Virus record (IMG/VR): IMGVR_UViG_3300042465_007053
Coordinates: 1 to 61,070 of that record
Source of the DNA: a virus
DNA: 61,070 nucleotides
Reading direction: 5' to 3' (one strand)
How positions within the stretch are numbered: position 1 is the first letter of the stretch; every line of letters starts with the position of its first letter. The notes under the pieces are model-generated. The model was not told where the DNA came from and did not search any database. It saw only the letters and a program-made list of their open reading frames with translations. Positions 1 through 61,070 of the stretch are shown piece by piece. Position numbers and translations under genes: made by a program.

Positions 1-772
1 CTTACCGCATCGCCAAAACCGCCGCAGGCCTCGCCCGATCCCAGTGGCTTGCGCTTCCAGTCGCACGGCGCGAACTGGCAGAGACAACCCGCACGATCTG
101 CCAATCGTTCGGCAGCACCGCAGCGCGAAGGGTGGGGCACTCTTACAGCGGCACCACGTATTACAGGATCAGGATCAACCCCGTGCTCTCTACACCAGCA
201 GGACGCACCGAGACGACGAAGGGTGAGCACTACGGAGGGGACAAGACCCGATTTCGCAAGACGAACGCGGAACACATCATTGAACTCGCGCCAGAGTGGT
301 GCCCGCTCTTGGCCGAGAGACAAGATCACGTTTTGATCTCCGCTTTCACGGGCCTGCACTTGATCGGCATCCATCCAGACGGGCGCGTTGCATGGGCGCA
401 ACTGAAAGCGGGCGCACAAATCCGCGTTGTCGTCGGCTGGATCGCCATGTTTGGGCAGGCGATCTATCACAGCATCAAAAGCCAAGAGGATGCCGAGCGC
501 GGGCTTGCCCGCCAGCTACGGGCCGAGGCCTCGACTTGGCAGGACTCCCACCCCACGCCCGAACAGCAGGCGAGAGCGAAGAAGTCCGACCGACGAGCAC
601 GCTTGATCGCTCGCCTCTGTCAGACAGTGACCGCAACCGTAGCGGACGCTCGCGCTCTTGGCTATTGTCCTTCTGGCATCCAGCACTTCCAAGACGTTCA
701 CAACATCAGCGACACGGCGACGTTGAAGCAGCTAATGCAGAGCGGCGATCCAGCCGCGCAACGACTCGCCCT
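1..772 (+). repeat. Left copy of near-identical terminal direct repeat
   Basis: Bases 1-772 align without gaps to 60299-61070 with about 46 mismatches (about 94% identity). The first 127 bases are identical and the first mismatch is at base 128. Mismatches come in clusters separated by long identical runs. The simplest reading is that this is the same locus of a circular or permuted genome read twice, from two strain variants, rather than a true duplication. Confidence 0.85.
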
Positions 773-818
773 CCACATCGCCCGCAAAGTTACCCGCAAA
801 ACAACCTCCACACGCTAA
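1..818 (+). CDS. Hypothetical phage protein, 5'-truncated by window edge (copy A)
   Basis: The reading frame is open from the first base to a TAA at 816-818 and is cut at its 5' end by the window edge. The start can be read from the second copy at 60160, which supplies the missing N-terminus beginning MKHTTKTADL. I recognise no family. The protein is soluble and rich in Arg and Ala, with a conserved core around HVLISAFTGLHLIGIHPDGR and a basic helical C-terminal part. It heads a run of plus-strand accessory genes, and the next gene starts 5 bases downstream. The two copies differ mostly at synonymous positions, so the protein is under purifying selection and is a real gene. Confidence 0.85.
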   Translation, partial: YRIAKTAAGLARSQWLALPVARRELAETTRTICQSFGSTAARRVGHSYSGTTYYRIRINPVLSTPAGRTETTKGEHYGGDKTRFRKTNAEHIIELAPEWCPLLAERQDHVLISAFTGLHLIGIHPDGRVAWAQLKAGAQIRVVVGWIAMFGQAIYHSIKSQEDAERGLARQLRAEASTWQDSHPTPEQQARAKKSDRRARLIARLCQTVTATVADARALGYCPSGIQHFQDVHNISDTATLKQLMQSGDPAAQRLALHIARKVTRKTTSTR

Positions 819-823
819 AAACC

Positions 824-1411
824 ATGAAAACACAAACCACGATTGACCCAAGCAACCCGCCAGCCGTCCACGAATGGACAGGCCCGACAGGTGTTCTTTT
901 CCGCGACGTTCGCAGCGCAGATGGGAACTACTACCACGACACAACCCCGCCCGCAGTCGTCACGATCCTTGATCGTTGCATGAGGACGGGCGAGCGCATC
1001 CGTATCTTTCTAGGAGACACCGAGACGGGGACGGATTGGTGCGAGGAATACGACACCATAGGCACCGTTGGACGCTCTACGGGATGGAAAAAGACGGCAC
1101 TATTGATCCGCACAAGCCGCAGCATGGGCGGGGGCGCGATCCTCGCGGATTGCATCGTTCGCATCATGTCTGGAGCGCGGGAGATATACAGGCACCCGCG
1201 TTACACGGTGCCGAGCTTCACGATCCGCAGGAACACCGACAAAGACAAAACCCACGACGGGAAAACGCTCGCCAGCATCGGCTACGAATGGGCAGTGGAC
1301 AGAACAGACCGCAAGACCGAGGGGAAGGCGGGCGCGGAGGCCAACTTCAAAAACGAGAAAGCCGCGATCCGTTTCGTGCAGTTCATGCGCGGAGAACGTC
1401 ACAGCAAATAA
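824..1411 (+). CDS. Hypothetical protein, 195 aa
   Basis: The start is the ATG at 824, five bases after the previous stop, in the context AAAAACCATGAAAAC that recurs in front of several right-arm genes. No Shine-Dalgarno sequence is present. The protein has no recognisable domain, signal peptide or membrane segment. It is mixed alpha/beta in composition with a basic C-terminal third ending in FVQFMRGERHSK. It lies in a co-directional accessory operon with 1-818 and 1432-2031. Function unknown. Confidence 0.75.
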   Translation: MKTQTTIDPSNPPAVHEWTGPTGVLFRDVRSADGNYYHDTTPPAVVTILDRCMRTGERIRIFLGDTETGTDWCEEYDTIGTVGRSTGWKKTALLIRTSRSMGGGAILADCIVRIMSGAREIYRHPRYTVPSFTIRRNTDKDKTHDGKTLASIGYEWAVDRTDRKTEGKAGAEANFKNEKAAIRFVQFMRGERHSK

Positions 1412-1431
1412 ACCAACACCACACACACCAC

Positions 1432-2031
1432 ATGAAAACCATAAAAATGACCGTTAGACACGGCGAAACACTCGAAACCGCCACAGCAAAAGGCGCAACA
1501 GTTCACGAAGCCATAACCGCGCTGAAGTCTCAGGCGAGACTCGGAGGCTACGTGATCGACAACACGCGCCCCGCTTTCATCGCCTTTATCTCTACGCTCG
1601 AAACATCGGGCCGAGCACAGCACGGATGGGCCGATTACGAGATCGTGCAGGAGGACGCGCCCGTTCACACGCCTGAACCTTGGGAAGTCTGGCGTTTTGA
1701 GAATGCGGACGACAACGTGAGCATCGGCGCGAAATCTGGCGGTGTCAGCGTTTGCGAAATTACCATGAGAGACGGTGGGGGGCGGGCCAACGCCAACACG
1801 ATCCAGAGAGGAAATAACAACGCCGCCCGAATCGTTGCGTGCGTCAATGCGTGCGAGGGGATGGCCGATCCCGCCGCAGAGATCAAGGCGTTGCGGGATG
1901 CGCTGGAAGATTGCATGACGAGCGAGGGCGCGGCCTGCTTTGGGCAGATGGACAGACACCCCGAATGGATGCAGCAGCGACTCTACGCAATCACTGACAT
2001 TGCCCGCGCAGCTTTGGGGGTGCAACCATGA
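1432..2031 (+). CDS. Hypothetical phage protein with C-terminal NA-RIVACVNAC motif, 199 aa
   Basis: The start at ATG 1432 follows an A/C-rich leader (CACCACACACACCACATG) and gives an N-terminus MKTIKMTVRHGETLE. The C-terminal half has the pattern PWEVWRF...NAARIVACVNACEGM, which resembles a widespread small phage family of unknown function with an asparagine-rich turn before an R-I-V-A-C-V-N-A-C helix. The tail (AEIKALRDALEDCM) looks helical. The stop overlaps the ATG of a 21-residue membrane peptide (ATGA at 2028-2031), so translation may be coupled. No enzymatic motif is visible. Confidence 0.75.
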   Translation: MKTIKMTVRHGETLETATAKGATVHEAITALKSQARLGGYVIDNTRPAFIAFISTLETSGRAQHGWADYEIVQEDAPVHTPEPWEVWRFENADDNVSIGAKSGGVSVCEITMRDGGGRANANTIQRGNNNAARIVACVNACEGMADPAAEIKALRDALEDCMTSEGAACFGQMDRHPEWMQQRLYAITDIARAALGVQP

Positions 2032-2093
2032 GCGAGATCATCACCATGTCCATCATCGCCCTGATAGTCCTTGCCGCTCTCCGCTCACGATGA
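2028..2093 (+). CDS. Tiny membrane peptide, 21 aa
   Basis: This short frame encodes MSEIITMSIIALIVLAALRSR. It is a single hydrophobic helix (residues 7-18) with a basic C-terminus, the usual look of a very small inner-membrane phage peptide. Its ATG overlaps the upstream stop (ATGA at 2028) and its TGA overlaps the next gene's ATG (ATGA at 2090). It therefore fills exactly the gap between two convincing genes, the main reason to believe it is translated. Function unknown. Confidence 0.5.
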   Translation: MSEIITMSIIALIVLAALRSR

Positions 2094-2590
2094 AAACACC
2101 GCGCATAGGTTGGGCGAAGGATTGGGACGCGATGCAGCAGGAGGAAGGTTTGCCTCCTGCTGCCCGTTTCTTTCGGGCCGACCCGCCGCCGACTTTGGCT
2201 GACATCGAGCGTGTCCGAGAGAACGGCAGGCAGGCGCAGCGGGACGCGAACAACGAAAAGGCGCGGCAGAAACGGGAGTGGTTGAAGCGGGCGAAGCGGG
2301 AAATGGAGAAGGACAAAGAGGAGGAGAGGACTTTCGACAGGCATTTACAGGAGCAATCGTTCAGTCACGCACTACGAGAGCGTGCGCTTGAACGCGAGGC
2401 AGAGGAGCGGGAGCGGTGGTATTTGAACGAACGCGCACGCATGGCGCAGGTTTCGTCTGAGATACGCCGCGCCGAGTGGGATGAATACGTGGAGAAACGC
2501 AGGCAACTTTACATGGGGGTGATCTGGCCTGAGTTGCCAGTGGCGGAATTGAACCGAGCGGCGAAGCGCATGGGTTTGGAACTGCATTGA
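2090..2590 (+). CDS. Hypothetical highly charged helical protein, 166 aa
   Basis: The start at ATG 2090 is coupled (ATGA) to the preceding tiny membrane peptide. Residues about 40-140 are almost entirely Arg, Glu, Lys and Ala with regular spacing, predicting a long helix or coiled coil. The ends are more ordinary (IGWAKDWDAM at the start, VAELNRAAKRMGLELH at the end). No catalytic motif is visible. It could be a structural or nucleic-acid-associated helical protein, but I cannot assign a function. Confidence 0.7.
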   Translation: MKTPRIGWAKDWDAMQQEEGLPPAARFFRADPPPTLADIERVRENGRQAQRDANNEKARQKREWLKRAKREMEKDKEEERTFDRHLQEQSFSHALRERALEREAEERERWYLNERARMAQVSSEIRRAEWDEYVEKRRQLYMGVIWPELPVAELNRAAKRMGLELH

Positions 2591-2623
2591 CATGGAATCC
2601 TCAAGACGCTTTGCTCGCACACC

Positions 2624-3124
2624 ATGAACGCACCCGATCCGACACCCGCACCGAAGCCCAAACGCATCGTCAGCCAAGCCTTCCGAGACGCCATGCGCGA
2701 GATCGGGCGCAAGGGTGGCCTTGTCCGCTCCTTGAAGAAAACCGATGCCGTGCGGAGAAACGCGCACCTTCCACCGAAGCCGGGGAGCCTTCCACGCGGC
2801 GAGTGGGGCCGACGCGCAGCACGCGAGAAGATGGCCGCGCTCGAAAAGGCTGGCCTGATGACGGCGGCGGACATTCAGAAACGCAACCCGCGAATCTCAT
2901 GCTCCAAGTCTTGCGGATTCGATTTCATCGCCTCCAGCGAAATGCTGGCACAGGTGGACAAAGGCAAGTTGGTTAAATGGAATTGTCCGCAATGTAAGAC
3001 CGTGAACGAGCTACGGATGCGGAAACTTTCGGCACGCTCGCAGGGATACGTAAGGAAAGTTCCGTCGAAACGCGGCGGATGTGCGGACAAGTCGTATCCA
3101 ACACAGGCAACCCCCTCGAAATAG
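2624..3124 (+). CDS. Hypothetical zinc-binding protein, 166 aa
   Basis: The protein has a basic Ala/Arg-rich N-terminal half with REIGRKGGLVRSLKK near residues 26-39. A probable zinc ribbon follows: C93-x3-C97 and C121-x2-C124, ending in NCPQCKTVNELR. The C-terminal tail is basic. This suggests a small nucleic-acid-binding or protein-interaction factor, but no family is recognised. It is the last plus-strand gene before the strand switch and is followed by an inverted repeat that could terminate transcription. Confidence 0.7.
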   Translation: MNAPDPTPAPKPKRIVSQAFRDAMREIGRKGGLVRSLKKTDAVRRNAHLPPKPGSLPRGEWGRRAAREKMAALEKAGLMTAADIQKRNPRISCSKSCGFDFIASSEMLAQVDKGKLVKWNCPQCKTVNELRMRKLSARSQGYVRKVPSKRGGCADKSYPTQATPSK

Positions 3125-3284
3125 ACGGCTCGATCCGACACTCGAAGTGTTTGCAGTTGCACCGACCAGAGGGGAAGTCTGGATCGGACATATCCACAAG
3201 GTATTCCTCCGAAGTGGTATTGGAGGGCACCCAATACACACCAACGCCAAAGGGACGGATGGGACGTTTTACTGGAATCGGCCT

Positions 3285-3303
3285 TTTTACTGGGCCAGTA
3301 AAA
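3285..3303. terminator. Inverted repeat between convergent operons, possible bidirectional terminator
   Basis: TTTTACTGG and CCAGTAAAA flank a single base and form a perfect 9-bp inverted repeat, with T- or A-rich ends suited to termination in either direction. A partial direct copy (TTTTACTGGAATCGGC) lies just upstream at 3267-3282 and a degenerate inverted copy just downstream. It sits in the about 200-base gap between the plus-strand gene ending at 3124 and the minus-strand gene ending at 3322. Nothing else is visible in that gap. Confidence 0.5.
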
Positions 3304-3321
3304 TCGGCATTCCCAGTAGAA

Positions 3322-3609
3322 TCACCTTTTCGCTTCGTAGAGGAACCCTTTTTCATAAGCCTCGGCAACGTGCGTTTTGTGAATCTTGTCATGGCACTCG
3401 GCGCACACAGGGAGCCAGTGTTCGGAGGCGCACAGCAGACGACCTTCTCGGCCTGCCATGTGGTGAATGTGTCGCGCCTTTCGAGTTCTGAACTGGCACC
3501 ACGCCTCGCAGAACGCATGAATGGCGAGAAACGCAGCCCGCATCCGTAGATACTCAGCGGATTGCTTCGCCCGCTTTTTCGAGATTCGGCGTAAAGGGGA
3601 GCGTTTCAT
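3322..3609 (-). CDS. HNH-type nuclease, 95 aa
   Basis: This is a short beta-beta-alpha metal (HNH) protein. It has a basic N-terminus (MKRSPLRRISKKRAK), a first zinc knuckle C34-x3-C38, the HIHH catalytic/metal region at 47-50, a second knuckle C69-x2-C72 and a closing H77. Length and layout fit small phage HNH proteins linked to recombination or packaging, or acting as free-standing homing endonucleases. Its ATG overlaps the stop of the intein-containing helicase (3606-3609), so the two are translationally coupled. Which role it has cannot be decided from sequence. Confidence 0.75.
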   Translation of the reverse strand: MKRSPLRRISKKRAKQSAEYLRMRAAFLAIHAFCEAWCQFRTRKARHIHHMAGREGRLLCASEHWLPVCAECHDKIHKTHVAEAYEKGFLYEAKR

Positions 3610-5600
3610 GCCTGTTTGTAGCCGAGTTCCGCGTAAATGTCCCGCCTCTTTTGCGCGTGCTTCCGCATCAGCCCGTGAAACGTGTCCTTGAAGTCGTAGA
3701 TGATCGCACCCTTTTTACCCTCGCAGATACGCAAGGCGCGGCCTGTCCTTTGGATGGTTTTCACTTCGCTCCTCCCGCCCGATACCATGATTAGCACTTC
3801 GATGCGCGGCACATCGGCACCCTCATCAAAAAGCGAGGTCGAGACGACACGGTTCAGCTTCCCGCTCCGAAAGTCGTCCATCGTCTGCTTCCGTTTCTTT
3901 TTACCCATAGCCGCATAGCAGGCCACCGCCCCCAGCAACTGATCCGCCATCCATTGCGCGTGCTCCACCTGATTGACGAGCACAAGGGTAGGTTCCGAGT
4001 GCGAGAGCGCAGCCTTGATCGCGGCCTTGTTGCGCTCCTGATTCTTCACGATGCCATGCTCCACAGCACACAGCCACGCGCATTGCCCCCATAACTGCCC
4101 CTCGTCGCCCTTGAAAAACTTACCACGCCAACGCACCATCTTGTCCGTCTCTGCCTCCACGATCTGCCCTGCCATGATGTCCGAGGCGTCGAGCCACACC
4201 ACCGAGGCACTTGAAAGAGTGTGGATGACGGATGCTCTGGAGATCGTGTGGATGTCTCGCCAGAAGTCTTGAAACATCGTGTCGCGTTCGTCGTTCCCTG
4301 TCTCAGGTGTCGCGGTGAATCCCCACACAGCACCGAGGCACGTAGCGATGGACTCGCCCCATTGAGGCGCGGTGGAATGATGACAGTTATGAACTAGGAT
4401 ACCGTTTGCGAAATAGTTGTGCTCACACTCAACTTCGAGATTATAGACAACACCGCCTGAACACACTCCTCCAAATGTTCCATCACTTGTTTGTTCTTGA
4501 ACCGCAACATCGTCCACCCTAGCCCACGCAAAAGCTCCTCCTTCTTCGTATCTTGGGCTTGCCGTGAAAGTAGTCCGTGACTCAGGCCGTCCACTTCGAT
4601 CCCTATTTTCAGAAGAGGGTGAGCAACGTCTATCTTGTAGCAGGTTGGGTATCCGTTGCCCCTTTTGATTCCCGTTGGGACGGCATACGAGATCGCCCAC
4701 CCCAAAGCGTTCGCTAGTCGCATTTCTGGCGCAGTTGGTGGCCGTCCGTTCCCTCCCCTCACGAAAGGGCGATGCCCCATAGCCCGCAGCGTCATAGACA
4801 TTTTCTCCCGCGCCTCTTTCTTCCGCATTGGGTTGTTCCTCTTCATTCGCTCCGAGGCATACTTCAGATTTGTTCGCGCCATTGTTTCTGACGAAACCTT
4901 TCTGCGATACTCCTTTGAACATCGGGTCGAACAATAAACCCCGATTCCCTTCACTACCCTGTCCCGTTGATACTTGGAAAAGAGCGTTACTTCCTTGTGG
5001 CACCATTTGCAGTTTTGAGTGTTCACACGTGGTGAGTCTTAGCACCATTGAGCCGCTTTGCAAGTCTTTTGCCTTCTCGTATTTTTCACCCGTCCAGAAA
5101 GGATGTTCTGGCGTGCAATATATCACGCCTCCACTGAATGTTACGCGCACCAATCTTTGCGTCACCCGTTTGGATGTTCTTGTCACCTTCCTGAGTTGGA
5201 TCGAGTCGGTGTCATGGCAGAACGTCTCAACGTAGTCGCCAACTTGTATGTCCTCAATTTTCGCCCCGCTCACAAGCGTTCCAGCGGGAAAGCATTCATC
5301 CACAACCAGCACGTCTCTGTCGCTCCAATCGGTATTCGCAGCCGCACAGCGGATCTTCACGTCGAGGTTTGCCGTAGCGGGAAACCCGTCGAGTGCGCGG
5401 CGGGCCTGCTCGCATTGCTCGATGGTGTTTGCCATCCACCCCACGCGCACGGGTCGCTCGCGCACCTTGGCCGAGATCACAGCGTCGAGTGCGCCCGCAG
5501 CGATGACGGTCTTGCCCGATCCCGCAGGTGCCACGATGCACGCCCGCCGCTTTCGGGAAATCCACGCGACGGCTTGAGCCTGTTCTGGACGGAGTATCAT
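3606..5600 (-). CDS. SF2 DEAD/DEAH-type helicase interrupted by an intein, 664 aa precursor
   Basis: After removal of the intein the host protein would be 361 residues, a compact SF2 helicase like those in phage recombination modules. Visible motifs are Q-like RPEQAQAV, Walker A APAGSGKT (24-31), the Walker B/DEAD box split as VVDE (99-102) and CHH (406-408), motif III GFTATP, and motif VI QRTGRALR near the end. The intein interrupts the DECHH box, a highly conserved site typical of mobile inteins. The start ATG at 5600 overlaps the upstream stop. The HNH gene follows directly. The role is probably duplex or branch unwinding in replication or recombination. Confidence 0.9.
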   Translation of the reverse strand: MILRPEQAQAVAWISRKRRACIVAPAGSGKTVIAAGALDAVISAKVRERPVRVGWMANTIEQCEQARRALDGFPATANLDVKIRCAAANTDWSDRDVLVVDECFPAGTLVSGAKIEDIQVGDYVETFCHDTDSIQLRKVTRTSKRVTQRLVRVTFSGGVIYCTPEHPFWTGEKYEKAKDLQSGSMVLRLTTCEHSKLQMVPQGSNALFQVSTGQGSEGNRGLLFDPMFKGVSQKGFVRNNGANKSEVCLGANEEEQPNAEERGAGENVYDAAGYGASPFREGRERTATNCARNATSERFGVGDLVCRPNGNQKGQRIPNLLQDRRCSPSSENRDRSGRPESRTTFTASPRYEEGGAFAWARVDDVAVQEQTSDGTFGGVCSGGVVYNLEVECEHNYFANGILVHNCHHSTAPQWGESIATCLGAVWGFTATPETGNDERDTMFQDFWRDIHTISRASVIHTLSSASVVWLDASDIMAGQIVEAETDKMVRWRGKFFKGDEGQLWGQCAWLCAVEHGIVKNQERNKAAIKAALSHSEPTLVLVNQVEHAQWMADQLLGAVACYAAMGKKKRKQTMDDFRSGKLNRVVSTSLFDEGADVPRIEVLIMVSGGRSEVKTIQRTGRALRICEGKKGAIIYDFKDTFHGLMRKHAQKRRDIYAELGYKQA
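4386..5294 (-). mobile_element. Class 1 intein inserted in the helicase DECHH box (303 codons)
   Basis: The element starts with Cys1 of CFPAGTLV (block A) and has the block B T-x-x-H signature CTPEHPF at intein residues 60-66. It ends with block F/G YNLEVECEHNYFANGILVHN, followed by the +1 Cys of the extein. All canonical splicing residues (C1, T61/H64, penultimate His, Asn303, Cys+1) are present, so splicing competence is expected. Residues about 90-285 in this frame look like disordered filler rich in Gly, Arg, Ser, Asn and Glu. That DNA encodes an endonuclease in another frame. No LAGLIDADG domain is present in the intein frame. Confidence 0.92.
4394..5026 (-). CDS. Homing endonuclease nested in the intein in a different frame, 210 aa
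   Basis: This frame lies wholly inside the intein but out of phase with it. Its GTG start falls in intein codon 90, and it stops with TAG at 4396-4394, within the codons for the last splicing block. It has a zinc knuckle pair (C6-x2-C9, C32-x3-C36), a NUMOD3-like helix (RMKRNNPMRKKEAREKM, about 60-77), and a Vsr/DUF559-like PD-(D/E)XK-type nuclease core with E101, D133-x2-H136, E144 and D146 (GIEVDG). This layout matches free-standing phage homing endonucleases of the EDxHD type. No Shine-Dalgarno sequence is obvious. An in-frame TAA at 5041-5039 rules out a longer start. Confidence 0.85.
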   Translation of the reverse strand: MNTQNCKWCHKEVTLFSKYQRDRVVKGIGVYCSTRCSKEYRRKVSSETMARTNLKYASERMKRNNPMRKKEAREKMSMTLRAMGHRPFVRGGNGRPPTAPEMRLANALGWAISYAVPTGIKRGNGYPTCYKIDVAHPLLKIGIEVDGLSHGLLSRQAQDTKKEELLRGLGWTMLRFKNKQVMEHLEECVQAVLSIISKLSVSTTISQTVS

Positions 5601-5812
5601 TTCTTGGATAGTCTCACGACTTGGTTGATGAGTTCCGAGGCTTGTTGGAGAGCCTTTTCGTCGCTTCCCTTATGTAATCCCTGTAAGATGCCGACAAGCG
5701 CAGTAGCAAGCACCATCGGCACCACATCCGCCGCCCCCTCTATGAATAGGTATTTATCAACCGCAGCCAGAATGTCTTTCTCAAGTTTCACGAACAGTTC
5801 GTCCTTCCTCAT
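5597..5812 (-). CDS. Hypothetical helical protein, 71 aa
   Basis: This short acidic/basic protein has a hydrophobic central helix (VVPMVLATALVGILQGL) between charged helices. That could be a buried helix in a dimer rather than a membrane span. The stop overlaps the helicase start and the start overlaps the stop of the next upstream gene, so it is part of a tightly packed operon. No family is recognised. Confidence 0.7.
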   Translation of the reverse strand: MRKDELFVKLEKDILAAVDKYLFIEGAADVVPMVLATALVGILQGLHKGSDEKALQQASELINQVVRLSKK

Positions 5813-6003
5813 GGCTTCCTCCTCAGTTCCTTCACCTGTTCCTCAAGACGTTGCACCCGCTCACATATCCCGCTGTCCTTCTCCCGCTCGATGAGGCGGC
5901 GGACGAACGAGGAACGGTTATCGCCCGCGAGCTTGGCCTGCTTCGTGAGCCAATCCGCAAGGTCTGGACACATGGCGATAGGGACGGAGATCAGTTTTCT
6001 CAT
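5809..6003 (-). CDS. Ribbon-helix-helix-like DNA-binding protein, 64 aa
   Basis: The start is taken at ATG 6003 (MRKLISVPIAM) because the upstream extension of this frame is low-complexity and covers neighbouring genes. The strand-helix-helix pattern (KLISVPIAMCPDLADWLTKQAKLAG, then RSSFVRRLIERE) fits the MetJ/Arc/CopG ribbon-helix-helix fold. A short coiled-coil tail (RVQRLEEQVKELRRK) follows. It is probably a small transcriptional repressor or accessory DNA-binding dimer. It overlaps its neighbours by 4 bases on both sides. Confidence 0.7.
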   Translation of the reverse strand: MRKLISVPIAMCPDLADWLTKQAKLAGDNRSSFVRRLIEREKDSGICERVQRLEEQVKELRRKP

Positions 6004-6176
6004 TTCTTTAGTCTGGTTACGAAGCCTGCCTTGCCGTGCTTGCCCTTGTTGGGTTTTGCGCGGGGGCCGAACAGTTGCTCGTAGGAGATACGCGCAGCTT
6101 CCTTGGCCGAGATTCCGCACTTCCTCGCGGTGGTGGCCGAGCCTTGGATGCGTGTGGGTAGGTTTTCGCGTGTCAT
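6000..6176 (-). CDS. Hypothetical basic protein, 58 aa
   Basis: Start chosen at ATG 6176, which overlaps the stop of the upstream gene at 6173. The first half resembles a helix-turn-helix-like segment (GSATTARKCGISAKEAARISYEQLFG). The second half is strongly basic (RAKPNKGKHGKAGFVTRLKK), suggesting nucleic-acid contact. No family is recognised, and length alone makes a firm assignment impossible. Confidence 0.6.
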   Translation of the reverse strand: MTRENLPTRIQGSATTARKCGISAKEAARISYEQLFGPRAKPNKGKHGKAGFVTRLKK

Positions 6177-6520
6177 ATCTTGGAGGCGATGAAGTTTGCG
6201 AGTTTGCGCGGACTTGCGAACATGAGCGCAGCCCACCGCGCACCTTTCGGATCTCCATGCGCGTAAAGGGAAAGGCGATACATCGAACGCGCCCACCAGA
6301 GACGATGTAGCCAGTTCCTTCTGCCATGATTATGCAGGAACTCGCGCAGTTCATCCTTGCGGCGAATCAGGTCGAGGTATGCGTCTTTGTGGGAGCGGAT
6401 GACGAGCACGTTTTCGGTGCCGTTGTCCACCCACACCATGCCAGTTGCGGTGGCGGTTTTGAGGCAGCAGGCACAGCGGTAAAGCCTGCCTTGGTGGTGG
6501 TTGGTTGGGTTCTTTTTCAT
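6173..6520 (-). CDS. Hypothetical zinc-knuckle protein, 115 aa
   Basis: Start chosen at ATG 6520 (MKKNPTNHHQG) rather than 6556, because the shorter product begins right before the conserved part. A C-x2-C pair (YRCACCLKTA) is followed by an aromatic, arginine-rich helical region (RRNWLHRLWWARSMYRLSL). No second Cys pair is present, so zinc binding is uncertain. It is coupled by a 4-base overlap to the downstream gene. Function unknown. Confidence 0.6.
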   Translation of the reverse strand: MKKNPTNHHQGRLYRCACCLKTATATGMVWVDNGTENVLVIRSHKDAYLDLIRRKDELREFLHNHGRRNWLHRLWWARSMYRLSLYAHGDPKGARWAALMFASPRKLANFIASKI

Positions 6521-6574
6521 GTGTAAATAGGTCGCGCCAGCCACCTTTCGGTGCAACTGCCGCCCGTGACGGCT

Positions 6575-6841
6575 TTACCCACCAGTTAAAGTAGGAGTCG
6601 CGGGCGGGTGCGTATGCACAGCGCGGTTATTAAGTTCTTTCAGTTCTTCGGCTTTAACGAGTTCCGTGAATCGGTTCACGGCGCGGCCGTAATCGTCAAT
6701 CTCGCTCTTGCCGTCATCACCTTCGGGCAAGTCTCTTTCGATTGCGGCGGCAAGTTCATTTTCCGCATCAGCCAATGCGCGGCGAGCGGATTGCAGGGGT
6801 GTAGGTTGCGAGGGAGGAATGGTGAATAGTTCGTCGCTCAT
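6575..6841 (-). CDS. Hypothetical acidic helical protein, 88 aa
   Basis: A short Pro-rich N-terminus is followed by a heptad-like Ala/Glu helix (ARRALADAENELAAAIERDL), a second helix around residues 48-70, and a Pro/Thr tail. No recognisable domain is present. Its start overlaps the stop of the VRR-NUC gene (6838-6841). It probably belongs to the same transcript. Confidence 0.65.
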   Translation of the reverse strand: MSDELFTIPPSQPTPLQSARRALADAENELAAAIERDLPEGDDGKSEIDDYGRAVNRFTELVKAEELKELNNRAVHTHPPATPTLTGG

Positions 6842-7242
6842 GGGTTCAGATGCTTAAGGATAAAGGACAGGGTGGTGTCGAAGTTGAACGCGACGGTGAC
6901 GGGTATGCCCGCAGATTCCAAGTCCGAAATGCACTCACGCTGATCTTTACTGAGTGTCCCACCCTTCGCCTTCAGTTCCACGCAGCACACCTTCCCGCTG
7001 TGCATGGCCGTTATGTCGGGCCAGCCTTTTCGGATGGTGCTCGCCTTGTCGGTTCGGGCCTTGATGTAGGGGATGCCACGCCGCGAGAGGTCAGCGCAGA
7101 CGAGTTCGGACAGTTTCTTTTCCTCGCCCTTCGCCCACTTCGTCTCGTTCACGTCCTGCTCCACTGGCGCGGGCGGCGGGCCGAAGATGTGCGGGTTCAG
7201 TCGGCGGAACTCGGCGGAAGGTTCTTTGTCGTAGAATGCCAT
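6838..7242 (-). CDS. VRR-NUC domain nuclease, 134 aa
   Basis: The C-terminal 95 residues carry the VRR-NUC form of the PD-(D/E)XK nuclease fold: GWPD with D76, E89-x-K91 in CVELKAKGG, and Q101 after TLSKDQ. Stand-alone VRR-NUC proteins are common in phages and act as structure-specific endonucleases, often on branched DNA. The start is set at ATG 7242 (MAFYDKEPS), two bases after the glycosyltransferase stop. The N-terminal 35 residues are Pro-rich and probably flexible. It sits among helicases and an SbcC-like ATPase, which fits a recombination or junction-resolution role. Confidence 0.85.
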   Translation of the reverse strand: MAFYDKEPSAEFRRLNPHIFGPPPAPVEQDVNETKWAKGEEKKLSELVCADLSRRGIPYIKARTDKASTIRKGWPDITAMHSGKVCCVELKAKGGTLSKDQRECISDLESAGIPVTVAFNFDTTLSFILKHLNP

Positions 7243-7243
7243 A

Positions 7244-8110
7244 TCAGTTTTTCTCCACAAGTTTCATGCCGTAGTTGTTCACGCCTTCGGGGATGACCAC
7301 GCCCGCCTTTCGCTTCAGCTTCGTCCGCTTGAATGGGGTGTAGTCCACATGATGATGCCAACGGTTGAATCTCCACACCACTTCCGCCACGTCAGGGTGC
7401 AGCCGCTCCAGCATTTGCGACTTCGGCAGCGTGCCTTCCTTCGCGTAGAACTCCGCTGTGTTGCCTCCCTCCATTGTCTGTGTGGTGGCTTTTTCTTGCA
7501 GGAATGCGTTGAACTGAACGGTGCATAAGCCCGCTTTGAGAACTCGTAGCGAAAGGTCTGTGTCCTCGTTGTAGCGTCCGCGCCAGCGAAACGTAAGGTC
7601 GTTGTTTATCAGTAGGCAGGAGTAGATTCTTGTGTTCAGCACGTAGGCAGGGAGTGGTTCTTTTGCCTTGGCGAAGAAGTCGTAGTTGAAGCCCGCGAGT
7701 GCGATGTTTTCGTATCGGTCAAAGAAATCCTCCGCCGCTCTGAATATGGCTCCGTTCGTCACCTTGACCATGAGATTCCTGTTCAGTCGGTTGAAGGAAG
7801 CGATGTTGTCGTCCATCACCCAATGCCTTGAGGCACCGAGATAGATGCTGTGCGCCCAACAGAAGTTGCGGGCGGGGCCGGGGCCTTTCCCCTTTTCATC
7901 CCCCGCTTCATCGCACGCATCGTATCCCTGTTTGTATTCCTCTGGCAGCACCAGCACTTTATCGCTTCCTACCGCTTGCTCGTATGCCTCGCGCTCGCTC
8001 GCTTCCACTACGATCCGATACGGGACACCAATTCGTTCCAGTGCCTTGCTCGTCAGGCGTGTTTTCCAGCGTCCTTTCGAGACGATATAGACGGGATAGT
8101 TAGGATTCAT
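7244..8110 (-). CDS. TET-associated-type (GT-A fold) glycosyltransferase, 288 aa
   Basis: The N-terminus YPVYIVSKGRW and the following R-I-V-V-E segment match the phage glycosyltransferase family linked to TET/JBP base hydroxylases. The nucleotide-sugar metal motif appears as VMDDNI (D100, D101), and an acidic motif NEDTD (E182, D183, D185) follows as expected. Family members are proposed to add sugars to hydroxymethylated bases in phage DNA. I see no TET/JBP hydroxylase or hydroxymethylase in the window, so the acceptor base is unknown. The gene overlaps the next upstream gene by 11 bases. A protein or other glycan acceptor cannot be excluded. Confidence 0.8.
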   Translation of the reverse strand: MNPNYPVYIVSKGRWKTRLTSKALERIGVPYRIVVEASEREAYEQAVGSDKVLVLPEEYKQGYDACDEAGDEKGKGPGPARNFCWAHSIYLGASRHWVMDDNIASFNRLNRNLMVKVTNGAIFRAAEDFFDRYENIALAGFNYDFFAKAKEPLPAYVLNTRIYSCLLINNDLTFRWRGRYNEDTDLSLRVLKAGLCTVQFNAFLQEKATTQTMEGGNTAEFYAKEGTLPKSQMLERLHPDVAEVVWRFNRWHHHVDYTPFKRTKLKRKAGVVIPEGVNNYGMKLVEKN

Positions 8111-8357
8111 AGCGTAGATGCGATGCCTTGCGATGCTCTGCTTTCGGAAACCACAACGCCTTTTGCTTCGGTGTTATGATTTGACCTACCAGCCGAGCGA
8201 ACTCTTGCACGTCCTTCTCGTTGCGGAATCTGAGATTGAGCACACGGAACGGAGTCAGGTCGTCTTGCACGAACTCTGGCATACCGTTCCATTCTGCCTG
8301 CCAATCCGTCTGAGTGTCGAACAGGCATGGTTCCTCTTTTGGGTTCTCGTTGCTCAT
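8100..8357 (-). CDS. Conserved small phage protein (GMPEF...ITPKxKALWFP type), 85 aa
   Basis: Start set at ATG 8357 (MSNENPKEEP). The pattern GMPEFVQDD, then VLNLRFRNEKDVQEFARLVGQ, then ITPKQKALWFP is that of a small, widespread phage/prophage family of unknown function, often seen near DNA-modification genes. Its 3' end overlaps the glycosyltransferase start by 11 bases. That tight coupling suggests a partner or accessory role, but this is inference. Confidence 0.75.
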   Translation of the reverse strand: MSNENPKEEPCLFDTQTDWQAEWNGMPEFVQDDLTPFRVLNLRFRNEKDVQEFARLVGQIITPKQKALWFPKAEHRKASHLRYES

Positions 8358-8358
8358 A

Positions 8359-8544
8359 TCAGTTAAGGCCAAGGTCTGAAGGTTCATCCTCGTCAATCTG
8401 TCCCTCCAGCCTGTCAATCATTCTGTTCGCAAGCTGGAGTTGGTCGCGCAGGTGTTTGATTTTCCAGAGCATCACGGCGGCAACGATCCATCCGCACAAC
8501 GAGAAGCCGAGCGAGAGTCCGCAGATGAAGTAGAGGGTGTTCAT
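8359..8544 (-). CDS. Small single-pass membrane protein, 61 aa
   Basis: One transmembrane helix (LYFICGLSLGFSLCGWIVAAVML) near the N-terminus is followed by a charged coiled-coil-like segment (LQLANRMIDRLEGQIDED). No lipobox is present. It sits between the UvrD-like helicase and the glycosyltransferase genes rather than in the lysis cassette, so a spanin role is unlikely. Function unknown. Confidence 0.65.
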   Translation of the reverse strand: MNTLYFICGLSLGFSLCGWIVAAVMLWKIKHLRDQLQLANRMIDRLEGQIDEDEPSDLGLN

Positions 8545-8750
8545 AGTTCTTCAGAGGTCTTTTCCATGTGCGCCTTCGTCATTTCAACAAGGTTCGGTTG
8601 CGTGTGCTTCGTGTTCGCGGCGATGATCTCTGGCTCCAGCATCGCACACGCTTTGCACACACGGCGATGTTTCTGTAAGAGCGCGTTCCGTTCTTTTGTC
8701 AGTCCCGCTATCTGCGCTATGGCTTCCTCTAGGGTGGCGGGGATGTTCAT
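8541..8750 (-). CDS. Hypothetical coiled-coil protein, 69 aa
   Basis: A leucine/alanine heptad helix at residues 5-30 (LEEAIAQIAGLTKERNALL) is followed by C-x2-C (VCKACAM). Its start and stop overlap both neighbours by 4 bases, so it is embedded in the operon. No family is recognised. Confidence 0.65.
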   Translation of the reverse strand: MNIPATLEEAIAQIAGLTKERNALLQKHRRVCKACAMLEPEIIAANTKHTQPNLVEMTKAHMEKTSEEL

Positions 8751-10348
8751 AGTGCCTCCTTGATGAATCGTGACGGCTCCGCATACACAGGCGGGCCATA
8801 CTCACGGCTCCGTTTCTTCGCCCATGATAACGAGAGCGAGTGGCGGGCGCGGGTGAAAGCCACGAATGCGAGGCGACGTTCCTCCTCAACTGGCGTGTTG
8901 TCGCGCAGCATCGGCAGCGTGCCCTCCTCCATGCCGAGCACATACACGGAATCAAACTCTCTGCCTTTACTGCCATGTATCGTCGAGAACGTGACTCCGC
9001 TTGTGATGCGCTCGATCCACTCGGCGCGGTTCCAAAGGTCATGTAGGAGTTCGGCGATGCTCTCATGTAGGCCGATGCGCGACACCACCAGTGCCACTTC
9101 CTCCATGCCGACACCTTTCTTTGCGAGGATTTGCGGCACATCGAGGAGCGGGGTGTTGCCGCGGTGAGGGAGTATCGCGGCCACATCGTTGAGCGTGCGC
9201 CCTCCCGCCATCGCTTGAAGTTTCATCCGCGCCACGTCCGTTGCCCGCATCGAGCACCGCAGGAACTTTTCTGCGAGCAGGTTCGATCCTCTGTCGAGCA
9301 TGAGGCCGACGAGCGCGAGCACCTTGTTCCACTCCAGTTCGTTGCCTCTCTTCGGCGGTTCGTTGATCGGGATGCCAGCCTGCTTGCACGCATACCGAGC
9401 CTCGTTGGTGATCTTGTTGAGGCGCGAGAGCACAGCGACTTCGTTCGGGTTCGGCTCCTCTTGGAGTCGTGAAATCAACCAGCGGATCTCGGCGTTGTCG
9501 TCCGTGTGAGTGTCCACGGTGACGTTTCCCTCCTCTTGCGAGAGCGGTATGAGTAGCTTCGGGATGCGGTTCGTGTTTTTTCCGATAAGGCAGTTCGCAA
9601 CCGAGCAGATAGCTATGTCGCTGCGAAAGTTGTCCTCCAGCAGCATCGGAGTGGTTTTCGGGTCGTTGAAGAACTCGGTGAGCAGTTCTGGCCTGCCGCC
9701 GCGAAAGGCGAAAATGCTCTGGTCGGGATCTCCGATAATGAACAGGTTCATGGCGGGGAAGGCTTTGATGATCTTCCAATCCACGTCGCTGCTGTCCTGC
9801 GCTTCATCAAGATACAGGTCAATCACTCGCCACGCTTCCTGCGCTTCCTTCGTCTGAATCAGTGCGAGGCCAGCGTCGAGGATGCCATCGTAGGTGGTAG
9901 TATTGTCCTGCTTGAGCCTGAAGTGCAGTTGTTTCCACACCAACGCGGCATCTGGCCCGCTCCGCTTCATCAGCGCAGTCTTGGTGAGGCGTTTCTTCAT
10001 GCCGAGTTCGGCCACGATCTCGTCGAGCATCGCGTCCCGTGTCTCCTCGTCCACAATGGCGATGGTGCCGTTGCGGTAGCCAATGAGGTTTCCAAACTGC
10101 TGCATGAGCATGAAACAGAACTTGTGCAGGGTGCCGACAAAGCGGGGTTTGTAGTCGCCGAGCCTGTGCTTCATTTCGTTCGCTCCAGCGTTCGTGAAGG
10201 TGAGCAGAACGACTTCCTTCGCGGGAAGGCTACGGTGAAGCACGCGCTCCTTGAGGGTGGCGGTTTTGCCGCTCCCCGGCCCCGCTATGATGCAGATTTG
10301 CCTCTGAGCGCAGTCTATCGCGGCTTGTTGTTGGGGTGTTGGGTTCAT
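8747..10348 (-). CDS. UvrD/Rep-like SF1 DNA helicase, 533 aa
   Basis: All main SF1A motifs are visible: Q motif TPQQQAAID, Walker A GPGSGKT (23-29), Ia LLTFTNAGANEM, II YLDEAQDSS, III GDPDQSIFAFRGG, V FSTIHGSKGREFD and VI FVAFTRARHSL. At 533 residues it is shorter than cellular UvrD (about 720) and lacks the long 1B/2B insertions, as many phage versions do. It should translocate 3' to 5' on single-stranded DNA using ATP, in replication restart or recombination. The start ATG overlaps the upstream winged-helix gene's stop. Confidence 0.93.
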   Translation of the reverse strand: MNPTPQQQAAIDCAQRQICIIAGPGSGKTATLKERVLHRSLPAKEVVLLTFTNAGANEMKHRLGDYKPRFVGTLHKFCFMLMQQFGNLIGYRNGTIAIVDEETRDAMLDEIVAELGMKKRLTKTALMKRSGPDAALVWKQLHFRLKQDNTTTYDGILDAGLALIQTKEAQEAWRVIDLYLDEAQDSSDVDWKIIKAFPAMNLFIIGDPDQSIFAFRGGRPELLTEFFNDPKTTPMLLEDNFRSDIAICSVANCLIGKNTNRIPKLLIPLSQEEGNVTVDTHTDDNAEIRWLISRLQEEPNPNEVAVLSRLNKITNEARYACKQAGIPINEPPKRGNELEWNKVLALVGLMLDRGSNLLAEKFLRCSMRATDVARMKLQAMAGGRTLNDVAAILPHRGNTPLLDVPQILAKKGVGMEEVALVVSRIGLHESIAELLHDLWNRAEWIERITSGVTFSTIHGSKGREFDSVYVLGMEEGTLPMLRDNTPVEEERRLAFVAFTRARHSLSLSWAKKRSREYGPPVYAEPSRFIKEAL

Positions 10349-10836
10349 GGTTCGTCGTCGGCTTCGATTGAGTCAAAAAAGCGACTGCTGATTCCGAGTG
10401 TCGTTTTCATTGAGTAGTATGTTTCCATGCTAGACTTGGCCCGTGCCTTCGCCTCTCTCTCCTTCGTGTCCATATATTCCGTTGCCTCTTGGAGTGTTGA
10501 GGGTAGAAAGTAGCCTTTTGTGGATGATAAAACTGGCACCTTATGGGTCACGCGAAGCTCTCTGATGATAAGGCGCACCTTTCTTAGCGTGCTGTCGTTC
10601 GGGTCTGCCACAAAGTCAATGTCGTGGCGCGTGCATCCTAGTCGGGGTTCTGCCTTGGCTATATCCCTCTGGCTTATCGCCGTGCGCTCCGCCCAAAGGC
10701 TGATGAGCAATTCCAGAACACATAGATGATCGCTTGTTAGTGCCCCGCCGTTTTTGGCGTTCTTGATTGCCCTCTGAACTCCCGTGACTATATCGCCCCT
10801 CGGTTCGTTGAAGTTCAGTTCTGGTTCCTCGCTCAT
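10345..10836 (-). CDS. Winged-helix-like phage protein, 163 aa
   Basis: Start set at ATG 10836, which forms an ATGA overlap with the SbcC-like gene. Residues about 40-110 read as a winged helix: LLISLWAERTAISQRDIAKAEPRLG, then STLRKVRLIIRELRVTHKVPVLSSTKGYFLP, where the last strand pair is the typical wing ending in GYFLP. Proteins of this shape in phages are small transcriptional or replication regulators. The C-terminus is a charged helix. Specific target unknown. Confidence 0.75.
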   Translation of the reverse strand: MSEEPELNFNEPRGDIVTGVQRAIKNAKNGGALTSDHLCVLELLISLWAERTAISQRDIAKAEPRLGCTRHDIDFVADPNDSTLRKVRLIIRELRVTHKVPVLSSTKGYFLPSTLQEATEYMDTKEREAKARAKSSMETYYSMKTTLGISSRFFDSIEADDEP

Positions 10837-12758
10837 AGCGTTACGATCTGCCACCCTTCCCGTGGTGTTCCGCGTAGATCAATGGCGAGCACTTGGTCGA
10901 GTGTCCCGTCCTCCACGCACGCGGCGAGGTTGTGTAAAAGTTTGTCGGTGTTCGCATCGTCCACTCGCGCCAACTCGTCGAGCATCACGATCTTCATCGG
11001 AAACTTGGCTGAGAGCGCGGCGGCGATTGAGATATGGCAGATTGCCTGTTCCGTCCCGCTGAAGGTCTTGTGAGAGATAAACCGTGAGCCTTCCCACCGT
11101 CCAATCTCCCCTTCGTGGTAGGCCAGCGGACTTTTCAGCACGTCACCAGCTACCTTGTTGGCAACCGTGAGCATCCCCTTGAAAGCGTCGTTGATGATCT
11201 CCTGCTGGATGACCTTGAGTTCCTTCCCGAACGCTTTGATGACGGCTGCGTGCGCGGCGGCGACGTTGTGTTCGAGCGCGGCTTGCGCGGCCCGTGCGAT
11301 GTCGAGCGCGAGTTTCTTCGCCATGTCCCGCGTGTTGCGTAGCGTTTGAGCCTCCTCTTTGTAGGCTTGCACGCGCTCACGGATGGTGTCGGCGTTGTCA
11401 GGGGTTTCGAGCGCAGGCGAATCGGCGAGTAGCTTCCTCGCGTTGTCCCTGTCGCGTTCGTCCCGCTTGATCGCGTCTGTCAGGTTCGCCATGTCCCGCT
11501 CAATGTTCACCAGAGGCTTTCGGGCCTGCTCGCTGGTCTGCCAGCCTTTCAGCTTCTCGGCATAGGCGATGTTCACGCTCTCGTATTCCTTTTTCTTGAG
11601 GGTGTAGTAGGCAGTCAGTTCGATGGCCTTTGCGTCGTTCTCATCGAATTGCTTCCCGAAGGTCGAGCGCAGCGTCTCTTTCCAGCCTTCGCCGACACTC
11701 TTACAGAACGGGCAGCACTCCATCTTTTTCAGATTATCGAGTTCAAACTTCGCCTCGTCCGCCTTTTTCTTGGCCGTGTTGAGTGAAGCATGGGTGTCCA
11801 CGCAAACTTTGTATAAGGACTTGGCGAGGTCGTCCGTGGGCATCGGGTCGTCGCTGACCAGCTTTCTCAGTTCCTTGTGGCGGACATCCAACTCGGCCAA
11901 CTCCTTCTCGTAAGCAGGGCGAGGGTGGTTGATGGCGGCGTTCAGCTTGTCCCGCAGTGCCGCACGCTCCATCGCGGCCACGGATGCCTGCGCCAGTGCG
12001 CCAGCTTCGCGTTGCAGGGATTCGAGCGCGGTGGCGTTGTGCTTCATCTTGTCCTCGATGTGTAGGATCGTCTCGGCGGACGCTTCGTTCTCGCGCAGTT
12101 TAAGTTCAGTGAGGATGCGGACGGTGCCCTCGCTGTCCTTGGCCCGCCGATTCCATTGAGTAAAGGCAGTGGTGAGCACTCCGTCCTCCTTGTTCACTAG
12201 CTTCGTGATGCCGTCCACGACTTCGGTGCCCTTGAACGCACCGCGCACTTCCTCGATCTGTGCGTTCAATGCGTCCTCGGTCTGCTCTGTCGTCTCATCC
12301 AGCTTCACCCGTTTGAGGCGGGCGATGATGCTGTTCGGTGTCACTTCGGACTCCATCAGGCAGTTCTGGAACACGAACTGGATGCGCTGATTGTCCGTCA
12401 TGGCGAAGTATTCCGCCGTATTGAGAAGCGGACTCTGCGCCAGCTTCACAAGGTCGTCGTCGCCGAGCGTCGTCTTGCAGTCCGACTTCACCGTGCCTTT
12501 CTCCAGCCAGTAGGAGCGGGCGATGGTGTTGCCATCGTCGAGTTCTACCAGACATTCCATGCTGGTTCCGCTCGAAAGGTCGAACGTGTCCTTGGAACGT
12601 GCGCCGAGTTCTGGCAGCTTACCGCAGATGGCGAGTCTGGCGGCGTCGAATCGGGCGGTTTTGCCCGCGAAGTTGCGCCCCGTGAATATGGTGCATGGGG
12701 CTAGGTTGTGTATGAAGCTAAGTCCTTTGAGGGCTGTTGCTTTTAGTATTGTTATCAT
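10833..12758 (-). CDS. SbcC/Rad50-like recombination ATPase, 641 aa
   Basis: The layout is that of a small SMC/Rad50 family protein. It has Walker A GRNFAGKT (27-34), long helical arms, and a zinc-hook-like CPFC at about 349-352 in the middle. Near the C-terminus it has a signature-like FSGTEQ and Walker B KIVMLDE at about residue 590. It resembles T4 gp46 and bacterial SbcC, which pair with an SbcD/gp47 nuclease to process DNA ends. I see no clear SbcD partner, so it may use a host nuclease or the VRR-NUC protein. It overlaps both neighbours. Confidence 0.85.
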   Translation of the reverse strand: MITILKATALKGLSFIHNLAPCTIFTGRNFAGKTARFDAARLAICGKLPELGARSKDTFDLSSGTSMECLVELDDGNTIARSYWLEKGTVKSDCKTTLGDDDLVKLAQSPLLNTAEYFAMTDNQRIQFVFQNCLMESEVTPNSIIARLKRVKLDETTEQTEDALNAQIEEVRGAFKGTEVVDGITKLVNKEDGVLTTAFTQWNRRAKDSEGTVRILTELKLRENEASAETILHIEDKMKHNATALESLQREAGALAQASVAAMERAALRDKLNAAINHPRPAYEKELAELDVRHKELRKLVSDDPMPTDDLAKSLYKVCVDTHASLNTAKKKADEAKFELDNLKKMECCPFCKSVGEGWKETLRSTFGKQFDENDAKAIELTAYYTLKKKEYESVNIAYAEKLKGWQTSEQARKPLVNIERDMANLTDAIKRDERDRDNARKLLADSPALETPDNADTIRERVQAYKEEAQTLRNTRDMAKKLALDIARAAQAALEHNVAAAHAAVIKAFGKELKVIQQEIINDAFKGMLTVANKVAGDVLKSPLAYHEGEIGRWEGSRFISHKTFSGTEQAICHISIAAALSAKFPMKIVMLDELARVDDANTDKLLHNLAACVEDGTLDQVLAIDLRGTPREGWQIVTL

Positions 12759-12891
12759 TGGGTGTGGTTTTGGTTTCGTCGAAGGGGGAGGATTCGTTGT
12801 CAGGCACGCCGCCAGATGGATGCTTTGGGAACCGCGCCACGGTGGACGGGTTCGGTTGCTCCTCTGACGGCTCGCCTGTCCAGTTTTTCAC
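12718..12891 (-). CDS. Small GTG-start hydrophilic protein, 57 aa
   Basis: A GTG at 12891 shares bases with the TGA of the upstream XRE gene (GTGA overlap). It opens a frame of 57 codons ending in TAG at 12718, 41 bases inside the SbcC-like gene. The product starts VKNWTGEPSEEQPNPSTVAR and is Pro, Ser, Asn and Thr rich, probably disordered. The evidence is the exact coupling to the upstream stop and the filling of an otherwise empty 129-base gap. Function unknown. Confidence 0.5.
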   Translation of the reverse strand: MKNWTGEPSEEQPNPSTVARFPKHPSGGVPDNESSPFDETKTTPNDNNTKSNSPQRT

Positions 12892-13181
12892 TTTGCTGTT
12901 TTGATTGCCGCACGGATGCGGTTGATGAGTGGTCGTTTCGGCAACGTCATCTTGCCTCGCTCAATGGAGGAAAGGTAGGTCGGTGCCATGTCGAGCCTCC
13001 GCGCCACTGAGCGCAGAGACTTGCCTGCTGCCACGCGATCATTGCGGATCGCAAGGCCGAGCATACGAGCGTAGTAGTCGCCGTCGCGCTTTGCCCCGTC
13101 CCAATGGGACTTGGCCCGCATCCACGCGCAGCCTACGCATTGGCAGTCGAGTTGAGGGATTTGCGTGTGTGGTTTGAGCAT
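12888..13181 (-). CDS. XRE-family helix-turn-helix protein, 97 aa
   Basis: Residues about 42-90 form a Cro/C1-type helix-turn-helix: GLAIRNDRVAAGKSLRSVARRLDMAPTYLSSIERGK. The N-terminal 30 residues hold C-x2-C (CQCVGCAW), possibly a zinc knuckle. It is probably a transcriptional regulator of the replication operon in which it sits, or of early promoters. No palindromic site directly upstream of the gene was seen. Confidence 0.8.
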   Translation of the reverse strand: MLKPHTQIPQLDCQCVGCAWMRAKSHWDGAKRDGDYYARMLGLAIRNDRVAAGKSLRSVARRLDMAPTYLSSIERGKMTLPKRPLINRIRAAIKTAK

Positions 13182-13186
13182 GGTGT

Positions 13187-13513
13187 TTAGAAGTGGTCGC
13201 CTATGTTCTCATCGTCCTTCTCAATCTTGGCAGGAGATCCTTCATGGGTTACTGAGTCGTCTCCTTCTGCGAATAAATGCACCCAAAGAACTTCGATCAG
13301 TTCTCGGTGGATTTTCTTTGCGGAAAACTTCCACGTTATCGTCAGGTGTCCCTTCCAATCTTGGATGTTCCCGATTTTGACCTGCACTTCGATGGGTAGT
13401 AGTTCGAGTAGTTGCCGCAGTCTGTTTCGTCGCCCTTCGCTACCGTCACTGAGGCTGTGAGGAATGCGATCCAGAATGTCGCCGCTGAGTATGTATTTGA
13501 AGTGTTTGAGCAT
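13187..13513 (-). CDS. Hypothetical protein, 108 aa
   Basis: This acidic/basic alpha-beta protein begins MLKHFKYILSGDILDRIP and has a central strand-rich stretch (EVQVKIGNIQDWKGHLTITWKF). No recognised domain is present. It lies directly downstream of the SSB-like gene in the replication operon. Its position suggests, but does not show, a role in DNA metabolism. Confidence 0.65.
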   Translation of the reverse strand: MLKHFKYILSGDILDRIPHSLSDGSEGRRNRLRQLLELLPIEVQVKIGNIQDWKGHLTITWKFSAKKIHRELIEVLWVHLFAEGDDSVTHEGSPAKIEKDDENIGDHF

Positions 13514-13528
13514 GGTATTTGTTCCTTT

Positions 13529-14293
13529 TTAGAAGGGCACGTCCGTATCTTCCAGATCCGCATCGGCGGGATACTCCGCAGACTTGCGCGGTGCTTCCTC
13601 TTCCACGTCTGGTTCGGTGGGCGCGGTCTTGCGCGGAGCGGGTTCGGTCTGCGCCTCCTCCTGCGCCTTGTTTCGGATGAGATATTCGGCGAGGAACTTC
13701 TGGAGCGTCCTATCGAGGCCGATTGCCTCCTCGGAGCTTTCCTTGGAGCAGTCCACCAGCTTGAAGTTCGGCTCGTAGTAATCGTTCGCTCCTGTGGTCT
13801 GCTGGTCGCCGCGTGTCATCTTCACGGCTTTCTTGAACAAGTCCTCGCCCGATGCTTTGCGAAACTCGATCCACGGCATGAGGCTGGAGGTCGTCATGCG
13901 GATGTTGCCGATGCGAAGTGGCCCGTCCTTCGTCTCGCGGAAAGCGATGTAGGTCGAGCACGCGAAGTGTCCGCCGTTGCGCTTCACTTCCTCCTTGATG
14001 GCGGCGTAGAGGCCGTTGGCGATGATGCCTTGGCCGTGAATCTTCACGACGAGGGGATTCGCTGTCACGTCGCGGACTTCGTTGGAGTAGAGGCCCGTCT
14101 TGGCGCGTTTGTTGAAACCAGTGATCGTGCTGAGTTCGTCGAGAACAAGGAAGCCGAAGGGGAGCGGCACGGGGACGTTCTTTTCGAGTTTCTTGTCGTA
14201 GCGGCGGAGGATGCCTTCGCCGCCGCCCCACTCGAAAAAGAATGGGCTTGCGGGATTAGGGGCGCGTTCTGCTTGTGGATTGGATCGTGACAT
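13529..14293 (-). CDS. Candidate single-stranded DNA-binding protein, 253 aa
   Basis: The start is taken at ATG 14293 (MSRSNPQAERAP); a longer frame would run through the promoter region. The strongest clue is the C-terminus. After a Pro/Glu/Ala/Thr-rich disordered linker the protein ends in an acidic tip LEDTDVPF, which mimics the DDDIPF tip that bacterial SSB proteins use to recruit partners. The body (about 20-200) is strand-rich and could hold an OB-like fold, but no family signature is certain. It is the first gene of the replication/recombination operon, a typical position for a phage SSB. Confidence 0.6.
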   Translation of the reverse strand: MSRSNPQAERAPNPASPFFFEWGGGEGILRRYDKKLEKNVPVPLPFGFLVLDELSTITGFNKRAKTGLYSNEVRDVTANPLVVKIHGQGIIANGLYAAIKEEVKRNGGHFACSTYIAFRETKDGPLRIGNIRMTTSSLMPWIEFRKASGEDLFKKAVKMTRGDQQTTGANDYYEPNFKLVDCSKESSEEAIGLDRTLQKFLAEYLIRNKAQEEAQTEPAPRKTAPTEPDVEEEAPRKSAEYPADADLEDTDVPF

Positions 14294-14389
14294 ATTTTTG
14301 TGGGTGTGTTTTGTTTTAAGCGGACAGGGGTTGTTTGACTGTCCACACCTTGTATCGCACACCCCGCGTCATACCGTCAAACTATTTAT
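14294..14389 (-). promoter_or_regulatory. Leftward promoter region of replication operon with GGTATGACG site
   Basis: On the minus strand TTGACG (14378-14373) is followed 18 bases later by GATACA, a fair sigma70-type pair. GGTATGAC lies between them, the first copy of a motif found at three other non-coding sites. Downstream, GGACAG and CTGTCC (14322-14344) form an inverted repeat that could be a hairpin or operator. The leader before ATG 14293 is A/C-rich (CACACCCACAAAAAT) with no Shine-Dalgarno sequence. Confidence 0.5.
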
Positions 14390-14671
14390 TCAATTATTTT
14401 CTGCCCATCGCGGAGGCTTGTCGGGACAATGCTCCGTCGCCATCCATGCCTTGAGCTTCACGACGCAACCACACAACGCGCACGTCGGCTGCGTGGTCGC
14501 CGTAGCTTCTTGAAAGTGCTCGCACTTCCCGCACACGGCGAGACGGGCTTTCCATTCGTCCGTTGAAACGAACACGGGATCGCCCACGGCAAACGCTTTG
14601 GCAGCGCGAGCCATCGCCTTCGTGAAGTTGGCGACTTTCCCGCCAGTTCCTATGCAGCCGCCGCAACTCAT
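14390..14671 (-). CDS. Zinc-ribbon-like protein, 93 aa
   Basis: Cys pairs are regularly placed: C3-x2-C6, then CGKCEHF, CALCGCVV and HCPDKPPRW at the end. This is the pattern of a small phage zinc-ribbon family often encoded among tail genes, frequently ending in a CP-x-x-x-W motif. It is the last gene of the virion operon and overlaps the upstream gene by 4 bases. It could be a minor structural or assembly factor. Function unproven. Confidence 0.65.
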   Translation of the reverse strand: MSCGGCIGTGGKVANFTKAMARAAKAFAVGDPVFVSTDEWKARLAVCGKCEHFQEATATTQPTCALCGCVVKLKAWMATEHCPDKPPRWAENN

Positions 14672-15102
14672 TCGAGTATCCTCACCGTGCAGCGGGTGCG
14701 CTCAATGCCATTGTTGTCGTAGAGGATGACCGTTAAACAATAATCCAGCGGAGCAGACAGAGCCGGAATCTCTATCGGAGTGCCGTAGGCAGGATAGGAA
14801 AACGAGTAATCCGGCGAAACAACCGAATCATTTGGGAAGGGCGGGCAATACTCGATCCACACCAGCACAGTCGTAATATAAAAAGTGCCAACCCCGTCCA
14901 CGATTGTTCCCAAACAGCGCAATAGACCGCCATCGAAGTTAATCCAATCAGCGTCTATTGTGATCACTCCATAACCGCTCCCCACCGCAAACGTCAAATA
15001 CTGGCAGCAGCACCCTTCACACTCGCAATCACAGATAGTCGCAACGGTTCCAGAACTTCCGCCGTCCACCGTCTGTCCGCAAGCGTTGATGAGCCTGCCC
15101 AT
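14668..15102 (-). CDS. Hypothetical Cys-rich tail-region protein, 144 aa
   Basis: A Cys cluster near residues 24-33 (CDCECEGCCCQ) precedes a beta-rich, aromatic body (GVITIDADWINFDGGLL, YITTVLVWIEYCPP). The absence of charged helices and the operon position suggest a small structural tail or fibre-associated protein. Metal binding or disulphides at the cluster are possible. No family is recognised. Confidence 0.6.
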   Translation of the reverse strand: MGRLINACGQTVDGGSSGTVATICDCECEGCCCQYLTFAVGSGYGVITIDADWINFDGGLLRCLGTIVDGVGTFYITTVLVWIEYCPPFPNDSVVSPDYSFSYPAYGTPIEIPALSAPLDYCLTVILYDNNGIERTRCTVRILE

Positions 15103-15103
15103 A

Positions 15104-16210
15104 TTATGCTCCGAATCCAGTGAGTGCGCCGGGGCCGGGCACCAGTTTCCATCCCGTGCGCGTCACACCAGCCTTGTCTTTCATGCACTGTTGCTGCGCG
15201 ACAAGATGCGTGTTCGTGAGTTGGTTGGTTGTCCAGAGTTCCATTCCTCCGAGCGGCCTTTCTTCGCCGCTGTCGGGCTGTGCGCTGTTGCCGCTCTTGC
15301 CGAATCGTGATGCACGATAGCGAACGAGCGGATGATACCATGTGTTCTGAGTGCCTGCGCTCGGCCCGTCCTCGTAGAGATAGAAAGGCGCGACTCCGCC
15401 GTTGTTTGGCAGTTCCGTGAGCGGGCCTTGATACATAGTGCATGAAACAATCGCGCCCGTGGCTACGGTGAAGATGGTCTTGAGGTAGATCAATGGTTCG
15501 GAAGCGGTAAGCTGCCATACGGTGTTCAGCGTGTCGTCACCAGCTACGAGATCAACTCCAACCTGCGTGTCGGTGCCGTCACACACCGATCCGTAGGCGA
15601 GATACACGTCGAGCTTGTCGGCATAGTAGGTGAGGCCCGTCCAATATGCCTCGAATGGATGGCGGTTCGGTGGTTCTGGCAGCGCGGCCACTTCCTGAGT
15701 GTTCACCAACGCCTCGCCTGTAATATAGACGGGCGTTCCTTGTGCATCGAATACTGCCTGCCGCTCGAAGATGTAGGTGCGGTAGGTTTCGGGTGATGTT
15801 CCCTGTGCCTTCTCGTAATATCGGATCAGGTCGCACTTCACGCCCCATGTTCGATCCCCACTGGCATCGCGTGGAGGTCTGTCGCGGTGCCAAGTGTCGG
15901 TGCGAACGGTTATCGGATCGGCTGGTGGCGCATCGCCGCCCCACGGCCCTAACTGTGCCGCTCTACTGGTGTCGCCCCAAGTGAACGGATCAGCGGTGAA
16001 CGTCCCGCTACCCGTGGTCGTGCTGCCCATGATGTAGGGCGGATCGTATTTGGCGCGGGGTGGTCGCTGCGCGTCGTTCGGGTTGCGGCTGCTGTCGCTC
16101 GGCTGTGGAGGAGGCGAGTTCGGTTCCAGCGGGACGATGCGGCGTATCGAGTCCGCCGTCTCAGTCGGGATCTGTTGGCGGATCAACTGGTCTGTCTCGT
16201 CGGGTGTCAT
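15104..16210 (-). CDS. Putative tail structural protein, 368 aa
   Basis: Start set at ATG 16210 (MTPDETDQLIRQQIP), an ATGA overlap with the upstream 814-residue gene. An N-terminal Pro/Arg/Asn-rich stretch is followed by a beta-rich body with many aromatic residues (YWTGLTYYADKLDVYLAYG) and no catalytic motif. Context (after capsid, neck and a large beta-repeat protein) supports a tail or host-interaction component. No family is recognised. Confidence 0.6.
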   Translation of the reverse strand: MTPDETDQLIRQQIPTETADSIRRIVPLEPNSPPPQPSDSSRNPNDAQRPPRAKYDPPYIMGSTTTGSGTFTADPFTWGDTSRAAQLGPWGGDAPPADPITVRTDTWHRDRPPRDASGDRTWGVKCDLIRYYEKAQGTSPETYRTYIFERQAVFDAQGTPVYITGEALVNTQEVAALPEPPNRHPFEAYWTGLTYYADKLDVYLAYGSVCDGTDTQVGVDLVAGDDTLNTVWQLTASEPLIYLKTIFTVATGAIVSCTMYQGPLTELPNNGGVAPFYLYEDGPSAGTQNTWYHPLVRYRASRFGKSGNSAQPDSGEERPLGGMELWTTNQLTNTHLVAQQQCMKDKAGVTRTGWKLVPGPGALTGFGA

Positions 16211-18651
16211 ATCGAGATCGTGGTGACTTCCTTCCGATAGAGGCCATACTTCCACGGTCTGATTCGGCAGGAGATTGTTTTCGTGCCTGTCGGGAATGTC
16301 CCTTGGCCCGCTTTCACGAACGTCTCGCCGACATAGCCATAGATCGGGTTCTGTGAATTGGTGTTGAAACGTATCGCCGTGTTCTGTTCGAGCCACACGT
16401 TCTGCTCCCGAAGGTTGATGAACCAGCCATCATAGATGATGTCGATCAACGCGGGGTCGAACGGCGCGTCGTAGGCTAGGTTGGCGAAAGTGTTGTAGGT
16501 GATGGTCGTCGTCGCCTGCTTCGTCCGTCTGCGGTTGGATCTCGCCACAACATGAGTCGTCACCTTGACCTGTCCGCCGTCCATTTCGAGAGCGGTGGAG
16601 TAGATGCCTGTGATGATCCGTGGATACTCGTATTGCACGTCTGCGTATTCGGTTCGGGATATGTCATCGAAGTCTGGCAGGGAAACCGTTGTAAGCTGCC
16701 CGTGGACTGTGCTCAGTGGTTCGTATTCAACTGTGGCAGGGAGGTTCGCGCCTCCTACGAAGTTGGTCGTGGTCGCCCGCCCGCTGCTGATTCCTGTTCC
16801 AGAGATCGTGAGGTTGCCCGCTCCGTAGGCTACTCGCGTGACGGTGATGATTGGATCTACGCCTGCTGTATTGACCGAAGTTGTGAAGTAGCCCGATGCG
16901 GTGAATGCTGCCGCCAGTGCGGTTGCGCTCGCGTTCTTGCTGCCCCCGATAGTTACCGCTGTGTTGCCCGATGTCAGCCCCGATTCCGTTGCACCTCCGC
17001 TGAAGTTGGTCTTGGCGATGAGTCCTGCCGTGGTGTTCGCGCTGGTCGGTGCGTTGGTGGCCCCCGTGCAGCTTCCGTTCGCCAAGGCGATGTTGAGCGT
17101 CGAGTCGTGACCGGTACTGGCGGCGGAGTTGGCACTCAGAATGATGTCGTTGCCGCTACGGGTGGCTGTGTAAAGGGCGGAGATGACTCCGTTGGCGTTG
17201 ATGGCGTCCTTCACCTTCTCTGCCCATTGTGCGGGGTTATCGCCATTCAGAACGGCAACCGACAACGCAATAGGCGAACCCGTGAGCGCGGCTCCAGTGA
17301 CAGTTACGGTCAGGTTTCCAGTTCCCGATATTGCTCCCGCCGCCGTCGCTGTCTCCACTTGAAGAGGAGCGAAGATGATCGTCTGGTAGTCCGCCCCTGT
17401 CGCTACGCGGGAGATCGTTACCGAATTATAGCTGCTCGGCATGGTGGCCGTGAAGTTGCCGTTATTGTTCACCGCCGCCGCAAAGTTCAACGCGGTCATT
17501 TCCCTCGTAACTCCGATGGATACCTGCGTGCCCGATGTCGCCGCCCCATTTACAAGCTCAAATACGTGCATTATTCCAGCATGAGTGGTGAGAAAAATGG
17601 TTCCTGCTGTTGGATTGTCGTAAAACGTCACCACCCCGCCGCTACTCGCAACGCCCGTGACGTGATCGTTGTCCATTTCAAACGTGGTGGACGTGCCGTT
17701 CGGCGTCAGGAGGATGAAGGTGTCGCCGTTATTCGAGTTCGAGGCGAAGGTGATCGTGCCCGCTGATTTGACGAGAGTGCCACTGGTTTGCGTCGGTGGA
17801 ACTGTCGCGTAGGTATTTGTGGACGTGGAACCGTCTGGATTCACGTAGGAATGAGAGGCCGATTTTGCCACAAGCTGCGTGTCCACCTTCACCGCCGTCT
17901 GCGTCTCGCCGTCGATCTTCCATGCTGTGAGAACGGGGCCGGGGAGCGTCATATACACCCGCGTCACATCGTAGAACAGGTTCCCCATCGGCCCCTCTGT
18001 CGGCACCGCGCTCTGGTCAATGAGGATGGCCGTCTGATCCTGAACGTAGGCTGTTACTGTCGCGCTGGTTCCGTCGCCCACTACGGCCACTGTCGGCGCG
18101 GACGTGTAGCCTGTCCCGCCTGCCGTGACGAGGATGCCCACAACCACTCCGCCCCGAAGCTGAACCTTGCCTGCCGCGCCCGTGCCGCCTCCACCTGAGA
18201 ACGAGAGCGTGGCCGTGGTGTAACCCGATCCTCCTGCGGTGATGGCGAGGCCGATCACGGTGTCGAGCGGGTTGCCTGCGGTCTTTGCGAGATCCGCCAA
18301 GGCGTTCGGCTGAATCATCGTGGACTTACGGATGTAGATCGGGTGCGAGGCCGATGCGCTGGCATACTTGAGCGCGGCGTTGTAGGCGTCCTGCGCCAGC
18401 CTGTCTGTCGCCCATATCCTTCGCATGAACTGCTGTGCCCCCGTGCCTGCCAATTCCTTTTCAGATACGAGTTTGAGGTTGGTGTAGCCTTGGCGGTTTT
18501 GGCCGGGGTAAAGGGCCACGTAGTTCCCGTCCACTGGCACGTCCTCCACCATGATCAAGTCCTCCACGTTCGCCGTGGGATACTCTACATGGGGGCGGAG
18601 TTGCCTGTCTTGCGGGAGTGCTTGGCCGAAGTCTTTGGTGTCGCCGAACAT
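16207..18651 (-). CDS. Large beta-rich tail/appendage protein, 814 aa
   Basis: An alpha/beta N-terminal domain (about 1-125) is followed by two GG-x-GYT repeats (ITAGGSGYTTATLSFSGGG and VTAGGTGYTSAPTVAVVG) common in phage tail and appendage proteins. Long Ser/Thr/Gly/Ala/Asn-rich tandem modules fill residues about 280-650. The C-terminal 160 residues are richer in aromatic and charged residues (IIYDGWFINLREQNVWLEQN). It lies next to the neck-like gene, so it may be part of the short tail tube or a baseplate-like component, though a fibre is possible. Confidence 0.65.
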   Translation of the reverse strand: MFGDTKDFGQALPQDRQLRPHVEYPTANVEDLIMVEDVPVDGNYVALYPGQNRQGYTNLKLVSEKELAGTGAQQFMRRIWATDRLAQDAYNAALKYASASASHPIYIRKSTMIQPNALADLAKTAGNPLDTVIGLAITAGGSGYTTATLSFSGGGGTGAAGKVQLRGGVVVGILVTAGGTGYTSAPTVAVVGDGTSATVTAYVQDQTAILIDQSAVPTEGPMGNLFYDVTRVYMTLPGPVLTAWKIDGETQTAVKVDTQLVAKSASHSYVNPDGSTSTNTYATVPPTQTSGTLVKSAGTITFASNSNNGDTFILLTPNGTSTTFEMDNDHVTGVASSGGVVTFYDNPTAGTIFLTTHAGIMHVFELVNGAATSGTQVSIGVTREMTALNFAAAVNNNGNFTATMPSSYNSVTISRVATGADYQTIIFAPLQVETATAAGAISGTGNLTVTVTGAALTGSPIALSVAVLNGDNPAQWAEKVKDAINANGVISALYTATRSGNDIILSANSAASTGHDSTLNIALANGSCTGATNAPTSANTTAGLIAKTNFSGGATESGLTSGNTAVTIGGSKNASATALAAAFTASGYFTTSVNTAGVDPIITVTRVAYGAGNLTISGTGISSGRATTTNFVGGANLPATVEYEPLSTVHGQLTTVSLPDFDDISRTEYADVQYEYPRIITGIYSTALEMDGGQVKVTTHVVARSNRRRTKQATTTITYNTFANLAYDAPFDPALIDIIYDGWFINLREQNVWLEQNTAIRFNTNSQNPIYGYVGETFVKAGQGTFPTGTKTISCRIRPWKYGLYRKEVTTISI

Positions 18652-18654
18652 GGG

Positions 18655-19677
18655 TTATCCTCTGAATATCGGGGTTGCGCTCATCGATCCTCTGAATATC
18701 GGGGTTGCGCTCATCGAGTGTGCCGCCGTTATCGAAGGCTTGAGGTCGCCCAGAGACTCCAATGCCTTCAAATACTGACGGTTGATCTCGTCCTTGGCCC
18801 CTACATTAACGAATCGGCCATCACCGCACAACCTGCGTCTGGCGAAGGCTGTGAGGAAGAACAACGAGAATGGCAGGATGACGTTCTTGGCTGGATCTGT
18901 GGCGTGATCTCCGTTGTCAATATCCGTGGTAACATACACGGGCGGTTTGATCATCGTATTGAACTCCACCATCATTGCCGAGGTCGGCATCGGGTTCACT
19001 CGAAGCAGGTTTGTGTAGCTGGCATTGCCAAGGTTCATGGCATCCACAAAGTAGCTCGTCGGCGTGCCTGTCTGTTTATTGAAGTTGCTGGTCTGTGTCC
19101 CTGCTGGAAGCGTGTGCGGTGTGGTCACGTCGAGCAGCCCGCTCCATTGAAGAAACTCAACCCTCGAACCCGCTGGCCGAAGATTCCCGTAGCCTGCGAG
19201 TCGAATAGGCGGTAGAACACGCGCAATCTTGTCGCTGTCGGTGAGTGCTCCAGTGACGAACGGGATGCAGTCGGCATACACCGTGCCCGTAGTTGTCCCT
19301 GTTGCGCCCATGTAAGGTTTGACGAGTGCCGTGGAACTGGCGATCTCGTTGTATATCGAGTCGCCCGTTAGGGCAACGGTGCAGCCCGTCATCCAATCCG
19401 CCCAAGTGGTAATCGTGACGGTCTTGGAGTATTGCGTGACTGTGACGCTCACGGTGGCTGGCTCCCGAAGGACGCCCCCGTAGCGTTGCTGGAAAATCTC
19501 GGCAGGCACCGCGCACCATATCTCCTCCAAGGCTCCGTTGATTGCGTTGCAGACTGCTTGCAAGTCTCCCGTGCTCGGCCCGCGAATGTTGGTGTTGTCC
19601 GTGCTGTTGGCGGGAGTGAGCGTGGTGATGCCGAAGTCTCGAAGGAGTTCTACGGCGATGGTCTTGAGAGTTGGCAT
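18655..19677 (-). CDS. Putative neck/tail-connector protein, 340 aa
   Basis: The N-terminus (MPTLKTIAVELLRDFGI) with the helix GDLQAVCNAINGALEEIW resembles podoviral head-to-tail or tail-tubular-A-like proteins. The middle is beta-rich and Thr/Gly-rich, and the C-terminus returns to helices (ILPFSLFFLTAFARRRLCGDG). The last 20 residues are an exact 10-residue tandem repeat ending GSMSATPIFRG, encoded by a 30-bp duplication that runs into the stop codon. Position after the capsid and SAP-like genes supports a connector. No family is certain. Confidence 0.6.
   Translation of the reverse strand: MPTLKTIAVELLRDFGITTLTPANSTDNTNIRGPSTGDLQAVCNAINGALEEIWCAVPAEIFQQRYGGVLREPATVSVTVTQYSKTVTITTWADWMTGCTVALTGDSIYNEIASSTALVKPYMGATGTTTGTVYADCIPFVTGALTDSDKIARVLPPIRLAGYGNLRPAGSRVEFLQWSGLLDVTTPHTLPAGTQTSNFNKQTGTPTSYFVDAMNLGNASYTNLLRVNPMPTSAMMVEFNTMIKPPVYVTTDIDNGDHATDPAKNVILPFSLFFLTAFARRRLCGDGRFVNVGAKDEINRQYLKALESLGDLKPSITAAHSMSATPIFRGSMSATPIFRG
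18657..18716. repeat. Exact 30-bp tandem duplication at the 3' end of the neck-like gene
   Basis: Two identical 30-base units (18657-18686 and 18687-18716) lie in frame and add a second copy of the 10-residue C-terminus. Identity is complete, so the duplication is recent or maintained. It could be a slippage-prone length polymorphism. Confidence 0.95.
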
Positions 19678-19683
19678 GGTGCT

Positions 19684-19722
19684 TAAAAGAAACGGCGACG
19701 TAGGTTTGACCTATGCCGCCGT
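19684..19722 (-). terminator. Rho-independent terminator after the SAP/LEM-like gene
   Basis: On the minus strand, two 13-base arms (19710-19722 and 19692-19704) pair with one mismatch and one wobble around a 5-base loop. They are followed by TTTCTTTT. The site lies in the 68-base gap between the gene ending at 19746 and the neck-like gene starting at 19677. It could terminate or attenuate the capsid transcript. Confidence 0.7.
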
Positions 19723-19745
19723 GTTTGAAATTGGTGAACTGGTAA

Positions 19746-20222
19746 TTACGCTGGCACGGGTTCGGACAGCATGGCGATAATGTCCTCTTTTTTCGCCACG
19801 TTGCTGACTTTCAATCCCTTTGCCCTCGCAATCTCGCGCAGTTCGCGGAATGTTTTCGATGCGTATTCAGACACGGCGGGTGTCTCGGCTGGAGCCTCTT
19901 CGGTTGCGGCTGGTGCCTCTTGCTCCAAATCCTTGAATGCGTCGGTCAAATCAGGAACCAGTGGTTCCACTTTGGGTTCTTCCTTCGGTGCCTCTGTCTC
20001 AGTGACGATATACGGCAACCAACTCAAAAGCCCGAATCCTGCCATCTTCGCCAAGTCGGGAAGCATGACGGTATTGAAGTATTCGATTTCAAAGGGTTGC
20101 GTTTCGTGGCGTTGCTCCTTCACGTTAAAGACTGCGCGTGAGTATTGCCTGCCAGAGCGTCCAGCCAGAGTAGGCATGGAAGGTCTTGGCTGACCGTAGA
20201 GGACGAGGATGATTTTGTTCAT
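19746..20222 (-). CDS. Small structural protein with C-terminal SAP/LEM-like motif, 158 aa
   Basis: The N-terminal 75 residues are a compact beta-rich region (IILVLYGQPRPSMPTLAGRSGRQ...). An acidic Pro/Glu/Ala linker follows. The last 35 residues match the helix-extended loop-helix type (FRELREIARAKGLKVSNVAKKEDIIAML) seen in SAP, LEM or HeH domains, which bind DNA or act as small interaction modules. It directly follows the capsid gene. It may be a head-completion or DNA-contacting minor head protein. That role is inferred. Confidence 0.65.
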   Translation of the reverse strand: MNKIILVLYGQPRPSMPTLAGRSGRQYSRAVFNVKEQRHETQPFEIEYFNTVMLPDLAKMAGFGLLSWLPYIVTETEAPKEEPKVEPLVPDLTDAFKDLEQEAPAATEEAPAETPAVSEYASKTFRELREIARAKGLKVSNVAKKEDIIAMLSEPVPA

Positions 20223-20240
20223 AGAGTGTTACAAGCGTTC

Positions 20241-20270
20241 CCCCACGGAGGTTGTTACGCCTCCGTGGGG
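20241..20270. other. Strong 11-bp stem hairpin downstream of the capsid gene
   Basis: CCCCACGGAGG (20241-20251) and CCTCCGTGGGG (20260-20270) form a perfect 11-bp stem with an 8-base loop, in the gap between the capsid gene and the next gene. No T-run follows on the minus strand, so it is more likely an mRNA-stabilising or attenuating structure than a full terminator. It would favour high capsid expression relative to downstream genes. Confidence 0.75.
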
Positions 20271-20285
20271 TTCTGCTTGAATGGT

Positions 20286-21917
20286 TTAGCTGACGACTGG
20301 TGCGCCGTCCACAGGGATAGCGGAGTTCACCACGACGAAGCCGGGAGCCACCGTGTCGGCCCGCTTGATGAGTGCCGCGCCCCACACGACTTCCGCGCCG
20401 ATGGCGTGGTCGAGGTCATGGTTGCGGTGCTCCTCAGTGCGACGACCAAACTTCGGACTCGATTTCGAGCCGTTGATGGTGCCCACACCGTTGATCAGTG
20501 CTTCGCGGCCAAAGGCGATTGAACGTCCAACTGGCACGCCGAGCACGTTGCACTCGACAACCAGCGAACCTGTTGGGAACAACCAATCGGTTGTCTCACC
20601 AGAGGTGCCGAACTTGACGTTGTGCGTGATCTTGATGACCTTGCCGTTATTGTGGGTGTATTTGAACACGCCCCATGCACCCGTTGTAGGATGGATGAGC
20701 ATGACGTAACGTGCCGTGGACGTATCCGCTGCAATCGTGTCGCCCCAATGGTATGTCCAAGGTGCGTTAGAGAAGTAACGTGTGTATTCAGGCGTCGGAG
20801 TGACTGCCGCTGCCGCAACCGAACCGCCAAGGGTAAGGCTGAAGGAAGCTGCCGCGTTGTTCGCGTCTGCGCCGACTGCGGTGGTTGCCCAATCCGCTGA
20901 CGTGATAGCGTTCGCGCCAACCGATGTTCCAGCAAAGGTGACATCGCCGCCGCCGCTTGCGCCGTCATTGAGGCCAGTGGCGAGGTAGCCACGGGGAGCG
21001 AGCAAGGAACCAATCGGGCCACGGTTGCCGTGATCCTTCTGATACCAGCGATAGATACCCACACCTGACCAATCGGTGTAGTTGCCTGCGAACACAGGAT
21101 TATCGTTGCCGCGAGCGTTGGCGTTCTGCTGCGCTTGGAGATATGCGCTCTCGAAGTCCAAGTGGCCGAGGCCGTGTTGGGTCGAGAAGAACATATATTT
21201 TTCAAGGCGACTGCCGCCTGAGTCCATCTTGCCGAGCGACATTGGAAGTGATCCAAGGCTGCTGAGTTTGTTGCGGACGCTGGAGATCGTGGCGGTGTCC
21301 ACGTAATGCGCGGTCTTGATCGTTGCCACGGTGGACGGGCCACCAGAGGTAAAGGACAAGTTGCGCGAGTTCGCGTCGGCGTGGGCGAGCATGAGGCGAA
21401 TCATGTCGTCGTTGCGCTTTTGGGCATGGAGGGCGCGGAGGCCGTCAATGATCATGCCGTCGAGCTTGCCGTTGATCATGGTTTCGTCGCGGGCAACAGC
21501 GTTGTAGCCAACGCCGAACCAGTAACGACCAATCTTAACGTCGAACGATCCGACTTGGATCTTCTGCTCGTTGCCGATGCGGTCTGCGCTGCCTTGTGAG
21601 CCGGGGCCACCGAACCCGCCATAAGTCGGGATGTGAATGGTGGTTCCATCCACTTTTTCCGTGTCGGTGATGCTGATGATGGCCTTTCCACCATCGCCTT
21701 CGCCCATGAAACCATCCGCGAGCGGGTAGGTATCATACATGGCTTGTGCGCCGAGGATAACCTTACGGCACCACAACTCTTCCTGAATGTCCGCTGTCTG
21801 GTCGGTCAGGTTGGCTTTCGTGGTGGCGTTGATGACGGGGTAGGAGACTCCCATGACGGGAACCGAGAAGAATGCGGCGATGACCGCAAACATGAAGTTT
21901 TTGAATGAGTGTTTCAT
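20286..21917 (-). CDS. Major capsid protein candidate, 543 aa
   Basis: Supporting points are its length, its place right after a scaffold-like gene, and sequence features of large-phage capsids: GKAIISITDTEKVDGTTIHIPTYG, then KIQVGSFDVKIGRYWFGVGYN, and a C-terminal region with few charges. It is followed by a strong hairpin and a terminator, as for highly expressed genes. Oddly, the first 23 residues (MKHSFKNFMFAVIAAFFSVP...) look like a signal peptide. An internal ATG at residue 22 (MGVSYPVINATTK) is the alternative start. No Shine-Dalgarno sequence supports either. The assignment is by context more than by family match. Confidence 0.7.
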   Translation of the reverse strand: MKHSFKNFMFAVIAAFFSVPVMGVSYPVINATTKANLTDQTADIQEELWCRKVILGAQAMYDTYPLADGFMGEGDGGKAIISITDTEKVDGTTIHIPTYGGFGGPGSQGSADRIGNEQKIQVGSFDVKIGRYWFGVGYNAVARDETMINGKLDGMIIDGLRALHAQKRNDDMIRLMLAHADANSRNLSFTSGGPSTVATIKTAHYVDTATISSVRNKLSSLGSLPMSLGKMDSGGSRLEKYMFFSTQHGLGHLDFESAYLQAQQNANARGNDNPVFAGNYTDWSGVGIYRWYQKDHGNRGPIGSLLAPRGYLATGLNDGASGGGDVTFAGTSVGANAITSADWATTAVGADANNAAASFSLTLGGSVAAAAVTPTPEYTRYFSNAPWTYHWGDTIAADTSTARYVMLIHPTTGAWGVFKYTHNNGKVIKITHNVKFGTSGETTDWLFPTGSLVVECNVLGVPVGRSIAFGREALINGVGTINGSKSSPKFGRRTEEHRNHDLDHAIGAEVVWGAALIKRADTVAPGFVVVNSAIPVDGAPVVS

Positions 21918-21951
21918 TGGTGTTGAGTGAGTTGAGTGTTTGTGCCTCTAC

Positions 21952-23040
21952 TTATTGCCTGAGCAAGAATCCCTGCGGGCGTCGGGTTGGCTGTGCCTTC
22001 TCGATTGCTGCGAGGTTCATGGATTCAGGCGAACTAAGATCAAGGGCTTTTGCATTCGTTGCGGCGGGCGGTATGCTCGCTGCTCCTCCTGCGGTTGTGA
22101 TTTTTGCCTGATTTGGGCGAGGTTCCTGATTTCTCAGCGGGTAAGGAGTTGCCTCCATCATCGCTGTGAGTTCCGCTGCCACGCTGCGCCCGCTGGCTTC
22201 GGCCCGTCTTTCGGCGAGTCGTTGTGCTGCGGACTGCGCCACTAGGACGGGCGCATTGGTGGCTGACAAGATGGAACGATCTGGATGGTGCTGATCGGTT
22301 CGGATTTCGGTGATAAGAGATTGAATCTCTTGACCTAGCTCGCTCTGCGGGTCTTTGGAGGAAGGGAAGATGTGCTTCGCTTTCTCGATACTCGCGTTGC
22401 GTGCCTGAGTAAATGCGTCATTGGCAAGGTTCGCTTTTTGCGTCTTTGCGTTTTCGGCCTCACTCTTTTTCCGTTCCAGTTCGGCAATCCGCTTGTTTTT
22501 CGCATCGTATTCTTCGATGCCAAGGGACTTCACCAGTTCGTCTTTCTCCGCAATCGCTTCAGCAAGCTCCATGTCCACTTCCCCTAAGACTTCTTCGGGT
22601 TCGGGTTCAGGTGGGTTTGCTGCTGCGTGTTCGGCGCGTCTCGTTTTCACGATGGCGATCCGATCTTCCAATGGCGGGGCTTCCTCCCCTGCATCCCGAT
22701 ACTGTTTTCCAAGGGCAATAGCCTCTTGTTCAATATCAGTGAATTGCGCGGTGGTTATCCGATTTGGAAGAACCTTCGACCTTGCTTCGGGGTTTGCTGG
22801 CGGCGTGTCGCCTGCCTGCGTCTCCGTCTGCGCGGCATCCTGTGCCGTTGTCGTTGGTTCGGCTGCGGGTTCCTGTTGTTCTGCGGGCTTGCCATTCTCG
22901 GCCATTAACTGATCGATCTTGTCAAGCGGCGTGTCGCTCAATGGCGGCAATCCACCGTTCGATGCCTCCTGTGTTACGGGTTGCGTTTCGGTTGGCTGTG
23001 GAGCGGCATTTTCTGCCTGCTCTGGAGTTGTCGCGTTCAT
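21952..23040 (-). CDS. Scaffolding-like protein, 362 aa
   Basis: Start set at ATG 23040 (MNATTPEQAENAAP), an ATGA overlap with the upstream gene. The sequence is typical of phage scaffolds: an acidic Pro/Thr/Gln/Glu-rich disordered N-terminal third, a long charged coiled-coil centre (AEKDELVKSLGIEEYDAKNK, IAELERKKSEAENAKTQKA), and a small C-terminal region that would contact the shell. Its position immediately before the capsid gene is the standard one. No protease domain is visible. Confidence 0.75.
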   Translation of the reverse strand: MNATTPEQAENAAPQPTETQPVTQEASNGGLPPLSDTPLDKIDQLMAENGKPAEQQEPAAEPTTTAQDAAQTETQAGDTPPANPEARSKVLPNRITTAQFTDIEQEAIALGKQYRDAGEEAPPLEDRIAIVKTRRAEHAAANPPEPEPEEVLGEVDMELAEAIAEKDELVKSLGIEEYDAKNKRIAELERKKSEAENAKTQKANLANDAFTQARNASIEKAKHIFPSSKDPQSELGQEIQSLITEIRTDQHHPDRSILSATNAPVLVAQSAAQRLAERRAEASGRSVAAELTAMMEATPYPLRNQEPRPNQAKITTAGGAASIPPAATNAKALDLSSPESMNLAAIEKAQPTRRPQGFLLRQ

Positions 23041-23234
23041 TGCGATCTGGCGCGTCCGCCTTCGACTCGCGGATGGCAAGATTTTTCTTCAGGTTTTTTT
23101 GAGGGGCGGATCTCGCCGAATGATCTGCGGGGTTCCTTGGGGTGCTTGTCGAGAAACGCATCCATCCTCTGTCGCATATATTTTGCGTCGAAGCGTCCGC
23201 TCTCGAAGGGTGTGTAGTCCTTGTTTCGTGGCAC
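23037..23234 (-). CDS. Small basic hypothetical protein, 65 aa
   Basis: It starts with GTG at 23234 and overlaps the scaffold start by 4 bases. The product (PRNKDYTPFESGRFDAKYMRQ...) is basic and rich in Arg, Lys and Pro, with no domain. It is the first gene after the promoter-like region at 23235-23280, so it opens the scaffold/capsid transcript. Function unknown. Confidence 0.6.
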   Translation of the reverse strand: MPRNKDYTPFESGRFDAKYMRQRMDAFLDKHPKEPRRSFGEIRPSKKPEEKSCHPRVEGGRARSQ

Positions 23235-23280
23235 GGGGGTTACTTAATACGATTCCCACCGTCATACCGCAAGCAAGCTC
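23235..23280 (-). promoter_or_regulatory. Leftward promoter with GGTATGACGG site before scaffold/capsid genes
   Basis: On the minus strand TTGCGG and TATTAA are spaced by 17 bases, a plausible -35/-10 pair. GGTATGACGGTG lies in and next to the -35, as at the promoters near 14370 and 51870. The site is in the short gap between the endolysin stop and the GTG start at 23234, where a dedicated late promoter for capsid genes would make sense. Confidence 0.5.
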
Positions 23281-23836
23281 AGATGGTTGCCTGAAAGTGC
23301 ATGGCATCCCTGCCCCAGAAAGCCCCTGCTGATAGCCAGCCTTCGCGTGCAAATGCCTCCATGACTGCGAAAGGCATCCTTGCCGCCACGGGCCAAGCCG
23401 TGAGATTACCGTTCGTGTCTGCCAATAGGTCAATCGCTGCACCGCGTGCGTGCAATGAGGGAGTGCTTCCGCCGCGCATAGGGCGGTTGTTATAGCAGCC
23501 GTCATAAACAATCGGCTGAAATCCTTCGATCTCAGAAACCTTGATAAGAACGCGCTCCAAAGACTCAGCAACGCGCCGATTGCAGCGAATGGTTTTCACC
23601 TTCACGCCTTCGTAAGTCATCCATTCCAGCGCAGGCAAATTGACAAGCTGCGATTCGTCGCCAGCCTCGCCAAAGAAAGCCGTCAAACTGCGCTGGTCGC
23701 TTTCCGGCCAAGGGTTCGGCACGGGCATGAGCGAGCGCAAATAAGACTGACACGCCGCAATAGATTTCGGCCCCCAGAAGCCGTCCGGCTCAGTGCCAAT
23801 CTTGCGCTGAATATCTTGGATTTCCTCGCGGTTCAC
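23279..23836 (-). CDS. Endolysin, M15-type peptidase with N-terminal peptidoglycan-binding-like segment, 185 aa
   Basis: The C-terminal half has the zinc ligands of the VanY/M15 D-alanyl-D-alanine carboxypeptidase family: H129 in SLHARGAAID with D136, and H180 in WGRDAMHF. The N-terminal IQRKIGTEPDGFWGPKSIAACQ is a short peptidoglycan-binding-type repeat with the usual G-x-x-DG-x-x-GPKT/S pattern. It should cut cross-links or stem peptides in the host wall at lysis. Its ATG overlaps the stop of the lipoprotein gene, placing it last in the lysis cassette. No signal peptide, so it needs a holin. Confidence 0.88.
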   Translation of the reverse strand: MNREEIQDIQRKIGTEPDGFWGPKSIAACQSYLRSLMPVPNPWPESDQRSLTAFFGEAGDESQLVNLPALEWMTYEGVKVKTIRCNRRVAESLERVLIKVSEIEGFQPIVYDGCYNNRPMRGGSTPSLHARGAAIDLLADTNGNLTAWPVAARMPFAVMEAFAREGWLSAGAFWGRDAMHFQATI

Positions 23837-24036
23837 TTGGCGTATCCACGAAGGCTTTTACCTACCTCATCGCCATTCACGTCCAGCAGCACGCGCTTGC
23901 CGTCATAGGACGCGCTGGCACCTCCGTAGTTAAGCGAGACTCGATACGGAATAGCGGAGCAGCTTGTTAGATAGAGCGATGCGAGCACGGCGAAAATTGC
24001 GAGCACGATGAAAAATGCGGAATGTTTTGGCTTCAT
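23833..24036 (-). CDS. Small lipoprotein, outer-membrane spanin (Rz1-like) candidate, 67 aa
   Basis: Start set at ATG 24036 (MKPKHSAFF). A basic n-region and hydrophobic stretch (FIVLAIFAVLASLYLTSC) end in a lipobox LTSC, so lipidation at that Cys is expected. The mature part is about 45 residues and lacks the Pro-rich character of lambda Rz1, so the spanin role is inferred from the lysis neighbourhood. If right, it points to a Gram-negative host. Confidence 0.65.
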   Translation of the reverse strand: MKPKHSAFFIVLAIFAVLASLYLTSCSAIPYRVSLNYGGASASYDGKRVLLDVNGDEVGKSLRGYAK

Positions 24037-24239
24037 TTTGTGGCGTCTTTTTGAACGGATGCGTTGATAGCTTTCAAAATTACCGTAGCGATTATGCCAG
24101 CTACCACGACGCGGGCTTTCCACGCGGGCGGAATAATTGTGGCAACGTCGCCGAGTTGATATGGCAAAGCGGCGATTGCGGTTAGGGCGGAGGTCAATGC
24201 GGCTCCGATTCCGCTGAGTGTGGTTTTCCAGTTGTTCAT
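24033..24239 (-). CDS. Holin-like membrane protein, 68 aa
   Basis: Start set at ATG 24239 (MNNWKTTLSG). Two hydrophobic segments are visible (IGAALTSALTAIAALPYQL and VVVAGIIATVILKAI), with a basic/acidic C-terminal tail, the size and shape of a small class II-type phage holin. It sits between the lipoprotein and the membrane/coiled-coil gene, overlapping both. It is expected to permeabilise the inner membrane to release the endolysin. Confidence 0.7.
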   Translation of the reverse strand: MNNWKTTLSGIGAALTSALTAIAALPYQLGDVATIIPPAWKARVVVAGIIATVILKAINASVQKDATK

Positions 24240-24466
24240 AGCTTTGTGGTTTCTTTGAAGGGGCACGGCTTGTTCGGGCACATCCTGTATGCCATTAGCA
24301 TACCGTGGTTCTCGCCTGCTTGAGTTTTCACTGATTCGATTTCGCTTCTAAGCTCCTTACGGTCAGTCTCGCATTGTTCGCTGCGATGCCAAAGAATCCT
24401 TGCAAGAAAACATAGCGCGCCTGTCACGGAACTTACGGCTATGAGCAAGGCGTTTTCGAGTGTCAT
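24236..24466 (-). CDS. Membrane-anchored coiled-coil protein, inner-membrane spanin candidate, 76 aa
   Basis: An N-terminal transmembrane helix (ALLIAVSSVTGALCFLARILW) is followed by a charged helix (CETDRKELRSEIESVKTQAG) and a Cys/Pro C-terminus (CPNKPCPF). An N-terminal anchor with a periplasmic helix fits an i-spanin (Rz-like), paired with the lipoprotein two genes on. It is shorter than lambda Rz, so this is tentative. Confidence 0.55.
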   Translation of the reverse strand: MTLENALLIAVSSVTGALCFLARILWHRSEQCETDRKELRSEIESVKTQAGENHGMLMAYRMCPNKPCPFKETTKL

Positions 24467-24738
24467 GGAAACAGCGCGAGGATTTCAGTTTTCTTCACCG
24501 TCCACGTTGCCAGTTCTTCCGATGAAGTTCCCGGCACTTCGGCTGGAATCTGAATCATTTGGACGGTCAGCTTGGCAGCGGCGATGTCGCCACGGCGGAT
24601 GTGATTGACTACGGTATCGTAGGCGTTCCCGAAAGCCCATTTGCCGCCGTCGCTGAAATTGGTGTAGGCCGTTTTGAGTGACTTAATGAGCGCGGTGCGC
24701 TTGCATTGTTCGGCGTATTGTTCGGGCGTTAGTCTCAT
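24463..24738 (-). CDS. Hypothetical protein in lysis/fibre region, 91 aa
   Basis: A mostly helical protein (MRLTPEQYAEQCKRTALIKS...) with an aromatic central region (FSDGGKWAFGNAYDTVVNHI). It overlaps its neighbours by 4 bases on both sides, between a fibre-like gene and the spanin candidate. No domain is recognised. Confidence 0.65.
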   Translation of the reverse strand: MRLTPEQYAEQCKRTALIKSLKTAYTNFSDGGKWAFGNAYDTVVNHIRRGDIAAAKLTVQMIQIPAEVPGTSSEELATWTVKKTEILALFP

Positions 24739-25580
24739 TGTTCTTTGGTGATTTTGAGTTGGCAGGTTCCGCTGTAAAAATAGAGGCCCGCTCCGTTTCC
24801 TCCGTCCGTGAAGATGGAGCGTATTTTCACCGTGGCTCCTTGGTCTAAGAGAATAGTGCGCTCAATAGTCTCGCTGGCAGCTACACTCCCGACGCCAAGC
24901 CAGTAGTCGAATAGGGTTCCTCCGCTGCGGATGGTTACGATGGCGGAGTTCGCATTGTCAGTGAGTTTTACGGTAAAACTGCCGTCGCCCCCTGTGGAGT
25001 AGCCCGACGTTCCTTCATATCGAAGAGACAATCGAAATGTGTAATAGCCTTTTGCGGGAGCAGTGAATACCGCCCCTGAAAGCGCAGACCGCATTTTCCC
25101 GTCCAGATTTTCCCAAGTAAAATCCGTCTCTGTGTTATTGACGGTAGTGAGGCTTACAGCCGTGGCTAACAACCACCTGCTTTGTCCTACTACGTCCCAT
25201 CCTGCTGTGCCTGTCCCGCCAGCGGTATCACGGCAGATAATCGTTGCAGATTCGCCAGCCTCTACCTCGGCTAATTTAGTCGATCCGTCGCTGGCGTAAA
25301 TGTTCAGTATTCCCGTGCTGATGTTCACGAAGAGGGTCGCCCATCCTTGGGCCAGCGTGGAAACATCCGGAACTTTGAAAAAGTGGTATGTGCTCCCCGT
25401 AAGTTCCTGCTTGCTTGCGCTTGTAACTGTGAGCGTGGTGGTCGTGGCACCCCCGTCTGCAACGGTCGTGGCGAAGATGGGGCGGGCGAGGATGCCCGTG
25501 CCGACGCCCGCGCCGAGCGTCATTTCAGACGGCTCGATGGTGGTGCCGAGAACGGAAGATGGAACGTAGGAACTTTTCAT
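24735..25580 (-). CDS. Appendage/fibre protein with C1q-like C-terminal domain, 281 aa
   Basis: A Thr/Val/Gly-rich N-terminal half is followed by about 130 residues that look like a C1q/TNF jelly roll: TAPAKGYYTFRLSLRYEGTS near the start of the domain, then repeated short strands, ending in YFYSGTCQLKITKEQ. Such trimeric domains often cap phage fibres and bind host surface ligands. Context between decoration-like genes and the lysis cassette agrees. No intramolecular chaperone or enzyme motif is visible. Confidence 0.65.
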   Translation of the reverse strand: MKSSYVPSSVLGTTIEPSEMTLGAGVGTGILARPIFATTVADGGATTTTLTVTSASKQELTGSTYHFFKVPDVSTLAQGWATLFVNISTGILNIYASDGSTKLAEVEAGESATIICRDTAGGTGTAGWDVVGQSRWLLATAVSLTTVNNTETDFTWENLDGKMRSALSGAVFTAPAKGYYTFRLSLRYEGTSGYSTGGDGSFTVKLTDNANSAIVTIRSGGTLFDYWLGVGSVAASETIERTILLDQGATVKIRSIFTDGGNGAGLYFYSGTCQLKITKEQ

Positions 25581-25583
25581 GGG

Positions 25584-25874
25584 TTAAGTCATCCAACTCA
25601 TAAAAGCGGTGCCGGGCGTGTCCATTACCACCGTGAGCGCGGACAGCAAGGCTCCCTCGTCTCCCGCTGAGAAGCCCGCTGGCACGGCTACCCCGTCAAA
25701 GGTTGCCGTGCCCGTGAGGATCGTGACAGTCCAGTTGAACGCGCCGACTGGTATGGCTTGGGTTTGCCCTGCCGTTTTTAGATAGGTGGAGCGGGTGCCA
25801 GAGCGCGGCACCGCAACCACGGCGGACGTGATTTTTGGTGCGGTGCCCTCTGGCCCTTTGATGACGGGTTCCAT
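25584..25874 (-). CDS. Small structural protein, 96 aa
   Basis: A beta-rich, low-charge protein (FNWTVTILTGTATFDGVAVPAG...) that resembles small head-decoration or fibre-adapter proteins. It is spaced 3-4 bases from both neighbours in the virion operon. Function inferred only from composition and context. Confidence 0.6.
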   Translation of the reverse strand: MEPVIKGPEGTAPKITSAVVAVPRSGTRSTYLKTAGQTQAIPVGAFNWTVTILTGTATFDGVAVPAGFSAGDEGALLSALTVVMDTPGTAFMSWMT

Positions 25875-25877
25875 GGG

Positions 25878-26462
25878 TTATGAAGCCTGCGTGAATGTGA
25901 TGCCTGCCTTGAGCTTGCTGGTGGCGTAGGCGAACCAGCTTGTGCCGTCCGAAACAACTTCCACCTTGTCGCCAGCGACGGCCTGCCCGGCCACGAAGGT
26001 AATGGTGTCGTCCGCCGTGCCGCTGTCGCCCGTGCCTAAATGTTCGGCGGCAACTTGCACCCCCTTGATGATGTTCGCGGAGCTTGCTGATACAATCGTG
26101 TAGCTGTCACCCGATGGTGCTGCGCTGACAATGAAGGTGAACTTCAGTCCGATGGCTGCGGCGGGAAGCGTCGAAACGAACTCGGTTGCGCTGCTCAGAT
26201 AGAACACGCTGCCGGATTCGGCTGCGGTGATGACGTTGGTTGCCGTGACGACCTCGGACAGTTCCTTGATTGCCATGCTCTTCAGGATCGGTGTGACACC
26301 GCTCGGCCCCGCAATCTCCCCTGATGAGTTCACCTGAAGTTTCACGACTCCATCCGGCCCTACGAGGGCGCGGGAGAGTGTGGCGATGGATGTTTCCAGC
26401 GGGGAGATTACTCCCTGCTGCGTTTTGACGGTTTCTGCCTTCTGTTGATCGATACTGTTCAT
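25878..26462 (-). CDS. Putative head-decoration or fibre protein, 194 aa
   Basis: A helical N-terminus (SIDQQKAETVKTQQGV) is followed by a beta-rich body with many Ser, Thr, Ala and Val. The segment IKGVQVAAEHLGTGDSGTADD, then FVAGQAVAGDKVEVVSDGTSWFAY, recalls small strand-swapped surface domains. No enzymatic motif is visible. It lies between the portal-adjacent gene and the fibre-like genes. Confidence 0.6.
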   Translation of the reverse strand: MNSIDQQKAETVKTQQGVISPLETSIATLSRALVGPDGVVKLQVNSSGEIAGPSGVTPILKSMAIKELSEVVTATNVITAAESGSVFYLSSATEFVSTLPAAAIGLKFTFIVSAAPSGDSYTIVSASSANIIKGVQVAAEHLGTGDSGTADDTITFVAGQAVAGDKVEVVSDGTSWFAYATSKLKAGITFTQAS

Positions 26463-26483
26463 GTTGGTATTTTGGTTCTCTGG

Positions 26484-26777
26484 TTATTCTGAAAAGTTGT
26501 GTGGTTCGCTCGGCTTGTGACCTAGTATTGCGCCGAACATATTGCGTGTTCGGTCAGGCCACTCACGCGCCTCCTTCAACGAGTGCCATGCGTCAAGCGC
26601 AGAATTGCGTTCTTCGGCACTTTTATTTTTGTCGTGAATCACGGCATCCAATTCGGTCATTTTGCTGATGACACACTCCCGCATAAACCAGCCAAACTCA
26701 GGACACGAAAGCAGCTTTGTCACCTTCGACATTCCCTCTACGGCGATCTTCTGGTTTGCTGATTCAGCGTCGGTCAT
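26484..26777 (-). CDS. Hypothetical protein downstream of portal, 97 aa
   Basis: Start set at ATG 26777 (MTDAESANQKIAVEG), overlapping the portal stop by 4 bases; the longer frame would lie within the portal gene. The product is helical and charged (CPEFGWFMRECVISKMTELDAVI). It may be a small head-assembly factor, but no family is recognised. Confidence 0.65.
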   Translation of the reverse strand: MTDAESANQKIAVEGMSKVTKLLSCPEFGWFMRECVISKMTELDAVIHDKNKSAEERNSALDAWHSLKEAREWPDRTRNMFGAILGHKPSEPHNFSE

Positions 26778-28984
26778 AGGTTCGGGTATGATGGGGTTGG
26801 GTTGGGATATGCAGGCTTGTCTTTCTTCGCCTCCGCTGGCGTTTCTTTCGGGGGATTCTGCAACATGAAATGCGCCATGCGTTCCTCTGGTGTCGCTGGT
26901 GTCCATCCGCTGTCCTGTTCCCATTGCGCTTGGATGCTCGGCGGGCAGTCCTTGTAGGAAATCATTTCGCGGGTCGTGCGTTTGAGTTCCGCCTGCTGTC
27001 CTGCGGCCTGTTGTTCTTGCCACTGTGCAATCTCCTCGTCGGTGACGTTCGGGCAGAGTTCGTCGGGGTCTGCGACTTCGAGTGCCTTCAGCATATTCAG
27101 GTATAGCGGACGCCCAAGTTTCGCCACCATGATTGCGGGCGTGCCTTTGATTGCGTGGAAGTCCTTGAAGAAGGCGAGTGCCTGCTGGTTGGTCGAGAGA
27201 AGTTCGCTGCTTCGTGAGCGTGTGAGGAGAAGTCGAATCTCGCGGCTGATTGTCCGCGCCTCGTCCCGATTGATCGTGAGAAGTTGCTTCCCGTCTTTCG
27301 TGAGCAGGAGTTCTGTGTCGCGCAGGTTCTCCAGCACCAGCGTCGTCACTTGCTCCATGATGCGGATGAGTGCGTGCTGCTGTTGGATCTCCGTGTTCTT
27401 GATGAGAAGATTCGCGGTGCGTTCGATGTTCAGGATGCCCGTGGCCGTGCGGCTTTGGTTCAGGTCGCTCGAACTGGCATCCTTCGCGCCGATGATGCCG
27501 AACATGAGGTTGGTCTGCTGCTGCGCTTCCTTCATCAACTCCATGCCAATCTCCGACTTCTCCTGAAGGTTCACCCTCCAGAGGGGCGGGCGGTTGTCCT
27601 TATCGTAGCCCGGCTCCACGTCATACACCTTGTTCGATCCGAACTCCACTTGTGCCCCCATGCGCCATTCCTTCACGGCATTTGGATCGCGGAAGTCTAT
27701 CGAGCTTTCCTTTCCGTCCTTCACGTTGAAACGATTGAACTGCGCGTCAATGTAGGTGCATTGGTCGAGCACCGCTTGAATGACTCCCTCGCCATACCAA
27801 CGGTTCGGCACCCGATCAATGCCGGGGATGACCTCAAAGGGACGCTTCGGCATGATGTTCGCCAGATACTCGCAGAACACCATTTTCTTGTTCGTCATGT
27901 CCATGACTACGAAGATTTCCTCCTCGATGCCGTCTCCGTCCACATCCGCACGCACGTAGCACTCGGCGAACGGGCGGTAGATGTCTATGGAGGACGGCTG
28001 GTGATAGTCCTGCTCGCCCTGTGTCGTCTTTGCCTGACGTTCGCCTGATGTTTCGTTCGTGCCGTAGTTGGTAAAGTATTCGTCGAACCCCTCGAATTGC
28101 CCGTAGATTTCCTTCGCGTGCTGTGGCGTGTCGTCGTAAAGCTGAACCACCATGTCCGCTTCGTGGATGGACGGGCACCGTAACGGGCAGAGGAAGGAAC
28201 GGTAGTCGAGTTCGCGCACTTCCACGCCCTCGTATTGAATCAACTCCTGCTGGAGCGAGTCGAAGTTCTGGTAGTCAAACTCCCCTTGTCGCATGGAAAA
28301 GAGCGGGTCTTTCTTCAGCCTGAACATTTCCTCCACGGCTGGATCAGGAAGGAAGTCGTCGTTCTCGTAGATGAGAAGTCCGTTCGGCGTATAAACGGGC
28401 TGGCCGCTCTGATCCACCATCACGGTTGCGCTGCCGAGATACGGTGTCGAGCGTCTGACATAACGGATCTTCACCACGCACTCGTTGCGGACGATTGCGC
28501 TGCGGATGCAGGAGCGGAGTTCGAGTTGAATGTCGCTCCTGTCCACCTTCTGCTGAATCAACTCCTCCACGGCCCGTGCGGTGGCGTCGTCGCCTGTGTC
28601 CGTCTTTACAGCTGCAAAGAAAGGGCGTGTGCCGAGTAGGTCGTCGGCTGCTTTGGCGTGTGTCTCGCGCACGTAGCGTTGTGCGGTGCCGAGCGTGAGG
28701 TTGGATACGTCAAAGACTCCGCCAAACTGCAATTTGCGCCAGTCAAAGTCGCTGTCGAAGATGTCCTGATACTTCTTTCTGTGTCCCATCCATGAATCGG
28801 TTTCCACTGAACCATCTTCCAGCACACCGCTTTCCTTTTGGAGTTCGCCGATGCGCGTCACGCAACGTCGCTCCAGTTCCTCCTTTTTTTCGGCGTCGAG
28901 CTTTAGGTGGGTGTTCTGGAGCGCAACGGGTGCTTGCGGCTGTGGCGTTACGTCGAAGTCTTGTCCTGTGGAAATATCGGGCAT
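26774..28984 (-). CDS. Portal protein, 736 aa
   Basis: The length and regional features fit a podoviral-type portal. An N-terminal domain (SDFDWRKLQFGGVFDVSNLT) is followed by a charged middle with the DVDGDGIEEEIFVVMD motif common in portals, then the clip/stem-like region RPFEVIPGIDRVPNRWYGEGV. Long helices (IERTANLLIKNTEIQQQHAL and after) form the wing/crown, and the tail is Gln-rich. It would form the dodecameric channel for packaging and ejection. It sits directly downstream of the giant polyvalent gene, 1 base apart. Confidence 0.85.
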   Translation of the reverse strand: MPDISTGQDFDVTPQPQAPVALQNTHLKLDAEKKEELERRCVTRIGELQKESGVLEDGSVETDSWMGHRKKYQDIFDSDFDWRKLQFGGVFDVSNLTLGTAQRYVRETHAKAADDLLGTRPFFAAVKTDTGDDATARAVEELIQQKVDRSDIQLELRSCIRSAIVRNECVVKIRYVRRSTPYLGSATVMVDQSGQPVYTPNGLLIYENDDFLPDPAVEEMFRLKKDPLFSMRQGEFDYQNFDSLQQELIQYEGVEVRELDYRSFLCPLRCPSIHEADMVVQLYDDTPQHAKEIYGQFEGFDEYFTNYGTNETSGERQAKTTQGEQDYHQPSSIDIYRPFAECYVRADVDGDGIEEEIFVVMDMTNKKMVFCEYLANIMPKRPFEVIPGIDRVPNRWYGEGVIQAVLDQCTYIDAQFNRFNVKDGKESSIDFRDPNAVKEWRMGAQVEFGSNKVYDVEPGYDKDNRPPLWRVNLQEKSEIGMELMKEAQQQTNLMFGIIGAKDASSSDLNQSRTATGILNIERTANLLIKNTEIQQQHALIRIMEQVTTLVLENLRDTELLLTKDGKQLLTINRDEARTISREIRLLLTRSRSSELLSTNQQALAFFKDFHAIKGTPAIMVAKLGRPLYLNMLKALEVADPDELCPNVTDEEIAQWQEQQAAGQQAELKRTTREMISYKDCPPSIQAQWEQDSGWTPATPEERMAHFMLQNPPKETPAEAKKDKPAYPNPTPSYPNL

Positions 28985-28985
28985 T

Positions 28986-31900
28986 TTAGTAGAAAGATGT
29001 GAACTCCCTGTTGAATTGTTTGAAAGGTTGCGGCCTCAAGACTTCACCCTTTGCCTTTGGAGCGGGGTTTCGTTTGGCCTCTTCGTATTTTTTGGGCTTG
29101 TTGTCTGTCGGCTTTGGCGCAATTCGGATCGCGGTCTGCGCTATCTCCCTGATCTTCTGGTTTAGTTTCCGTTCGGCTTCAGGGGTTTTGGCGGATGCGC
29201 GTGCGATGGTTAATACTTTGATCGCCTTTTGTGCATCTTCGAGCATGAGCCTGCGCTTTCTGTCGTTCTGCATTTCTGGCTGAGTGATCGACTCCTTTCT
29301 CCTATTCGCTTTGTCAAGTTCAGCGTAGAAGTTATTCACCGAGAGCGATGAACTTGAGTCGGTGCCGCCCCTTCTAAACATCCTGCCCAACACTGGAATG
29401 TCCGATGCGCTTGGCTGCTTCTCTGTGTTCCCTAGTCCGATCAGATGGCCGATGGTCTGCGCGTCCCGCGAGAAGTCGCCAATCACTCCGCCCGTCATAG
29501 AACGAATCGCGGCATCTACGCGGAGCGGGCTGACAGAGTTCGGGAATATATCGCCGAGCGTGTCCGCGAGCGCGGTGTCGTGCCTGCCGCGCTGCTCGCC
29601 CGCTGGTGCGTTCACCAGTGACTTCGGAACAATCGGCCTGTCGAAGAATGCCACCCTGTTCTCAAGCTGCTCCTTGAGCGTGTTGAATAACGGCGGGAGA
29701 TCCACTGGATTGAGCGTTACGAATACGTGCTTCATCACTTGCGATGCCGCCTCTGGATCTTTGCGGTAGAGCGAGTCCAGAATTGCCTCTGGCACGGCTG
29801 AGAAGAAATTACCCCACTCCTGCGGGCGCGGTATCTGGATCAACTGATCGCCCACGGGGATGTTGAAATACAGATACTTTTCCCGCCATGTCATGTCTTT
29901 ATACCAATCGTCGTCCTTGTATTTCCACCAGAGAAGCAATGCGGGAATGGTGAGCGCGGTGAGTCCGCGAAGGACTGTCTTGAGCGGGTTCTTGTGGAAT
30001 GCCCTGCCGAAACTTCTGGCACCCTGAATGGTCGCGTTGAAGAACGGGATGGCCTGATTGACAGCCTTCGCGTAGGAGCCTGCCGCCGAGAAGTCCACCG
30101 TGGATCTCTTGGCCGCGAGCATGATCGCATACATCTGCTTGGTGGTTATCGGTGCGCCTGCTTTCCAATCCCAACCTACGTCTTTCGCAATCTGCTCCAT
30201 TTCGGCAATGCGCGGGGCGGATTCGCTGACGGAGAACAGTTTTTGAAGCGTCTCGATTGCGTTGTGCGCCCTGTGAACCATGCGCCCTGAAAGACTCTTG
30301 GATTGGTGCTGCTTGTAGGGATCGATGTCCTGTCCGAGCGGCTGGCCTACTTGCAGGCCCAACCTGTCGAACATATCTATGAGCGGATGATTCTGTCCGC
30401 GAAGTCTGTTCGGGTTCCATAGTGCGCCGAAACTGCGAACCCATGATCCGAACAGTGTGAGCGCACTAGCCTTGCTGTCGGACTGCATGAGCAATGTCGG
30501 CAAGTCGCGGGCGGGGTTGGTGAAGAAGCTGAACGATGCGCGGAGTCCCGTGGTTCCAAGTCGGAACATTCTGGCAGGGAAACCGAGCAATAGGTTCAGT
30601 GCTTTTGGCAGCCTGTAAAGGTCAATGCCCTCCAGTGCGTCGAAGATGCGAGGCTCCACGAAGAACCACTTTGTCTTGAGTTCCTTCTTCCCTGTTTCGG
30701 GATTCATCACTTCTACGGAGTGGGAAATGATCGGGTCTTTCCCCTTCGGCTTCGACATCGGCGTGAAGTAGTTGAGAATGTCGTCGTCCTCCACGGTGGA
30801 GGTATCCATGCCCATCTTCTCCAACTGATCGCGAATGTCGCCCACGGTGAGCGAGTTCATTTTCAGGCCACGCGGCACTTCCTCGATTTGAAAGCCGAGT
30901 CCTTCAATCTTCCTGAGATTCATCACAGCATCCAGAATCACCCGCTTGTGAGCGAGTTCGATCCATTTCTCGGCGTTGTTCAGAATCACTGGCATTGGCT
31001 CCAGTATCTCGCGCCCTGAGCCGAAACGGGTGATGCTCTTGAGTGCCGTGCTTGCGCCTGTTTGTGCGCTTTGGATGGCGGTGCGAACTTCGCCCGGCTC
31101 AAACCAGCGGGAGAGCGGGATGTATTTCTTCCAGCGTGACGTGATGCTGTCGATCAGCGGGGCGATGCTTGGGCTTGCCTCCCGCACGTAGTTCATCAAG
31201 CCACGGTTCCAGTTCCAGTATTTGTCCGCTGCGATGTTGAAGTTCGGATCTTTGCCGAGTTCATCAACGAGGAACTGTGCCTCCGCCCGCGTGAGGCCGG
31301 GGTTCTTGTTCGCATCCCATCTTTCAAGCGCGTGGTGCGCCCAAAGGAACAGCATGAAGTCGGACTCGTTGCCCTTCACGATTGCCATGATTTCCGAGAG
31401 TCCCTGCCCTGTAATGTTTCCAGCGAAGTCGCGCATCGCCTTCTCATTCATATACGCTGCCACAAGTTTTGCCGTGCCGCGCAGTGCGCTCGCCATTGCG
31501 TATGGGTTGCTGTCAATCGGGAGTGAGTCGCCTAGCTTTCCTTCCGCCTCCGCTACCATCTGGCGTATCGGTTCGAGTTCGTCCACCCACTTCCTGATCA
31601 GTTCAGGCCGAGACATGGACTGCTTGAAACGCTTCAGCTTGTTTGCCGAGCTATTCGGATCAACCACGTCCGCCGATGCTTTATTCCTGACTCCTTGTGC
31701 GCGGTATTGTGTGAATGCTTCGCGGGCCTGCTTCACTGCGCTCTCCACTTCTGCGAACAGCGGGAGAACGGTTTCCGTAAAATACTTGTATGCGTTGGGT
31801 GCCTCTGCTTCAGCGTTGTCCGTGGTGAAGTAAAGTCTCCAGAACTCAGCGAATCCCTCGCTGGTGTAGCTGCCGATTGGCTTCGCTCCGCCGTATAAAT

Positions 31901-34900
31901 CTTCGCCGAGTTTTTTTAGTTCGCGCAATACGTTGTTTGGCACAACGCCTTTCTGTGAACCGATTCGCAGGGTTTTGTAGAGAACCTTGGCGAGAAGATG
32001 CCCTGTCTCATGCGCGGCCACGTCGAGGCTGAGTGCTGTCCGCATCCTGACCACTTCGGGATGCTCCTTGAACGTGCCGCTCTGTTTCCCTTTTACTCTG
32101 CCGACTTGGAACGGAACCGTTTTGCCTACCGCTGCGCCGATTGCTTCGAGTGATTTTTGCGCCTCGCGTGTGCCTACTGTTTGCCCTTTGTATTCGGGTG
32201 TCGGTTTGTCGCTGACTTTGATTGGCCGTCTGCCGATCATTCCTTCCTCGGTGTCCGCGCCGAAATCTGGTTCTTCAGGAATCGATCCGTCTGTGTCCTC
32301 TGGCTGCTCCTTGAGCGGGGTCTGCTTTTCTTCCTCTTTCGGAGGTTCAGGCTTTTCCTCGGCGGGAGGTTCTACTTTGTCCTCGGCGGCGGGAGCGGGA
32401 TTTTCAGGCTTGCTGCTGCCTCCCTCAGTAAAGAGTTCGCCGTTCTCGGCACTCGCGGTGTTCGTGATTTTTGAGAGGAGGGTGAAGGGACTGACTTTGG
32501 CGCGTTCATTTCCGAACATATCGCCCGTTTCTTTATCCAAGTCACGCTGATTTTGTTCTTCTTTTGCCAGCACTAAATATGCGTCTAAAACGGTGGCAAG
32601 TTCCTTGGCGGATCTCTGCGAGCGCGAGAACAACGAGAGCAAGGCTTCTCCCTCTGCACTCAGGTCGTCCTTGATCAACTCCATCTTTCTGTTGCTGAAC
32701 CATTCCTCCAGACTCTTGTATTGCTCTCCCTTCACCGCCGCTATTCCGCGCTGGAATGCCGCCAGTGCCGCCATGATTGGGCTTGCGAGTGAAAGGTCGG
32801 AGTCGAGGCCCGCGAGTCGTCCCGCCCTCGCTAGGATGGTGGAAATCGCACGCTTGCCGTTTTCGCTCTCCATGACCTGCGCGAGTTCGCCATACTTGAG
32901 TCCCGCCTTCCGCGCCATGCCAGCGAGCATCGCCGCCTGCACGCGGCGTGTGCCGTCCGCCAAGTTGAACTTGCCTTTCGAGTCCTCCTTGAGCGGGCGA
33001 AGTTTCTTCTCCATCACGCTTGCCACCATCTGCAATGATTGCGCCGTGAGATCTCCGCCCTCGGTGAACTCTACGATGTTCGGCGTTGCGGCAAGTGCTT
33101 CGTAATCGTTCAGTGCCTCCTCAACCGTGTTCTCGTTCAGGCCGATGCTTTTCGGATTGGATTGCGTGATGAAGTCGCGGCGTGTGCCGTTCTTGTAGCC
33201 TGTGACTCTGAACACCAAGACGGGTTGCTTCATTCCTGCCAGCTTGCTTTGCAGGCCCAATCGTTTCGCGGACTCTTCAATGCTTTCGCGGTATGGCTTA
33301 ATGCCTGTCGGGTTTGTGTCCCATGCTTGCGTCACACCGTCCGCCCGCCCGTTGCCTGCCAAGATTGCTTCGTCGTCAATGCTTGGTGCTCCCGTCAATG
33401 ACACGGAGTTTTCGGTGAGCATACTTGGGTCTGGCTTTTGCCGAATCATTTCAATTTGCCGCTTGGACGCTTCGTTCGTGGTTCTGTCGCGGTTCTGTGC
33501 ATCGCCGACTTCCCGCTGAATGAGTTTCTTCAGGTCGTCAGCCTCGATGAGTTCGTAGTGCCCCTGCGCTTCGACTCCGTTCGCCACGCCAGTTGCTCTC
33601 GTTGCCTTGGACTGCGGCGGGACGGATGATTCGCTTTTGAAGTCTCCTGTAATTTCGGCGTCTGCTTCCGTCACGTCACCTTGCAGCTTTTCGTTTGGAA
33701 TCTTCACCGTGAGTCCGCGTGCTGTTATCTCCCCGTGCTCGTCGGTGATTTCCGCCGAGAACCACGCGCCCGATGTTTGGGTTGGCTCCCCTTCGCTCAT
33801 GTCGAACAGCTTTTTGAGTCTGGCGATCATGGCTGTGGTTACGTCCTTCCTGCTCGCGTCGGCGGCGGGGCCAGCCTGCTTGTTCGGAGTGGCGGCGTTG
33901 AGGTTCGGCGATCTCCCTCCGCCTCCGCCGTCTGGCCCGTCATCGTCTGGATCGGTGTCTTGCGATGGATAGGATGTGAGGTCGGCCCCCGGCGCGGTGG
34001 GTTCGTTCACCGTGATCTTCAGTCTCGCAAGTGCGTCGAACACGGAGATTGCGTTGGTGATGTGGAATGTGGCCGTTGCTGGCTTTCTTGGCGATACGTT
34101 CCATGTCCGACTTCCACTGGTGTTGATTAGGTGCGTGAGGAGTGCCCTATCGTTTATGATGGATTGGGCGGCGGTGTTTGTCGCTTTTGCGGATACTGAT
34201 ATTTTCACCGTCCTGCGATATGGGTCGAAAACCATCGAGCCTTGCGCTTCTGCAAGCGCGAGCGTGGCCCTTCTGATTTCCAATGCTTGCCGCATTTCGG
34301 AGCCTGTTGTTATTTTCCTCTCCGTGAATCCTGTGAAGTTTGCTGGCAATAGAATGCCTTTCGAGATCTCCCCGTCATTTCGGGTGAACGTGATGAAGGA
34401 CATTTTGCCTTTCACCTTTCTGTCGAGCAGTGCCTTGTAGCCGCCAATCGCGTTGCCCGTTACCACGTAGCGAATCCGCTCCCTCCGCATGGTCTTGTCC
34501 CAATCAGATTGGAAGTCGTAGTTGCCGCCGAACTGCGGGCTGTTGGGTTGCCAACGGATGATGCTGGCAAGCTGAGAAAGTGGAACTTTCACCATTCCCT
34601 TGTTGCGCCCATCATTCACGCGGAAAATGAGAAGGTGATCCGCTGAACTTGTAGGGCTATCAGGACGGAGCAGGATGTCGGTGCATATCGCAAGAACTCG
34701 CTCGGCGTCCTCGCCCGCGCCGATTCCTACTTGGAATGTATTGGCGTGCCTTGGTGATGCGACGATGTTGAGTGCCGTGATGATGTTTTCGCGGGCCTTC
34801 TCGTAGGGTCTTGCGACACCCCTCTCCGCCACGACTAAGGCGTGCGCCAGATCGCGTTCGTGCTCCGTCTCCTCCTCTTTATTGAGCGCGTCGATCTCCT

Positions 34901-37900
34901 CTTTGTATTCAGCCTCGGTTTTTTCTTTTATGGTTTGACCGAGTAGCTGCTGGAGTTCGTTCGGCTTTCCATTGCGGATTTGTTTGTCGCGTTCCTCGCG
35001 CCTTCCGAGAACCGCTTTCCACTTCTTCTCGAAGCGTGCGCGTGCGGAATCCTGTGCGACTTTGATTTCGTCCGATTTCTTGTTTTCCCATTCGTCGAGA
35101 ATCTTGTCCACTTCGGTTCGCCTGTCCTGCCGCAAGTTTTCTTCGTCGCGCCTGCGCCGTTCGTTCGGGTCGAGTGGTTTGGTTCCGCTGTATTTCTCCT
35201 TCGGTTTTTCGAGCCAGCGGCGGGCGTTCTTGTTTGCCTCTTCGTATGCGTCGTCCGTGCTCATCGGCTCGCCGCCCTCTTTGACCTTCAGTTTTTCAAT
35301 GACAGCTTTTTGCCCGAAGGATACGTCAGCGTCCACTTCGTCGAAGATTGTGTTTGCCGCAACCAACTCGGCTTGAAAGTCCCTCTCGTTCGTGGCGAAT
35401 GGATCTTCCCCGTTCTCGATAAGCCCGCGCAGCCTGCCTTTGAATCGCTCGCCGAAATCGCTCCAGAATGCGTCCATCGTGTCGGGCGACACGGTGCTCA
35501 TCCATCCGCTGAAGGTTCTGACAAACCCGCCTTCCCATGTTGATTTTGCTTTGTAATACTGATTGAGTAATGCCGCCTTCATTGGCGGCAACATATTCGG
35601 CGGAAACTTTAGGGGCATTTCGGCAAGAACCTGCGGGTGCTCCAGTAGCGTCTCCAGCGCAACATCGTCGCCGATTTGGTTGAAGAAGTCTGGTAGTTCC
35701 ACGGAGCCTGTCATCGCCGTGTCCTTGTTGCTGGTAGTGGATGCGTTCAGCTTGGACAGCTTCGCCCGTAGGAATGATGCCTTTCGGGTTTCGTGCGGTA
35801 GCGTTGTCTGGATGAGTAGGTATTCTGGCCGCTGCACCATTCCAGTTCGCATGATGCGTCCGATGATCTGCTGAAACCCGTTGATCTCAGTGATAGGCGA
35901 CATGATGAACATGACGCGCTGCTTTAGATTTATAGAGTCGTCCCGCGATGAATGAAGGGAGATACCAACCGCACCCGATGCGTTAATGATCATCACGTCC
36001 AGATCCTCGTTGTTGAACTTCTTGTTCATCCGCCCTCTGTTTTTTGGCGAACTCTCGTCGTCGGGTCTGTCTATAATAACGCCCTCCTTTAACTGGTTGG
36101 TGCGACTTGTATATTCGCCGAACTCGATACTTGCCTTTTTCAGCCTGTCTGTGATGTGGTCTATCGGCGAGACGGGTAGTTTCTTGAGTTCTTCGTTGCT
36201 TCGCACAAGTCCAACAAGTTTCTCGTAGTCGGCGCGTGCGTCCGAAAGCAACTTCTTGTATTCGGGCATATCCGATACGTTCTCGCCATGCAGGTTTGGC
36301 AATGTGTCCCACAACAAAGAGGCGGCGTTGGGGCCGAGGAGGTTTTTCTTGGTTGAGCCTCCTTCCCACTTGACCGCTATCCCCTCCGCGATCTTGTTCA
36401 TATACCGCTCCAGTGCCGAGTTGTAGGTTTTATCCAGTCCCATTTCTTTCAGAGCTTCCAGCGTTGCCTCGCCCGTCTGGTTAATCGCTATGACTACCTT
36501 TTGCGGTCTTTGGCTATCCCTGTGCGTTCGGTATTCCATTTCCTCTGGCCTCGTCATTGAGGCGTAGAGCAGGTTCATGTCTCCCTCTGGAATGTCCTGC
36601 GCGTGGAACGGTTCAGTCGTGCCGTATTTTGAAAACCTTTCTTTCAACGGATCTCCTCCGCGCTTCATCGCTGCCGCCTCGATCTGGTTCATCAAGTGCA
36701 ACTGTTCTTCTGTGAGCGGGTTCTTTTTATTTCCGTTCTTCACGCGCTCGATTGCGTCGTCCGCAACGGCGTCGGCTTTCATGGAGAACAGGAGCGTTTC
36801 GATTACGTGGAAAAACGATCTTCCAAAATTATATGAACTCAGCTTTACTTTTTTACCCATCGGTTTGTCGGCGGAGTCCTTTTGCTGACACATCCCTTTT
36901 TCCTGCATCGCCGCCTCTAGTTTGCTCAGGTTTTCCTTTAGGTTGTTCTGGTATCTGGCGACTTCCTGAACCATGTCTGAGAATTGGTTTCCGATCTCCC
37001 TGTCGCGCTCCCTGTATTGCTCGGTCTGTTTAATGCCGAACGAGACACCGCGCATACTTCGCTCCCTTCTGAACATCGAGCTTTCCGCGAGCATTGAGGC
37101 CACTTCCTGTTGTAGCGGTGCCCCGCCTACGTGCATGATTTCTCCGATCTTCTTTGCCTCGATGCCGCTCCGTGAGATTGCCGTGCGATAGTAGAGCGGA
37201 ATTGAGGAGGCGCGTTTGGCGTAGGTGGCGGAGGAGTAATATACTCCGCTCATCTTATCCATGATGCCGAGCATCTTGTCCACCCGCTTGCCATCCTCTG
37301 ATTCGCTTGCCGATTCTCCTGCCGCAAAGTGCGACTCGTCCATCAGCAACATCGCCTTGGGCGCAAGTGCCCGTAAAGCCTGCGTCCTAATTGTGTCCTT
37401 CCGAATCGCCCTGTCCTCTGACGAAAGTAATGTTACTGGCGTGTTCGGGTCTGGAAACTCGTAGTGTTCTGGCGGGAGTATTTCTTGGTCTATCTGTGAA
37501 TAATTGACGAAGATTACGTTGTATCCCTTCGGAAGTTGCCCGTCCTTTGCAATTCCCCACACCTTGTTCTTCACTTGGTCGTCGGGTGTATTATACGGCA
37601 GTGTCTTGCCCTCGATTTCTGTGGAGAGCTTGACATCGTTCGCTATGATAAACGGTTCAATCCTGTCGGTATCTCCCTCAAAAAACGCGCCGATGTTGTT
37701 CGCATCGCGCAGCATATCCATGAACAGGTTCGGCTTCTCCGTCATAAAGATCGGAGTCAGGTCGTTCCTCAAGCACCACTTCATCAGTGCCGCCAAAACG
37801 CGCCCTTTTCCGATCCCTGTCTGATCCCCGTTGATGGTTGCTATGCCCCTGCGGTGGTTCCATATCGAAAGCGCAACCGCGTCCACTTGCTCGGACATGA

Positions 37901-40900
37901 GCCGTTTTCCGAGTTCCGCTCGGTCTTTGTATCCAAGTTCCTTGATCACGAACTCGTCTATGTCTCCAACCTCTTCCTTTACCTGTTCGAGAACATTCTT
38001 TTGTTTTTGGACAAGGTTTTTCGGCGTGAGTGTTTTGCCGGGATTAACGGTGGACTCTCCCCTATACAGAGATTGGAAGTCGTCGCCCTCGTCTGGCTGA
38101 ACCAGCGTCTCTACATCGAGTCCAGATTCGTGAGTTCGTCTCCCAAGATCGACTGAAATACCTCCACGCTTACCCCCCGATTCACTGCCGCCGCCAGTTT
38201 CTCCACCGCCCTCCTTGGGAGGCAACCCATCACTTCCTCCGCTATTGTCGTCTCCGTTATCTCGTCCGCCATTACCATCTTTCGGGTTTCCTCTAGTTGG
38301 TGGCTTAGGCGGTTCATCACGGTCATTCCGTGTTCCTCCAGCATTGCCGCCAGCTTTGGGTGCTTTTGTAGTTGGGTGCTCATGATCGTATAGTTTCTGT
38401 CTGAGTTCTGCGACTGTCGAAATTATGGGTGGTGCTTCCTTGTGTGGTGTCCTAATCGAAGCTGAACCAGTTTTCCTCTTTATGTAGATAATGTCAAGGG
38501 GTGGCGAGTCGGTATTCAGCAGTGCATCGCTGACTGTAACGTGGCTCGCTACACCGTAATTCCGATAGAGGATACTGGAGAAGTTTTTCCAATCTTCGCT
38601 CTGGTAGGCCGCGAGGCGTTCTTCGGGCGTGGTTCCGTCCACGGACGGCAGCACAAGAACCGCTGAACCCGCCGAGTGAAGTTGTTCGTCCAGTAGGTTG
38701 AGCGCGTTGATGAAGTTCATGTTCCGCGATTTGAACTCCACGGAGCCGATCTTAACTGTCTGCTCTGGTTCCGTGTCGGCAATCGCGGTTTCGTTGGTCG
38801 AGTAAATCAGCGACTTGTGTGTGTGCTTGATCTGATTCTCCTCCAAGGAGTTCATGGACGGCGCGGACGTTACGCCGATGCTTTCCAGTAGTTCCTTCTG
38901 CCCCAAGTCCTCTGAATATGCGTGGGTCAGTTGCTCGCGGTTGTCCCGCTCCAAGTGCGGCATCAGGTCGTCGGAAACGATGGCGCACTGTATTTTCTCT
39001 CCCGCCGCGTTTGCGAGCCTGCTCGCGTAATACGCCACTACTGGCTTCAGATTCGTCTCCCGTGATGCGTCCTGTGTGATCTCTGGCGAGTCCTTGTCCA
39101 GTTGCGATAGCCTGTCCACGATCAGTTCCGTGGGAAGTATTGGATGCTGAGATATTACCTGTGCGGCCCTGAACACTCCGCGCTGCGCCCAATACAGCAG
39201 TTCGGTTTTGTTCATGTTCAGGCCAGAACCCATCAACTGAAGTTCGGGAGTGGTGATCTTGATTCCAGCCAAAAGCCTTTCCTTGATCGCCTCTGAGTAA
39301 TCTTCGGAAGTCGTTATGATGCGGTCATACCCATTCTTCAAGAGGACACGCTCGACTCGGCCAACGTAGTTCTCGAACAGCGGGCTTTTGCGGAGTTCCT
39401 TGCCCGTGAAGATGCGTTTGATCCACGCGAGAACGCGGGTTAAAATGCTGGATATTTGCGATGTGAATATGCCTGTATGCCATGCCTCATCGAACCTTCC
39501 AAAGACACGGTTCTGAATGGCCTGCCTGAACACTTCATGTGCAAGGTTGCCCGCGCCGAGTAGATTGCCGCGCCCGCTCTGGTAGAGTTCGTCCGCAAGC
39601 TTCGCTTCGCGTGGGTGTAGGTGATGCAACTCTTTTCCAAGGTCGTTGAGTATTCTGGCGTGGTAAGCGAGAAAGAGTTCCTGCTGCTGATCCTCATCGG
39701 TTCCTGCCGAGAGTTCGATTTCGAGTTTCTTCGCCAATGATTCGCGTTGGCTTGGCGACATGGCCCTGACTTCCATGAAGATCACTTTGTTGAACATCGC
39801 GTGTATCGTTTCGTGATACATGATGTTTCTGGCGAGCGCGGTGGGGTGTGCGCTGTCCATGAGCGCGTAGAGGAGTTTCGGTGTGACTACGAAGATTTCC
39901 TTGAATCCGTTTCCTTTCACGTAGGCCAATGCCTTTGCGTTTGGATCTCCTTCAGCTACGGTGATTCCTACCCTGCTCCAGAGCGGGCCGAACTCCAGCT
40001 TCACTTGAGCAATGAGATCCTCCGCTGCCGCTACATTGGCGAGCTTGGGGCTTTCCGCTTTGCCGGGGAAGTCATTCGGGAGTGATTCGTCGTTGCTTTG
40101 CGTGGTAGGGAAATATCCCTCTGCTGTTGGCGGCAGTGGTTCGTATTTGCTGTATTCCCGTGGGGGTTTCTCCGCTTCCTTTTGGTTGGCGTATTTCCGT
40201 GCCGATTCGATCTGCTTGAAAGCATACTTGTTCCCGTCCTTCACCCATGCTGTCGATCCGTCCTCAAGGTCAGCTTCTTTTTCGGGCGCAAAGTTCCTAT
40301 CCGTGACGAGGAAGTTGTAGCCTCCGAAGCCGGGGTGCGCTTCGTCCTCCACGGCGGTAAAAACCATCCCCTCTGGCGTCGTGATTTGATGCTGCGGGAT
40401 GAGTCCCGTGTTGATGAACTTTTCCTTCCATCCCGCCTTCTCCATTTCGGGAGTGATCCAGCGGTAGGTTTTCTCCTTCGGGTTGCGAAGATCTTCAAGT
40501 ATTGTCTCAAACTCAGTTCTGGATACTTCTGGCAGGGTTTCGTCAGCCAGCCCCCAAACTATGTGGACTACCCGCCCTGTCAGGGCATCTTCTTTTCCGA
40601 ACTTCTTCAAGAACGCTAAGAATCTCGCCGTGAATCCCTCAGGGGTTCTAACACTTGGGTTCTCCTCTGCTTCGCTCAGTATTCCCTCCCCTATTCCGTT
40701 GAGTTTCGCCAGAACCTCTGGATTCTTCAGGTCTAGCGTGCCTGCTTGGGCGGCGATTATCAAATCTCCCACGTTGGTTCCGAACTTGCTTTCTGGTTTA
40801 GCGGCAGCAAGCGATAATTTTGTTGGGGCGGCGGCAAATAGATCGATGCCAGCGTTCTCCCAATCTTTTGCTCCCTCCACTTTTCTCTTTCCTCCCGCCT

Positions 40901-43900
40901 CTGGTGGTTTCGGCTTGTCCTTTTCCTCGTCCTTCGGCGGCTTTTGATCTTCGTCCTTCGGAGGATTCGGCTTGTCCTTTTCGGCGTCGGCTTTGTCTTT
41001 TTCGGCTTTTTCCTTCTCAGCTTTTTCTTTATCCGCCTTCTCCTTTTCAGCCTTCTCCTGTTCGGCCTTTTCGGAGTCCGCCTTGTCCTTCTCAGCTTTT
41101 TCCTTTTCGGCTTTCTCGGCGTCGGCTTTTTCCTGTTCGGCTTTCTCCTGTTCGGCCTTCTCCTTGTCCGCCCTCTCTTTTTCGGCGTCGGCATTGCCCT
41201 TGTCCTTGTCCAGTTCGGCTTTGTGCTCGGCGAGCCAAGTTTCCAGTTCGCCCATCAACTCCTTGGCGTTGGTAGAAAGATTTCCGACACGGCCCCTGAG
41301 CCATTCGACAAACTCCTCGATCATCTGCCAAGTGCTCTCCGTCAGCGGTGTTCTGCTGTTCGGATCACGCGCCATCTGCATAATTGCACGCCAGACTTCA
41401 AACGACTTCTCTTCGTCAGTGAGCGTGCCCCAATCGTTGCGGGCGTCTTGCAGTCCCTTCGCTATTCCAGCTTCGGTCTTGAGTAGTTTCTTTACCTTGG
41501 CCTGCCGCCTTTTGCGTTCTTCTGGAGTAGCGGTTCTGTCGTAGGCCCATGCCACGGTTTCCGCGTGGTCAATTTCTTCCTCCGTCGCTTTCTCGATAAA
41601 TGCCGCACGCTCCTCTGGCGTGAGATTTTTCGTGCTTTCGTATAACGCCTCTGCGTCAAGGTGAATGATTCCGCCAAAGTTGCGTAACCCTGACTTGCCC
41701 TTGCGGGTGCCTTTCTCGTCTGTGGCCTTGTCGGGGTGCCCTAGAACTCGCAGTCTGTCCGCGTGCTTGGTTATCACTCCCTGAACCAGATTGGCGACAT
41801 TGGCGTGCTCGGCATCCATTGGGTTCGCGGGCGGTGTAACCTCGTCGTCGGGAAGGTCGGGAAGGTCTGCGTCACGAGGGGGCGGGGCTTCCCATACGGA
41901 AAGCCTCTGCGCCATCGTGTGAACGAGACTGCGCCCTGACTGTATCGCGGCTTTGTGCGCGGTGAGCGGAGTTCTGTCCTGAGTGTTACTTACCTTCAAC
42001 TCGGAAAAGTTGTTAGATATACGCTCTGCGATGCTGGTTGGTAAAAGCTGGATTGCCCGCCTGTCGAGCGAGCGTGTGACCGTGCCCGCTGCGTCGGTTT
42101 CCTCTGTGAAGATTCCAGCCTCCTTCATGGACTCGTAGGCGAGCTTGTTCGTAATCGGTGCTCCGCTCGTCACTTGCCTGACTGTCATCGCCATTGCGGT
42201 TGAGCCAACGGCATTGTTCACGATTGCTGCCCTGCGCTCTGGCTGTTCGACTCCGCCATCTTCCAGTGTGGAGTCTATTTCGTTCGCCGCTTCCGTCATC
42301 ACACCTTGCGACACCATTTGGTTGCCGATATGCTGCGCGATAAACGTGTGCGGGCCTGCCGTGGACATGAACTCTGTCGCGTCTTGCCTGTCCTCTACGT
42401 CCATCGGGATTGTCTCGGCGATGATGCGGGAAGTCTGCTTTGCGGATTCTGGATGCTGGCCGACGAGGAAGGATGCCGTCTGCGCGTTCTTCCCCTGCAT
42501 CATAGTGCTGATAACTTCCGATGTTGGATCTGGTTCGGCCCCTGCTGGTGGCTCCACTTGCCCAATCGCGTGCTCGCGCTCCTGATACTGGTTCGCCATG
42601 TCCTTGACCGCGGCCTGATACTTCTTGTTGCGGTATGCGCCGTAGGCTGTGCCCGCCGCTGACGGGACACCGAACGCTGCGACTTCCACAAAAAACTGTT
42701 CCCATGTCGGGATTACGTGCTTCCATTCTTGGAGTCCAAGGCCCGCCTTCATCACGTCGCCCACGCGCTCCTCGAATACCTCCCCAATGATTCCATGCCA
42801 GCCTGCCCGCTGCACCATTTTTGCAAAGGTTGAAGGGGATGCTGTTGGGTTGATTCCGAACCAACGCCGCATCACTCCTGCTTTGAGTAGCTTCAGTTTG
42901 TCTGCGCCGGGGATGAACGCGAGCATCCCGCCTGTCTTTTCCGATGCAACTTCTGTGAACTGACTCTTGAATGATTTCTGGAGAGCGGAAGTGAAGTCGT
43001 CGCCAGCGTTTTCGAGCAGGTAGTTGATCTTCCCCTTGTCGTCCTCGCTGAATGATATGTTTGGGATCATTCTCTCCACGGTTTCCGCTGCGATGTTCAG
43101 GCCCGCCGCTGGTATGGTTTGCGCCAGCGATCCAGCGATTGCAGCCGCGCTGCGTGCGCCGAGTTCCACCGCTTTCATCGCGCCCGTCTTTGCAATGGTT
43201 CCTTTCACGGCGAGGCCCGCCGCTTTCTCCATTGCCCGCTCTGTGAGTTGTGCCAAGAGTTTCGCGCCCGCCTCGCTGCCGAACTTCTCCAAAGCCTTTG
43301 CGCCGAGTTTGAGCGTTGCCTTTTGTGCCGCCGTGTAGATGCCGCCTGTCGCCGCGAGTTCTCCCGCGAATGCTGGCAGCGCGGAAAGCACGGACATAAC
43401 CTTGTATCCAAAGGTCGTGTCGCGCTGGCTGTTCTCCACGAATGCTTTGACCAGCGAAAGATCGTCCGCGCTTGGATCTGAGTTTGTTTTGGCCGACTCC
43501 TCCAGCCTGTTCGCCGCGAGTTTGACCTGAACCAGATGCTTGATTTCCGATGCGCCAGAAAGGAACGGAACCAACTGTTGAGGGTTGCTTCCAATGTCGC
43601 TCATCTTGTCGCCGATGTCGAGCGGTGGCAGTTTCTTCACGGCATCCATTGCCGCCATGCCGCGCTTCGTATCCTGTTTGGATTGCTCCGCTGCCTTTGC
43701 TGTGTATTGAACGTTTTGCTCTTTGTGAAGTTTCTCGGCGTAGGCGTTTGCGCTCTCTGGCGTGTCGAATACTCCAAGGTGCTTCCCTGTCTGCTTGAAT
43801 GTTTTTACCGCCTCCTCGTTGCTCATCACCCTTCCGTCATCACTGACGGTTGGGATCAGAACTTCCTTCCCGCCTACTTCTACGCCAATCGAACGAACCG

Positions 43901-44966
43901 TGCTGATCGTTCCATCTTCGTTCTTCACGATGGGACGATTATTGAGATCGATATTGCCCTCTTTAATCAGTCCCGCCGCTGGTTGCTTTGTTTGTGTTGG
44001 CTGCGCGGGTTCCTCCGCTCCGAGTAATCCACCCATGCCCTGATCCCGTAGCAGTTCCTCGTCGCGCCTGAGTCTTTCTGCCTCGATCTGCGTCCGTCTT
44101 GCAAGTGTCGCGTCCTGTCCTTGCTGTATCGCCCTGCCGTCGTTGTAGTGCTTGGCGTATTCGCCTGCAATCGCAAGAGCGGATGCGCGTTTTTGCCCTA
44201 TCTGTTGCTGCTCGGCTTTCGCTTCGTCGGTTTCACCGCCGAGTCCGAAGAACCCTTTCTTCGTCGCGGTGCCTGACTGCATTTCGGAATCAAAGTGGGC
44301 GTTGATCTTTGCGGCTAGTTGCTCGCCGCTTGGCAGGCTACCATCTTCGCTCTCGATGCCGATGCCCATTGTGGCGAGACGTTGCGCGGCTTCCTTCTTG
44401 TTCTTCTCGATGATGTTTAGCTGCTTCTCGTCTATGTTCAGCTTTCGTCCGAGTGTGGATGAAGCCTCGCCAAGCATCTTGTCCTCTTTGGCGAACTCCA
44501 CCTTTTTCTTCACCTGTGCATCCGTGCCTACGTGCCTCCACGGTAGCCCCGGCGCAATCAGATACTTCTCGCCCGTCTTTTCGTCGAGCGTCGGCGCGAG
44601 GCCCGCGAAGGGGTCGCTTGTCTGCGGGTTTCCGAACTGGTCAAAGTCCACCTTTTGAGGGTTGCCTGTCGAGTCATACGCGATCTGGTTCTTCGGGTCG
44701 TATTTCGTGAGTGCCGCCCCGCCTTTGTCCGTGACCGCGCTTACTCCGCCCTGCGCGTCGGTGTAGGGCACAAGCCCGCGTGAGGCGAGTTCCTTGCCCT
44801 TGCGGACTTGGATGCGGGCCTGCGCTGCCGCTTCGTATTCTGTGCGCTTTGAAGTATCAGCGTAGGTTTCCCCTGCCTGAACTTGCGTGTCTTGTTCTGC
44901 GAGTGAGCGTGCGGAGTCTCCCGCTGGCCCCTCCGCTGTCAAAAGGTCGTCGTATGGTGATGCCAT
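28986..44966 (-). CDS. Giant polyvalent protein, 5326 aa
   Basis: One uninterrupted frame fills 26% of the genome. From the N-terminus I see: a common phage module around 336-420 (NIDLNNRPIVKNEDGT...VLIPTVSDDGR); hydrophobic/Ala-rich helices to about 850; an EEIDHAE motif near 1130; a Lys/Glu/Ala repeat (about 1253-1361); an HETIH zinc motif at 1718-1722; a Gly-rich linker (about 2206-2275); a Strawberry-notch/DarB-like helicase with Walker A variant GDQTGIGKGR (2380-2389), DESH (2543-2546) and motif VI QQIIGRIMRTG (3032-3042); a DdrB-type ParB region (about 3800-3900); a second HETGH at 4319-4323; and a C-terminal large-polyvalent-protein domain of LPD38 type (about 4780-5100). Such proteins are thought to be packaged and injected to act early in infection. 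Confidence 0.9.
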   Translation of the reverse strand: MASPYDDLLTAEGPAGDSARSLAEQDTQVQAGETYADTSKRTEYEAAAQARIQVRKGKELASRGLVPYTDAQGGVSAVTDKGGAALTKYDPKNQIAYDSTGNPQKVDFDQFGNPQTSDPFAGLAPTLDEKTGEKYLIAPGLPWRHVGTDAQVKKKVEFAKEDKMLGEASSTLGRKLNIDEKQLNIIEKNKKEAAQRLATMGIGIESEDGSLPSGEQLAAKINAHFDSEMQSGTATKKGFFGLGGETDEAKAEQQQIGQKRASALAIAGEYAKHYNDGRAIQQGQDATLARRTQIEAERLRRDEELLRDQGMGGLLGAEEPAQPTQTKQPAAGLIKEGNIDLNNRPIVKNEDGTISTVRSIGVEVGGKEVLIPTVSDDGRVMSNEEAVKTFKQTGKHLGVFDTPESANAYAEKLHKEQNVQYTAKAAEQSKQDTKRGMAAMDAVKKLPPLDIGDKMSDIGSNPQQLVPFLSGASEIKHLVQVKLAANRLEESAKTNSDPSADDLSLVKAFVENSQRDTTFGYKVMSVLSALPAFAGELAATGGIYTAAQKATLKLGAKALEKFGSEAGAKLLAQLTERAMEKAAGLAVKGTIAKTGAMKAVELGARSAAAIAGSLAQTIPAAGLNIAAETVERMIPNISFSEDDKGKINYLLENAGDDFTSALQKSFKSQFTEVASEKTGGMLAFIPGADKLKLLKAGVMRRWFGINPTASPSTFAKMVQRAGWHGIIGEVFEERVGDVMKAGLGLQEWKHVIPTWEQFFVEVAAFGVPSAAGTAYGAYRNKKYQAAVKDMANQYQEREHAIGQVEPPAGAEPDPTSEVISTMMQGKNAQTASFLVGQHPESAKQTSRIIAETIPMDVEDRQDATEFMSTAGPHTFIAQHIGNQMVSQGVMTEAANEIDSTLEDGGVEQPERRAAIVNNAVGSTAMAMTVRQVTSGAPITNKLAYESMKEAGIFTEETDAAGTVTRSLDRRAIQLLPTSIAERISNNFSELKVSNTQDRTPLTAHKAAIQSGRSLVHTMAQRLSVWEAPPPRDADLPDLPDDEVTPPANPMDAEHANVANLVQGVITKHADRLRVLGHPDKATDEKGTRKGKSGLRNFGGIIHLDAEALYESTKNLTPEERAAFIEKATEEEIDHAETVAWAYDRTATPEERKRRQAKVKKLLKTEAGIAKGLQDARNDWGTLTDEEKSFEVWRAIMQMARDPNSRTPLTESTWQMIEEFVEWLRGRVGNLSTNAKELMGELETWLAEHKAELDKDKGNADAEKERADKEKAEQEKAEQEKADAEKAEKEKAEKDKADSEKAEQEKAEKEKADKEKAEKEKAEKDKADAEKDKPNPPKDEDQKPPKDEEKDKPKPPEAGGKRKVEGAKDWENAGIDLFAAAPTKLSLAAAKPESKFGTNVGDLIIAAQAGTLDLKNPEVLAKLNGIGEGILSEAEENPSVRTPEGFTARFLAFLKKFGKEDALTGRVVHIVWGLADETLPEVSRTEFETILEDLRNPKEKTYRWITPEMEKAGWKEKFINTGLIPQHQITTPEGMVFTAVEDEAHPGFGGYNFLVTDRNFAPEKEADLEDGSTAWVKDGNKYAFKQIESARKYANQKEAEKPPREYSKYEPLPPTAEGYFPTTQSNDESLPNDFPGKAESPKLANVAAAEDLIAQVKLEFGPLWSRVGITVAEGDPNAKALAYVKGNGFKEIFVVTPKLLYALMDSAHPTALARNIMYHETIHAMFNKVIFMEVRAMSPSQRESLAKKLEIELSAGTDEDQQQELFLAYHARILNDLGKELHHLHPREAKLADELYQSGRGNLLGAGNLAHEVFRQAIQNRVFGRFDEAWHTGIFTSQISSILTRVLAWIKRIFTGKELRKSPLFENYVGRVERVLLKNGYDRIITTSEDYSEAIKERLLAGIKITTPELQLMGSGLNMNKTELLYWAQRGVFRAAQVISQHPILPTELIVDRLSQLDKDSPEITQDASRETNLKPVVAYYASRLANAAGEKIQCAIVSDDLMPHLERDNREQLTHAYSEDLGQKELLESIGVTSAPSMNSLEENQIKHTHKSLIYSTNETAIADTEPEQTVKIGSVEFKSRNMNFINALNLLDEQLHSAGSAVLVLPSVDGTTPEERLAAYQSEDWKNFSSILYRNYGVASHVTVSDALLNTDSPPLDIIYIKRKTGSASIRTPHKEAPPIISTVAELRQKLYDHEHPTTKAPKAGGNAGGTRNDRDEPPKPPTRGNPKDGNGGRDNGDDNSGGSDGLPPKEGGGETGGGSESGGKRGGISVDLGRRTHESGLDVETLVQPDEGDDFQSLYRGESTVNPGKTLTPKNLVQKQKNVLEQVKEEVGDIDEFVIKELGYKDRAELGKRLMSEQVDAVALSIWNHRRGIATINGDQTGIGKGRVLAALMKWCLRNDLTPIFMTEKPNLFMDMLRDANNIGAFFEGDTDRIEPFIIANDVKLSTEIEGKTLPYNTPDDQVKNKVWGIAKDGQLPKGYNVIFVNYSQIDQEILPPEHYEFPDPNTPVTLLSSEDRAIRKDTIRTQALRALAPKAMLLMDESHFAAGESASESEDGKRVDKMLGIMDKMSGVYYSSATYAKRASSIPLYYRTAISRSGIEAKKIGEIMHVGGAPLQQEVASMLAESSMFRRERSMRGVSFGIKQTEQYRERDREIGNQFSDMVQEVARYQNNLKENLSKLEAAMQEKGMCQQKDSADKPMGKKVKLSSYNFGRSFFHVIETLLFSMKADAVADDAIERVKNGNKKNPLTEEQLHLMNQIEAAAMKRGGDPLKERFSKYGTTEPFHAQDIPEGDMNLLYASMTRPEEMEYRTHRDSQRPQKVVIAINQTGEATLEALKEMGLDKTYNSALERYMNKIAEGIAVKWEGGSTKKNLLGPNAASLLWDTLPNLHGENVSDMPEYKKLLSDARADYEKLVGLVRSNEELKKLPVSPIDHITDRLKKASIEFGEYTSRTNQLKEGVIIDRPDDESSPKNRGRMNKKFNNEDLDVMIINASGAVGISLHSSRDDSINLKQRVMFIMSPITEINGFQQIIGRIMRTGMVQRPEYLLIQTTLPHETRKASFLRAKLSKLNASTTSNKDTAMTGSVELPDFFNQIGDDVALETLLEHPQVLAEMPLKFPPNMLPPMKAALLNQYYKAKSTWEGGFVRTFSGWMSTVSPDTMDAFWSDFGERFKGRLRGLIENGEDPFATNERDFQAELVAANTIFDEVDADVSFGQKAVIEKLKVKEGGEPMSTDDAYEEANKNARRWLEKPKEKYSGTKPLDPNERRRRDEENLRQDRRTEVDKILDEWENKKSDEIKVAQDSARARFEKKWKAVLGRREERDKQIRNGKPNELQQLLGQTIKEKTEAEYKEEIDALNKEEETEHERDLAHALVVAERGVARPYEKARENIITALNIVASPRHANTFQVGIGAGEDAERVLAICTDILLRPDSPTSSADHLLIFRVNDGRNKGMVKVPLSQLASIIRWQPNSPQFGGNYDFQSDWDKTMRRERIRYVVTGNAIGGYKALLDRKVKGKMSFITFTRNDGEISKGILLPANFTGFTERKITTGSEMRQALEIRRATLALAEAQGSMVFDPYRRTVKISVSAKATNTAAQSIINDRALLTHLINTSGSRTWNVSPRKPATATFHITNAISVFDALARLKITVNEPTAPGADLTSYPSQDTDPDDDGPDGGGGGRSPNLNAATPNKQAGPAADASRKDVTTAMIARLKKLFDMSEGEPTQTSGAWFSAEITDEHGEITARGLTVKIPNEKLQGDVTEADAEITGDFKSESSVPPQSKATRATGVANGVEAQGHYELIEADDLKKLIQREVGDAQNRDRTTNEASKRQIEMIRQKPDPSMLTENSVSLTGAPSIDDEAILAGNGRADGVTQAWDTNPTGIKPYRESIEESAKRLGLQSKLAGMKQPVLVFRVTGYKNGTRRDFITQSNPKSIGLNENTVEEALNDYEALAATPNIVEFTEGGDLTAQSLQMVASVMEKKLRPLKEDSKGKFNLADGTRRVQAAMLAGMARKAGLKYGELAQVMESENGKRAISTILARAGRLAGLDSDLSLASPIMAALAAFQRGIAAVKGEQYKSLEEWFSNRKMELIKDDLSAEGEALLSLFSRSQRSAKELATVLDAYLVLAKEEQNQRDLDKETGDMFGNERAKVSPFTLLSKITNTASAENGELFTEGGSSKPENPAPAAEDKVEPPAEEKPEPPKEEEKQTPLKEQPEDTDGSIPEEPDFGADTEEGMIGRRPIKVSDKPTPEYKGQTVGTREAQKSLEAIGAAVGKTVPFQVGRVKGKQSGTFKEHPEVVRMRTALSLDVAAHETGHLLAKVLYKTLRIGSQKGVVPNNVLRELKKLGEDLYGGAKPIGSYTSEGFAEFWRLYFTTDNAEAEAPNAYKYFTETVLPLFAEVESAVKQAREAFTQYRAQGVRNKASADVVDPNSSANKLKRFKQSMSRPELIRKWVDELEPIRQMVAEAEGKLGDSLPIDSNPYAMASALRGTAKLVAAYMNEKAMRDFAGNITGQGLSEIMAIVKGNESDFMLFLWAHHALERWDANKNPGLTRAEAQFLVDELGKDPNFNIAADKYWNWNRGLMNYVREASPSIAPLIDSITSRWKKYIPLSRWFEPGEVRTAIQSAQTGASTALKSITRFGSGREILEPMPVILNNAEKWIELAHKRVILDAVMNLRKIEGLGFQIEEVPRGLKMNSLTVGDIRDQLEKMGMDTSTVEDDDILNYFTPMSKPKGKDPIISHSVEVMNPETGKKELKTKWFFVEPRIFDALEGIDLYRLPKALNLLLGFPARMFRLGTTGLRASFSFFTNPARDLPTLLMQSDSKASALTLFGSWVRSFGALWNPNRLRGQNHPLIDMFDRLGLQVGQPLGQDIDPYKQHQSKSLSGRMVHRAHNAIETLQKLFSVSESAPRIAEMEQIAKDVGWDWKAGAPITTKQMYAIMLAAKRSTVDFSAAGSYAKAVNQAIPFFNATIQGARSFGRAFHKNPLKTVLRGLTALTIPALLLWWKYKDDDWYKDMTWREKYLYFNIPVGDQLIQIPRPQEWGNFFSAVPEAILDSLYRKDPEAASQVMKHVFVTLNPVDLPPLFNTLKEQLENRVAFFDRPIVPKSLVNAPAGEQRGRHDTALADTLGDIFPNSVSPLRVDAAIRSMTGGVIGDFSRDAQTIGHLIGLGNTEKQPSASDIPVLGRMFRRGGTDSSSSLSVNNFYAELDKANRRKESITQPEMQNDRKRRLMLEDAQKAIKVLTIARASAKTPEAERKLNQKIREIAQTAIRIAPKPTDNKPKKYEEAKRNPAPKAKGEVLRPQPFKQFNREFTSFY
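40885..41210. repeat. Degenerate Lys-Glu-Ala codon repeat within the giant gene
   Basis: On the minus strand the units AEKEKAEK, ADKEKAEQ and similar recur about a dozen times, then grade into a Pro/Lys/Asp linker. The product would be a charged single alpha-helix or extended coil separating N-terminal from metallopeptidase-like modules. The DNA repeat is imperfect and may vary in length between strains. Confidence 0.85.
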
Positions 44967-44980
44967 GTTTTTCTAAAGGG

Positions 44981-46816
44981 TTACTGTCCTGAAGCTGTGC
45001 GTAAGCCTTTATAGACCTCGCTATCGTTTGCGGCTGCTACGTTTTGAACGAGAGCGGGTTTGTTTGCAATTTGTGCTTGGCTGAGTCTTTTCTTTTCGTC
45101 CTCGATTTCCTGCTGAGTTTTCCGCGTTTGATCCGCCGTCGCTTGCGCCTGCGCTTTCTGTGCGTTCTCGGTTTCGTTTGCTTGTGTCTGCAATCCTGTC
45201 TGTGATTGAAGGTTCGTAAGCTGTTGTGGGGGGGTTGCGGGGCCGACGAAGTTTGGCGATGCTGGAACGAGCGGCGAAAACGGATCTGCGGCTTCGCTTT
45301 TCGGTGCCGCTACATTAGGCGTTGCCGCTACTCCTGCGCTGTTGGTTCCAACAACTGCGGGGTTTCCCGTGGAAGGCTGCGGTGCCTGTGGGCGGTTGGC
45401 GTATTGCTCTGGCGTGACGTTTGCCTTTGGCGTTTCGGTTGCATAACCGACTCCTGTTCCGCCGTATTTTGGGTCGGTGAGAACTCGGCGAACTGTCCCC
45501 GCTGGATTTGGCGCGGATGCCGCGAGTGGTGCTGGTTGAACCTGCCTGCTCTGCGCGTCCGCCGCCGCTGCCATCGCGTGCGCGTATTCGCGTGTCTGCA
45601 TCTTCGGGTCGAGCTGGGTGCCGTTGGCCTTTGCGTCAAGCTCACGATACGTCTGCTCCTTAAACTCGTTCGCCAGAGCGTCCATAAAAACTTTCCCTCG
45701 CGGGTTCTGCTCGGTGTTCACGGGGCGAAAATCCGTGGTTTGAACTCCGCCTGCCTGCGCGGTCTGTTGCGGGGCGAGTCCCATGTTTGCGCGGCCTATG
45801 TCGCTCATCGTCTGGCCTGCCTTGAGGGTGTTGTCGAGCTTGTCTATCCCACTCATCTTCTCCATTACAGCCCGCCGCATCGCTTGCGTGGGTGCGACCA
45901 TGAGCTTGCGCCCCTGCTCGTCAATGACGTGGTAGCCTGCGCCGTCCTTTTTGAGTCCGCCCTCCTGTATCTGGTATCCTCCGCGGCGCATCTGATACTC
46001 CATCGCTTTCACTTCGTCGAAGGGTTGAAGTTGATTCAGAGGGGATGCTGCTTGCGATACTTGGCTTTGAACTGCTTTATTCGCATCCTTTGTTGCCTGT
46101 GTGGTCTGGTTGTCGAACTTCTGAATGAGCGCGTCGGCCTTGTCTGATAGCGTGTCTGGTTGCTGCGTTGCCTGCTGCGCCATTTTCATCGCCGCGCCTG
46201 TCGCTATGCCTCCTATTGGTGCGCCCATTCCAACGGATGCCGCCGTGTTGTCTGTTGGTTTTGCTGCTTGTGTCTGGTTTTTTTGTCGTGACGTTGCTGG
46301 CAGTTTGTCGCGTGCGGCTTTCAATGCCGCCGCTGCTCCAGCCGACTTTTCCGCATATCCAGAGAGAGCTTTTGCCTTGTTTCCAAGTCGTTCTATCGTG
46401 GCCGCTGCTACTGGCGCGGATGCCGCCCGTGGGTTCGTCGTCGTGTTGCTCGGCGTTGGCACGGCGGATGCGGGCGGGACGACTGCCTTCGGCTGCGCGG
46501 CGGGCGCGATTGCCTTGATCTGTTGCTCGTAGTCCGCCTTCCGTTGCGCGAATGTGTTCGTCCATTGCTCCAACTGCTGTGGCGATGCGGAACTGATTGC
46601 CTTCAAGTTTTTCTTGTCAGGGAGGCCCATGCGGAAACTGGTGGATGCGGGATGCTTCTCGATGTCCTTGTAGAATTGCGCGATTTCGGCTTTGAGGTTC
46701 GCCGCTGGAATCGTCTTTCCTGTTTCGTCTCGTAGGACTTTCGCGTGTTTGATCTCGCCCTTTGCGCGAGCTTCGCCCTGTTTTTCGTTCTGAAGAGTGT
46801 CGGTGCGGTAAGCCAT
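44981..46816 (-). CDS. Ala/Gln/Pro-rich virion protein candidate, 611 aa
   Basis: This low-complexity, mostly disordered protein has helical patches (AEIAQFYKDIEKH; ATKDANKAVQSQVSQAAS) and one better-ordered segment in the middle (YQMRRGGYQIQEGGLKKDGAGYHVIDEQGRK). Position between the large terminase and the giant polyvalent gene, and composition, fit an internal or ejected virion protein. It has a clear Shine-Dalgarno AAGGAGG 9 bases before ATG, unlike most genes here, suggesting high expression. Confidence 0.65.
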   Translation of the reverse strand: MAYRTDTLQNEKQGEARAKGEIKHAKVLRDETGKTIPAANLKAEIAQFYKDIEKHPASTSFRMGLPDKKNLKAISSASPQQLEQWTNTFAQRKADYEQQIKAIAPAAQPKAVVPPASAVPTPSNTTTNPRAASAPVAAATIERLGNKAKALSGYAEKSAGAAAALKAARDKLPATSRQKNQTQAAKPTDNTAASVGMGAPIGGIATGAAMKMAQQATQQPDTLSDKADALIQKFDNQTTQATKDANKAVQSQVSQAASPLNQLQPFDEVKAMEYQMRRGGYQIQEGGLKKDGAGYHVIDEQGRKLMVAPTQAMRRAVMEKMSGIDKLDNTLKAGQTMSDIGRANMGLAPQQTAQAGGVQTTDFRPVNTEQNPRGKVFMDALANEFKEQTYRELDAKANGTQLDPKMQTREYAHAMAAAADAQSRQVQPAPLAASAPNPAGTVRRVLTDPKYGGTGVGYATETPKANVTPEQYANRPQAPQPSTGNPAVVGTNSAGVAATPNVAAPKSEAADPFSPLVPASPNFVGPATPPQQLTNLQSQTGLQTQANETENAQKAQAQATADQTRKTQQEIEDEKKRLSQAQIANKPALVQNVAAANDSEVYKGLRTASGQ

Positions 46817-46848
46817 GCCGCTGCGCCTCCTTCAACGAAAGCGCGGAG

Positions 46849-49140
46849 TCAATACGAAAACGCGCTCTGCCGTTTGTTTTTTTCGCGGAAGTCTGTGAAC
46901 GAACTTTTTGGCATATACACCCGTGCGAACTTGCGGCACGCGAGCGCGATCCCGATGCCTGCAATCCAGTCGTCGTGCGCTCCTCCTTTGGCCTGTGCTT
47001 TGCCCCTATCGTCGATCACGAATGTCCGCATTTCTTTCACGGCTGGTTTGTAGCAGCAGTTGAACGCTTTCTCCTGCTCGCGTATCGCGTCGGCCATCGC
47101 ACCTACCCAAAGTTCGCGTGTGGCTTGATTGGTTTCCCATCCCATCGTCGGGATGAACTTGCCCGGGATCAGCGCATCCTCCTTTTGCCTTTGGTAGATG
47201 ACCGCTCCGTAGTCCCGCAACTTCACAAGAACTCCAAGTCCGTTCCCTGTCTCTGGAACAATCATGCACCCGCCAAAGTAATTCGCCATGAGCACTACCC
47301 GCTGCGCTATCATGCTGTCGTCCCATCGGCACCCGTTCCGAACGTCAATCGTCGCCACCAACTCGTCAGGGTAGAACCTTCCACCTTCGTCAATGTATGC
47401 CATGCGAATCACTCCCGCTGCGTGCGAGTCGGGATCTTTCGCGCCCCTGCTCTGTTCTCCCGTGCAAGGATCGATGAACGCAAGGTAGGAGCATCCTGCT
47501 ATCGGCTTTTCCTTCAGCCATAGCCACGGGTTTGTTTTGTCTGGCGTGAACATGACGCTCTGCGTGTCGCCTGTCAGCACGCCGAGATCCGCGAATCCGT
47601 GTTCCGCGTCCGCCATCATTTCGAGGCGCGTCACTCCATCATCGTCGAATCGTGGTCGGCCTGATGACAAGAAGCAGTCCATGTCGTTCTCAGGATAATC
47701 CTGATCGAAGATCGATTCGTCGCCGTCGCATCCGTTCTCGATGGTGTGCCGCCGCCACGCGAGTTGGTTCGCATCCCATCCGTAAAGCTGGATGCCGCGC
47801 TTCTCTCTGCTTGTGTAGTCGGTGTGGAAATAGTGTTCGGTGTGCGCGGCCCGCGGAAGTGTGTGCTCGGCGAACTCGAACCATGCTGCGAAGATTTTGA
47901 TCCAACCGTTCCCGTGGATGCCGTTGCGAAAGTCCTCCAGCGTCACCGCTTTCTGCCAGTTGTTGTAGAACCACCCTGTCGCGCCTTCCGCCGTGCTCTC
48001 CGCAATGGCGAGCGAGTGCGGCACTTGGGCGAGTGATGCGAGCGATGCGGTGATCACTTTCACGTCCGTTCTTGCTCCGTGCTTCGCGTAACGGGCGGCT
48101 TCGGAATACCAGATGACCTGACGGGTGCCAGAGATTCCCGCCTTCGGGTCGTTCGCGGTGTCGTATTCCCATTGGCCCACTTGCCCGTCCGCATACGCGA
48201 TGCTCGCTTTCTTCGTGTCGTATTTGAACGTCGAGTCCCACGGGAAGGAATCGTGGTCGGAATACTCCGTGAAGATCTGCCAGACTTTCATCGTGCGGCT
48301 TCCCTCGTCCGCGATGATCAGTCCGTCCACATGATGCGTTCTCGCGTGGTGATAGCAAAGGTGTCCGCATATCGTGGAGCATCCTGTCTGGCGGGGCTTC
48401 AACATTTGCAGTCGAGGGGCGATGCCTCGTTGCATACATAGCCCGTAGGCTTCGTCCACGCGCATTTGCAGGATGTTGGCTACGGGCTTCTCCCTTTCGT
48501 GCTTCTTGTTCTCGATTGTCACCATCGTTGAGAAGTGGACGATGGGTGCGCCTTGAATCAGTGCCACCGCTTCCTCTGCGCTGATGTTGCTGGTGTCTGG
48601 CGGGGTGTATTGGTCGAACTTCCTCCGCGCTCCGCCTGAGTAGGCCACGGGTTTTTCCTGAATGGATTTCCAGTTCTCGCGCATCCATTGCTCGATGCCT
48701 GAGTTCGGTTTGTATTCTCCGTAGCACTTTTGAAACTCGTCCCACGCATCGTCGTAGCTGGTGTTCGGAATCACCTTCAAACATTTCGCCATGAACAGGA
48801 GCGCGAGCGTCGGTGCTCTGCTCTGGCCTTTGTTGCAGTGGATGAAGATTGGCCTCTGGTCGAGCCAGTGATCCCGTGCGAACCGTAGGAAATACTCGAA
48901 ACTGTTTCGCTGAAAGAGCGGTTCCTTCGCGTCAATCAGGTTCAGGTAGAGTTCGCCCGCCTCCTCCCCGCCAAGGTATCGGCGATCTGACGGGGCGAGT
49001 TGCCCGAACTTCTCCATGTGGCAGGGGTGTTTGCAGGCGTGAATCCGTGCCGCTGTCTTTTCCTGATACTGAGGGCGGGTGCATTTGCATCCTTCCTGAT
49101 CTGCGATGTAGAGACGGTCTGGTATCAGGCAGCGGATCAT
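46849..49140 (-). CDS. Large terminase with N-terminal dual-specificity-phosphatase-like domain, 763 aa
   Basis: Residues about 175-763 are a large terminase: ATPase P-loop KPRQTGCST (248-256), Walker B LIIADE (274-279), the segment ending YPENDMDCFLSSGRPRFD (482-499), and RNase H-like nuclease acidic residues D557, E630 and D723/724. The first about 165 residues are extra. They contain HCNKGQSRA (101-109), a perfect H-C-X5-R phosphatase loop with C102 and R108, and a candidate general acid D70 about 30 residues upstream (YLNLID). An N-terminal Cys/His cluster (18-41) might bind zinc. The gene overlaps the metallopeptidase-like gene by 4 bases. Confidence 0.92.
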   Translation of the reverse strand: MIRCLIPDRLYIADQEGCKCTRPQYQEKTAARIHACKHPCHMEKFGQLAPSDRRYLGGEEAGELYLNLIDAKEPLFQRNSFEYFLRFARDHWLDQRPIFIHCNKGQSRAPTLALLFMAKCLKVIPNTSYDDAWDEFQKCYGEYKPNSGIEQWMRENWKSIQEKPVAYSGGARRKFDQYTPPDTSNISAEEAVALIQGAPIVHFSTMVTIENKKHEREKPVANILQMRVDEAYGLCMQRGIAPRLQMLKPRQTGCSTICGHLCYHHARTHHVDGLIIADEGSRTMKVWQIFTEYSDHDSFPWDSTFKYDTKKASIAYADGQVGQWEYDTANDPKAGISGTRQVIWYSEAARYAKHGARTDVKVITASLASLAQVPHSLAIAESTAEGATGWFYNNWQKAVTLEDFRNGIHGNGWIKIFAAWFEFAEHTLPRAAHTEHYFHTDYTSREKRGIQLYGWDANQLAWRRHTIENGCDGDESIFDQDYPENDMDCFLSSGRPRFDDDGVTRLEMMADAEHGFADLGVLTGDTQSVMFTPDKTNPWLWLKEKPIAGCSYLAFIDPCTGEQSRGAKDPDSHAAGVIRMAYIDEGGRFYPDELVATIDVRNGCRWDDSMIAQRVVLMANYFGGCMIVPETGNGLGVLVKLRDYGAVIYQRQKEDALIPGKFIPTMGWETNQATRELWVGAMADAIREQEKAFNCCYKPAVKEMRTFVIDDRGKAQAKGGAHDDWIAGIGIALACRKFARVYMPKSSFTDFREKNKRQSAFSY

Positions 49141-49601
49141 CGGGTGCGGTAGGAGTTCAGCATCGCCTCTGCATCCTGCCTCGCCTTTTTCTCGTCGTCA
49201 AGAACTCCATACGCTTTCAGCCACTCGAACGCGATTTTCCACGCATCCTTCTCCAGCCACATCGTCGCGTAATATCGCAGGACAGCCACCACCGCGCAGA
49301 ACGAAAGGGCGGGAAGCGTATGCGTGCGCGAGATCAAGCCCGCCAGTGCCAACGATACGCCGAGGAGCGGCCACACCAGCGGACTCATCATGCGCCAGAA
49401 CACGAATGCCGCTCGGCCTTGAACCCACTGGATTGCATGGGCGCACTCATGCGCGGCCCGAAGTTTCGCCAGATCCGTCCCGCCGTGTGCCGTGGCATAC
49501 GAGATCAGGATGATGCCTCGCGGATCGAACATATCCAAGTCCGCCACGATCACTCGCGCCGTCTCTGGTTTCATCAACTTCGCTACGTCCATTCCCGTCA
49601 T
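49137..49601 (-). CDS. YugP-like membrane zinc metallopeptidase candidate, 154 aa
   Basis: An HECAH zinc-binding motif (H51-H55) in AAHECAHAIQW is followed by hydrophobic segments (FWRMMSPLVWPLLGVSLALAG and LPALSFCAVVAVLRYY). This matches the motif and topology of the YugP/Zn_peptidase_2 family, though it is shorter than the usual about 225 residues. It overlaps the large-terminase start and opens that operon after a 49-residue ORF. A head-maturation protease is one idea, but membrane segments argue instead for action on a membrane protein. Confidence 0.65.
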   Translation of the reverse strand: MTGMDVAKLMKPETARVIVADLDMFDPRGIILISYATAHGGTDLAKLRAAHECAHAIQWVQGRAAFVFWRMMSPLVWPLLGVSLALAGLISRTHTLPALSFCAVVAVLRYYATMWLEKDAWKIAFEWLKAYGVLDDEKKARQDAEAMLNSYRTR

Positions 49602-49642
49602 TTGGGGACGGGCGTGCGTTTTCGAGTTCGTTCAGGTCAAGC

Positions 49643-49792
49643 CTAGATCACGAACTCGACTTCCTTGCGCTCATGCTCCGCTTCCAGAGCAGCAAGCAGC
49701 GCGTCACCCTGCTCGATGAGCAACTGATCCGTGATCTCGGTTTCGAGATCAGGGCCAGCGAGTGCGCCGATAGGTAGTTGGATTGCAGTCAT
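49643..49792 (-). CDS. Small acidic protein, 49 aa
   Basis: An ATG at 49792 opens a 49-codon frame (MTAIQLPIGALAGPDLETEI...) ending in TAG at 49643. It lies alone between the metallopeptidase-like gene and a strong promoter-like site, and the predicted transcription start is at or next to its ATG. Acidic, helical, Leu/Glu/Ala-rich. No family is recognised. Confidence 0.55.
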   Translation of the reverse strand: MTAIQLPIGALAGPDLETEITDQLLIEQGDALLAALEAEHERKEVEFVI

Positions 49793-49799
49793 TGCAATG

Positions 49800-49830
49800 T
49801 AAATAGCTGGTATCTAGGGGAGAATGTCAA
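49800..49830 (-). promoter_or_regulatory. Leftward sigma70-type promoter for the packaging/virion operon
   Basis: On the minus strand a consensus -35 TTGACA (49830-49825) is followed by TATTTA (49805-49800) 19 bases on, or by CTATTT/GCTATT at 17-18. The expected start site is close to 49793, right at the ATG of the 49-residue gene, so the mRNA may be leaderless or nearly so. Confidence 0.6.
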
Positions 49831-49884
49831 GATGGATTTACGTCCCTACGTTACAAGAACGTCCTTGGGGCGTCGGGGGCGTTC

Positions 49885-49922
49885 GATGTAGAACGGGCGC
49901 GATGTAGAACTCGTTCTACATC
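49885..49922. promoter_or_regulatory. Operator-like repeats: GATGTAGAAC in two direct and one inverted copy
   Basis: GATGTAGAAC occurs at 49885-49894 and 49901-49910, and its inverse GTTCTACATC at 49913-49922, so the second and third form a palindrome with a 2-base centre. A looser inverted pair (GAACG...CGTTC) lies just before at about 49857-49884. The group is upstream of the TTGACA promoter and downstream of the helicase-loader gene. A dimeric repressor or activator site is likely. Confidence 0.6.
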
Positions 49923-49961
49923 CTATCCTCATATACTGTTACCGAAAAAAGCCATAAGTGT

Positions 49962-50684
49962 TCATACGGCAGTCTGTTCTCGAAACGATGCCCACTCGCA
50001 CGGGATCACTCCTCCGTGCTCCTGCATCCGACTCATGATCGAGGGGTTGATCGTGGCCTTGAACTCCTTGGAAGTCTGGTTGCTGATGAGGATCGTGTCC
50101 CGCTGCGCTGCGTATCGTCTGTCCACGATGTCCGTCAGGATGCGATCCTTGTGTTTCGAGTCCTCTGAAACTTCATGCAGTTCGTCGAGGATCAGCAGTT
50201 CGGCCTTCACCAGAGCGTTCAGCCTCCGCTCCATCCTGTCCATTTCGATTGTCCCGAAGTCCGCATACATCGCCTTCAGCTTCGAGATCAGGCCCGTGGT
50301 TTTCTCGTAAATGACCATGCGGCGTCGGCCCACGCCCTTGCCCGCCATGTAGCCAAGGTGATCGGCCCACGCCCACTTCTGCACGATCTGCGCGGCGATG
50401 CTCGTCTTGCCTGTCCCTCGCGGGCCAACCAGCGCGACCACCGCGCCTGTGTCCTTGAGGAAGTCGAGGCATTCCCTCGCCGCTTTGCGCTGCGCGTGGT
50501 TGCGGGAATCCATGCCGCTGTTGAGCAAGTCGTCTTTGCACGCTCGCTTGTCGAATCCCGCCTCAACAAGAACGGGAAGGATGAAGGTGTTGAAGTCTCG
50601 CTCCCGCGCCTGCTCTGGAGACATGGGTGTGATCTTGGCGAGCATTGCCGCCACTTCGCTTTCAATGTTGTCGAATGGGTTCAT
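49962..50684 (-). CDS. DnaC/IstB-like AAA+ helicase loader, 240 aa
   Basis: AAA+ motifs are clear: Walker A GPRGTGKTS (87-95), Walker B LLILDELHE (163-171), sensor-1 ISNQT (about 200-204) and an SRM arginine finger (218-220). The N-terminal 60 residues would contact the replicative helicase. Such proteins load the host DnaB helicase onto phage origins. It follows the initiator-like gene by 2 bases, the usual initiator/loader pair. No phage DnaB-type helicase was found, so the host enzyme is the likely partner. Confidence 0.88.
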   Translation of the reverse strand: MNPFDNIESEVAAMLAKITPMSPEQARERDFNTFILPVLVEAGFDKRACKDDLLNSGMDSRNHAQRKAARECLDFLKDTGAVVALVGPRGTGKTSIAAQIVQKWAWADHLGYMAGKGVGRRRMVIYEKTTGLISKLKAMYADFGTIEMDRMERRLNALVKAELLILDELHEVSEDSKHKDRILTDIVDRRYAAQRDTILISNQTSKEFKATINPSIMSRMQEHGGVIPCEWASFREQTAV

Positions 50685-50686
50685 GG

Positions 50687-51469
50687 TTAAAAGGGTTCGT
50701 CTGGTGCGTTGGGATCGATTTTCACGATCAGTTTGTCGCCCCCGAAATCTTCAGGGTATTCGCCGTGGCGAGGGTTTTTGACTGGAACTGATTTCGGAGC
50801 GAAGAGTCCTTTCCAGCCGTTCGATATTGTGGTTCGGATTGCTTCAATCGCGGCTGATTCGCCCCACTCCGCCATTTCCTTGAGCTTCGCGCTAACGCTT
50901 TGGGGTTGGAGTTTGACGAATCTGGAAGCAGCGCGAAAAATGATGTAGTCGTTCCAAGCAATCTTGAATGCTTCGGTATCCAGCGCGATTGGAAAAACAG
51001 ACGGCGAAGCCGACGCTGGTTCTTGGTGGTTCTTTACGGTTCCTGATGGTTCCTTACGGATCGGGTGATCTGGACTGCCACTTCCACTGTCAGTTCCACT
51101 GCCACTTCCACTGCCACCCCGTTTCGCCCTGATCTGATTTCGCCCTGATCCAGCTTCACCCCCATTTACAGGGACGGAGCCGTTAGTGGGGTGATCTGGC
51201 TTCACCCCTAAAAGGCGGTAAAGATTGGTGCCATTTCTGCCTTTACCGATAAGGATTTCCAGTTTTTTGTCCTTTTCGAGTTCGCGGCAGACAATCTGCA
51301 CAAAACGGGGTGTCGAGCGGGACTTTTGGGCGAGCCTTTCGACGCCGGGGTAGGCCAGCCCGCCCGCATCCGCAAAGTCTGCTATCGCCAGAGCGACGAG
51401 CAGCTTCGTCTTGTCCTTCTCGGTGTAGTATGGATCGCGCCAGACTGCGGTAAGATATTCGAGGCTCAT
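50687..51469 (-). CDS. Replication initiator-like winged-helix protein (lambda O/DnaD type), 260 aa
   Basis: Start set at ATG 51469 (MSLEYLTAVWRD), overlapping the Cro-like gene's stop. The N-terminal 100 residues form a winged helix of the phage initiator type (KTKLLVALAIADFADAGGLAYPGVERLAQKS...). A Gly/Ser-rich flexible linker follows (GSGSGSGTDSGSGS, from a short DNA repeat near 51076-51117). The C-terminal 100 residues are a DnaD-like helical part (AFKIAWNDYIIFRAASRFVK). The linker DNA could contain origin-like repeats, as in lambda O, but I see no clear iterons. Confidence 0.78.
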   Translation of the reverse strand: MSLEYLTAVWRDPYYTEKDKTKLLVALAIADFADAGGLAYPGVERLAQKSRSTPRFVQIVCRELEKDKKLEILIGKGRNGTNLYRLLGVKPDHPTNGSVPVNGGEAGSGRNQIRAKRGGSGSGSGTDSGSGSPDHPIRKEPSGTVKNHQEPASASPSVFPIALDTEAFKIAWNDYIIFRAASRFVKLQPQSVSAKLKEMAEWGESAAIEAIRTTISNGWKGLFAPKSVPVKNPRHGEYPEDFGGDKLIVKIDPNAPDEPF

Positions 51470-51645
51470 TTGATGTATGCCTCCCTGATTGGTAATGAAA
51501 GGAGCGCAAGCCACGCCTCCTTCGATACTGGCCGAGCACCAGTTTCTCTACGGGTTATGGATACTCGATCCACGCCGAGCGCATCGGCGACCTCCTGTTG
51601 CGTTCCTCGTCTATGGCGTTCAGCCTTGTATTTGGTGGCGGTCAT
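51466..51645 (-). CDS. Cro-like helix-turn-helix regulator, 59 aa
   Basis: Start set at ATG 51645 (MTATKYKAER), since the longer frame runs through the intergenic control region. The protein is almost entirely one Cro/C1-type helix-turn-helix (RRGTQQEVADALGVDRVSITRRETGARPVSKEAWLALL). It faces the plus-strand early operon across a 249-base divergent region, the usual place for a small switch regulator. No full-length C1 with a cleavage domain was found. Confidence 0.8.
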   Translation of the reverse strand: MTATKYKAERHRRGTQQEVADALGVDRVSITRRETGARPVSKEAWLALLSLPIREAYIK

Positions 51646-51894
51646 GGGTGATTTCCGTTTGTAACCAACGGTTTCATCCCGTGCAAGAACTTTCTCAAAC
51701 TTTCGTATCGGACAGGGGAGCGCGGCCCACGCTGACCACCCCCATGAACAGCGCGGGCCGCTATCCGCTGGTGCTTCCACAAAGATGCCCACTACGGAGT
51801 GCGCGGCGGATACTCCCTGCAAAATTATTGTGCAAGAAATTAAAAAAGAGATTGACTTAGGTATGACAGCAGGTATGACGGTGCGAAACACCCT
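51646..51894. promoter_or_regulatory. Divergent control region with rightward promoter and repeated sites
   Basis: No gene was found in these 249 bases. Rightward, TTGACT (51852-51857) and TATGAC (51874-51879) are 16 bases apart, and the ATG follows 15 bases after the -10, so the leader is very short. Two direct GGTATGAC copies (from 51860 and 51872) overlap this promoter. GTGCAAGAA occurs twice (51681-51689 and 51830-51838) and an imperfect AACC/GGTT palindrome lies near 51663. These are candidate operators for the Cro-like or XRE protein. Confidence 0.6.
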
Positions 51895-52155
51895 ATGAAA
51901 CGAAAGAACCCATACACCAAACTCCTCGAAATCGGACGCCGCTTTGCATCCGCGCTGCAATGTCGAAAGATCACCAACCTGTTTTACTTCAACGCCAAGG
52001 ATCTCAAGGAGCGGAAGGGGTTTGTCTTGGACGGGCTTTATGAGCGCGTGATTGCCGCTGAACAACTGAACCATGACGTTCTGATACGAGCCAACGATAA
52101 AGGCATGAGCATCGAGTATCGGGAGCGCGTGAAAATCCCAAACGAACTTCTATGA
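51895..52155 (+). CDS. Early hypothetical protein, 86 aa
   Basis: First gene of the rightward early operon. A basic N-terminus (MKRKNPYTKLLEIGRR) leads to an alpha/beta protein with no known domain. Its stop overlaps the next ATG (52152-52155). The leader is too short for a Shine-Dalgarno site. Function unknown. Confidence 0.7.
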   Translation: MKRKNPYTKLLEIGRRFASALQCRKITNLFYFNAKDLKERKGFVLDGLYERVIAAEQLNHDVLIRANDKGMSIEYRERVKIPNELL

Positions 52156-52295
52156 AGAAACCCAAAAAAGAAACCCGCCAGCAACGCTGGATCACGAAGC
52201 AGAGGGCCGCTGGCCGCTGCGCCGTGTGCGGCAGGCCGAGCCGCCGCACCTACCGCTGTCGCGCCTGCTACGAGCGCAACAAGGGGGCCAAATGA
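52152..52295 (+). CDS. Small zinc-finger protein, 47 aa
   Basis: The frame from ATG 52152 gives MKKPKKETRQQRWITKQRAA and then C-x2-C (CAVCGRP) and C-x2-C (CRACYER), a mini zinc ribbon in a very basic protein. ATGA overlaps couple it to both neighbours. Probably nucleic-acid binding. Confidence 0.65.
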   Translation: MKKPKKETRQQRWITKQRAAGRCAVCGRPSRRTYRCRACYERNKGAK

Positions 52296-52555
52296 GCACT
52301 ACACCACAAACAGATGCCGCCCGATTGACTGAGCCGTATCTTGTGCGGGAACTGTCTTTCGAGGTTGTTCGCGCAGAGGTCATGGAGGAACTCGAAACCG
52401 AACTCGCCGCAGTAACCGCCGAACGGGATGCGCTGAAAGCCAAACTCGCCACCATTAACCACATCGCAATGTCTCTATTCGTCCGCGCCACAAGCAGCGA
52501 AGTCACTGGAGAAATGGCAGAGATAGGACGGCTATCGAGGGAGGATGGGCAATGA
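52292..52555 (+). CDS. Hypothetical coiled-coil protein, 87 aa
   Basis: Start at ATG 52292 (MSTTPQTDAARLTEPY). A long Glu/Ala/Leu helix (VMEELETELAAVTAERDALK) dominates, then an amphipathic tail. Coupled by 4-base overlaps on both sides. No family is recognised. Confidence 0.65.
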   Translation: MSTTPQTDAARLTEPYLVRELSFEVVRAEVMEELETELAAVTAERDALKAKLATINHIAMSLFVRATSSEVTGEMAEIGRLSREDGQ

Positions 52556-52716
52556 TCGAAACACCCGAACAACTCCGCCGAGAAATCGCCTATCGAGTGG
52601 ACGAGCGCATCGGCATTATGACGCTAGGCGCGCTGCCGTCTAAAGCGGTTGTCGAGTTTGCGGAGAATGAAGCGCGGGCGTGGGCAGAGATGCACTATCC
52701 CCACCTACTTCAATGA
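52552..52716 (+). CDS. Hypothetical protein, 54 aa
   Basis: The frame from ATG 52552 (MIETPEQLRREIAYRVDERI...) is a small helical protein with a HYPH near its end. Accepted because it fits exactly between coupled neighbours with ATGA overlaps. Function unknown. Confidence 0.6.
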   Translation: MIETPEQLRREIAYRVDERIGIMTLGALPSKAVVEFAENEARAWAEMHYPHLLQ

Positions 52717-52775
52717 AAACCCATCTCGATCACACCCACGAAGCTCGAAAAATAGCGGGCGGAAAACAGTTCTAA
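52713..52775 (+). CDS. Very small basic peptide, 20 aa
   Basis: MKTHLDHTHEARKIAGGKQF, His/Lys-rich, begins at an ATG overlapping the previous stop and ends 3 bases before the next ATG. The spacing fits the operon, but at 20 codons it could be chance. It might instead act as a coupling leader for the downstream gene. Confidence 0.35.
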   Translation: MKTHLDHTHEARKIAGGKQF

Positions 52776-52778
52776 AAT

Positions 52779-53405
52779 ATGCACCACACACAAAACGCAT
52801 CCGTTCCAGTTCACCGCTACGGGCTGGTATCTCGCGCCATCCTGACAGGCATGGATAAAACACAGGCGGATATTTACGAGAAGTGCGTGATTTTCGGGAT
52901 TACCAGCGTGCCGAGTCGAGCACTGATGTTTTCCATCTTGTGCGAAAGCGGGGCGCAATGGGCAAGGATTCCGCTGAATATGCTACGGCATGAGTTGCCA
53001 GAGAATGGCACTGCGATGCACCCGCTGCATGAGTTGCAAATGTGGGATAGTCACGGATGGGAGTTTTCCGTGACGGCATACGAATACCTCCGCGACATGG
53101 CTTGCACGTTCAGGATGCGCGACGGGCAGGAAGTCCCCGCGAGCTACTGGTTCACTCTCGACCACACGGATAACGGATGGAGCCTCTATCCGCCAGAGCA
53201 CAAGTGTTATCATATCCTGTTGCTCGAAGATGGAACGGGACAGATCGCCGCACAGCCAAACAACCGCATCCAATGGAAAGACGATTCTTTCACCAACCAC
53301 GCGCTGCCATTGGACTATCGGGTGATGTGCGAAAATACATTCCATGCGGAAGTCAGCCGTAACGCGCAGGAGACGGCATTTACGAAGGAGGAAACAAAAT
53401 TATGA
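52779..53405 (+). CDS. Hypothetical protein, 208 aa
   Basis: The N-terminal 60 residues are helical (SRAILTGMDKTQADIYEKCVIFG), the rest is beta-rich with many Trp, Tyr and His (SYWFTLDHTDNGWSLYPPEHK). No recognised domain. The stop lies 17 bases before the methyltransferase start, so the two are probably co-transcribed. A link to DNA methylation is only contextual. Confidence 0.65.
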   Translation: MHHTQNASVPVHRYGLVSRAILTGMDKTQADIYEKCVIFGITSVPSRALMFSILCESGAQWARIPLNMLRHELPENGTAMHPLHELQMWDSHGWEFSVTAYEYLRDMACTFRMRDGQEVPASYWFTLDHTDNGWSLYPPEHKCYHILLLEDGTGQIAAQPNNRIQWKDDSFTNHALPLDYRVMCENTFHAEVSRNAQETAFTKEETKL

Positions 53406-53421
53406 GCGCAAACAACAGACC

Positions 53422-54753
53422 ATGACAAAGCACGTCATCGAAAAGAACGGACTCACCGCCACCCTGTATCATGCCAACAACCTCGATGCCCTGAAAGAGA
53501 TCCGAGACTGCCACGCCTGCGTCACCGACCCACCCTACGGACTCAGCTTCATGGGAAAGAAATGGGACTACGATGTTCCCACACAGGAACAATGGACGGC
53601 AGTTCTCAACTCACTCAGGAGCGGGGCGCACCTTCTCAGCTTCGCAGGAACCCGAACACAACACCGTATGGCAGTCCGAATCGAGGACGCAGGGTTCGAG
53701 ATCCGCGACATGATCGCATGGGTGTATGGCAGTGGGTTTCCTAAGTCGCTGGACATTGGAAAAGCTCTGGACAAGGCAGCAGGAGCAGAGAGGGAAATCA
53801 CAGGCATCACCGCAGGTATGGGAAAACAAAACCCCGAATGGAACGGCACCGCCCAAGGCCGAGCCGAGAACTCGTTTAAGCCCGAATACAACACCACCGC
53901 CCCCGCCACCGAAGAAGCAAAGGCATGGGACGGATGGGGCACCGCCCTCAAGCCCGCAATGGAACCGATCACCCTCGCCAGAAAACCCCTGAACGGCACC
54001 GTGGCCCACAACATCCTGACAAACGCCACAGGAGGCATCAACATAGACGGATGTAGGGTGAGCACTCCAGACGTTATCACCCAAAGCGGCGAGAAACAGG
54101 ACTTGCCAAGGGGAGCCTGCGCGGAAGGACATGATCGCCCGAACGCCACCATGTTCAGAACAGGTAAGCCCAAGGAAAGACAAGGGCCAGCAAACCACCA
54201 AGGCCGCTGGCCCGCCAACATCATCCATGACGGTAGCCAGCAAGTCCTTGACCTGTTCCCTGACACCCAATCAGGCAAAGGCAACACCAGACGCATCCCG
54301 CACCAAACAACCAGCATGGCAGGAACCCTCGGCCAACTCGACAGAGAAGAAATCAGCTACGGCGACCAAGGCTCCGCCGCCAGATTCTTCTACTGCCCAA
54401 AAGCCTCCCGCTCAGAAAGAGACGAAGGACTCGACCACATCGCCCACACACCAGCAGGCGAAATCACCGATAGACAAGAAAACAGCGCAGGACTCAATAG
54501 CCCAAGAGCAGGCGCAGGCAGAACTTCAGGCGGCAAAAACACCCACCCAACAGTCAAACCCCTCCAACTCATGCGCTACCTCGCCCGCCTCATCACCCCA
54601 CCTCAAGGAACCATCCTCGACCCGTGGATGGGTTCAGGCTCAACAGGCATCGCCGCTCTCCAAGAAGGCTTCAACTTCATCGGAATCGAACTCGACCCAC
54701 GCCACTTCCAAACAGCACTCCAAAGAATCACCAACCAAACCACAACCCCATAG
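53422..54753 (+). CDS. DNA methyltransferase, beta class (N6-A or N4-C), 443 aa
   Basis: Catalytic motif IV TDPPYG (35-40) comes first, and the SAM-binding motif I DPWMGSGSTG with downstream FIGIELD is at the C-terminus, preceded by HPTVKPLQLMRYL. That order defines the beta class. The about 300 residues between hold the target-recognition region and an Asn/Gly/Thr-rich insert. DPPY fits N6-adenine best, but N4-cytosine is possible. No cognate restriction enzyme is nearby, so it is a solitary enzyme, perhaps for evasion of host restriction. Start at ATG 53422. The coding strand is strongly A/C-rich. Confidence 0.88.
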   Translation: MTKHVIEKNGLTATLYHANNLDALKEIRDCHACVTDPPYGLSFMGKKWDYDVPTQEQWTAVLNSLRSGAHLLSFAGTRTQHRMAVRIEDAGFEIRDMIAWVYGSGFPKSLDIGKALDKAAGAEREITGITAGMGKQNPEWNGTAQGRAENSFKPEYNTTAPATEEAKAWDGWGTALKPAMEPITLARKPLNGTVAHNILTNATGGINIDGCRVSTPDVITQSGEKQDLPRGACAEGHDRPNATMFRTGKPKERQGPANHQGRWPANIIHDGSQQVLDLFPDTQSGKGNTRRIPHQTTSMAGTLGQLDREEISYGDQGSAARFFYCPKASRSERDEGLDHIAHTPAGEITDRQENSAGLNSPRAGAGRTSGGKNTHPTVKPLQLMRYLARLITPPQGTILDPWMGSGSTGIAALQEGFNFIGIELDPRHFQTALQRITNQTTTP

Positions 54754-54771
54754 GAAAAACCCCACAAAAAT

Positions 54772-55143
54772 ATGACCGACCAAGACTACACAGACTACCG
54801 CGCACTCTGCTCCCAACTCGACAAAGTGCTCGCCCCATTCGTAAAAGACCACAGAACCCTCAACATCGCCTCCAGAGCCACAGGCACAGCATTCATGGCA
54901 ATCATCATGGCACAAGAGAAAGGCGACATGAATGCCGTTTTCAAAGCCTGCCATAACAGCCTCCAAGAATCCGCTCAAGACATGGCAGACGAGGCCCGCA
55001 GAAAACAAGAGGCACGGGCCGTCCCGCCAAAGGGACTATGCACCCACGGAGTCCCACTGAACACCCGCTGCGCCAAATGTGACGCATGGCTCCACGCCCA
55101 CCTGACAAAGCCAAAAGGCAACCCACGCGCAGGGAACTCCTAG
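54772..55143 (+). CDS. Hypothetical protein with C-terminal zinc knuckle, 123 aa
   Basis: A helical N-terminal 85 residues (SQLDKVLAPFVKDHRTLN...) end in CTHGVPLNTRCAKCDAWLH. This Cys/His motif (C-T-H-G...C-x2-C...H) is one seen in small phage zinc-finger families. It follows the methyltransferase by 18 bases in the same A/C-rich composition. Last convincing gene before the rightward terminator. Confidence 0.7.
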   Translation: MTDQDYTDYRALCSQLDKVLAPFVKDHRTLNIASRATGTAFMAIIMAQEKGDMNAVFKACHNSLQESAQDMADEARRKQEARAVPPKGLCTHGVPLNTRCAKCDAWLHAHLTKPKGNPRAGNS

Positions 55144-55460
55144 AGCAAGCCACCAAAGCGAAGCCTCACGGGAAGGTTCCACGTATCAGAGCGAGGCAGT
55201 TGAATATACCAGACCTCCGACTTGGGCGGATGCGCCTCGCCGCCTTCGTCTGCCTTCCGCCGTGCCGCCGTGGGCTGGATGCGCCGCGCCTGCCGCCTCG
55301 CCATGCTGTCGTCATGTCCTTGTCCATGCCGTCGTGCCCGCTCGTCGTATCGGATTGGCTGGCGGGGATGTGAGCGGGGGCGAGTTCGTGGCTGATTGGC
55401 TCGGATTCGGACGCTCTAGGATGCCCGTGCTCGCGTTTTGATTCTCATTTAGTATGACGG

Positions 55461-55483
55461 ACGCGGGTGTTTTCCCGCGTTTT
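55461..55483 (+). terminator. Rightward rho-independent terminator of the early operon
   Basis: ACGCGGG (55461-55467) and CCCGCGT (55474-55480) pair around a 6-base loop and are followed by TTT. The hairpin lies in the about 400-base stretch 55144-55539, which holds no convincing gene. A further GTATGACGG copy (55452-55460) abuts the stem. It also separates the plus-strand early operon from the convergent small-terminase gene. Confidence 0.65.
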
Positions 55484-55539
55484 CGGACACCTTCTCTCTG
55501 ACGGCTTCATTCTCAATAAGCCATCCCGCCTCTGTCCTG

Positions 55540-56244
55540 CTATGGTTCGGGCAGGCTCGGCGTGGTGCTCGGTGCCGATAGTTGGCCCGATACCGTGGGC
55601 GAGAGTCGCCTGACCGCATCGCGGATCGCTTCGGGGCTTGCCATGATGACCGTGTTATTAGTGGTCTGCTCGGTCTTGAGTGCTCGGCGGTCGAAGACTT
55701 CGGGCCGTAGTCCTTTGAGGAGTTCGACGTGTAGCTTCTCGCTGTATTCGCGCCTGTATCCGATAAGCTGGCCCATCTGGTAGATAGGCACCAGCCTGCC
55801 CTCGGTGGCTGCGCTCCATGCATCCGCTACGAGTGCATCAACGGCATCGGCGGCGGCGTCGGCTTCCACGGCCCTAAACGCTTCATCCTGTCGCCAACGC
55901 CTGAGAGTCTGCACCGTGACCTTGGCACGCTTGCAGGCCATCCGCTCGGCGGGGAAGTTGGCGAGGATCGCCAGATATGCCCGCTGCTCGATGGTTGGGA
56001 GGAATGTCACCTCGGAGCCGTCGCGCAGGATGTGCTTCTCCCATCCTTCGTTCGTCCCTCCTGCCGCTTTGCTCGCTCGTTCTTCTTCGTCTGTTGTCCA
56101 ATATACCGCCTTAGCGCGTTCTCCTTCTAGGTGTGCGGCGAGTGGTTGCGAGGGATGTGTGCCAATCTGTCCGTGAGGGCTTTGCTCGGTGTCTTGTTGG
56201 CTTTGCTCGGCTAGTTCGTGGGCTGTGAATGCTGGCGTGCTCAT
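55540..56244 (-). CDS. Small terminase subunit candidate, 234 aa
   Basis: The N-terminal 75 residues are polar and disordered. Then comes a helix-turn-helix (AERMACKRAKVTVQTLRRWRQDEAFRA), a long helix (ADAAADAVDALVADAWSAATEG), and the segment YQMGQLIGYRREYSEKLHVELLKGLRPEVFDRR. That order and the YS-E-L-LLKG-RP-F pattern are typical of phage small terminase subunits, which recognise DNA for packaging. It is about 6.4 kb from the large subunit, with its own upstream terminators, so probably its own promoter. Confidence 0.7.
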   Translation of the reverse strand: MSTPAFTAHELAEQSQQDTEQSPHGQIGTHPSQPLAAHLEGERAKAVYWTTDEEERASKAAGGTNEGWEKHILRDGSEVTFLPTIEQRAYLAILANFPAERMACKRAKVTVQTLRRWRQDEAFRAVEADAAADAVDALVADAWSAATEGRLVPIYQMGQLIGYRREYSEKLHVELLKGLRPEVFDRRALKTEQTTNNTVIMASPEAIRDAVRRLSPTVSGQLSAPSTTPSLPEP

Positions 56245-56288
56245 GCCTGTGACCTCTGCCCGACTTCCTGCCGCCAGTCAAGCAAGGG

Positions 56289-56348
56289 TTTTTACGGTTT
56301 TCCCGTAAAAAGGGAAATGCCCGCTTGCCGTGTTACTGGCGAGCGGGC
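56289..56348 (-). terminator. Two tandem hairpin terminators
   Basis: GCCCGCTTGCC (56319-56329) pairs with GGCGAGCGGGC (56338-56348). A second hairpin, TTTTTACGG (56289-56297) with CCGTAAAAA (56303-56311), has T/A-rich flanks for termination in either direction. They lie after the leftward gene ending at 56378 and before the small-terminase start at 56244. Confidence 0.7.
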
Positions 56349-56377
56349 TTTGTCGTCCCTCCTTTCTTGTGTGGGTT

Positions 56378-56563
56378 CTACTCTGCGTCTATGAAGTCGC
56401 TCAAATGTTGTGTGTGTCGTTCGTTGCTGGTTTCGCTCAAGTGGTTTTGGCAGTCGTCACAGTAGGGGTTCTCCGTTTCGTGTTGGCCTCGGCCCCACGT
56501 GAATACGGCCCGACATTCGGGGCAGGTGCCGCGCTGTGTTTGTGTTTTCGTGGTGTTTTTCAT
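56378..56563 (-). CDS. Small zinc-ribbon protein, 61 aa
   Basis: Start set at ATG 56563 (MKNTTKTQTQRG). C-x2-C (CPECRAVFTWGRG) and C-x2-C (CDDCQNHL) form a zinc ribbon. No further domain. It lies downstream of two small genes on the same strand and is followed by the tandem terminators. Function unknown, possibly nucleic-acid or partner binding. Confidence 0.65.
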   Translation of the reverse strand: MKNTTKTQTQRGTCPECRAVFTWGRGQHETENPYCDDCQNHLSETSNERHTQHLSDFIDAE

Positions 56564-56589
56564 TAGCTGGATGGTTGATCGGGCGTGGT

Positions 56590-56970
56590 TTAGTGACGGA
56601 ATCGCTCGGCGTTTCGTTCGGCCTGCTCCTGTGCTGCGTATACGGCGAGACGTTCCTCTAGCGTGCTGTCTGGCCCGCTGGTTTCCTCCCATTCGTCCAA
56701 GTCAATCACCCCCACCGCGTTCACCGCGTCCGCGAAGGCTTGCGCCTCGGCTCGGCTCTGTTTGATGCAGGGGGTTTCTTGGCCGTGCTCGTCGCGGTAG
56801 GTTCCTGCTCCGCGTGCGAGGAAGGTTTTGTGTGTGTATGTGGTCAGTTTCCCGCCGTGGCTCACGTCCGCCGTCACGAGACAGTCGAACGTGATGCCGA
56901 TCCCGTCCTCGGTTGGGCATTCGTAAAGGTCGCCCTCTAAAGGCTGGGCGTTGTAGTTGTAGCGTTTCAT
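56590..56970 (-). CDS. Hypothetical protein, 126 aa
   Basis: A beta-rich N-terminal region (GDLYECPTEDGIGITFDCLV) is followed by helices (AEAQAFADAVNAVG; TLEERLAVYAAQEQAERNAE). No motif is recognised. It is the middle gene of a three-gene leftward operon facing the plus-strand accessory genes across a divergent control region. Confidence 0.65.
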   Translation of the reverse strand: MKRYNYNAQPLEGDLYECPTEDGIGITFDCLVTADVSHGGKLTTYTHKTFLARGAGTYRDEHGQETPCIKQSRAEAQAFADAVNAVGVIDLDEWEETSGPDSTLEERLAVYAAQEQAERNAERFRH

Positions 56971-56992
56971 GGTCGTTTTTTGTCCGTGATTC

Positions 56993-57331
56993 TTACATTT
57001 CGAGGCTGGTGATCTTGTCCTCGGCGCGTTCCAAAACGTCTAGGATTTCGGCGGCTCGGCTAATGTCGCCCTCATACCGCGCCCATGCGTGCGGGTCTTG
57101 TGGTGATACTTCGCGGGCGGCTTGGTATGCTGCACGGGCGGCTTGCGCATACTGCTCGGCCCGCTCGATTGCGTGGTTGAAGTTTTGTGCGAGGTTGTCG
57201 AGTTCGTTTTGCAGGCGGCGGGCGGCTGTCCTGCTCGCTGCGTTTGCGATCTGCGACTCGTTGATCTGTTCCTGTGTTGGTGCGGGACTCGTCGCGCCCG
57301 CTGCGTTGGTGTTGGTGTTGGTGTTGCTCAT
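56993..57331 (-). CDS. Coiled-coil hypothetical protein, 112 aa
   Basis: A Thr/Asn/Ala-rich N-terminus is followed by about 80 residues of Ala/Glu/Arg helix (RRLQNELDNLAQNFNHAIER...). It has a rare clear Shine-Dalgarno sequence (AAGGAGGG, 2 bases before ATG). First gene of the leftward operon from the divergent region at 57332-57499. Function unknown. Confidence 0.7.
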   Translation of the reverse strand: MSNTNTNTNAAGATSPAPTQEQINESQIANAASRTAARRLQNELDNLAQNFNHAIERAEQYAQAARAAYQAAREVSPQDPHAWARYEGDISRAAEILDVLERAEDKITSLEM

Positions 57332-57354
57332 GGCCCTCCTTGTAGCGTCATTTT

Positions 57355-57412
57355 ATGGCACAGCAACAAGAAAGTGCCATGTGCCGAAAACTTTTTCACC
57401 TTCGTGTGGCAC
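57355..57412. promoter_or_regulatory. Operator-like GTGCCAT/ATGGCAC repeats in divergent region
   Basis: ATGGCAC (57355-57361) and GTGCCAT (57374-57380) form an inverted repeat, and a third half-site GTGGCAC occurs at 57406-57412. The group lies upstream of the leftward gene at 57331 and the rightward gene at 57500, where a dimeric regulator could control both. Confidence 0.5.
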
Positions 57413-57463
57413 GGTCTTTGAAGCTGCTTTTTTAGCACTTCAAAAATACCGCACAATCTTTTA

Positions 57464-57491
57464 TTGACTCCCTCGCTTAGGTCGCTATCTT
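57464..57491 (+). promoter_or_regulatory. Rightward promoter of the accessory operon
   Basis: TTGACT (57464-57469) and TATCTT (57486-57491) are 16 bases apart. The ATG at 57500 follows the -10 by only 8 bases, so transcription would start on or next to the start codon, giving a leaderless message. The spacing closely resembles the early rightward promoter at 51852. Confidence 0.6.
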
Positions 57492-57499
57492 GTCGGCCT

Positions 57500-57640
57500 A
57501 TGAAAGCACCAACAACAAAACCGAGACGGCGGGCAAACCTCGCCGCTTACCATCGCACGATCATCGTGCAGCAAGTGATCATTGCTGCCGCAACCATCGC
57601 CACACTCGCCGCCTTGATCGGGTGGCTCTTTAGCCTCTAA
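57500..57640 (+). CDS. Small single-pass membrane protein, 46 aa
   Basis: A basic N-terminus (MKAPTTKPRRRANLAAYHR) precedes one transmembrane helix (VIIAAATIATLAALIGWLF). It sits directly after a promoter-like site and 4 bases before the next gene. Probably inner-membrane; function unknown. Confidence 0.6.
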   Translation: MKAPTTKPRRRANLAAYHRTIIVQQVIIAAATIATLAALIGWLFSL

Positions 57641-57644
57641 CTAT

Positions 57645-58016
57645 ATGACACTAATTGAACAACTCGTCAAAAACCACCACCCCGCAATCAAAGCACGCGC
57701 CCGCATGGAGGCGAGCATCGTGCTCCGCTTGCTCGAAACATTGATCGCCGCTGGTTACTCGGTCAGCGTGGACGACGGAGACGGTGACGCGCAATCGGGC
57801 ACCGTCGAGAAGTTGGCTGGCATCATCTTCAGCGTGGACGCCTCGCTCGTCGAAGTCTGCCGAGGTCGCAAGTGGATCGGCACCGTGTCGCTCGTCCTTG
57901 GGAATGATGGGTGGGACGTTATCAGCGATTACACAACCAGCTTGGAGGACATCATCAAACCCGCCAACGACTACGCCGATCGTCTGGCCGAGGGTGGCCC
58001 GATAGAAGAGAACTGA
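57645..58016 (+). CDS. Hypothetical protein, 123 aa
   Basis: A helical N-terminus (LVKNHHPAIKARARMEASIVLRLLETLI) is followed by an alpha/beta region with an acidic loop (VDDGDGDAQSG) and a repeated G-x-V-S-L-V-L strand. No family is recognised. Well-formed codon use and operon position support expression. Confidence 0.7.
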   Translation: MTLIEQLVKNHHPAIKARARMEASIVLRLLETLIAAGYSVSVDDGDGDAQSGTVEKLAGIIFSVDASLVEVCRGRKWIGTVSLVLGNDGWDVISDYTTSLEDIIKPANDYADRLAEGGPIEEN

Positions 58017-58105
58017 GCCGCACCGCGTCCGCGCATCGCCCCCACGATGTCGCGGGAGCGGGGAGGCACACCGCCAACTCGTAACCAATAAACCACAATA
58101 CTACA

Positions 58106-58318
58106 ATGCCGAAAACATCCACAAAGTTCACCGACACGCCCGCCCTATACGGGCACGCCTGCAACTGCCGAAGCGGTCAGGAGCGCGACAACTGCCCCGC
58201 TTGTGAGGGCACAGGCAGGCGCATTGACTTCGCGGACATCCGCGCACGCCGCGCCCCGCTTGTCCTTGATCTCAGTTCTCCCGCCGTCCTTGAAAAGTTT
58301 CTTCACCGCAGCCGCTAA
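58106..58318 (+). CDS. Small Cys-rich (DnaJ-type knuckle) protein, 70 aa
   Basis: One Cys cluster, CNCRSGQERDNCPACEGTG, resembles the zinc-binding C-x2-C-x-G-x-G knuckle of DnaJ. The rest is polar. The 89-base gap before it (58017-58105) is GC-rich with hairpin potential and then an A/C-rich leader (ACCACAATACTACAATG). Function unknown. Confidence 0.6.
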   Translation: MPKTSTKFTDTPALYGHACNCRSGQERDNCPACEGTGRRIDFADIRARRAPLVLDLSSPAVLEKFLHRSR

Positions 58319-58340
58319 ACCACAGAACCCACACAAAACC

Positions 58341-58985
58341 ATGAAAACATTCAACGCCAAATTCGCAGGCCGCGAGGCTGGAGCCATCGGCATTTTTGCC
58401 GACCACAAGATCACCATCACCGCCGTGGACGCCGAAGCGGCACGGATCAAACTCTACGACACCCACGATCACATCATGCACCTAAAGCTGGAGGAGATAC
58501 CCACGATCCCCACGCGCTCGCCGTTCGATGCTGATAACCTTGTGCTCTACGTGCAGAACGACAGCAAGGCGCACGCGACGATCCGCGCCTGCGTCCAACG
58601 CTTGCAGGACGCGATAGATAACGCCGCCGATCATCTTGCGAAGGCAAACAAGGAATGGCACGACGATCCCGAAGCGGACGATCACGAAGCCTATCACGCC
58701 GACAGCTTCGAGCAGTTCCCACGCGCCGAGCGCACGAAGGCACTGCGCGAGCTTTTGGAGCGGCACACGGACACGATCAACGAGGGGGCGGGCTTCTGGC
58801 CTGACGACTTCGCCAAGATCAAGGCGGGGGACTTCGTGCGACTCACGGACGGCACGCCCGCAGTAGTCACCAGCGAGCCGAGCGGCGGGCGCATCTATGT
58901 CGCCTATAAAACGGACATCCACGGCCCCGCCATCACCAAGGCGGCGGAATGGAACGAAATCGAATCACACTCACCAGCAAACTAA
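58341..58985 (+). CDS. Hypothetical protein, 214 aa
   Basis: Start set at ATG 58341 after the leader ACACAAAACC. The N-terminal 90 residues are beta-rich (GIFADHKITITAVDAEAARI), the middle is an acidic His-rich helix (NKEWHDDPEADDHEAYHAD), and the end is a small strand-rich part (GDFVRLTDGTPAVVTSEPSGGR) that may be an SH3-like barrel. No family is recognised. Confidence 0.7.
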   Translation: MKTFNAKFAGREAGAIGIFADHKITITAVDAEAARIKLYDTHDHIMHLKLEEIPTIPTRSPFDADNLVLYVQNDSKAHATIRACVQRLQDAIDNAADHLAKANKEWHDDPEADDHEAYHADSFEQFPRAERTKALRELLERHTDTINEGAGFWPDDFAKIKAGDFVRLTDGTPAVVTSEPSGGRIYVAYKTDIHGPAITKAAEWNEIESHSPAN

Positions 58986-58998
58986 ACACAACAAAACC

Positions 58999-59625
58999 AT
59001 GAAAACACACATGATCAACATCAGCACGAAAAAGGGCGATGTCCAGCCAACGCGCTGGATCATTACTCAGTCACACCCACACCCCGACACCGAGGGGCAC
59101 AGCGGAGAGATCAGATGGAGGAACGCGGAAAACTTGTTTGACCGCTACCACCAGCCGAGCACAGGCATCGGGCAGTGCTATCTGTGCAGCCTTACGATCC
59201 CCGCCGACGAGATACCCGACAACTATGATCGCACTCACTTCGCTGGCTTCGCCCCTTATGCTGGATACGGCAAACCCGCAGCCGAGCCGAATGCGGGCAC
59301 GTTCAAGATTCGCGGGCGCGACATGGGGGAGGTTCGTATCGAGATCAAAGTGGGGAGCGGCTGGCAAAACTACACCAGTTGCAACGTGAACGGAGGAGAT
59401 CGCCCGACACCGCAGGAAAAGGAGATCATCGAAAAGCAGATCGTGCCGACTCTCCGCGCCCTCATCGAACGCGATGCCGCCGAGCTACACGCGGCAGCGG
59501 TGGCACGCCTCAAAGCGACGTTTGCCGAGCAGGTCTCCCGCGTCCGCGCCTCTGCGAACAGACTTGAGAAGGAGGCAGCGGAGGCAATCGCAAAGCTGGC
59601 CCCGCCCGTCGCCGTCGCCGCCTGA
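58999..59625 (+). CDS. Hypothetical protein with zinc-knuckle-like CYLC, 208 aa
   Basis: Start set at ATG 58999, again behind ACAAAACC. Residues about 55-100 hold CYLCSLTIPADEIPDNYDRTHF, possibly a treble-clef knuckle. The C-terminal 65 residues are an Ala/Arg/Glu coiled coil ending in APPVAVAA. Function unknown. A GC-rich spacer (59626-59720) follows with the same A/C-rich leader to the next gene. Confidence 0.7.
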   Translation: MKTHMINISTKKGDVQPTRWIITQSHPHPDTEGHSGEIRWRNAENLFDRYHQPSTGIGQCYLCSLTIPADEIPDNYDRTHFAGFAPYAGYGKPAAEPNAGTFKIRGRDMGEVRIEIKVGSGWQNYTSCNVNGGDRPTPQEKEIIEKQIVPTLRALIERDAAELHAAAVARLKATFAEQVSRVRASANRLEKEAAEAIAKLAPPVAVAA

Positions 59626-59720
59626 CCCCGCACACCGCCCGACGCGCCCCCCACGCGCTCGCGGCGGAAGCGGTGCCAGATTACCTGACACTGTAACCAC
59701 AAAAACCACACACCAAAAAC

Positions 59721-60137
59721 ATGAGCAACATGACACCCACGCTTTTCGTCGTAGTCCACGGCGGTTGCGTCACAAACATCATCAACCACAACCTCTCGGA
59801 AATACCCCGCGTTGTCGTCCTAGACATGGACGCGCTTCATATTGGCGATCCGTGCTTCAGCGTGTCACGTATTGATCTCGCGGAGGATATGGACGCGAAC
59901 GTGCAACGCGAGATCGCGGACTATCTGGACGACACACCGAACCCGATCAAAGAACTCGCTGAATCTTTGGATTGCGCGATCCTTCACCGAGCGGGCGCGA
60001 TTGCGCTCCAGCTTCGTTACTACACGAAGGGCGGGGTGCAGATTACAAGACACCAACCAGACAACGGGGATTTCTACACCCTTGAGGAGTGGCAGTCAGC
60101 GATCAAGGACGGCAGCGCGGCGGAACTTACACACTGA
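59721..60137 (+). CDS. Hypothetical protein, 138 aa
   Basis: Begins MSNMTPTLFVVVHGGCV. It is alpha/beta with a VVVLDMDALHIGD strand-loop and an acidic helix (IADYLDDTPNPIKELAE). The end (FYTLEEWQSAIKDG) is typical of small phage proteins of unknown function. The leader is AAAACCACACACCAAAAAC. Confidence 0.7.
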   Translation: MSNMTPTLFVVVHGGCVTNIINHNLSEIPRVVVLDMDALHIGDPCFSVSRIDLAEDMDANVQREIADYLDDTPNPIKELAESLDCAILHRAGAIALQLRYYTKGGVQITRHQPDNGDFYTLEEWQSAIKDGSAAELTH

Positions 60138-60159
60138 ACAAACCACAAAACCACACACC

Positions 60160-61070
60160 ATGAAACACACCACAAAAACCGCAGACTTGATCTTAGCCGT
60201 CTCGCTCGCCCTCGCAAACGACGAGGCCGAAATGCAAAAGGGACACATGATCGCCCGCTCAACGGACAGCATCGAACGCGCCCACGCCGCGCTTGACGCT
60301 TACCGCATCGCCAAAACCGCCGCAGGCCTCGCCCGATCCCAGTGGCTTGCGCTTCCAGTCGCACGGCGCGAACTGGCAGAGACAACCCGCACGATCTGCC
60401 AATCGTTCGGCAGCACCGCAGCGCGGAGGGTGGGGCACTCTTACAGCGGCACCACGCATTACCGAGTCCGCATCAACCCCGCGCTCGCGGTGCCAGCAGG
60501 ACGCACCGAGACGACGAAGGGTGAGCACTACGGAGGGGACAAGACCCGATTTCGCAAAACGAACGCGGAACACATCATCGAACTCGCGCCAGAGTGGTGC
60601 CCGTTGCTGGCTGAGAGGCAGGATCACGTTTTGATCTCTGCTTTCACGGGCCTGCACTTGATCGGCATCCATCCAGACGGGCGCGTTGCATGGGCACAGT
60701 TGAGGGGGGGCGCACAAATCCGCGTTGTCGTCGGCTGGATCGCCATGTTTGGGCAGGCGATCTATCACAGCATCAAAAGCCAAGAGGATGCCGAGCGCGG
60801 GCTTGCCCGCCAGCTACGGGCCGAGGCTACCACATGGCAGGACTCCCACCCCACGCCCGAACAACAGGCGAGAGCGAAGAAGTCCGACAGACGCGCACGC
60901 TTGATCGCTCGCCTCTGCCAGACCGTTACCGCAACCGTCGCAGACGCTCGCGCTCTAGGGTATTGTCCGTCTGGCATCCAGCACTTCCAAGACATCCACA
61001 ACATCAGCGACCCGGCGACGTTGAAGCAGCTAATGCAGAGCGGCGATCCAGCCGCGCAACGACTCGCCCT
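60160..61070 (+). CDS. Hypothetical phage protein, 3'-truncated by window edge (copy B)
   Basis: The start at ATG 60160 follows ACCACAAAACCACACACC. The first 46 residues (MKHTTKTADLILAVSLALAN...) are missing from the copy at the left edge. The remainder matches that copy at nearly every residue, with most DNA changes silent. Joining the two gives a complete protein of about 318 residues. Function unknown. Confidence 0.85.
   Translation, partial: MKHTTKTADLILAVSLALANDEAEMQKGHMIARSTDSIERAHAALDAYRIAKTAAGLARSQWLALPVARRELAETTRTICQSFGSTAARRVGHSYSGTTHYRVRINPALAVPAGRTETTKGEHYGGDKTRFRKTNAEHIIELAPEWCPLLAERQDHVLISAFTGLHLIGIHPDGRVAWAQLRGGAQIRVVVGWIAMFGQAIYHSIKSQEDAERGLARQLRAEATTWQDSHPTPEQQARAKKSDRRARLIARLCQTVTATVADARALGYCPSGIQHFQDIHNISDPATLKQLMQSGDPAAQRLA
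60299..61070 (+). repeat. Right copy of near-identical terminal direct repeat
   Basis: Aligns gap-free to bases 1-772 at about 94% identity. See the left copy. If the genome is circular its unique length would be 60298 bases. Confidence 0.85.

Follow-up and report, generated by a model that had tools for sequence, protein, structure and literature searches.

The locus described here raises the question of how a viral helicase gene can remain open across an intein while the same DNA specifies, in a different reading frame, what appears to be a complete homing endonuclease; in canonical inteins, the endonuclease is fused in-frame to the splicing domain (e.g. PI-SceI). The window, meaning the whole 61,070-nucleotide stretch of DNA that was analysed, is an IMG/VR virus contig, and a second contig (L010) is identical to it over 8630 bp, for which reason the pair is uninformative on selection. 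The host gene and its insertion comprise the following features:

3606-5600, minus strand: SF2 DExH-box helicase gene with intein; ORF encoding a 664-aa precursor; Pfam ResIII 9.5e-10, Helicase_C 1.2e-13
4386-5294, minus strand: class 1 intein of 303 aa; Pfam Intein_splicing 9e-10, NCBIfam intein_Cterm match; invariant C1, H64 and N303
5025-5294, minus strand: N-terminal splicing half, intein residues 1-90; outside the nuclease overlap; pLDDT about 96
4536-5024, minus strand: intein-frame filler, residues 91-253; zero stops; pLDDT about 45-55; intein-frame dN/dS 1.20 [0.89-1.57]
4386-4535, minus strand: C-terminal splicing half, residues 254-303; both frames constrained; pLDDT about 95; the part preserved as a fossil in mini-inteins

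According to the list of open reading frames, the helicase frame contains no stop codon anywhere, intein included, and the intein is inserted between the E and the C of helicase motif II (DE^CHH), its flanking exteins reading ...VVDE and CHHSTAPQW.... The splicing residues present in the window are C1, T61/H64 (TPEHPF), H302, N303 and C+1. In 48 relatives C1, H64 and N303 are invariant and H302 is at least 90% conserved, and the sequence features of a class 1 intein (C1, the block B TxxH, a penultimate H and a terminal N) are found together with either C or S at position +1 across loci. An earlier note, made from the letters of this DNA alone, had delimited the 303-codon intein and its class 1 residues, and its coordinates are right.

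Structure predictions, for which the alignments were built without the annotated-phage loci, assign a pLDDT of about 95-96 to residues 1-90 and 254-303 of the AlphaFold intein model and of about 45-55 to the central filler (about 48 over residues 91-250), which is disordered. A Foldseek search with this model retrieved the splicing domain of the Mtu RecA mini-intein via both ends (TM by target 0.82), and in the prediction the two intein ends form a Hint splicing fold. The supposition that the insertion is instead removed at the RNA level as an intron, with the open helicase frame being incidental, draws on the frequent presence of homing endonuclease genes in phage introns (PMC3943268); it deserves almost no credence, as no Rfam match was obtained over 3400-5800, even at a relaxed threshold, and as none of the intein frames contains a stop and the intein fold is predicted with confidence.

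The second reading frame of the insertion encodes the following features:

4394-5026, minus strand: nested endonuclease gene, GTG 5026 to TAG 4394; +1 frame of the helicase; 210 aa; model pLDDT 92.1
4919-5011, minus strand: zinc-knuckle region (C6, C9, C32, C36); C6, C9 and C36 invariant, C32 at least 90% conserved
4745-4861, minus strand: basic helical motif 'YASERMKRNNPM...REKMS..LRAMG', then 'RGGNG'; recognised by conservation, NUMOD3-like by resemblance
4439-4639, minus strand: DUF559 / PD-(D/E)XK-type catalytic domain; D133, E144, D146, H150 and D159 conserved

The earlier note had read this frame as a complete zinc-knuckle/NUMOD3 nuclease. Completeness and the zinc knuckle, with its two Cys pairs, stand, and the protein has a Pfam DUF559 match (E 9e-10), but a Pfam search returned no NUMOD3 match. 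The assignment to the PD-(D/E)XK nucleases of the DUF559 type extends to the family: PF04480 is matched by 53/53 members tested, all of which also match Intein_splicing, with D133 and D146 invariant and E144 at least 90% conserved. The AlphaFold nuclease model has a mean pLDDT of 92, and among solved structures Foldseek places it closest to I-Bth0305I (probability 1.00, TM by target 0.54), a multi-domain phage homing endonuclease to which sequence similarity is weak (0.0013); at the sequence level the match is to the DUF559 structure 3hrl (1.4e-11). The aligned I-Bth0305I residues are EVNG and those of the nested nuclease family E-x-DG, and an EDxHD designation for the nested nuclease was considered and not adopted. 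I-Bth0305I/EDxHD enzymes reportedly accompany 'fractured genes' and split inteins (Dassa and colleagues in 2009 and Taylor and colleagues in 2011, as cited in PMC3229294 and PMC3943268). Genes of that kind lie free-standing between gene fragments, whereas the nuclease gene described here is nested in an unbroken intein. The nested nucleases of four loci (L005-L008) possess two tandem N-terminal zinc knuckles (about 250-263 aa open) versus one in the window, and the intein filler is consequently longer by about 50 residues.

A tblastn search with the nested protein retrieved 40 phage records at 44-48% identity, the matches lying under features named helicase, hypothetical protein or similar, and none of these records names the nested nuclease among its listed features. 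At the eight loci that were read (Corynebacterium phi673, Pseudomonas MR14, and Vibrio CP-T1, 1.088.O, K391, 1.194.O, 104E43.1 and 159E43-1b), the helicase is open across an intein of 300-356 aa, inserted at the same position, and the nuclease lies in the +1 frame with its stop 8-44 nt short of the intein end. Scans of viral contigs and of bacterial genome contigs added about 70 further nested loci. In total, a homologous nuclease inside an open intein was found in the +1 frame in 77 loci (about 68 non-redundant) and in the +2 frame in none, the sources being Vibrio, Pseudomonas and Corynebacterium phages, uncultivated viruses and bacterial contigs. The earlier note had named a nuclease frame not conserved in homologues as a finding that would count against it; in all 77 loci that frame is conserved, and always as +1. 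The genes hosting nested inteins encode SF2 (ResIII/DEAD) and SNF2 helicases and, in three bacterial contigs (L079, L081 and L083), DnaX, the element lying there inside the DNA polymerase III gamma/tau gene. Every insertion lies right behind the 'DE' or 'DExH' of Walker B, in flanking DNA that shows strong constraint (GA[CT]GA[AG]|TG[CT]CA).

A second survey employed as probe the intein C-terminus plus the first extein residues, with no nuclease sequence. Among 76 classifiable inteins, 68 carried a nested +1 nuclease, six were mini-inteins and two were of another kind, figures that are biased toward relatives of the nested inteins since the probe was derived from these. An in-frame endonuclease, as in canonical inteins, was found at none of the nested loci, and in-frame DUF559 nucleases within inteins are represented only by the distant L034 (1-1338) and L035 (2977-6610), where this conventional arrangement occurs in another phage gene (MuF-like by eye). 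Two further inteins were noted in passing: that of L139 (359 aa, at the DE^C site) carries an in-frame insert which resembles the DNA-binding motif of the nuclease (SERMKKNNPSFRPEVIEKM) but has no DUF559 match, and the +2 frame of an intein-like region of L190, with an unclear N-terminal border, is open for 328 aa and does not match the nested nuclease.

Because such in-frame DUF559 domains exist, one may ask whether the two frames are an artefact of the kind that the earlier note had singled out for checking, a conventional intein with a fused in-frame endonuclease that indels from sequencing or assembly have broken apart. However, the same +1 layout, with both frames stop-free, occurs in dozens of independent assemblies and in cultured phages; an indel would not keep the intein frame stop-free over the nuclease; and the nuclease continues through the splicing codons without returning to frame. 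Because CP-T1, phage 24, Rostov M3, the Nahant Vibrio phages, phi673 and MR14 were isolated and sequenced independently and share the arrangement, an indel artefact is excluded. Since dozens of other genomes, from phages and from bacteria, show it too, the two-frame arrangement is a real and widespread way of packing two proteins in one mobile element.

A chance origin of the open intein frame was also considered, and for this purpose the synonymous codons of the nuclease were permuted (500 permutations per locus) and stops counted in the intein frame. At the window locus, zero intein-frame stops are present across the nuclease versus 7.4 expected, none of the 500 permutations being open; over the 77 loci zero stops were observed versus a mean of 8.9 expected, and at 64 loci not one of 500 permutations was open. 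The equivalent frame of free-standing homologues that lack an intein (L021, L024, L026 and L065) contains 17-26 stops. Together, the permutations and these stop-rich homologues rule out a chance open frame. The expected number of stops for a +2 overlap is 14.5, which makes +1 the cheaper frame.

The comparison of synonymous and nonsynonymous change that had been proposed as a check was performed on eight independent close pairs, each possible change being classed by its effect in either frame. Between the splicing halves, dN/dS is 0.32 [0.19-0.41] for the nuclease and 1.20 for the intein frame, so that the nuclease is under purifying selection and the filler is neutral except for staying open; the latter is a shadow translation of the nuclease gene, without meaning of its own. 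Within the last 47 intein codons, dN/dS is low in both frames, 0.15 [0.02-0.39] for the nuclease and 0.23 [0.03-0.70] for the intein, and both are thus constrained, the intervals being wide because the estimate rests on 45 differences, with an SN/SS ratio that is undefined at the upper end. The region concerned is the following:

4397-4535, minus strand: dual-coded stretch within the C-terminal splicing half; overlaps nuclease residues 165-210

Its conserved part consists of the strand 'RVDDVAVQEQ', which precedes block F, and of block F itself (VVYNLEVE). The codons of nuclease residues W171 and F176 overlap those of intein V260 and V265 in that strand, and the nuclease helix 'EHLEECVQAVLSIIS' overlies intein 'TSDGTFGGVCSGGVVYNLEVE'. 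The proposal that the nuclease C-terminus is dual-coded with block F/G accordingly stands for block F and the preceding strand, but not for block G, which is crossed only by the non-conserved nuclease tail and is weakly dual-coded.

Given the length of the filler loop, it might be argued that splicing has been lost, its blocks being relics, and that the protein tolerates the insertion as a loop, which is what has been proposed for the ShiLan domain. We regard this as highly improbable, as all splicing residues are conserved across about 50 diverse inteins, the intein frame of the C-terminal segment is under purifying selection, the insertion breaks Walker B/motif II of the helicase, and mini-inteins with the same ends carry no nuclease. 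ShiLan, an out-of-frame HNH endonuclease insertion without an intein, is nevertheless the nearest precedent (PMC11855218), sharing with the present element a homing-type endonuclease in the other frame of an insertion which keeps the host frame open, a GTG start and a patchy distribution. It differs in having no splicing domain or intein motifs, in being thought to be retained in the protein, in its HNH nuclease and in lacking dual coding with splicing blocks (PMC11855218), whereas the window element combines a full class 1 intein with a DUF559/PD-(D/E)XK nuclease; a splicing domain is present in the host frame of all members tested. With canonical inteins the element shares the class 1 splicing domain, insertion at a conserved active site, an endonuclease between the splicing halves and empty alleles in relatives, but its endonuclease is read in a different frame and extends over the C-terminal splicing segment, and what lies in frame between the halves is disordered filler.

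With regard to the expression of the nuclease, 63 loci possess a start codon near the first Cys pair, and at 48% of these the start is preceded by a Shine-Dalgarno sequence of at least 5 nt, as compared with 8% of control start codons taken from the +1 frame at other places in these genes; in the Vibrio phages, GAGGT sits within the intein codons for 'DEV'. At GTG 5026 of the window, unlike at related loci, no clear Shine-Dalgarno sequence was found. Programmed ribosomal frameshifting from the intein frame, which would yield a helicase-N/intein-N/nuclease fusion, could account for the overlap of the frames, for the +1 offset at every locus and for the few loci, the window included, without an obvious ribosome-binding site. 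It is nonetheless improbable, considering the enrichment of Shine-Dalgarno sequences just ahead of the first Cys pair and the fact that in 25 of 68 loci the nuclease frame has a stop within the 12 codons preceding the zinc knuckle, which leaves little space for a shift. Internal translation initiation is the preferred model, since it is for start codons that the Shine-Dalgarno enrichment is seen; separate expression, if true, would allow the nuclease dose to be set apart from that of the host protein.

Occupied and empty alleles of one site exist among close relatives, as is known of homing elements. Vibrio phage CP-T1 is occupied and vB_VchM-138 is empty (DEAHH), with exteins of 96% identity; closest to the site, four differences turn GAA|GCT into GAG|TGC, a change which would provide the Cys nucleophile and would fit co-conversion. 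The CP-T1/138 genome paper never mentions an intein (PMC3391216). Likewise, 1.194.O and K391 are occupied versus an empty 1.251.O (DECHH), and in K459 and K389 the site is taken by mini-inteins of 149-150 aa; from such mini-intein alleles it is evident that a splicing domain need not be accompanied by the nested gene. In Vibrio phage K459 (L109, 4001-7380), the helicase with the mini-intein is immediately followed by a gene bearing the annotation 'endonuclease', which may represent a split homing arrangement.

In mini-inteins L114, L150, L153 and L172, which came out of the second survey, the nuclease C-terminus is still encoded in the +1 frame of the last 50 intein codons (e.g. 'GWTILRFSNQQVMEHLEDCVRAVTFTISK'), the remainder of the gene being gone, and we read these as probable deletion derivatives, i.e. 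fossils of nuclease loss, in which the end of the nuclease gene could not be lost because the intein requires the same codons. The 200-aa intein of L082 (3652-4251), whose nuclease frame is open for only 102 aa (profile positions 133-201), is possibly an intermediate of nuclease loss. The free-standing nuclease homologues (L021, 3988-4675; L065, 3973-4588; L024, 1512-2151; L026, 3796-4429) adjoin upstream, and overlap, intein-less helicase genes (motif II DECHR, DESHH, EEIHN and DEIHS), a layout as expected for what would be a linked free-standing homing endonuclease. This position directly upstream of intein-less helicases suggests a source for the nested gene, namely a helicase-linked nuclease that moved into a mini-intein. 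Mantel correlations among nuclease, intein and extein distances are 0.41-0.58 and do not separate vertical from horizontal spread; as all three distances are correlated, recent horizontal spread is shown for the Vibrio cases only.

The element is, in our assessment, very probably a mobile class 1 intein with its homing endonuclease encoded by a separate +1-frame gene in the same DNA and not by an in-frame domain. In such an element, the helicase frame stays open, so that by its sequence the precursor should be translatable, and the central 160 residues form a disordered loop between the Hint-forming ends, with the nuclease gene terminating within the C-terminal splicing segment, where both frames are conserved. 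The precursor would self-splice to give active helicase and a free intein carrying the loop; the nuclease, made separately through internal translation initiation, would cleave alleles lacking the intein at their Walker B sequence (GAYGAR^TGYCAY-like), whereupon repair of the cut allele would copy the whole element in. It is likely, though a step less so, that this is an ancient and widespread intein class with a +1 endonuclease, in which the C-terminal segment and the nuclease C-terminus have co-evolved and loss of the nuclease requires a deletion that spares its last codons, these subsequently persisting as a fossil in the splicing domain. All members would derive from a single old lineage, a free-standing DUF559 nuclease beside a helicase gene having probably entered a mini-intein out of frame, in this presumed order, and the intein-nuclease composite would have spread thereafter among P-loop NTPase genes.

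While a mobile intein is of a known kind, we found no description of the two-frame architecture in the searchable literature, a search for nested intein endonucleases having yielded only ShiLan and one genome announcement with an out-of-frame HNH gene. The earlier note's statement that no established description is known holds, within the papers searched, for an arrangement with an intein, but an out-of-frame endonuclease without one had already been described in ShiLan (PMC11855218), and the EDxHD homing endonucleases have been reviewed (PMC3943268). A whole intein lineage uses two frames, the loop serving as ballast for the nuclease and one stretch experiencing selection on both. A 2025 preprint by Gosselin, Arsenault and Gogarten on actinobacteriophage inteins (bioRxiv 10.1101/2025.01.02.630785), which was outside the reach of our search, is by its title concerned with non-canonical architecture, has been cited in connection with overlapping frames, and may already describe out-of-frame endonucleases in inteins. 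The origin of gene overlaps in mobile elements, host-independent expression of homing endonucleases and the odd C-terminal sequences of mini-inteins are thereby made testable questions. Detection of homing endonucleases needs six-frame searches, since 40 phage records hide the gene under a helicase annotation, unnamed in their listed features. As a minor observation, a small HNH-like gene (window 3322-3609, minus strand) lies immediately downstream of the intein-bearing helicase, its start overlapping the helicase stop codon (ATGA-type).

Follow-up and report, generated by a model that had tools for sequence, protein, structure and literature searches.

The proteins DarB and DdrB of phage P1 reside inside the phage head (PMC9024508, PMC12810830), and the N-terminus of DarB was reported to send the protein to the capsid (PMC9024508). 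DarB-like proteins of 4,515 aa and 4,667 aa are encoded by Burkholderia phage JC1 (gp69) and by BcepIL02 (gp70), respectively, and 51 unique peptides of JC1 gp69 were detected in CsCl-purified virions (PMC9144972). T7 gp16 has a transglycosylase in its N-terminus (PMC8954989), and in the N4-like phage DEV a 3,398-aa vRNAP is an ejection protein that is functionally equivalent to gp16 (PMC10925440), which shows that an enzyme of giant size can fill that role. In Escherichia phage PTXU04, PTXU04_00025 was classed as a 'Fit' gene by CRISPRi-ART, was toxic or interfering on expression and was required for infection (PMC11879866); gp25 was not included among the virion gel bands, only four of which were assigned (PMC6563267). 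Strawberry-notch (Sno)-like ATPases were recorded 'in a few instances' among polyvalent proteins by Iyer 2017 (PMC5512222), where LPD38 and the DdrB-type ParB domain were phage-only and the zincins were regarded as likely processing enzymes.

The window analysed here is a 61,070-bp virus record (IMGVR_UViG_3300042465_007053), of which 26.2% is taken up by a single minus-strand ORF that runs from ATG to TAA with 0 internal stops. The 16-kb single frame and the 26% share of the map given in the initial annotation were confirmed. An identical 5,326-aa protein is encoded by contig L148 (IMGVR_UViG_3300044695_005266). The description of this gene as one of the largest frames to be expected was fair, although relatives reach 6,206 aa. 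The minus-strand gene order was TerL, a 611-aa ORF, the giant gene and the portal gene, with 1 nt between the giant stop codon and the portal start codon; the gene therefore does lie between packaging and portal genes, as had been noted. Neither the giant start (44966) nor the portal start (28984) was preceded by a clear Shine-Dalgarno sequence, and a DNA-level search with the giant gene among named phages gave 0 matches. The features of the locus are listed below.

Features of the giant gene and its neighbourhood in the window (residue numbers refer to the 5,326-aa protein).
Feature	Coordinates	Strand	Basis
Major head protein	20286..21917	-	phrog_334
Portal protein	26774..28984	-	phrog_1216, SU10_portal
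Giant polyvalent protein, 5,326 aa	28986..44966	-	ORF; identical protein in L148
~830-aa C-terminal virion module, residues 4454-5281	29124..31607	-	profiles, alignments, model
LPD38, residues 5019-5192, within the C-terminal module	29391..29912	-	Pfam 8.8e-27
Zincin-like metallopeptidase, HETGH 4319 and SEGFAEF 4369	31680..32114	-	conservation, model fold
Exchangeable cargo, residues ~1016-4415, zincin included	31722..41921	-	28% aa identity to L147 allele
ParB-holding segment absent from L147 allele, residues 3559-4235	32262..34292	-	allele alignment
DdrB-like ParB domain, residues 3797-3920	33207..33578	-	Pfam 2.5e-17; GNGR motif
Strawberry-notch-type SF2 helicase/translocase, residues 2292-3230	35277..38093	-	Walker A 2380, DESH 2543, motif VI 3032
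Gly/Pro/Asn-rich linker	38157..38369	-	sequence composition
Decayed N6-adenine MTase, residues 1926-2201	38364..39191	-	profile match in the C-terminal half; no motif I or NPPF
HETIH, candidate second zincin, residue 1718	39801..39815	-	motif only
Lys/Glu/Ala-Pro low-complexity linker, residues 1258-1358	40893..41195	-	sequence composition
Constant N-terminal part, residues 1-~1015	41922..44966	-	94-99% DNA identity to L147 mostly
N-terminal conserved helical module, residues 477-752	42711..43538	-	common to 20 giants; LPD14 overlaps 714-783
611-aa ORF directly upstream of giant, no known family	44981..46816	-	
Terminase large subunit (TerL)	46849..49140	-	phrog_2

Segment-wise Pfam profiles and structure prediction, which the initial annotation had proposed as a check, supported the helicase, the ParB domain, one zincin and LPD38. 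All of the motifs that it had named were found, namely GDQTGIGKGR (residue 2380), DESH, QQIIGRIMRTG (3032), HETIH and HETGH, as were low-complexity linkers at residues 1261-1360, 2201-2260 and 4181-4220. The Helicase_C_4 profile matched at 1.5e-12 (48.3 bits against a cut-off of 30.5) and AAA_34 at 5.9e-6 (25.8 bits, just under its 27-bit cut-off); with its motifs intact, the helicase is of the Strawberry-notch-like type that had been suggested. The DdrB-type ParB assignment also stood (PF18763, 63.6 bits against a cut-off of 27.6), with the conserved arginine motif GNGR at residue 3871, and P1 DdrB was matched by the ParB profile at 6e-32.

Three features were absent from the initial annotation: a decayed methyltransferase (MTase) partner of the helicase, a module of ~830 aa around LPD38 and the swapped middle of the gene. 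In relatives, an N6-MTase with an NPPF motif precedes the helicase. A profile built from 39 NPPF-bearing relatives only, with the window left out, matched the window protein across residues 2088-2201, with an i-E of 7e-7 (Z=1000) and with none of 20 shuffles matching. This stretch corresponds to the C-terminal half of the MTase, and motif I and NPPF are absent there. The active N6-MTase before the helicase that marks the DarB-type dyad was accordingly not found in the window allele, whereas its motifs are present in a sister allele described below. With a helicase, a ParB domain, a zincin, LPD38 and an MTase remnant, that is, several unrelated enzymatic domains on a mobile element and in a phage context, the giant is a phage-type polyvalent protein of a known kind (Iyer 2017).

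The N-terminal module has invariant residues at E672, E676, G679, E729, E732 and E733; the overlapping LPD14 match (0.00056) was below cut-off. The predicted structure of residues 1-820 was of low confidence (pLDDT 53) and was left unused. No homology was detected between the N-terminal module of the giants and the N-termini of the small forms that share their C-terminus, the best hhalign E values being 0.04-0.5 with a similar aligned spot. The idea that a payload was inserted between two old modules is unsupported on this comparison.

Similarity searches showed that the LPD38 assignment of the C-terminus, which was confirmed (PF18857, 94.9 bits against a cut-off of 27), concerns part of a larger conserved unit. 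To our knowledge, LPD38 has so far been assigned no role. When the last 1,126 aa were used in tblastn, 45 phage records were matched at 21-27% identity, and a query with the module alignment identified relatives both in viral contigs (at least 514) and in bacterial genomes, where 52 were spread over many phyla. The proteins examined were 1,023-6,206 aa long and had the module at their very C-terminal end. Foldseek returned 61 viral models at E<0.001, including PTXU04 and Ralstonia phage Alix, and the viral matches included transglycosylase, RelA/SpoT and methylase fusions. The same module gave 0 matches at E<0.001 in the Foldseek PDB search, T7 gp16 not being among the matches, and no sequence homology to T7 gp16 (hhalign E 0.28) or N4 vRNAP was detected. 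Homology of the module to either protein is thus unsupported by these sequence and structure comparisons. Because the zincin and a single helix bundle took up the VIA matches listed, the module may still have a known fold.

JC1 gp69 matched the module profile over residues 3621-4500 (8e-101) and has HEAFH at residue 3465, 156 aa before the module; BcepIL02 gp70 is alike. Since this virion protein has the same C-terminal module, virion incorporation of the giant, which had been suggested from gene order, is now better supported than by gene order; the support is indirect, from a module-bearing protein in CsCl-purified virions (PMC9144972), and for the window phage a virion location is what we infer. 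In Pelagibacter phage HTVC034P, the small form (gp44, 1,229 aa) lies in the order major capsid, tail tube A and B, gp46, gp45, gp44 and tail fibre, where gp46 resembles internal virion protein B (phrog_418, 1.6e-5). This is the order of T7 genes 10-17, which puts gp44 at the place of the ejection protein gp16. In L011, from the window's own clade, an SLT transglycosylase (2e-22) stands at the start and LPD38 at the end of the protein.

Shortly before the module lies HETGH, whose HExxH residues and downstream EGxAEF glutamate were conserved in about 20 relatives. The ATLF-type zincin Pfam match was below cut-off (0.0013). In the AlphaFold model of residues 4240-5326 (pLDDT 80.4, pTM 0.74), residues 4240-4407 matched the zincin fold of lethal factor and PPEP (VIA Z 8.4 over 144 residues, with an rmsd of 5.9). 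On its conserved ligands and predicted fold, HETGH belongs to a genuine zincin. Of the two HExxH modules originally proposed, this one was confirmed and HETIH is a candidate at most: none of the aligned relatives carries the HETIH motif, the sister allele has EELFH, and a HETIH-like motif arises in that stretch by chance in ~2% of shuffles, so a conserved second zincin is unsupported.

Across unrelated payload contexts the zincin kept a nearly fixed position, where the payload meets the C-terminal module. In a 70-row set from which rows cut by contig ends were excluded, 33 of 43 cargo-bearing forms had HExxH or HExxxH no more than 430 aa upstream of the module, compared to 0 of 25 small forms. 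With a 300-aa limit the counts were 28/39 and 2/25 (Fisher 4e-7; shuffles expect 1.2%), and both small-form exceptions (L013 and L047) are truncated contigs. A test on the tree, with 7 changes and only 6 independent pairs, was uninformative; as the zincin trait is also clustered on the tree, descent may explain part of the association.

The middle of the gene was compared with that of contig L147 (IMGVR_UViG_3300012013_000446), which encodes a 4,693-aa giant. DNA identity was 85-99% over residues 1 to ~975 (94-99% in most bins), was lost past residues ~975-1049 and returned to 97-100% from residue 4416 to the end, where the codon changes in the C-terminal module add up to 47 synonymous and 7 non-synonymous ones. 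Between these ends, window residues 1296-3558 and L147 residues 1098-3412 shared 28% aa identity. The zincin was intermediate (75-78% aa and ~72% DNA identity), and the break in identity fell directly behind it, at the module border. The L147 allele has an intact MTase (MNPPFG at 1868) and the helicase, with the ParB domain absent and no HExxH at the HETIH place, whereas the window allele combines a decayed MTase with ParB. A chimeric assembly is an unlikely source of the swap, given the open 4,693-aa frame, the coherent domain order and the intermediate identity level of the zincin. With the same two ends around a different middle in a near-identical virus, the protein resembles a delivery frame that stays fixed while its payload can be exchanged.

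Similar patterns were seen in other pairs: the helicases of L102 and L105 are 100% identical and their upstream segments 22-43%, while those of L122 and L132 are 82-90% identical and the modules 30-40%. Mosaicism itself is ordinary in phages. The unusual feature is mosaicism inside one gene, along the border between payload and module. New here are the location of LPD38 within the ~830-aa module, the zincin motif shortly before that module and the payload exchange with L147; in the openly licensed literature we found no paper that placed LPD38 in a virion module or reported payload exchange between constant ends. Residues 601-825 (42492-43166), within the otherwise constant part and inside the conserved N-terminal module, form a patch of 85-90% DNA identity to L147. 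The L147 counterpart of the 611-aa ORF (44981-46816, minus strand) is far more diverged than the ends of the giant, with short DNA matches of 82-88% only.

Searching with the helicase identified another 46 loci, and more than 15 of these encode giants of 4,800-6,206 aa. In 14 loci, some of which are near-duplicates, a BS-TP4-type portal gene lies ≤116 bp (0-116) downstream of the giant. Among described proteins, Bacteroides phage BS-TP4 gp3 (5,391 aa, PQ571277) resembles the window giant in its N-terminal module, ParB, MTase, Sno helicase, C-terminal module and adjacent portal gene, with HEAVAH as its zincin motif; unlike in the window, the MTase is intact (NPPF at 2704) and ParB precedes the MTase instead of following the helicase. 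JC1 gp69 and BcepIL02 gp70 share the C-terminal module, the zincin motif ~155 aa upstream and a helicase, but have an N-terminal transglycosylase, another helicase type, an intact MTase and no ParB match. PTXU04 gp25 (2,197 aa) has the module (24% over ~800 aa) and HExxxH 190 aa upstream, but no helicase, MTase or ParB match. P1 DdrB combines a ParB domain like that of the window with a zincin motif (HELGH at 872), and P1 DarB shares the MTase-helicase idea with the window family; in P1, however, these are separate proteins without the C-terminal LPD38 module. Two helicase giants (L090 and L107), near TerL and/or a window-type portal gene, keep the order of TerL, giant and portal but lack the LPD38 module, and their frame seems to have been replaced; the payload can therefore occur outside a single kind of frame. 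Homologues of BS-TP4 gp2 (L008:327-1508), encoded directly before the giant, precede several giants and two small module genes (L064 and L069), and this family is a candidate partner ejection protein. The 4,839-aa giant of L127 appears as two ORFs (2,922 and 1,917 aa) in its close relative L129, which may be a frameshift; L129 was left out of the analysis.

We consider it likely that the giant is an injected virion protein built of a frame and a payload, the latter an exchangeable anti-restriction or DNA-entry cargo that is probably freed by its own zincin. The C-terminal module and the N-terminal ~1,000 residues would hold the protein in the particle beside the portal and carry it through the tail and the envelope with the DNA, in the role of T7 gp16 or an N4-like vRNAP. 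The likeness to gp16 lies in the gene position of the small form, the large size of a protein that would be ejected and the transglycosylase layout of L011, and that to N4 vRNAP in HExxH before the C-terminal part. As the module matches neither T7 gp16 nor the N4 and DEV vRNAPs, what speaks for the gp16 role is where the small-form gene lies and how the protein is laid out. HTVC034P gp44 occupies the gp16-type position, between gp15-like and tail-fibre genes; the window gene instead precedes the portal, between TerL and portal and not after the tail genes, which counts against the gp16-like reading. Also weighing against the frame-and-payload view are the PTXU04 gel bands without gp25 and the N-terminal module, which resembled no small form and gave a low-confidence model.

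The payload may act in the first minutes in the host, where the Sno-type translocase, the DdrB-like ParB nuclease domain and the decayed MTase could act on or protect the entering genome. The translocase and ParB would most likely do so, and restriction is somewhat more probable than not as their target; an anti-host-defence role, as initially proposed, is plausible by descent, given the P1 DdrB-type ParB and the MTase-helicase dyad. Protection in the strict DarB sense, in which helicase and methylase would modify phage DNA in cis against type I enzymes, is quite unlikely. The L147 allele and most relatives do have the dyad with NPPF, and the P1 DarB MTase region matched the family profile at 1.5e-7; however, loss of motif I and NPPF makes methylation unlikely as the window allele's own activity, and the Sno-type helicase profile gave no match to P1 DarB (E 7.6). 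An early replication protein outside virions, to which the helicase and ParB domains would be suited, is very improbable given the late gene position, the JC1 homologue in virions and the small form at the T7 gene-16 position.

For the zincin, which at the junction would be placed to cut the payload free, we regard the chances of such release as about even. Its lethal-factor/PPEP-like predicted fold would also suit an effector whose targets, once it is injected, are host proteins and not its own polypeptide, an option raised in Iyer 2017 (PMC5512222); this is doubtful, though conceivable, since the nearly fixed junction position in unrelated payload contexts argues against it. The giant may alternatively serve in the structure or assembly of the portal vertex, as a factor essential only in morphogenesis and with secondary enzyme domains. 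Its gene directly adjoins the portal gene, knockdown of PTXU04_00025 was strongly deleterious in E. coli (PMC11879866) and P1 Dar proteins have been linked to head morphogenesis (PMC12810830), but the helicase motifs and zincin ligands stay intact, and the ends are kept while the payload is exchanged between the window and L147, so we judge such a role unlikely.

On the reading of an injected frame with exchangeable payload, LPD38 is tied to a ~830-aa virion module common to small ejection-protein-like genes and giants. The natural module boundaries at residues ~1000 and 4416 offer a handle on capsid loading, delivery and zincin release, and the allele pair, a decayed MTase with ParB versus an intact MTase without it, is a natural experiment on interchangeable early activities. 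We suggest only tentatively that the giants evolve in the manner of polymorphic toxins: the N-terminal part and the LPD38 module would form a constant frame for delivery, and the payload would be exchanged together with the zincin that releases it; if true, early anti-defence programmes would be swapped among phages by recombination inside one gene.

Two further genes of the window concern DNA modification. A TET-associated glycosyltransferase (TAGT) is encoded at 7244-8110 on the minus strand (Pfam 6e-46); the phage may thus glycosylate modified bases, and a virion methylase could then be redundant. A search for a TET/JBP partner gene gave no match, and neither did the control of the same search. 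A separate N6_N4 DNA methylase gene is located at 53344-54753 on the plus strand (Pfam 5e-23).
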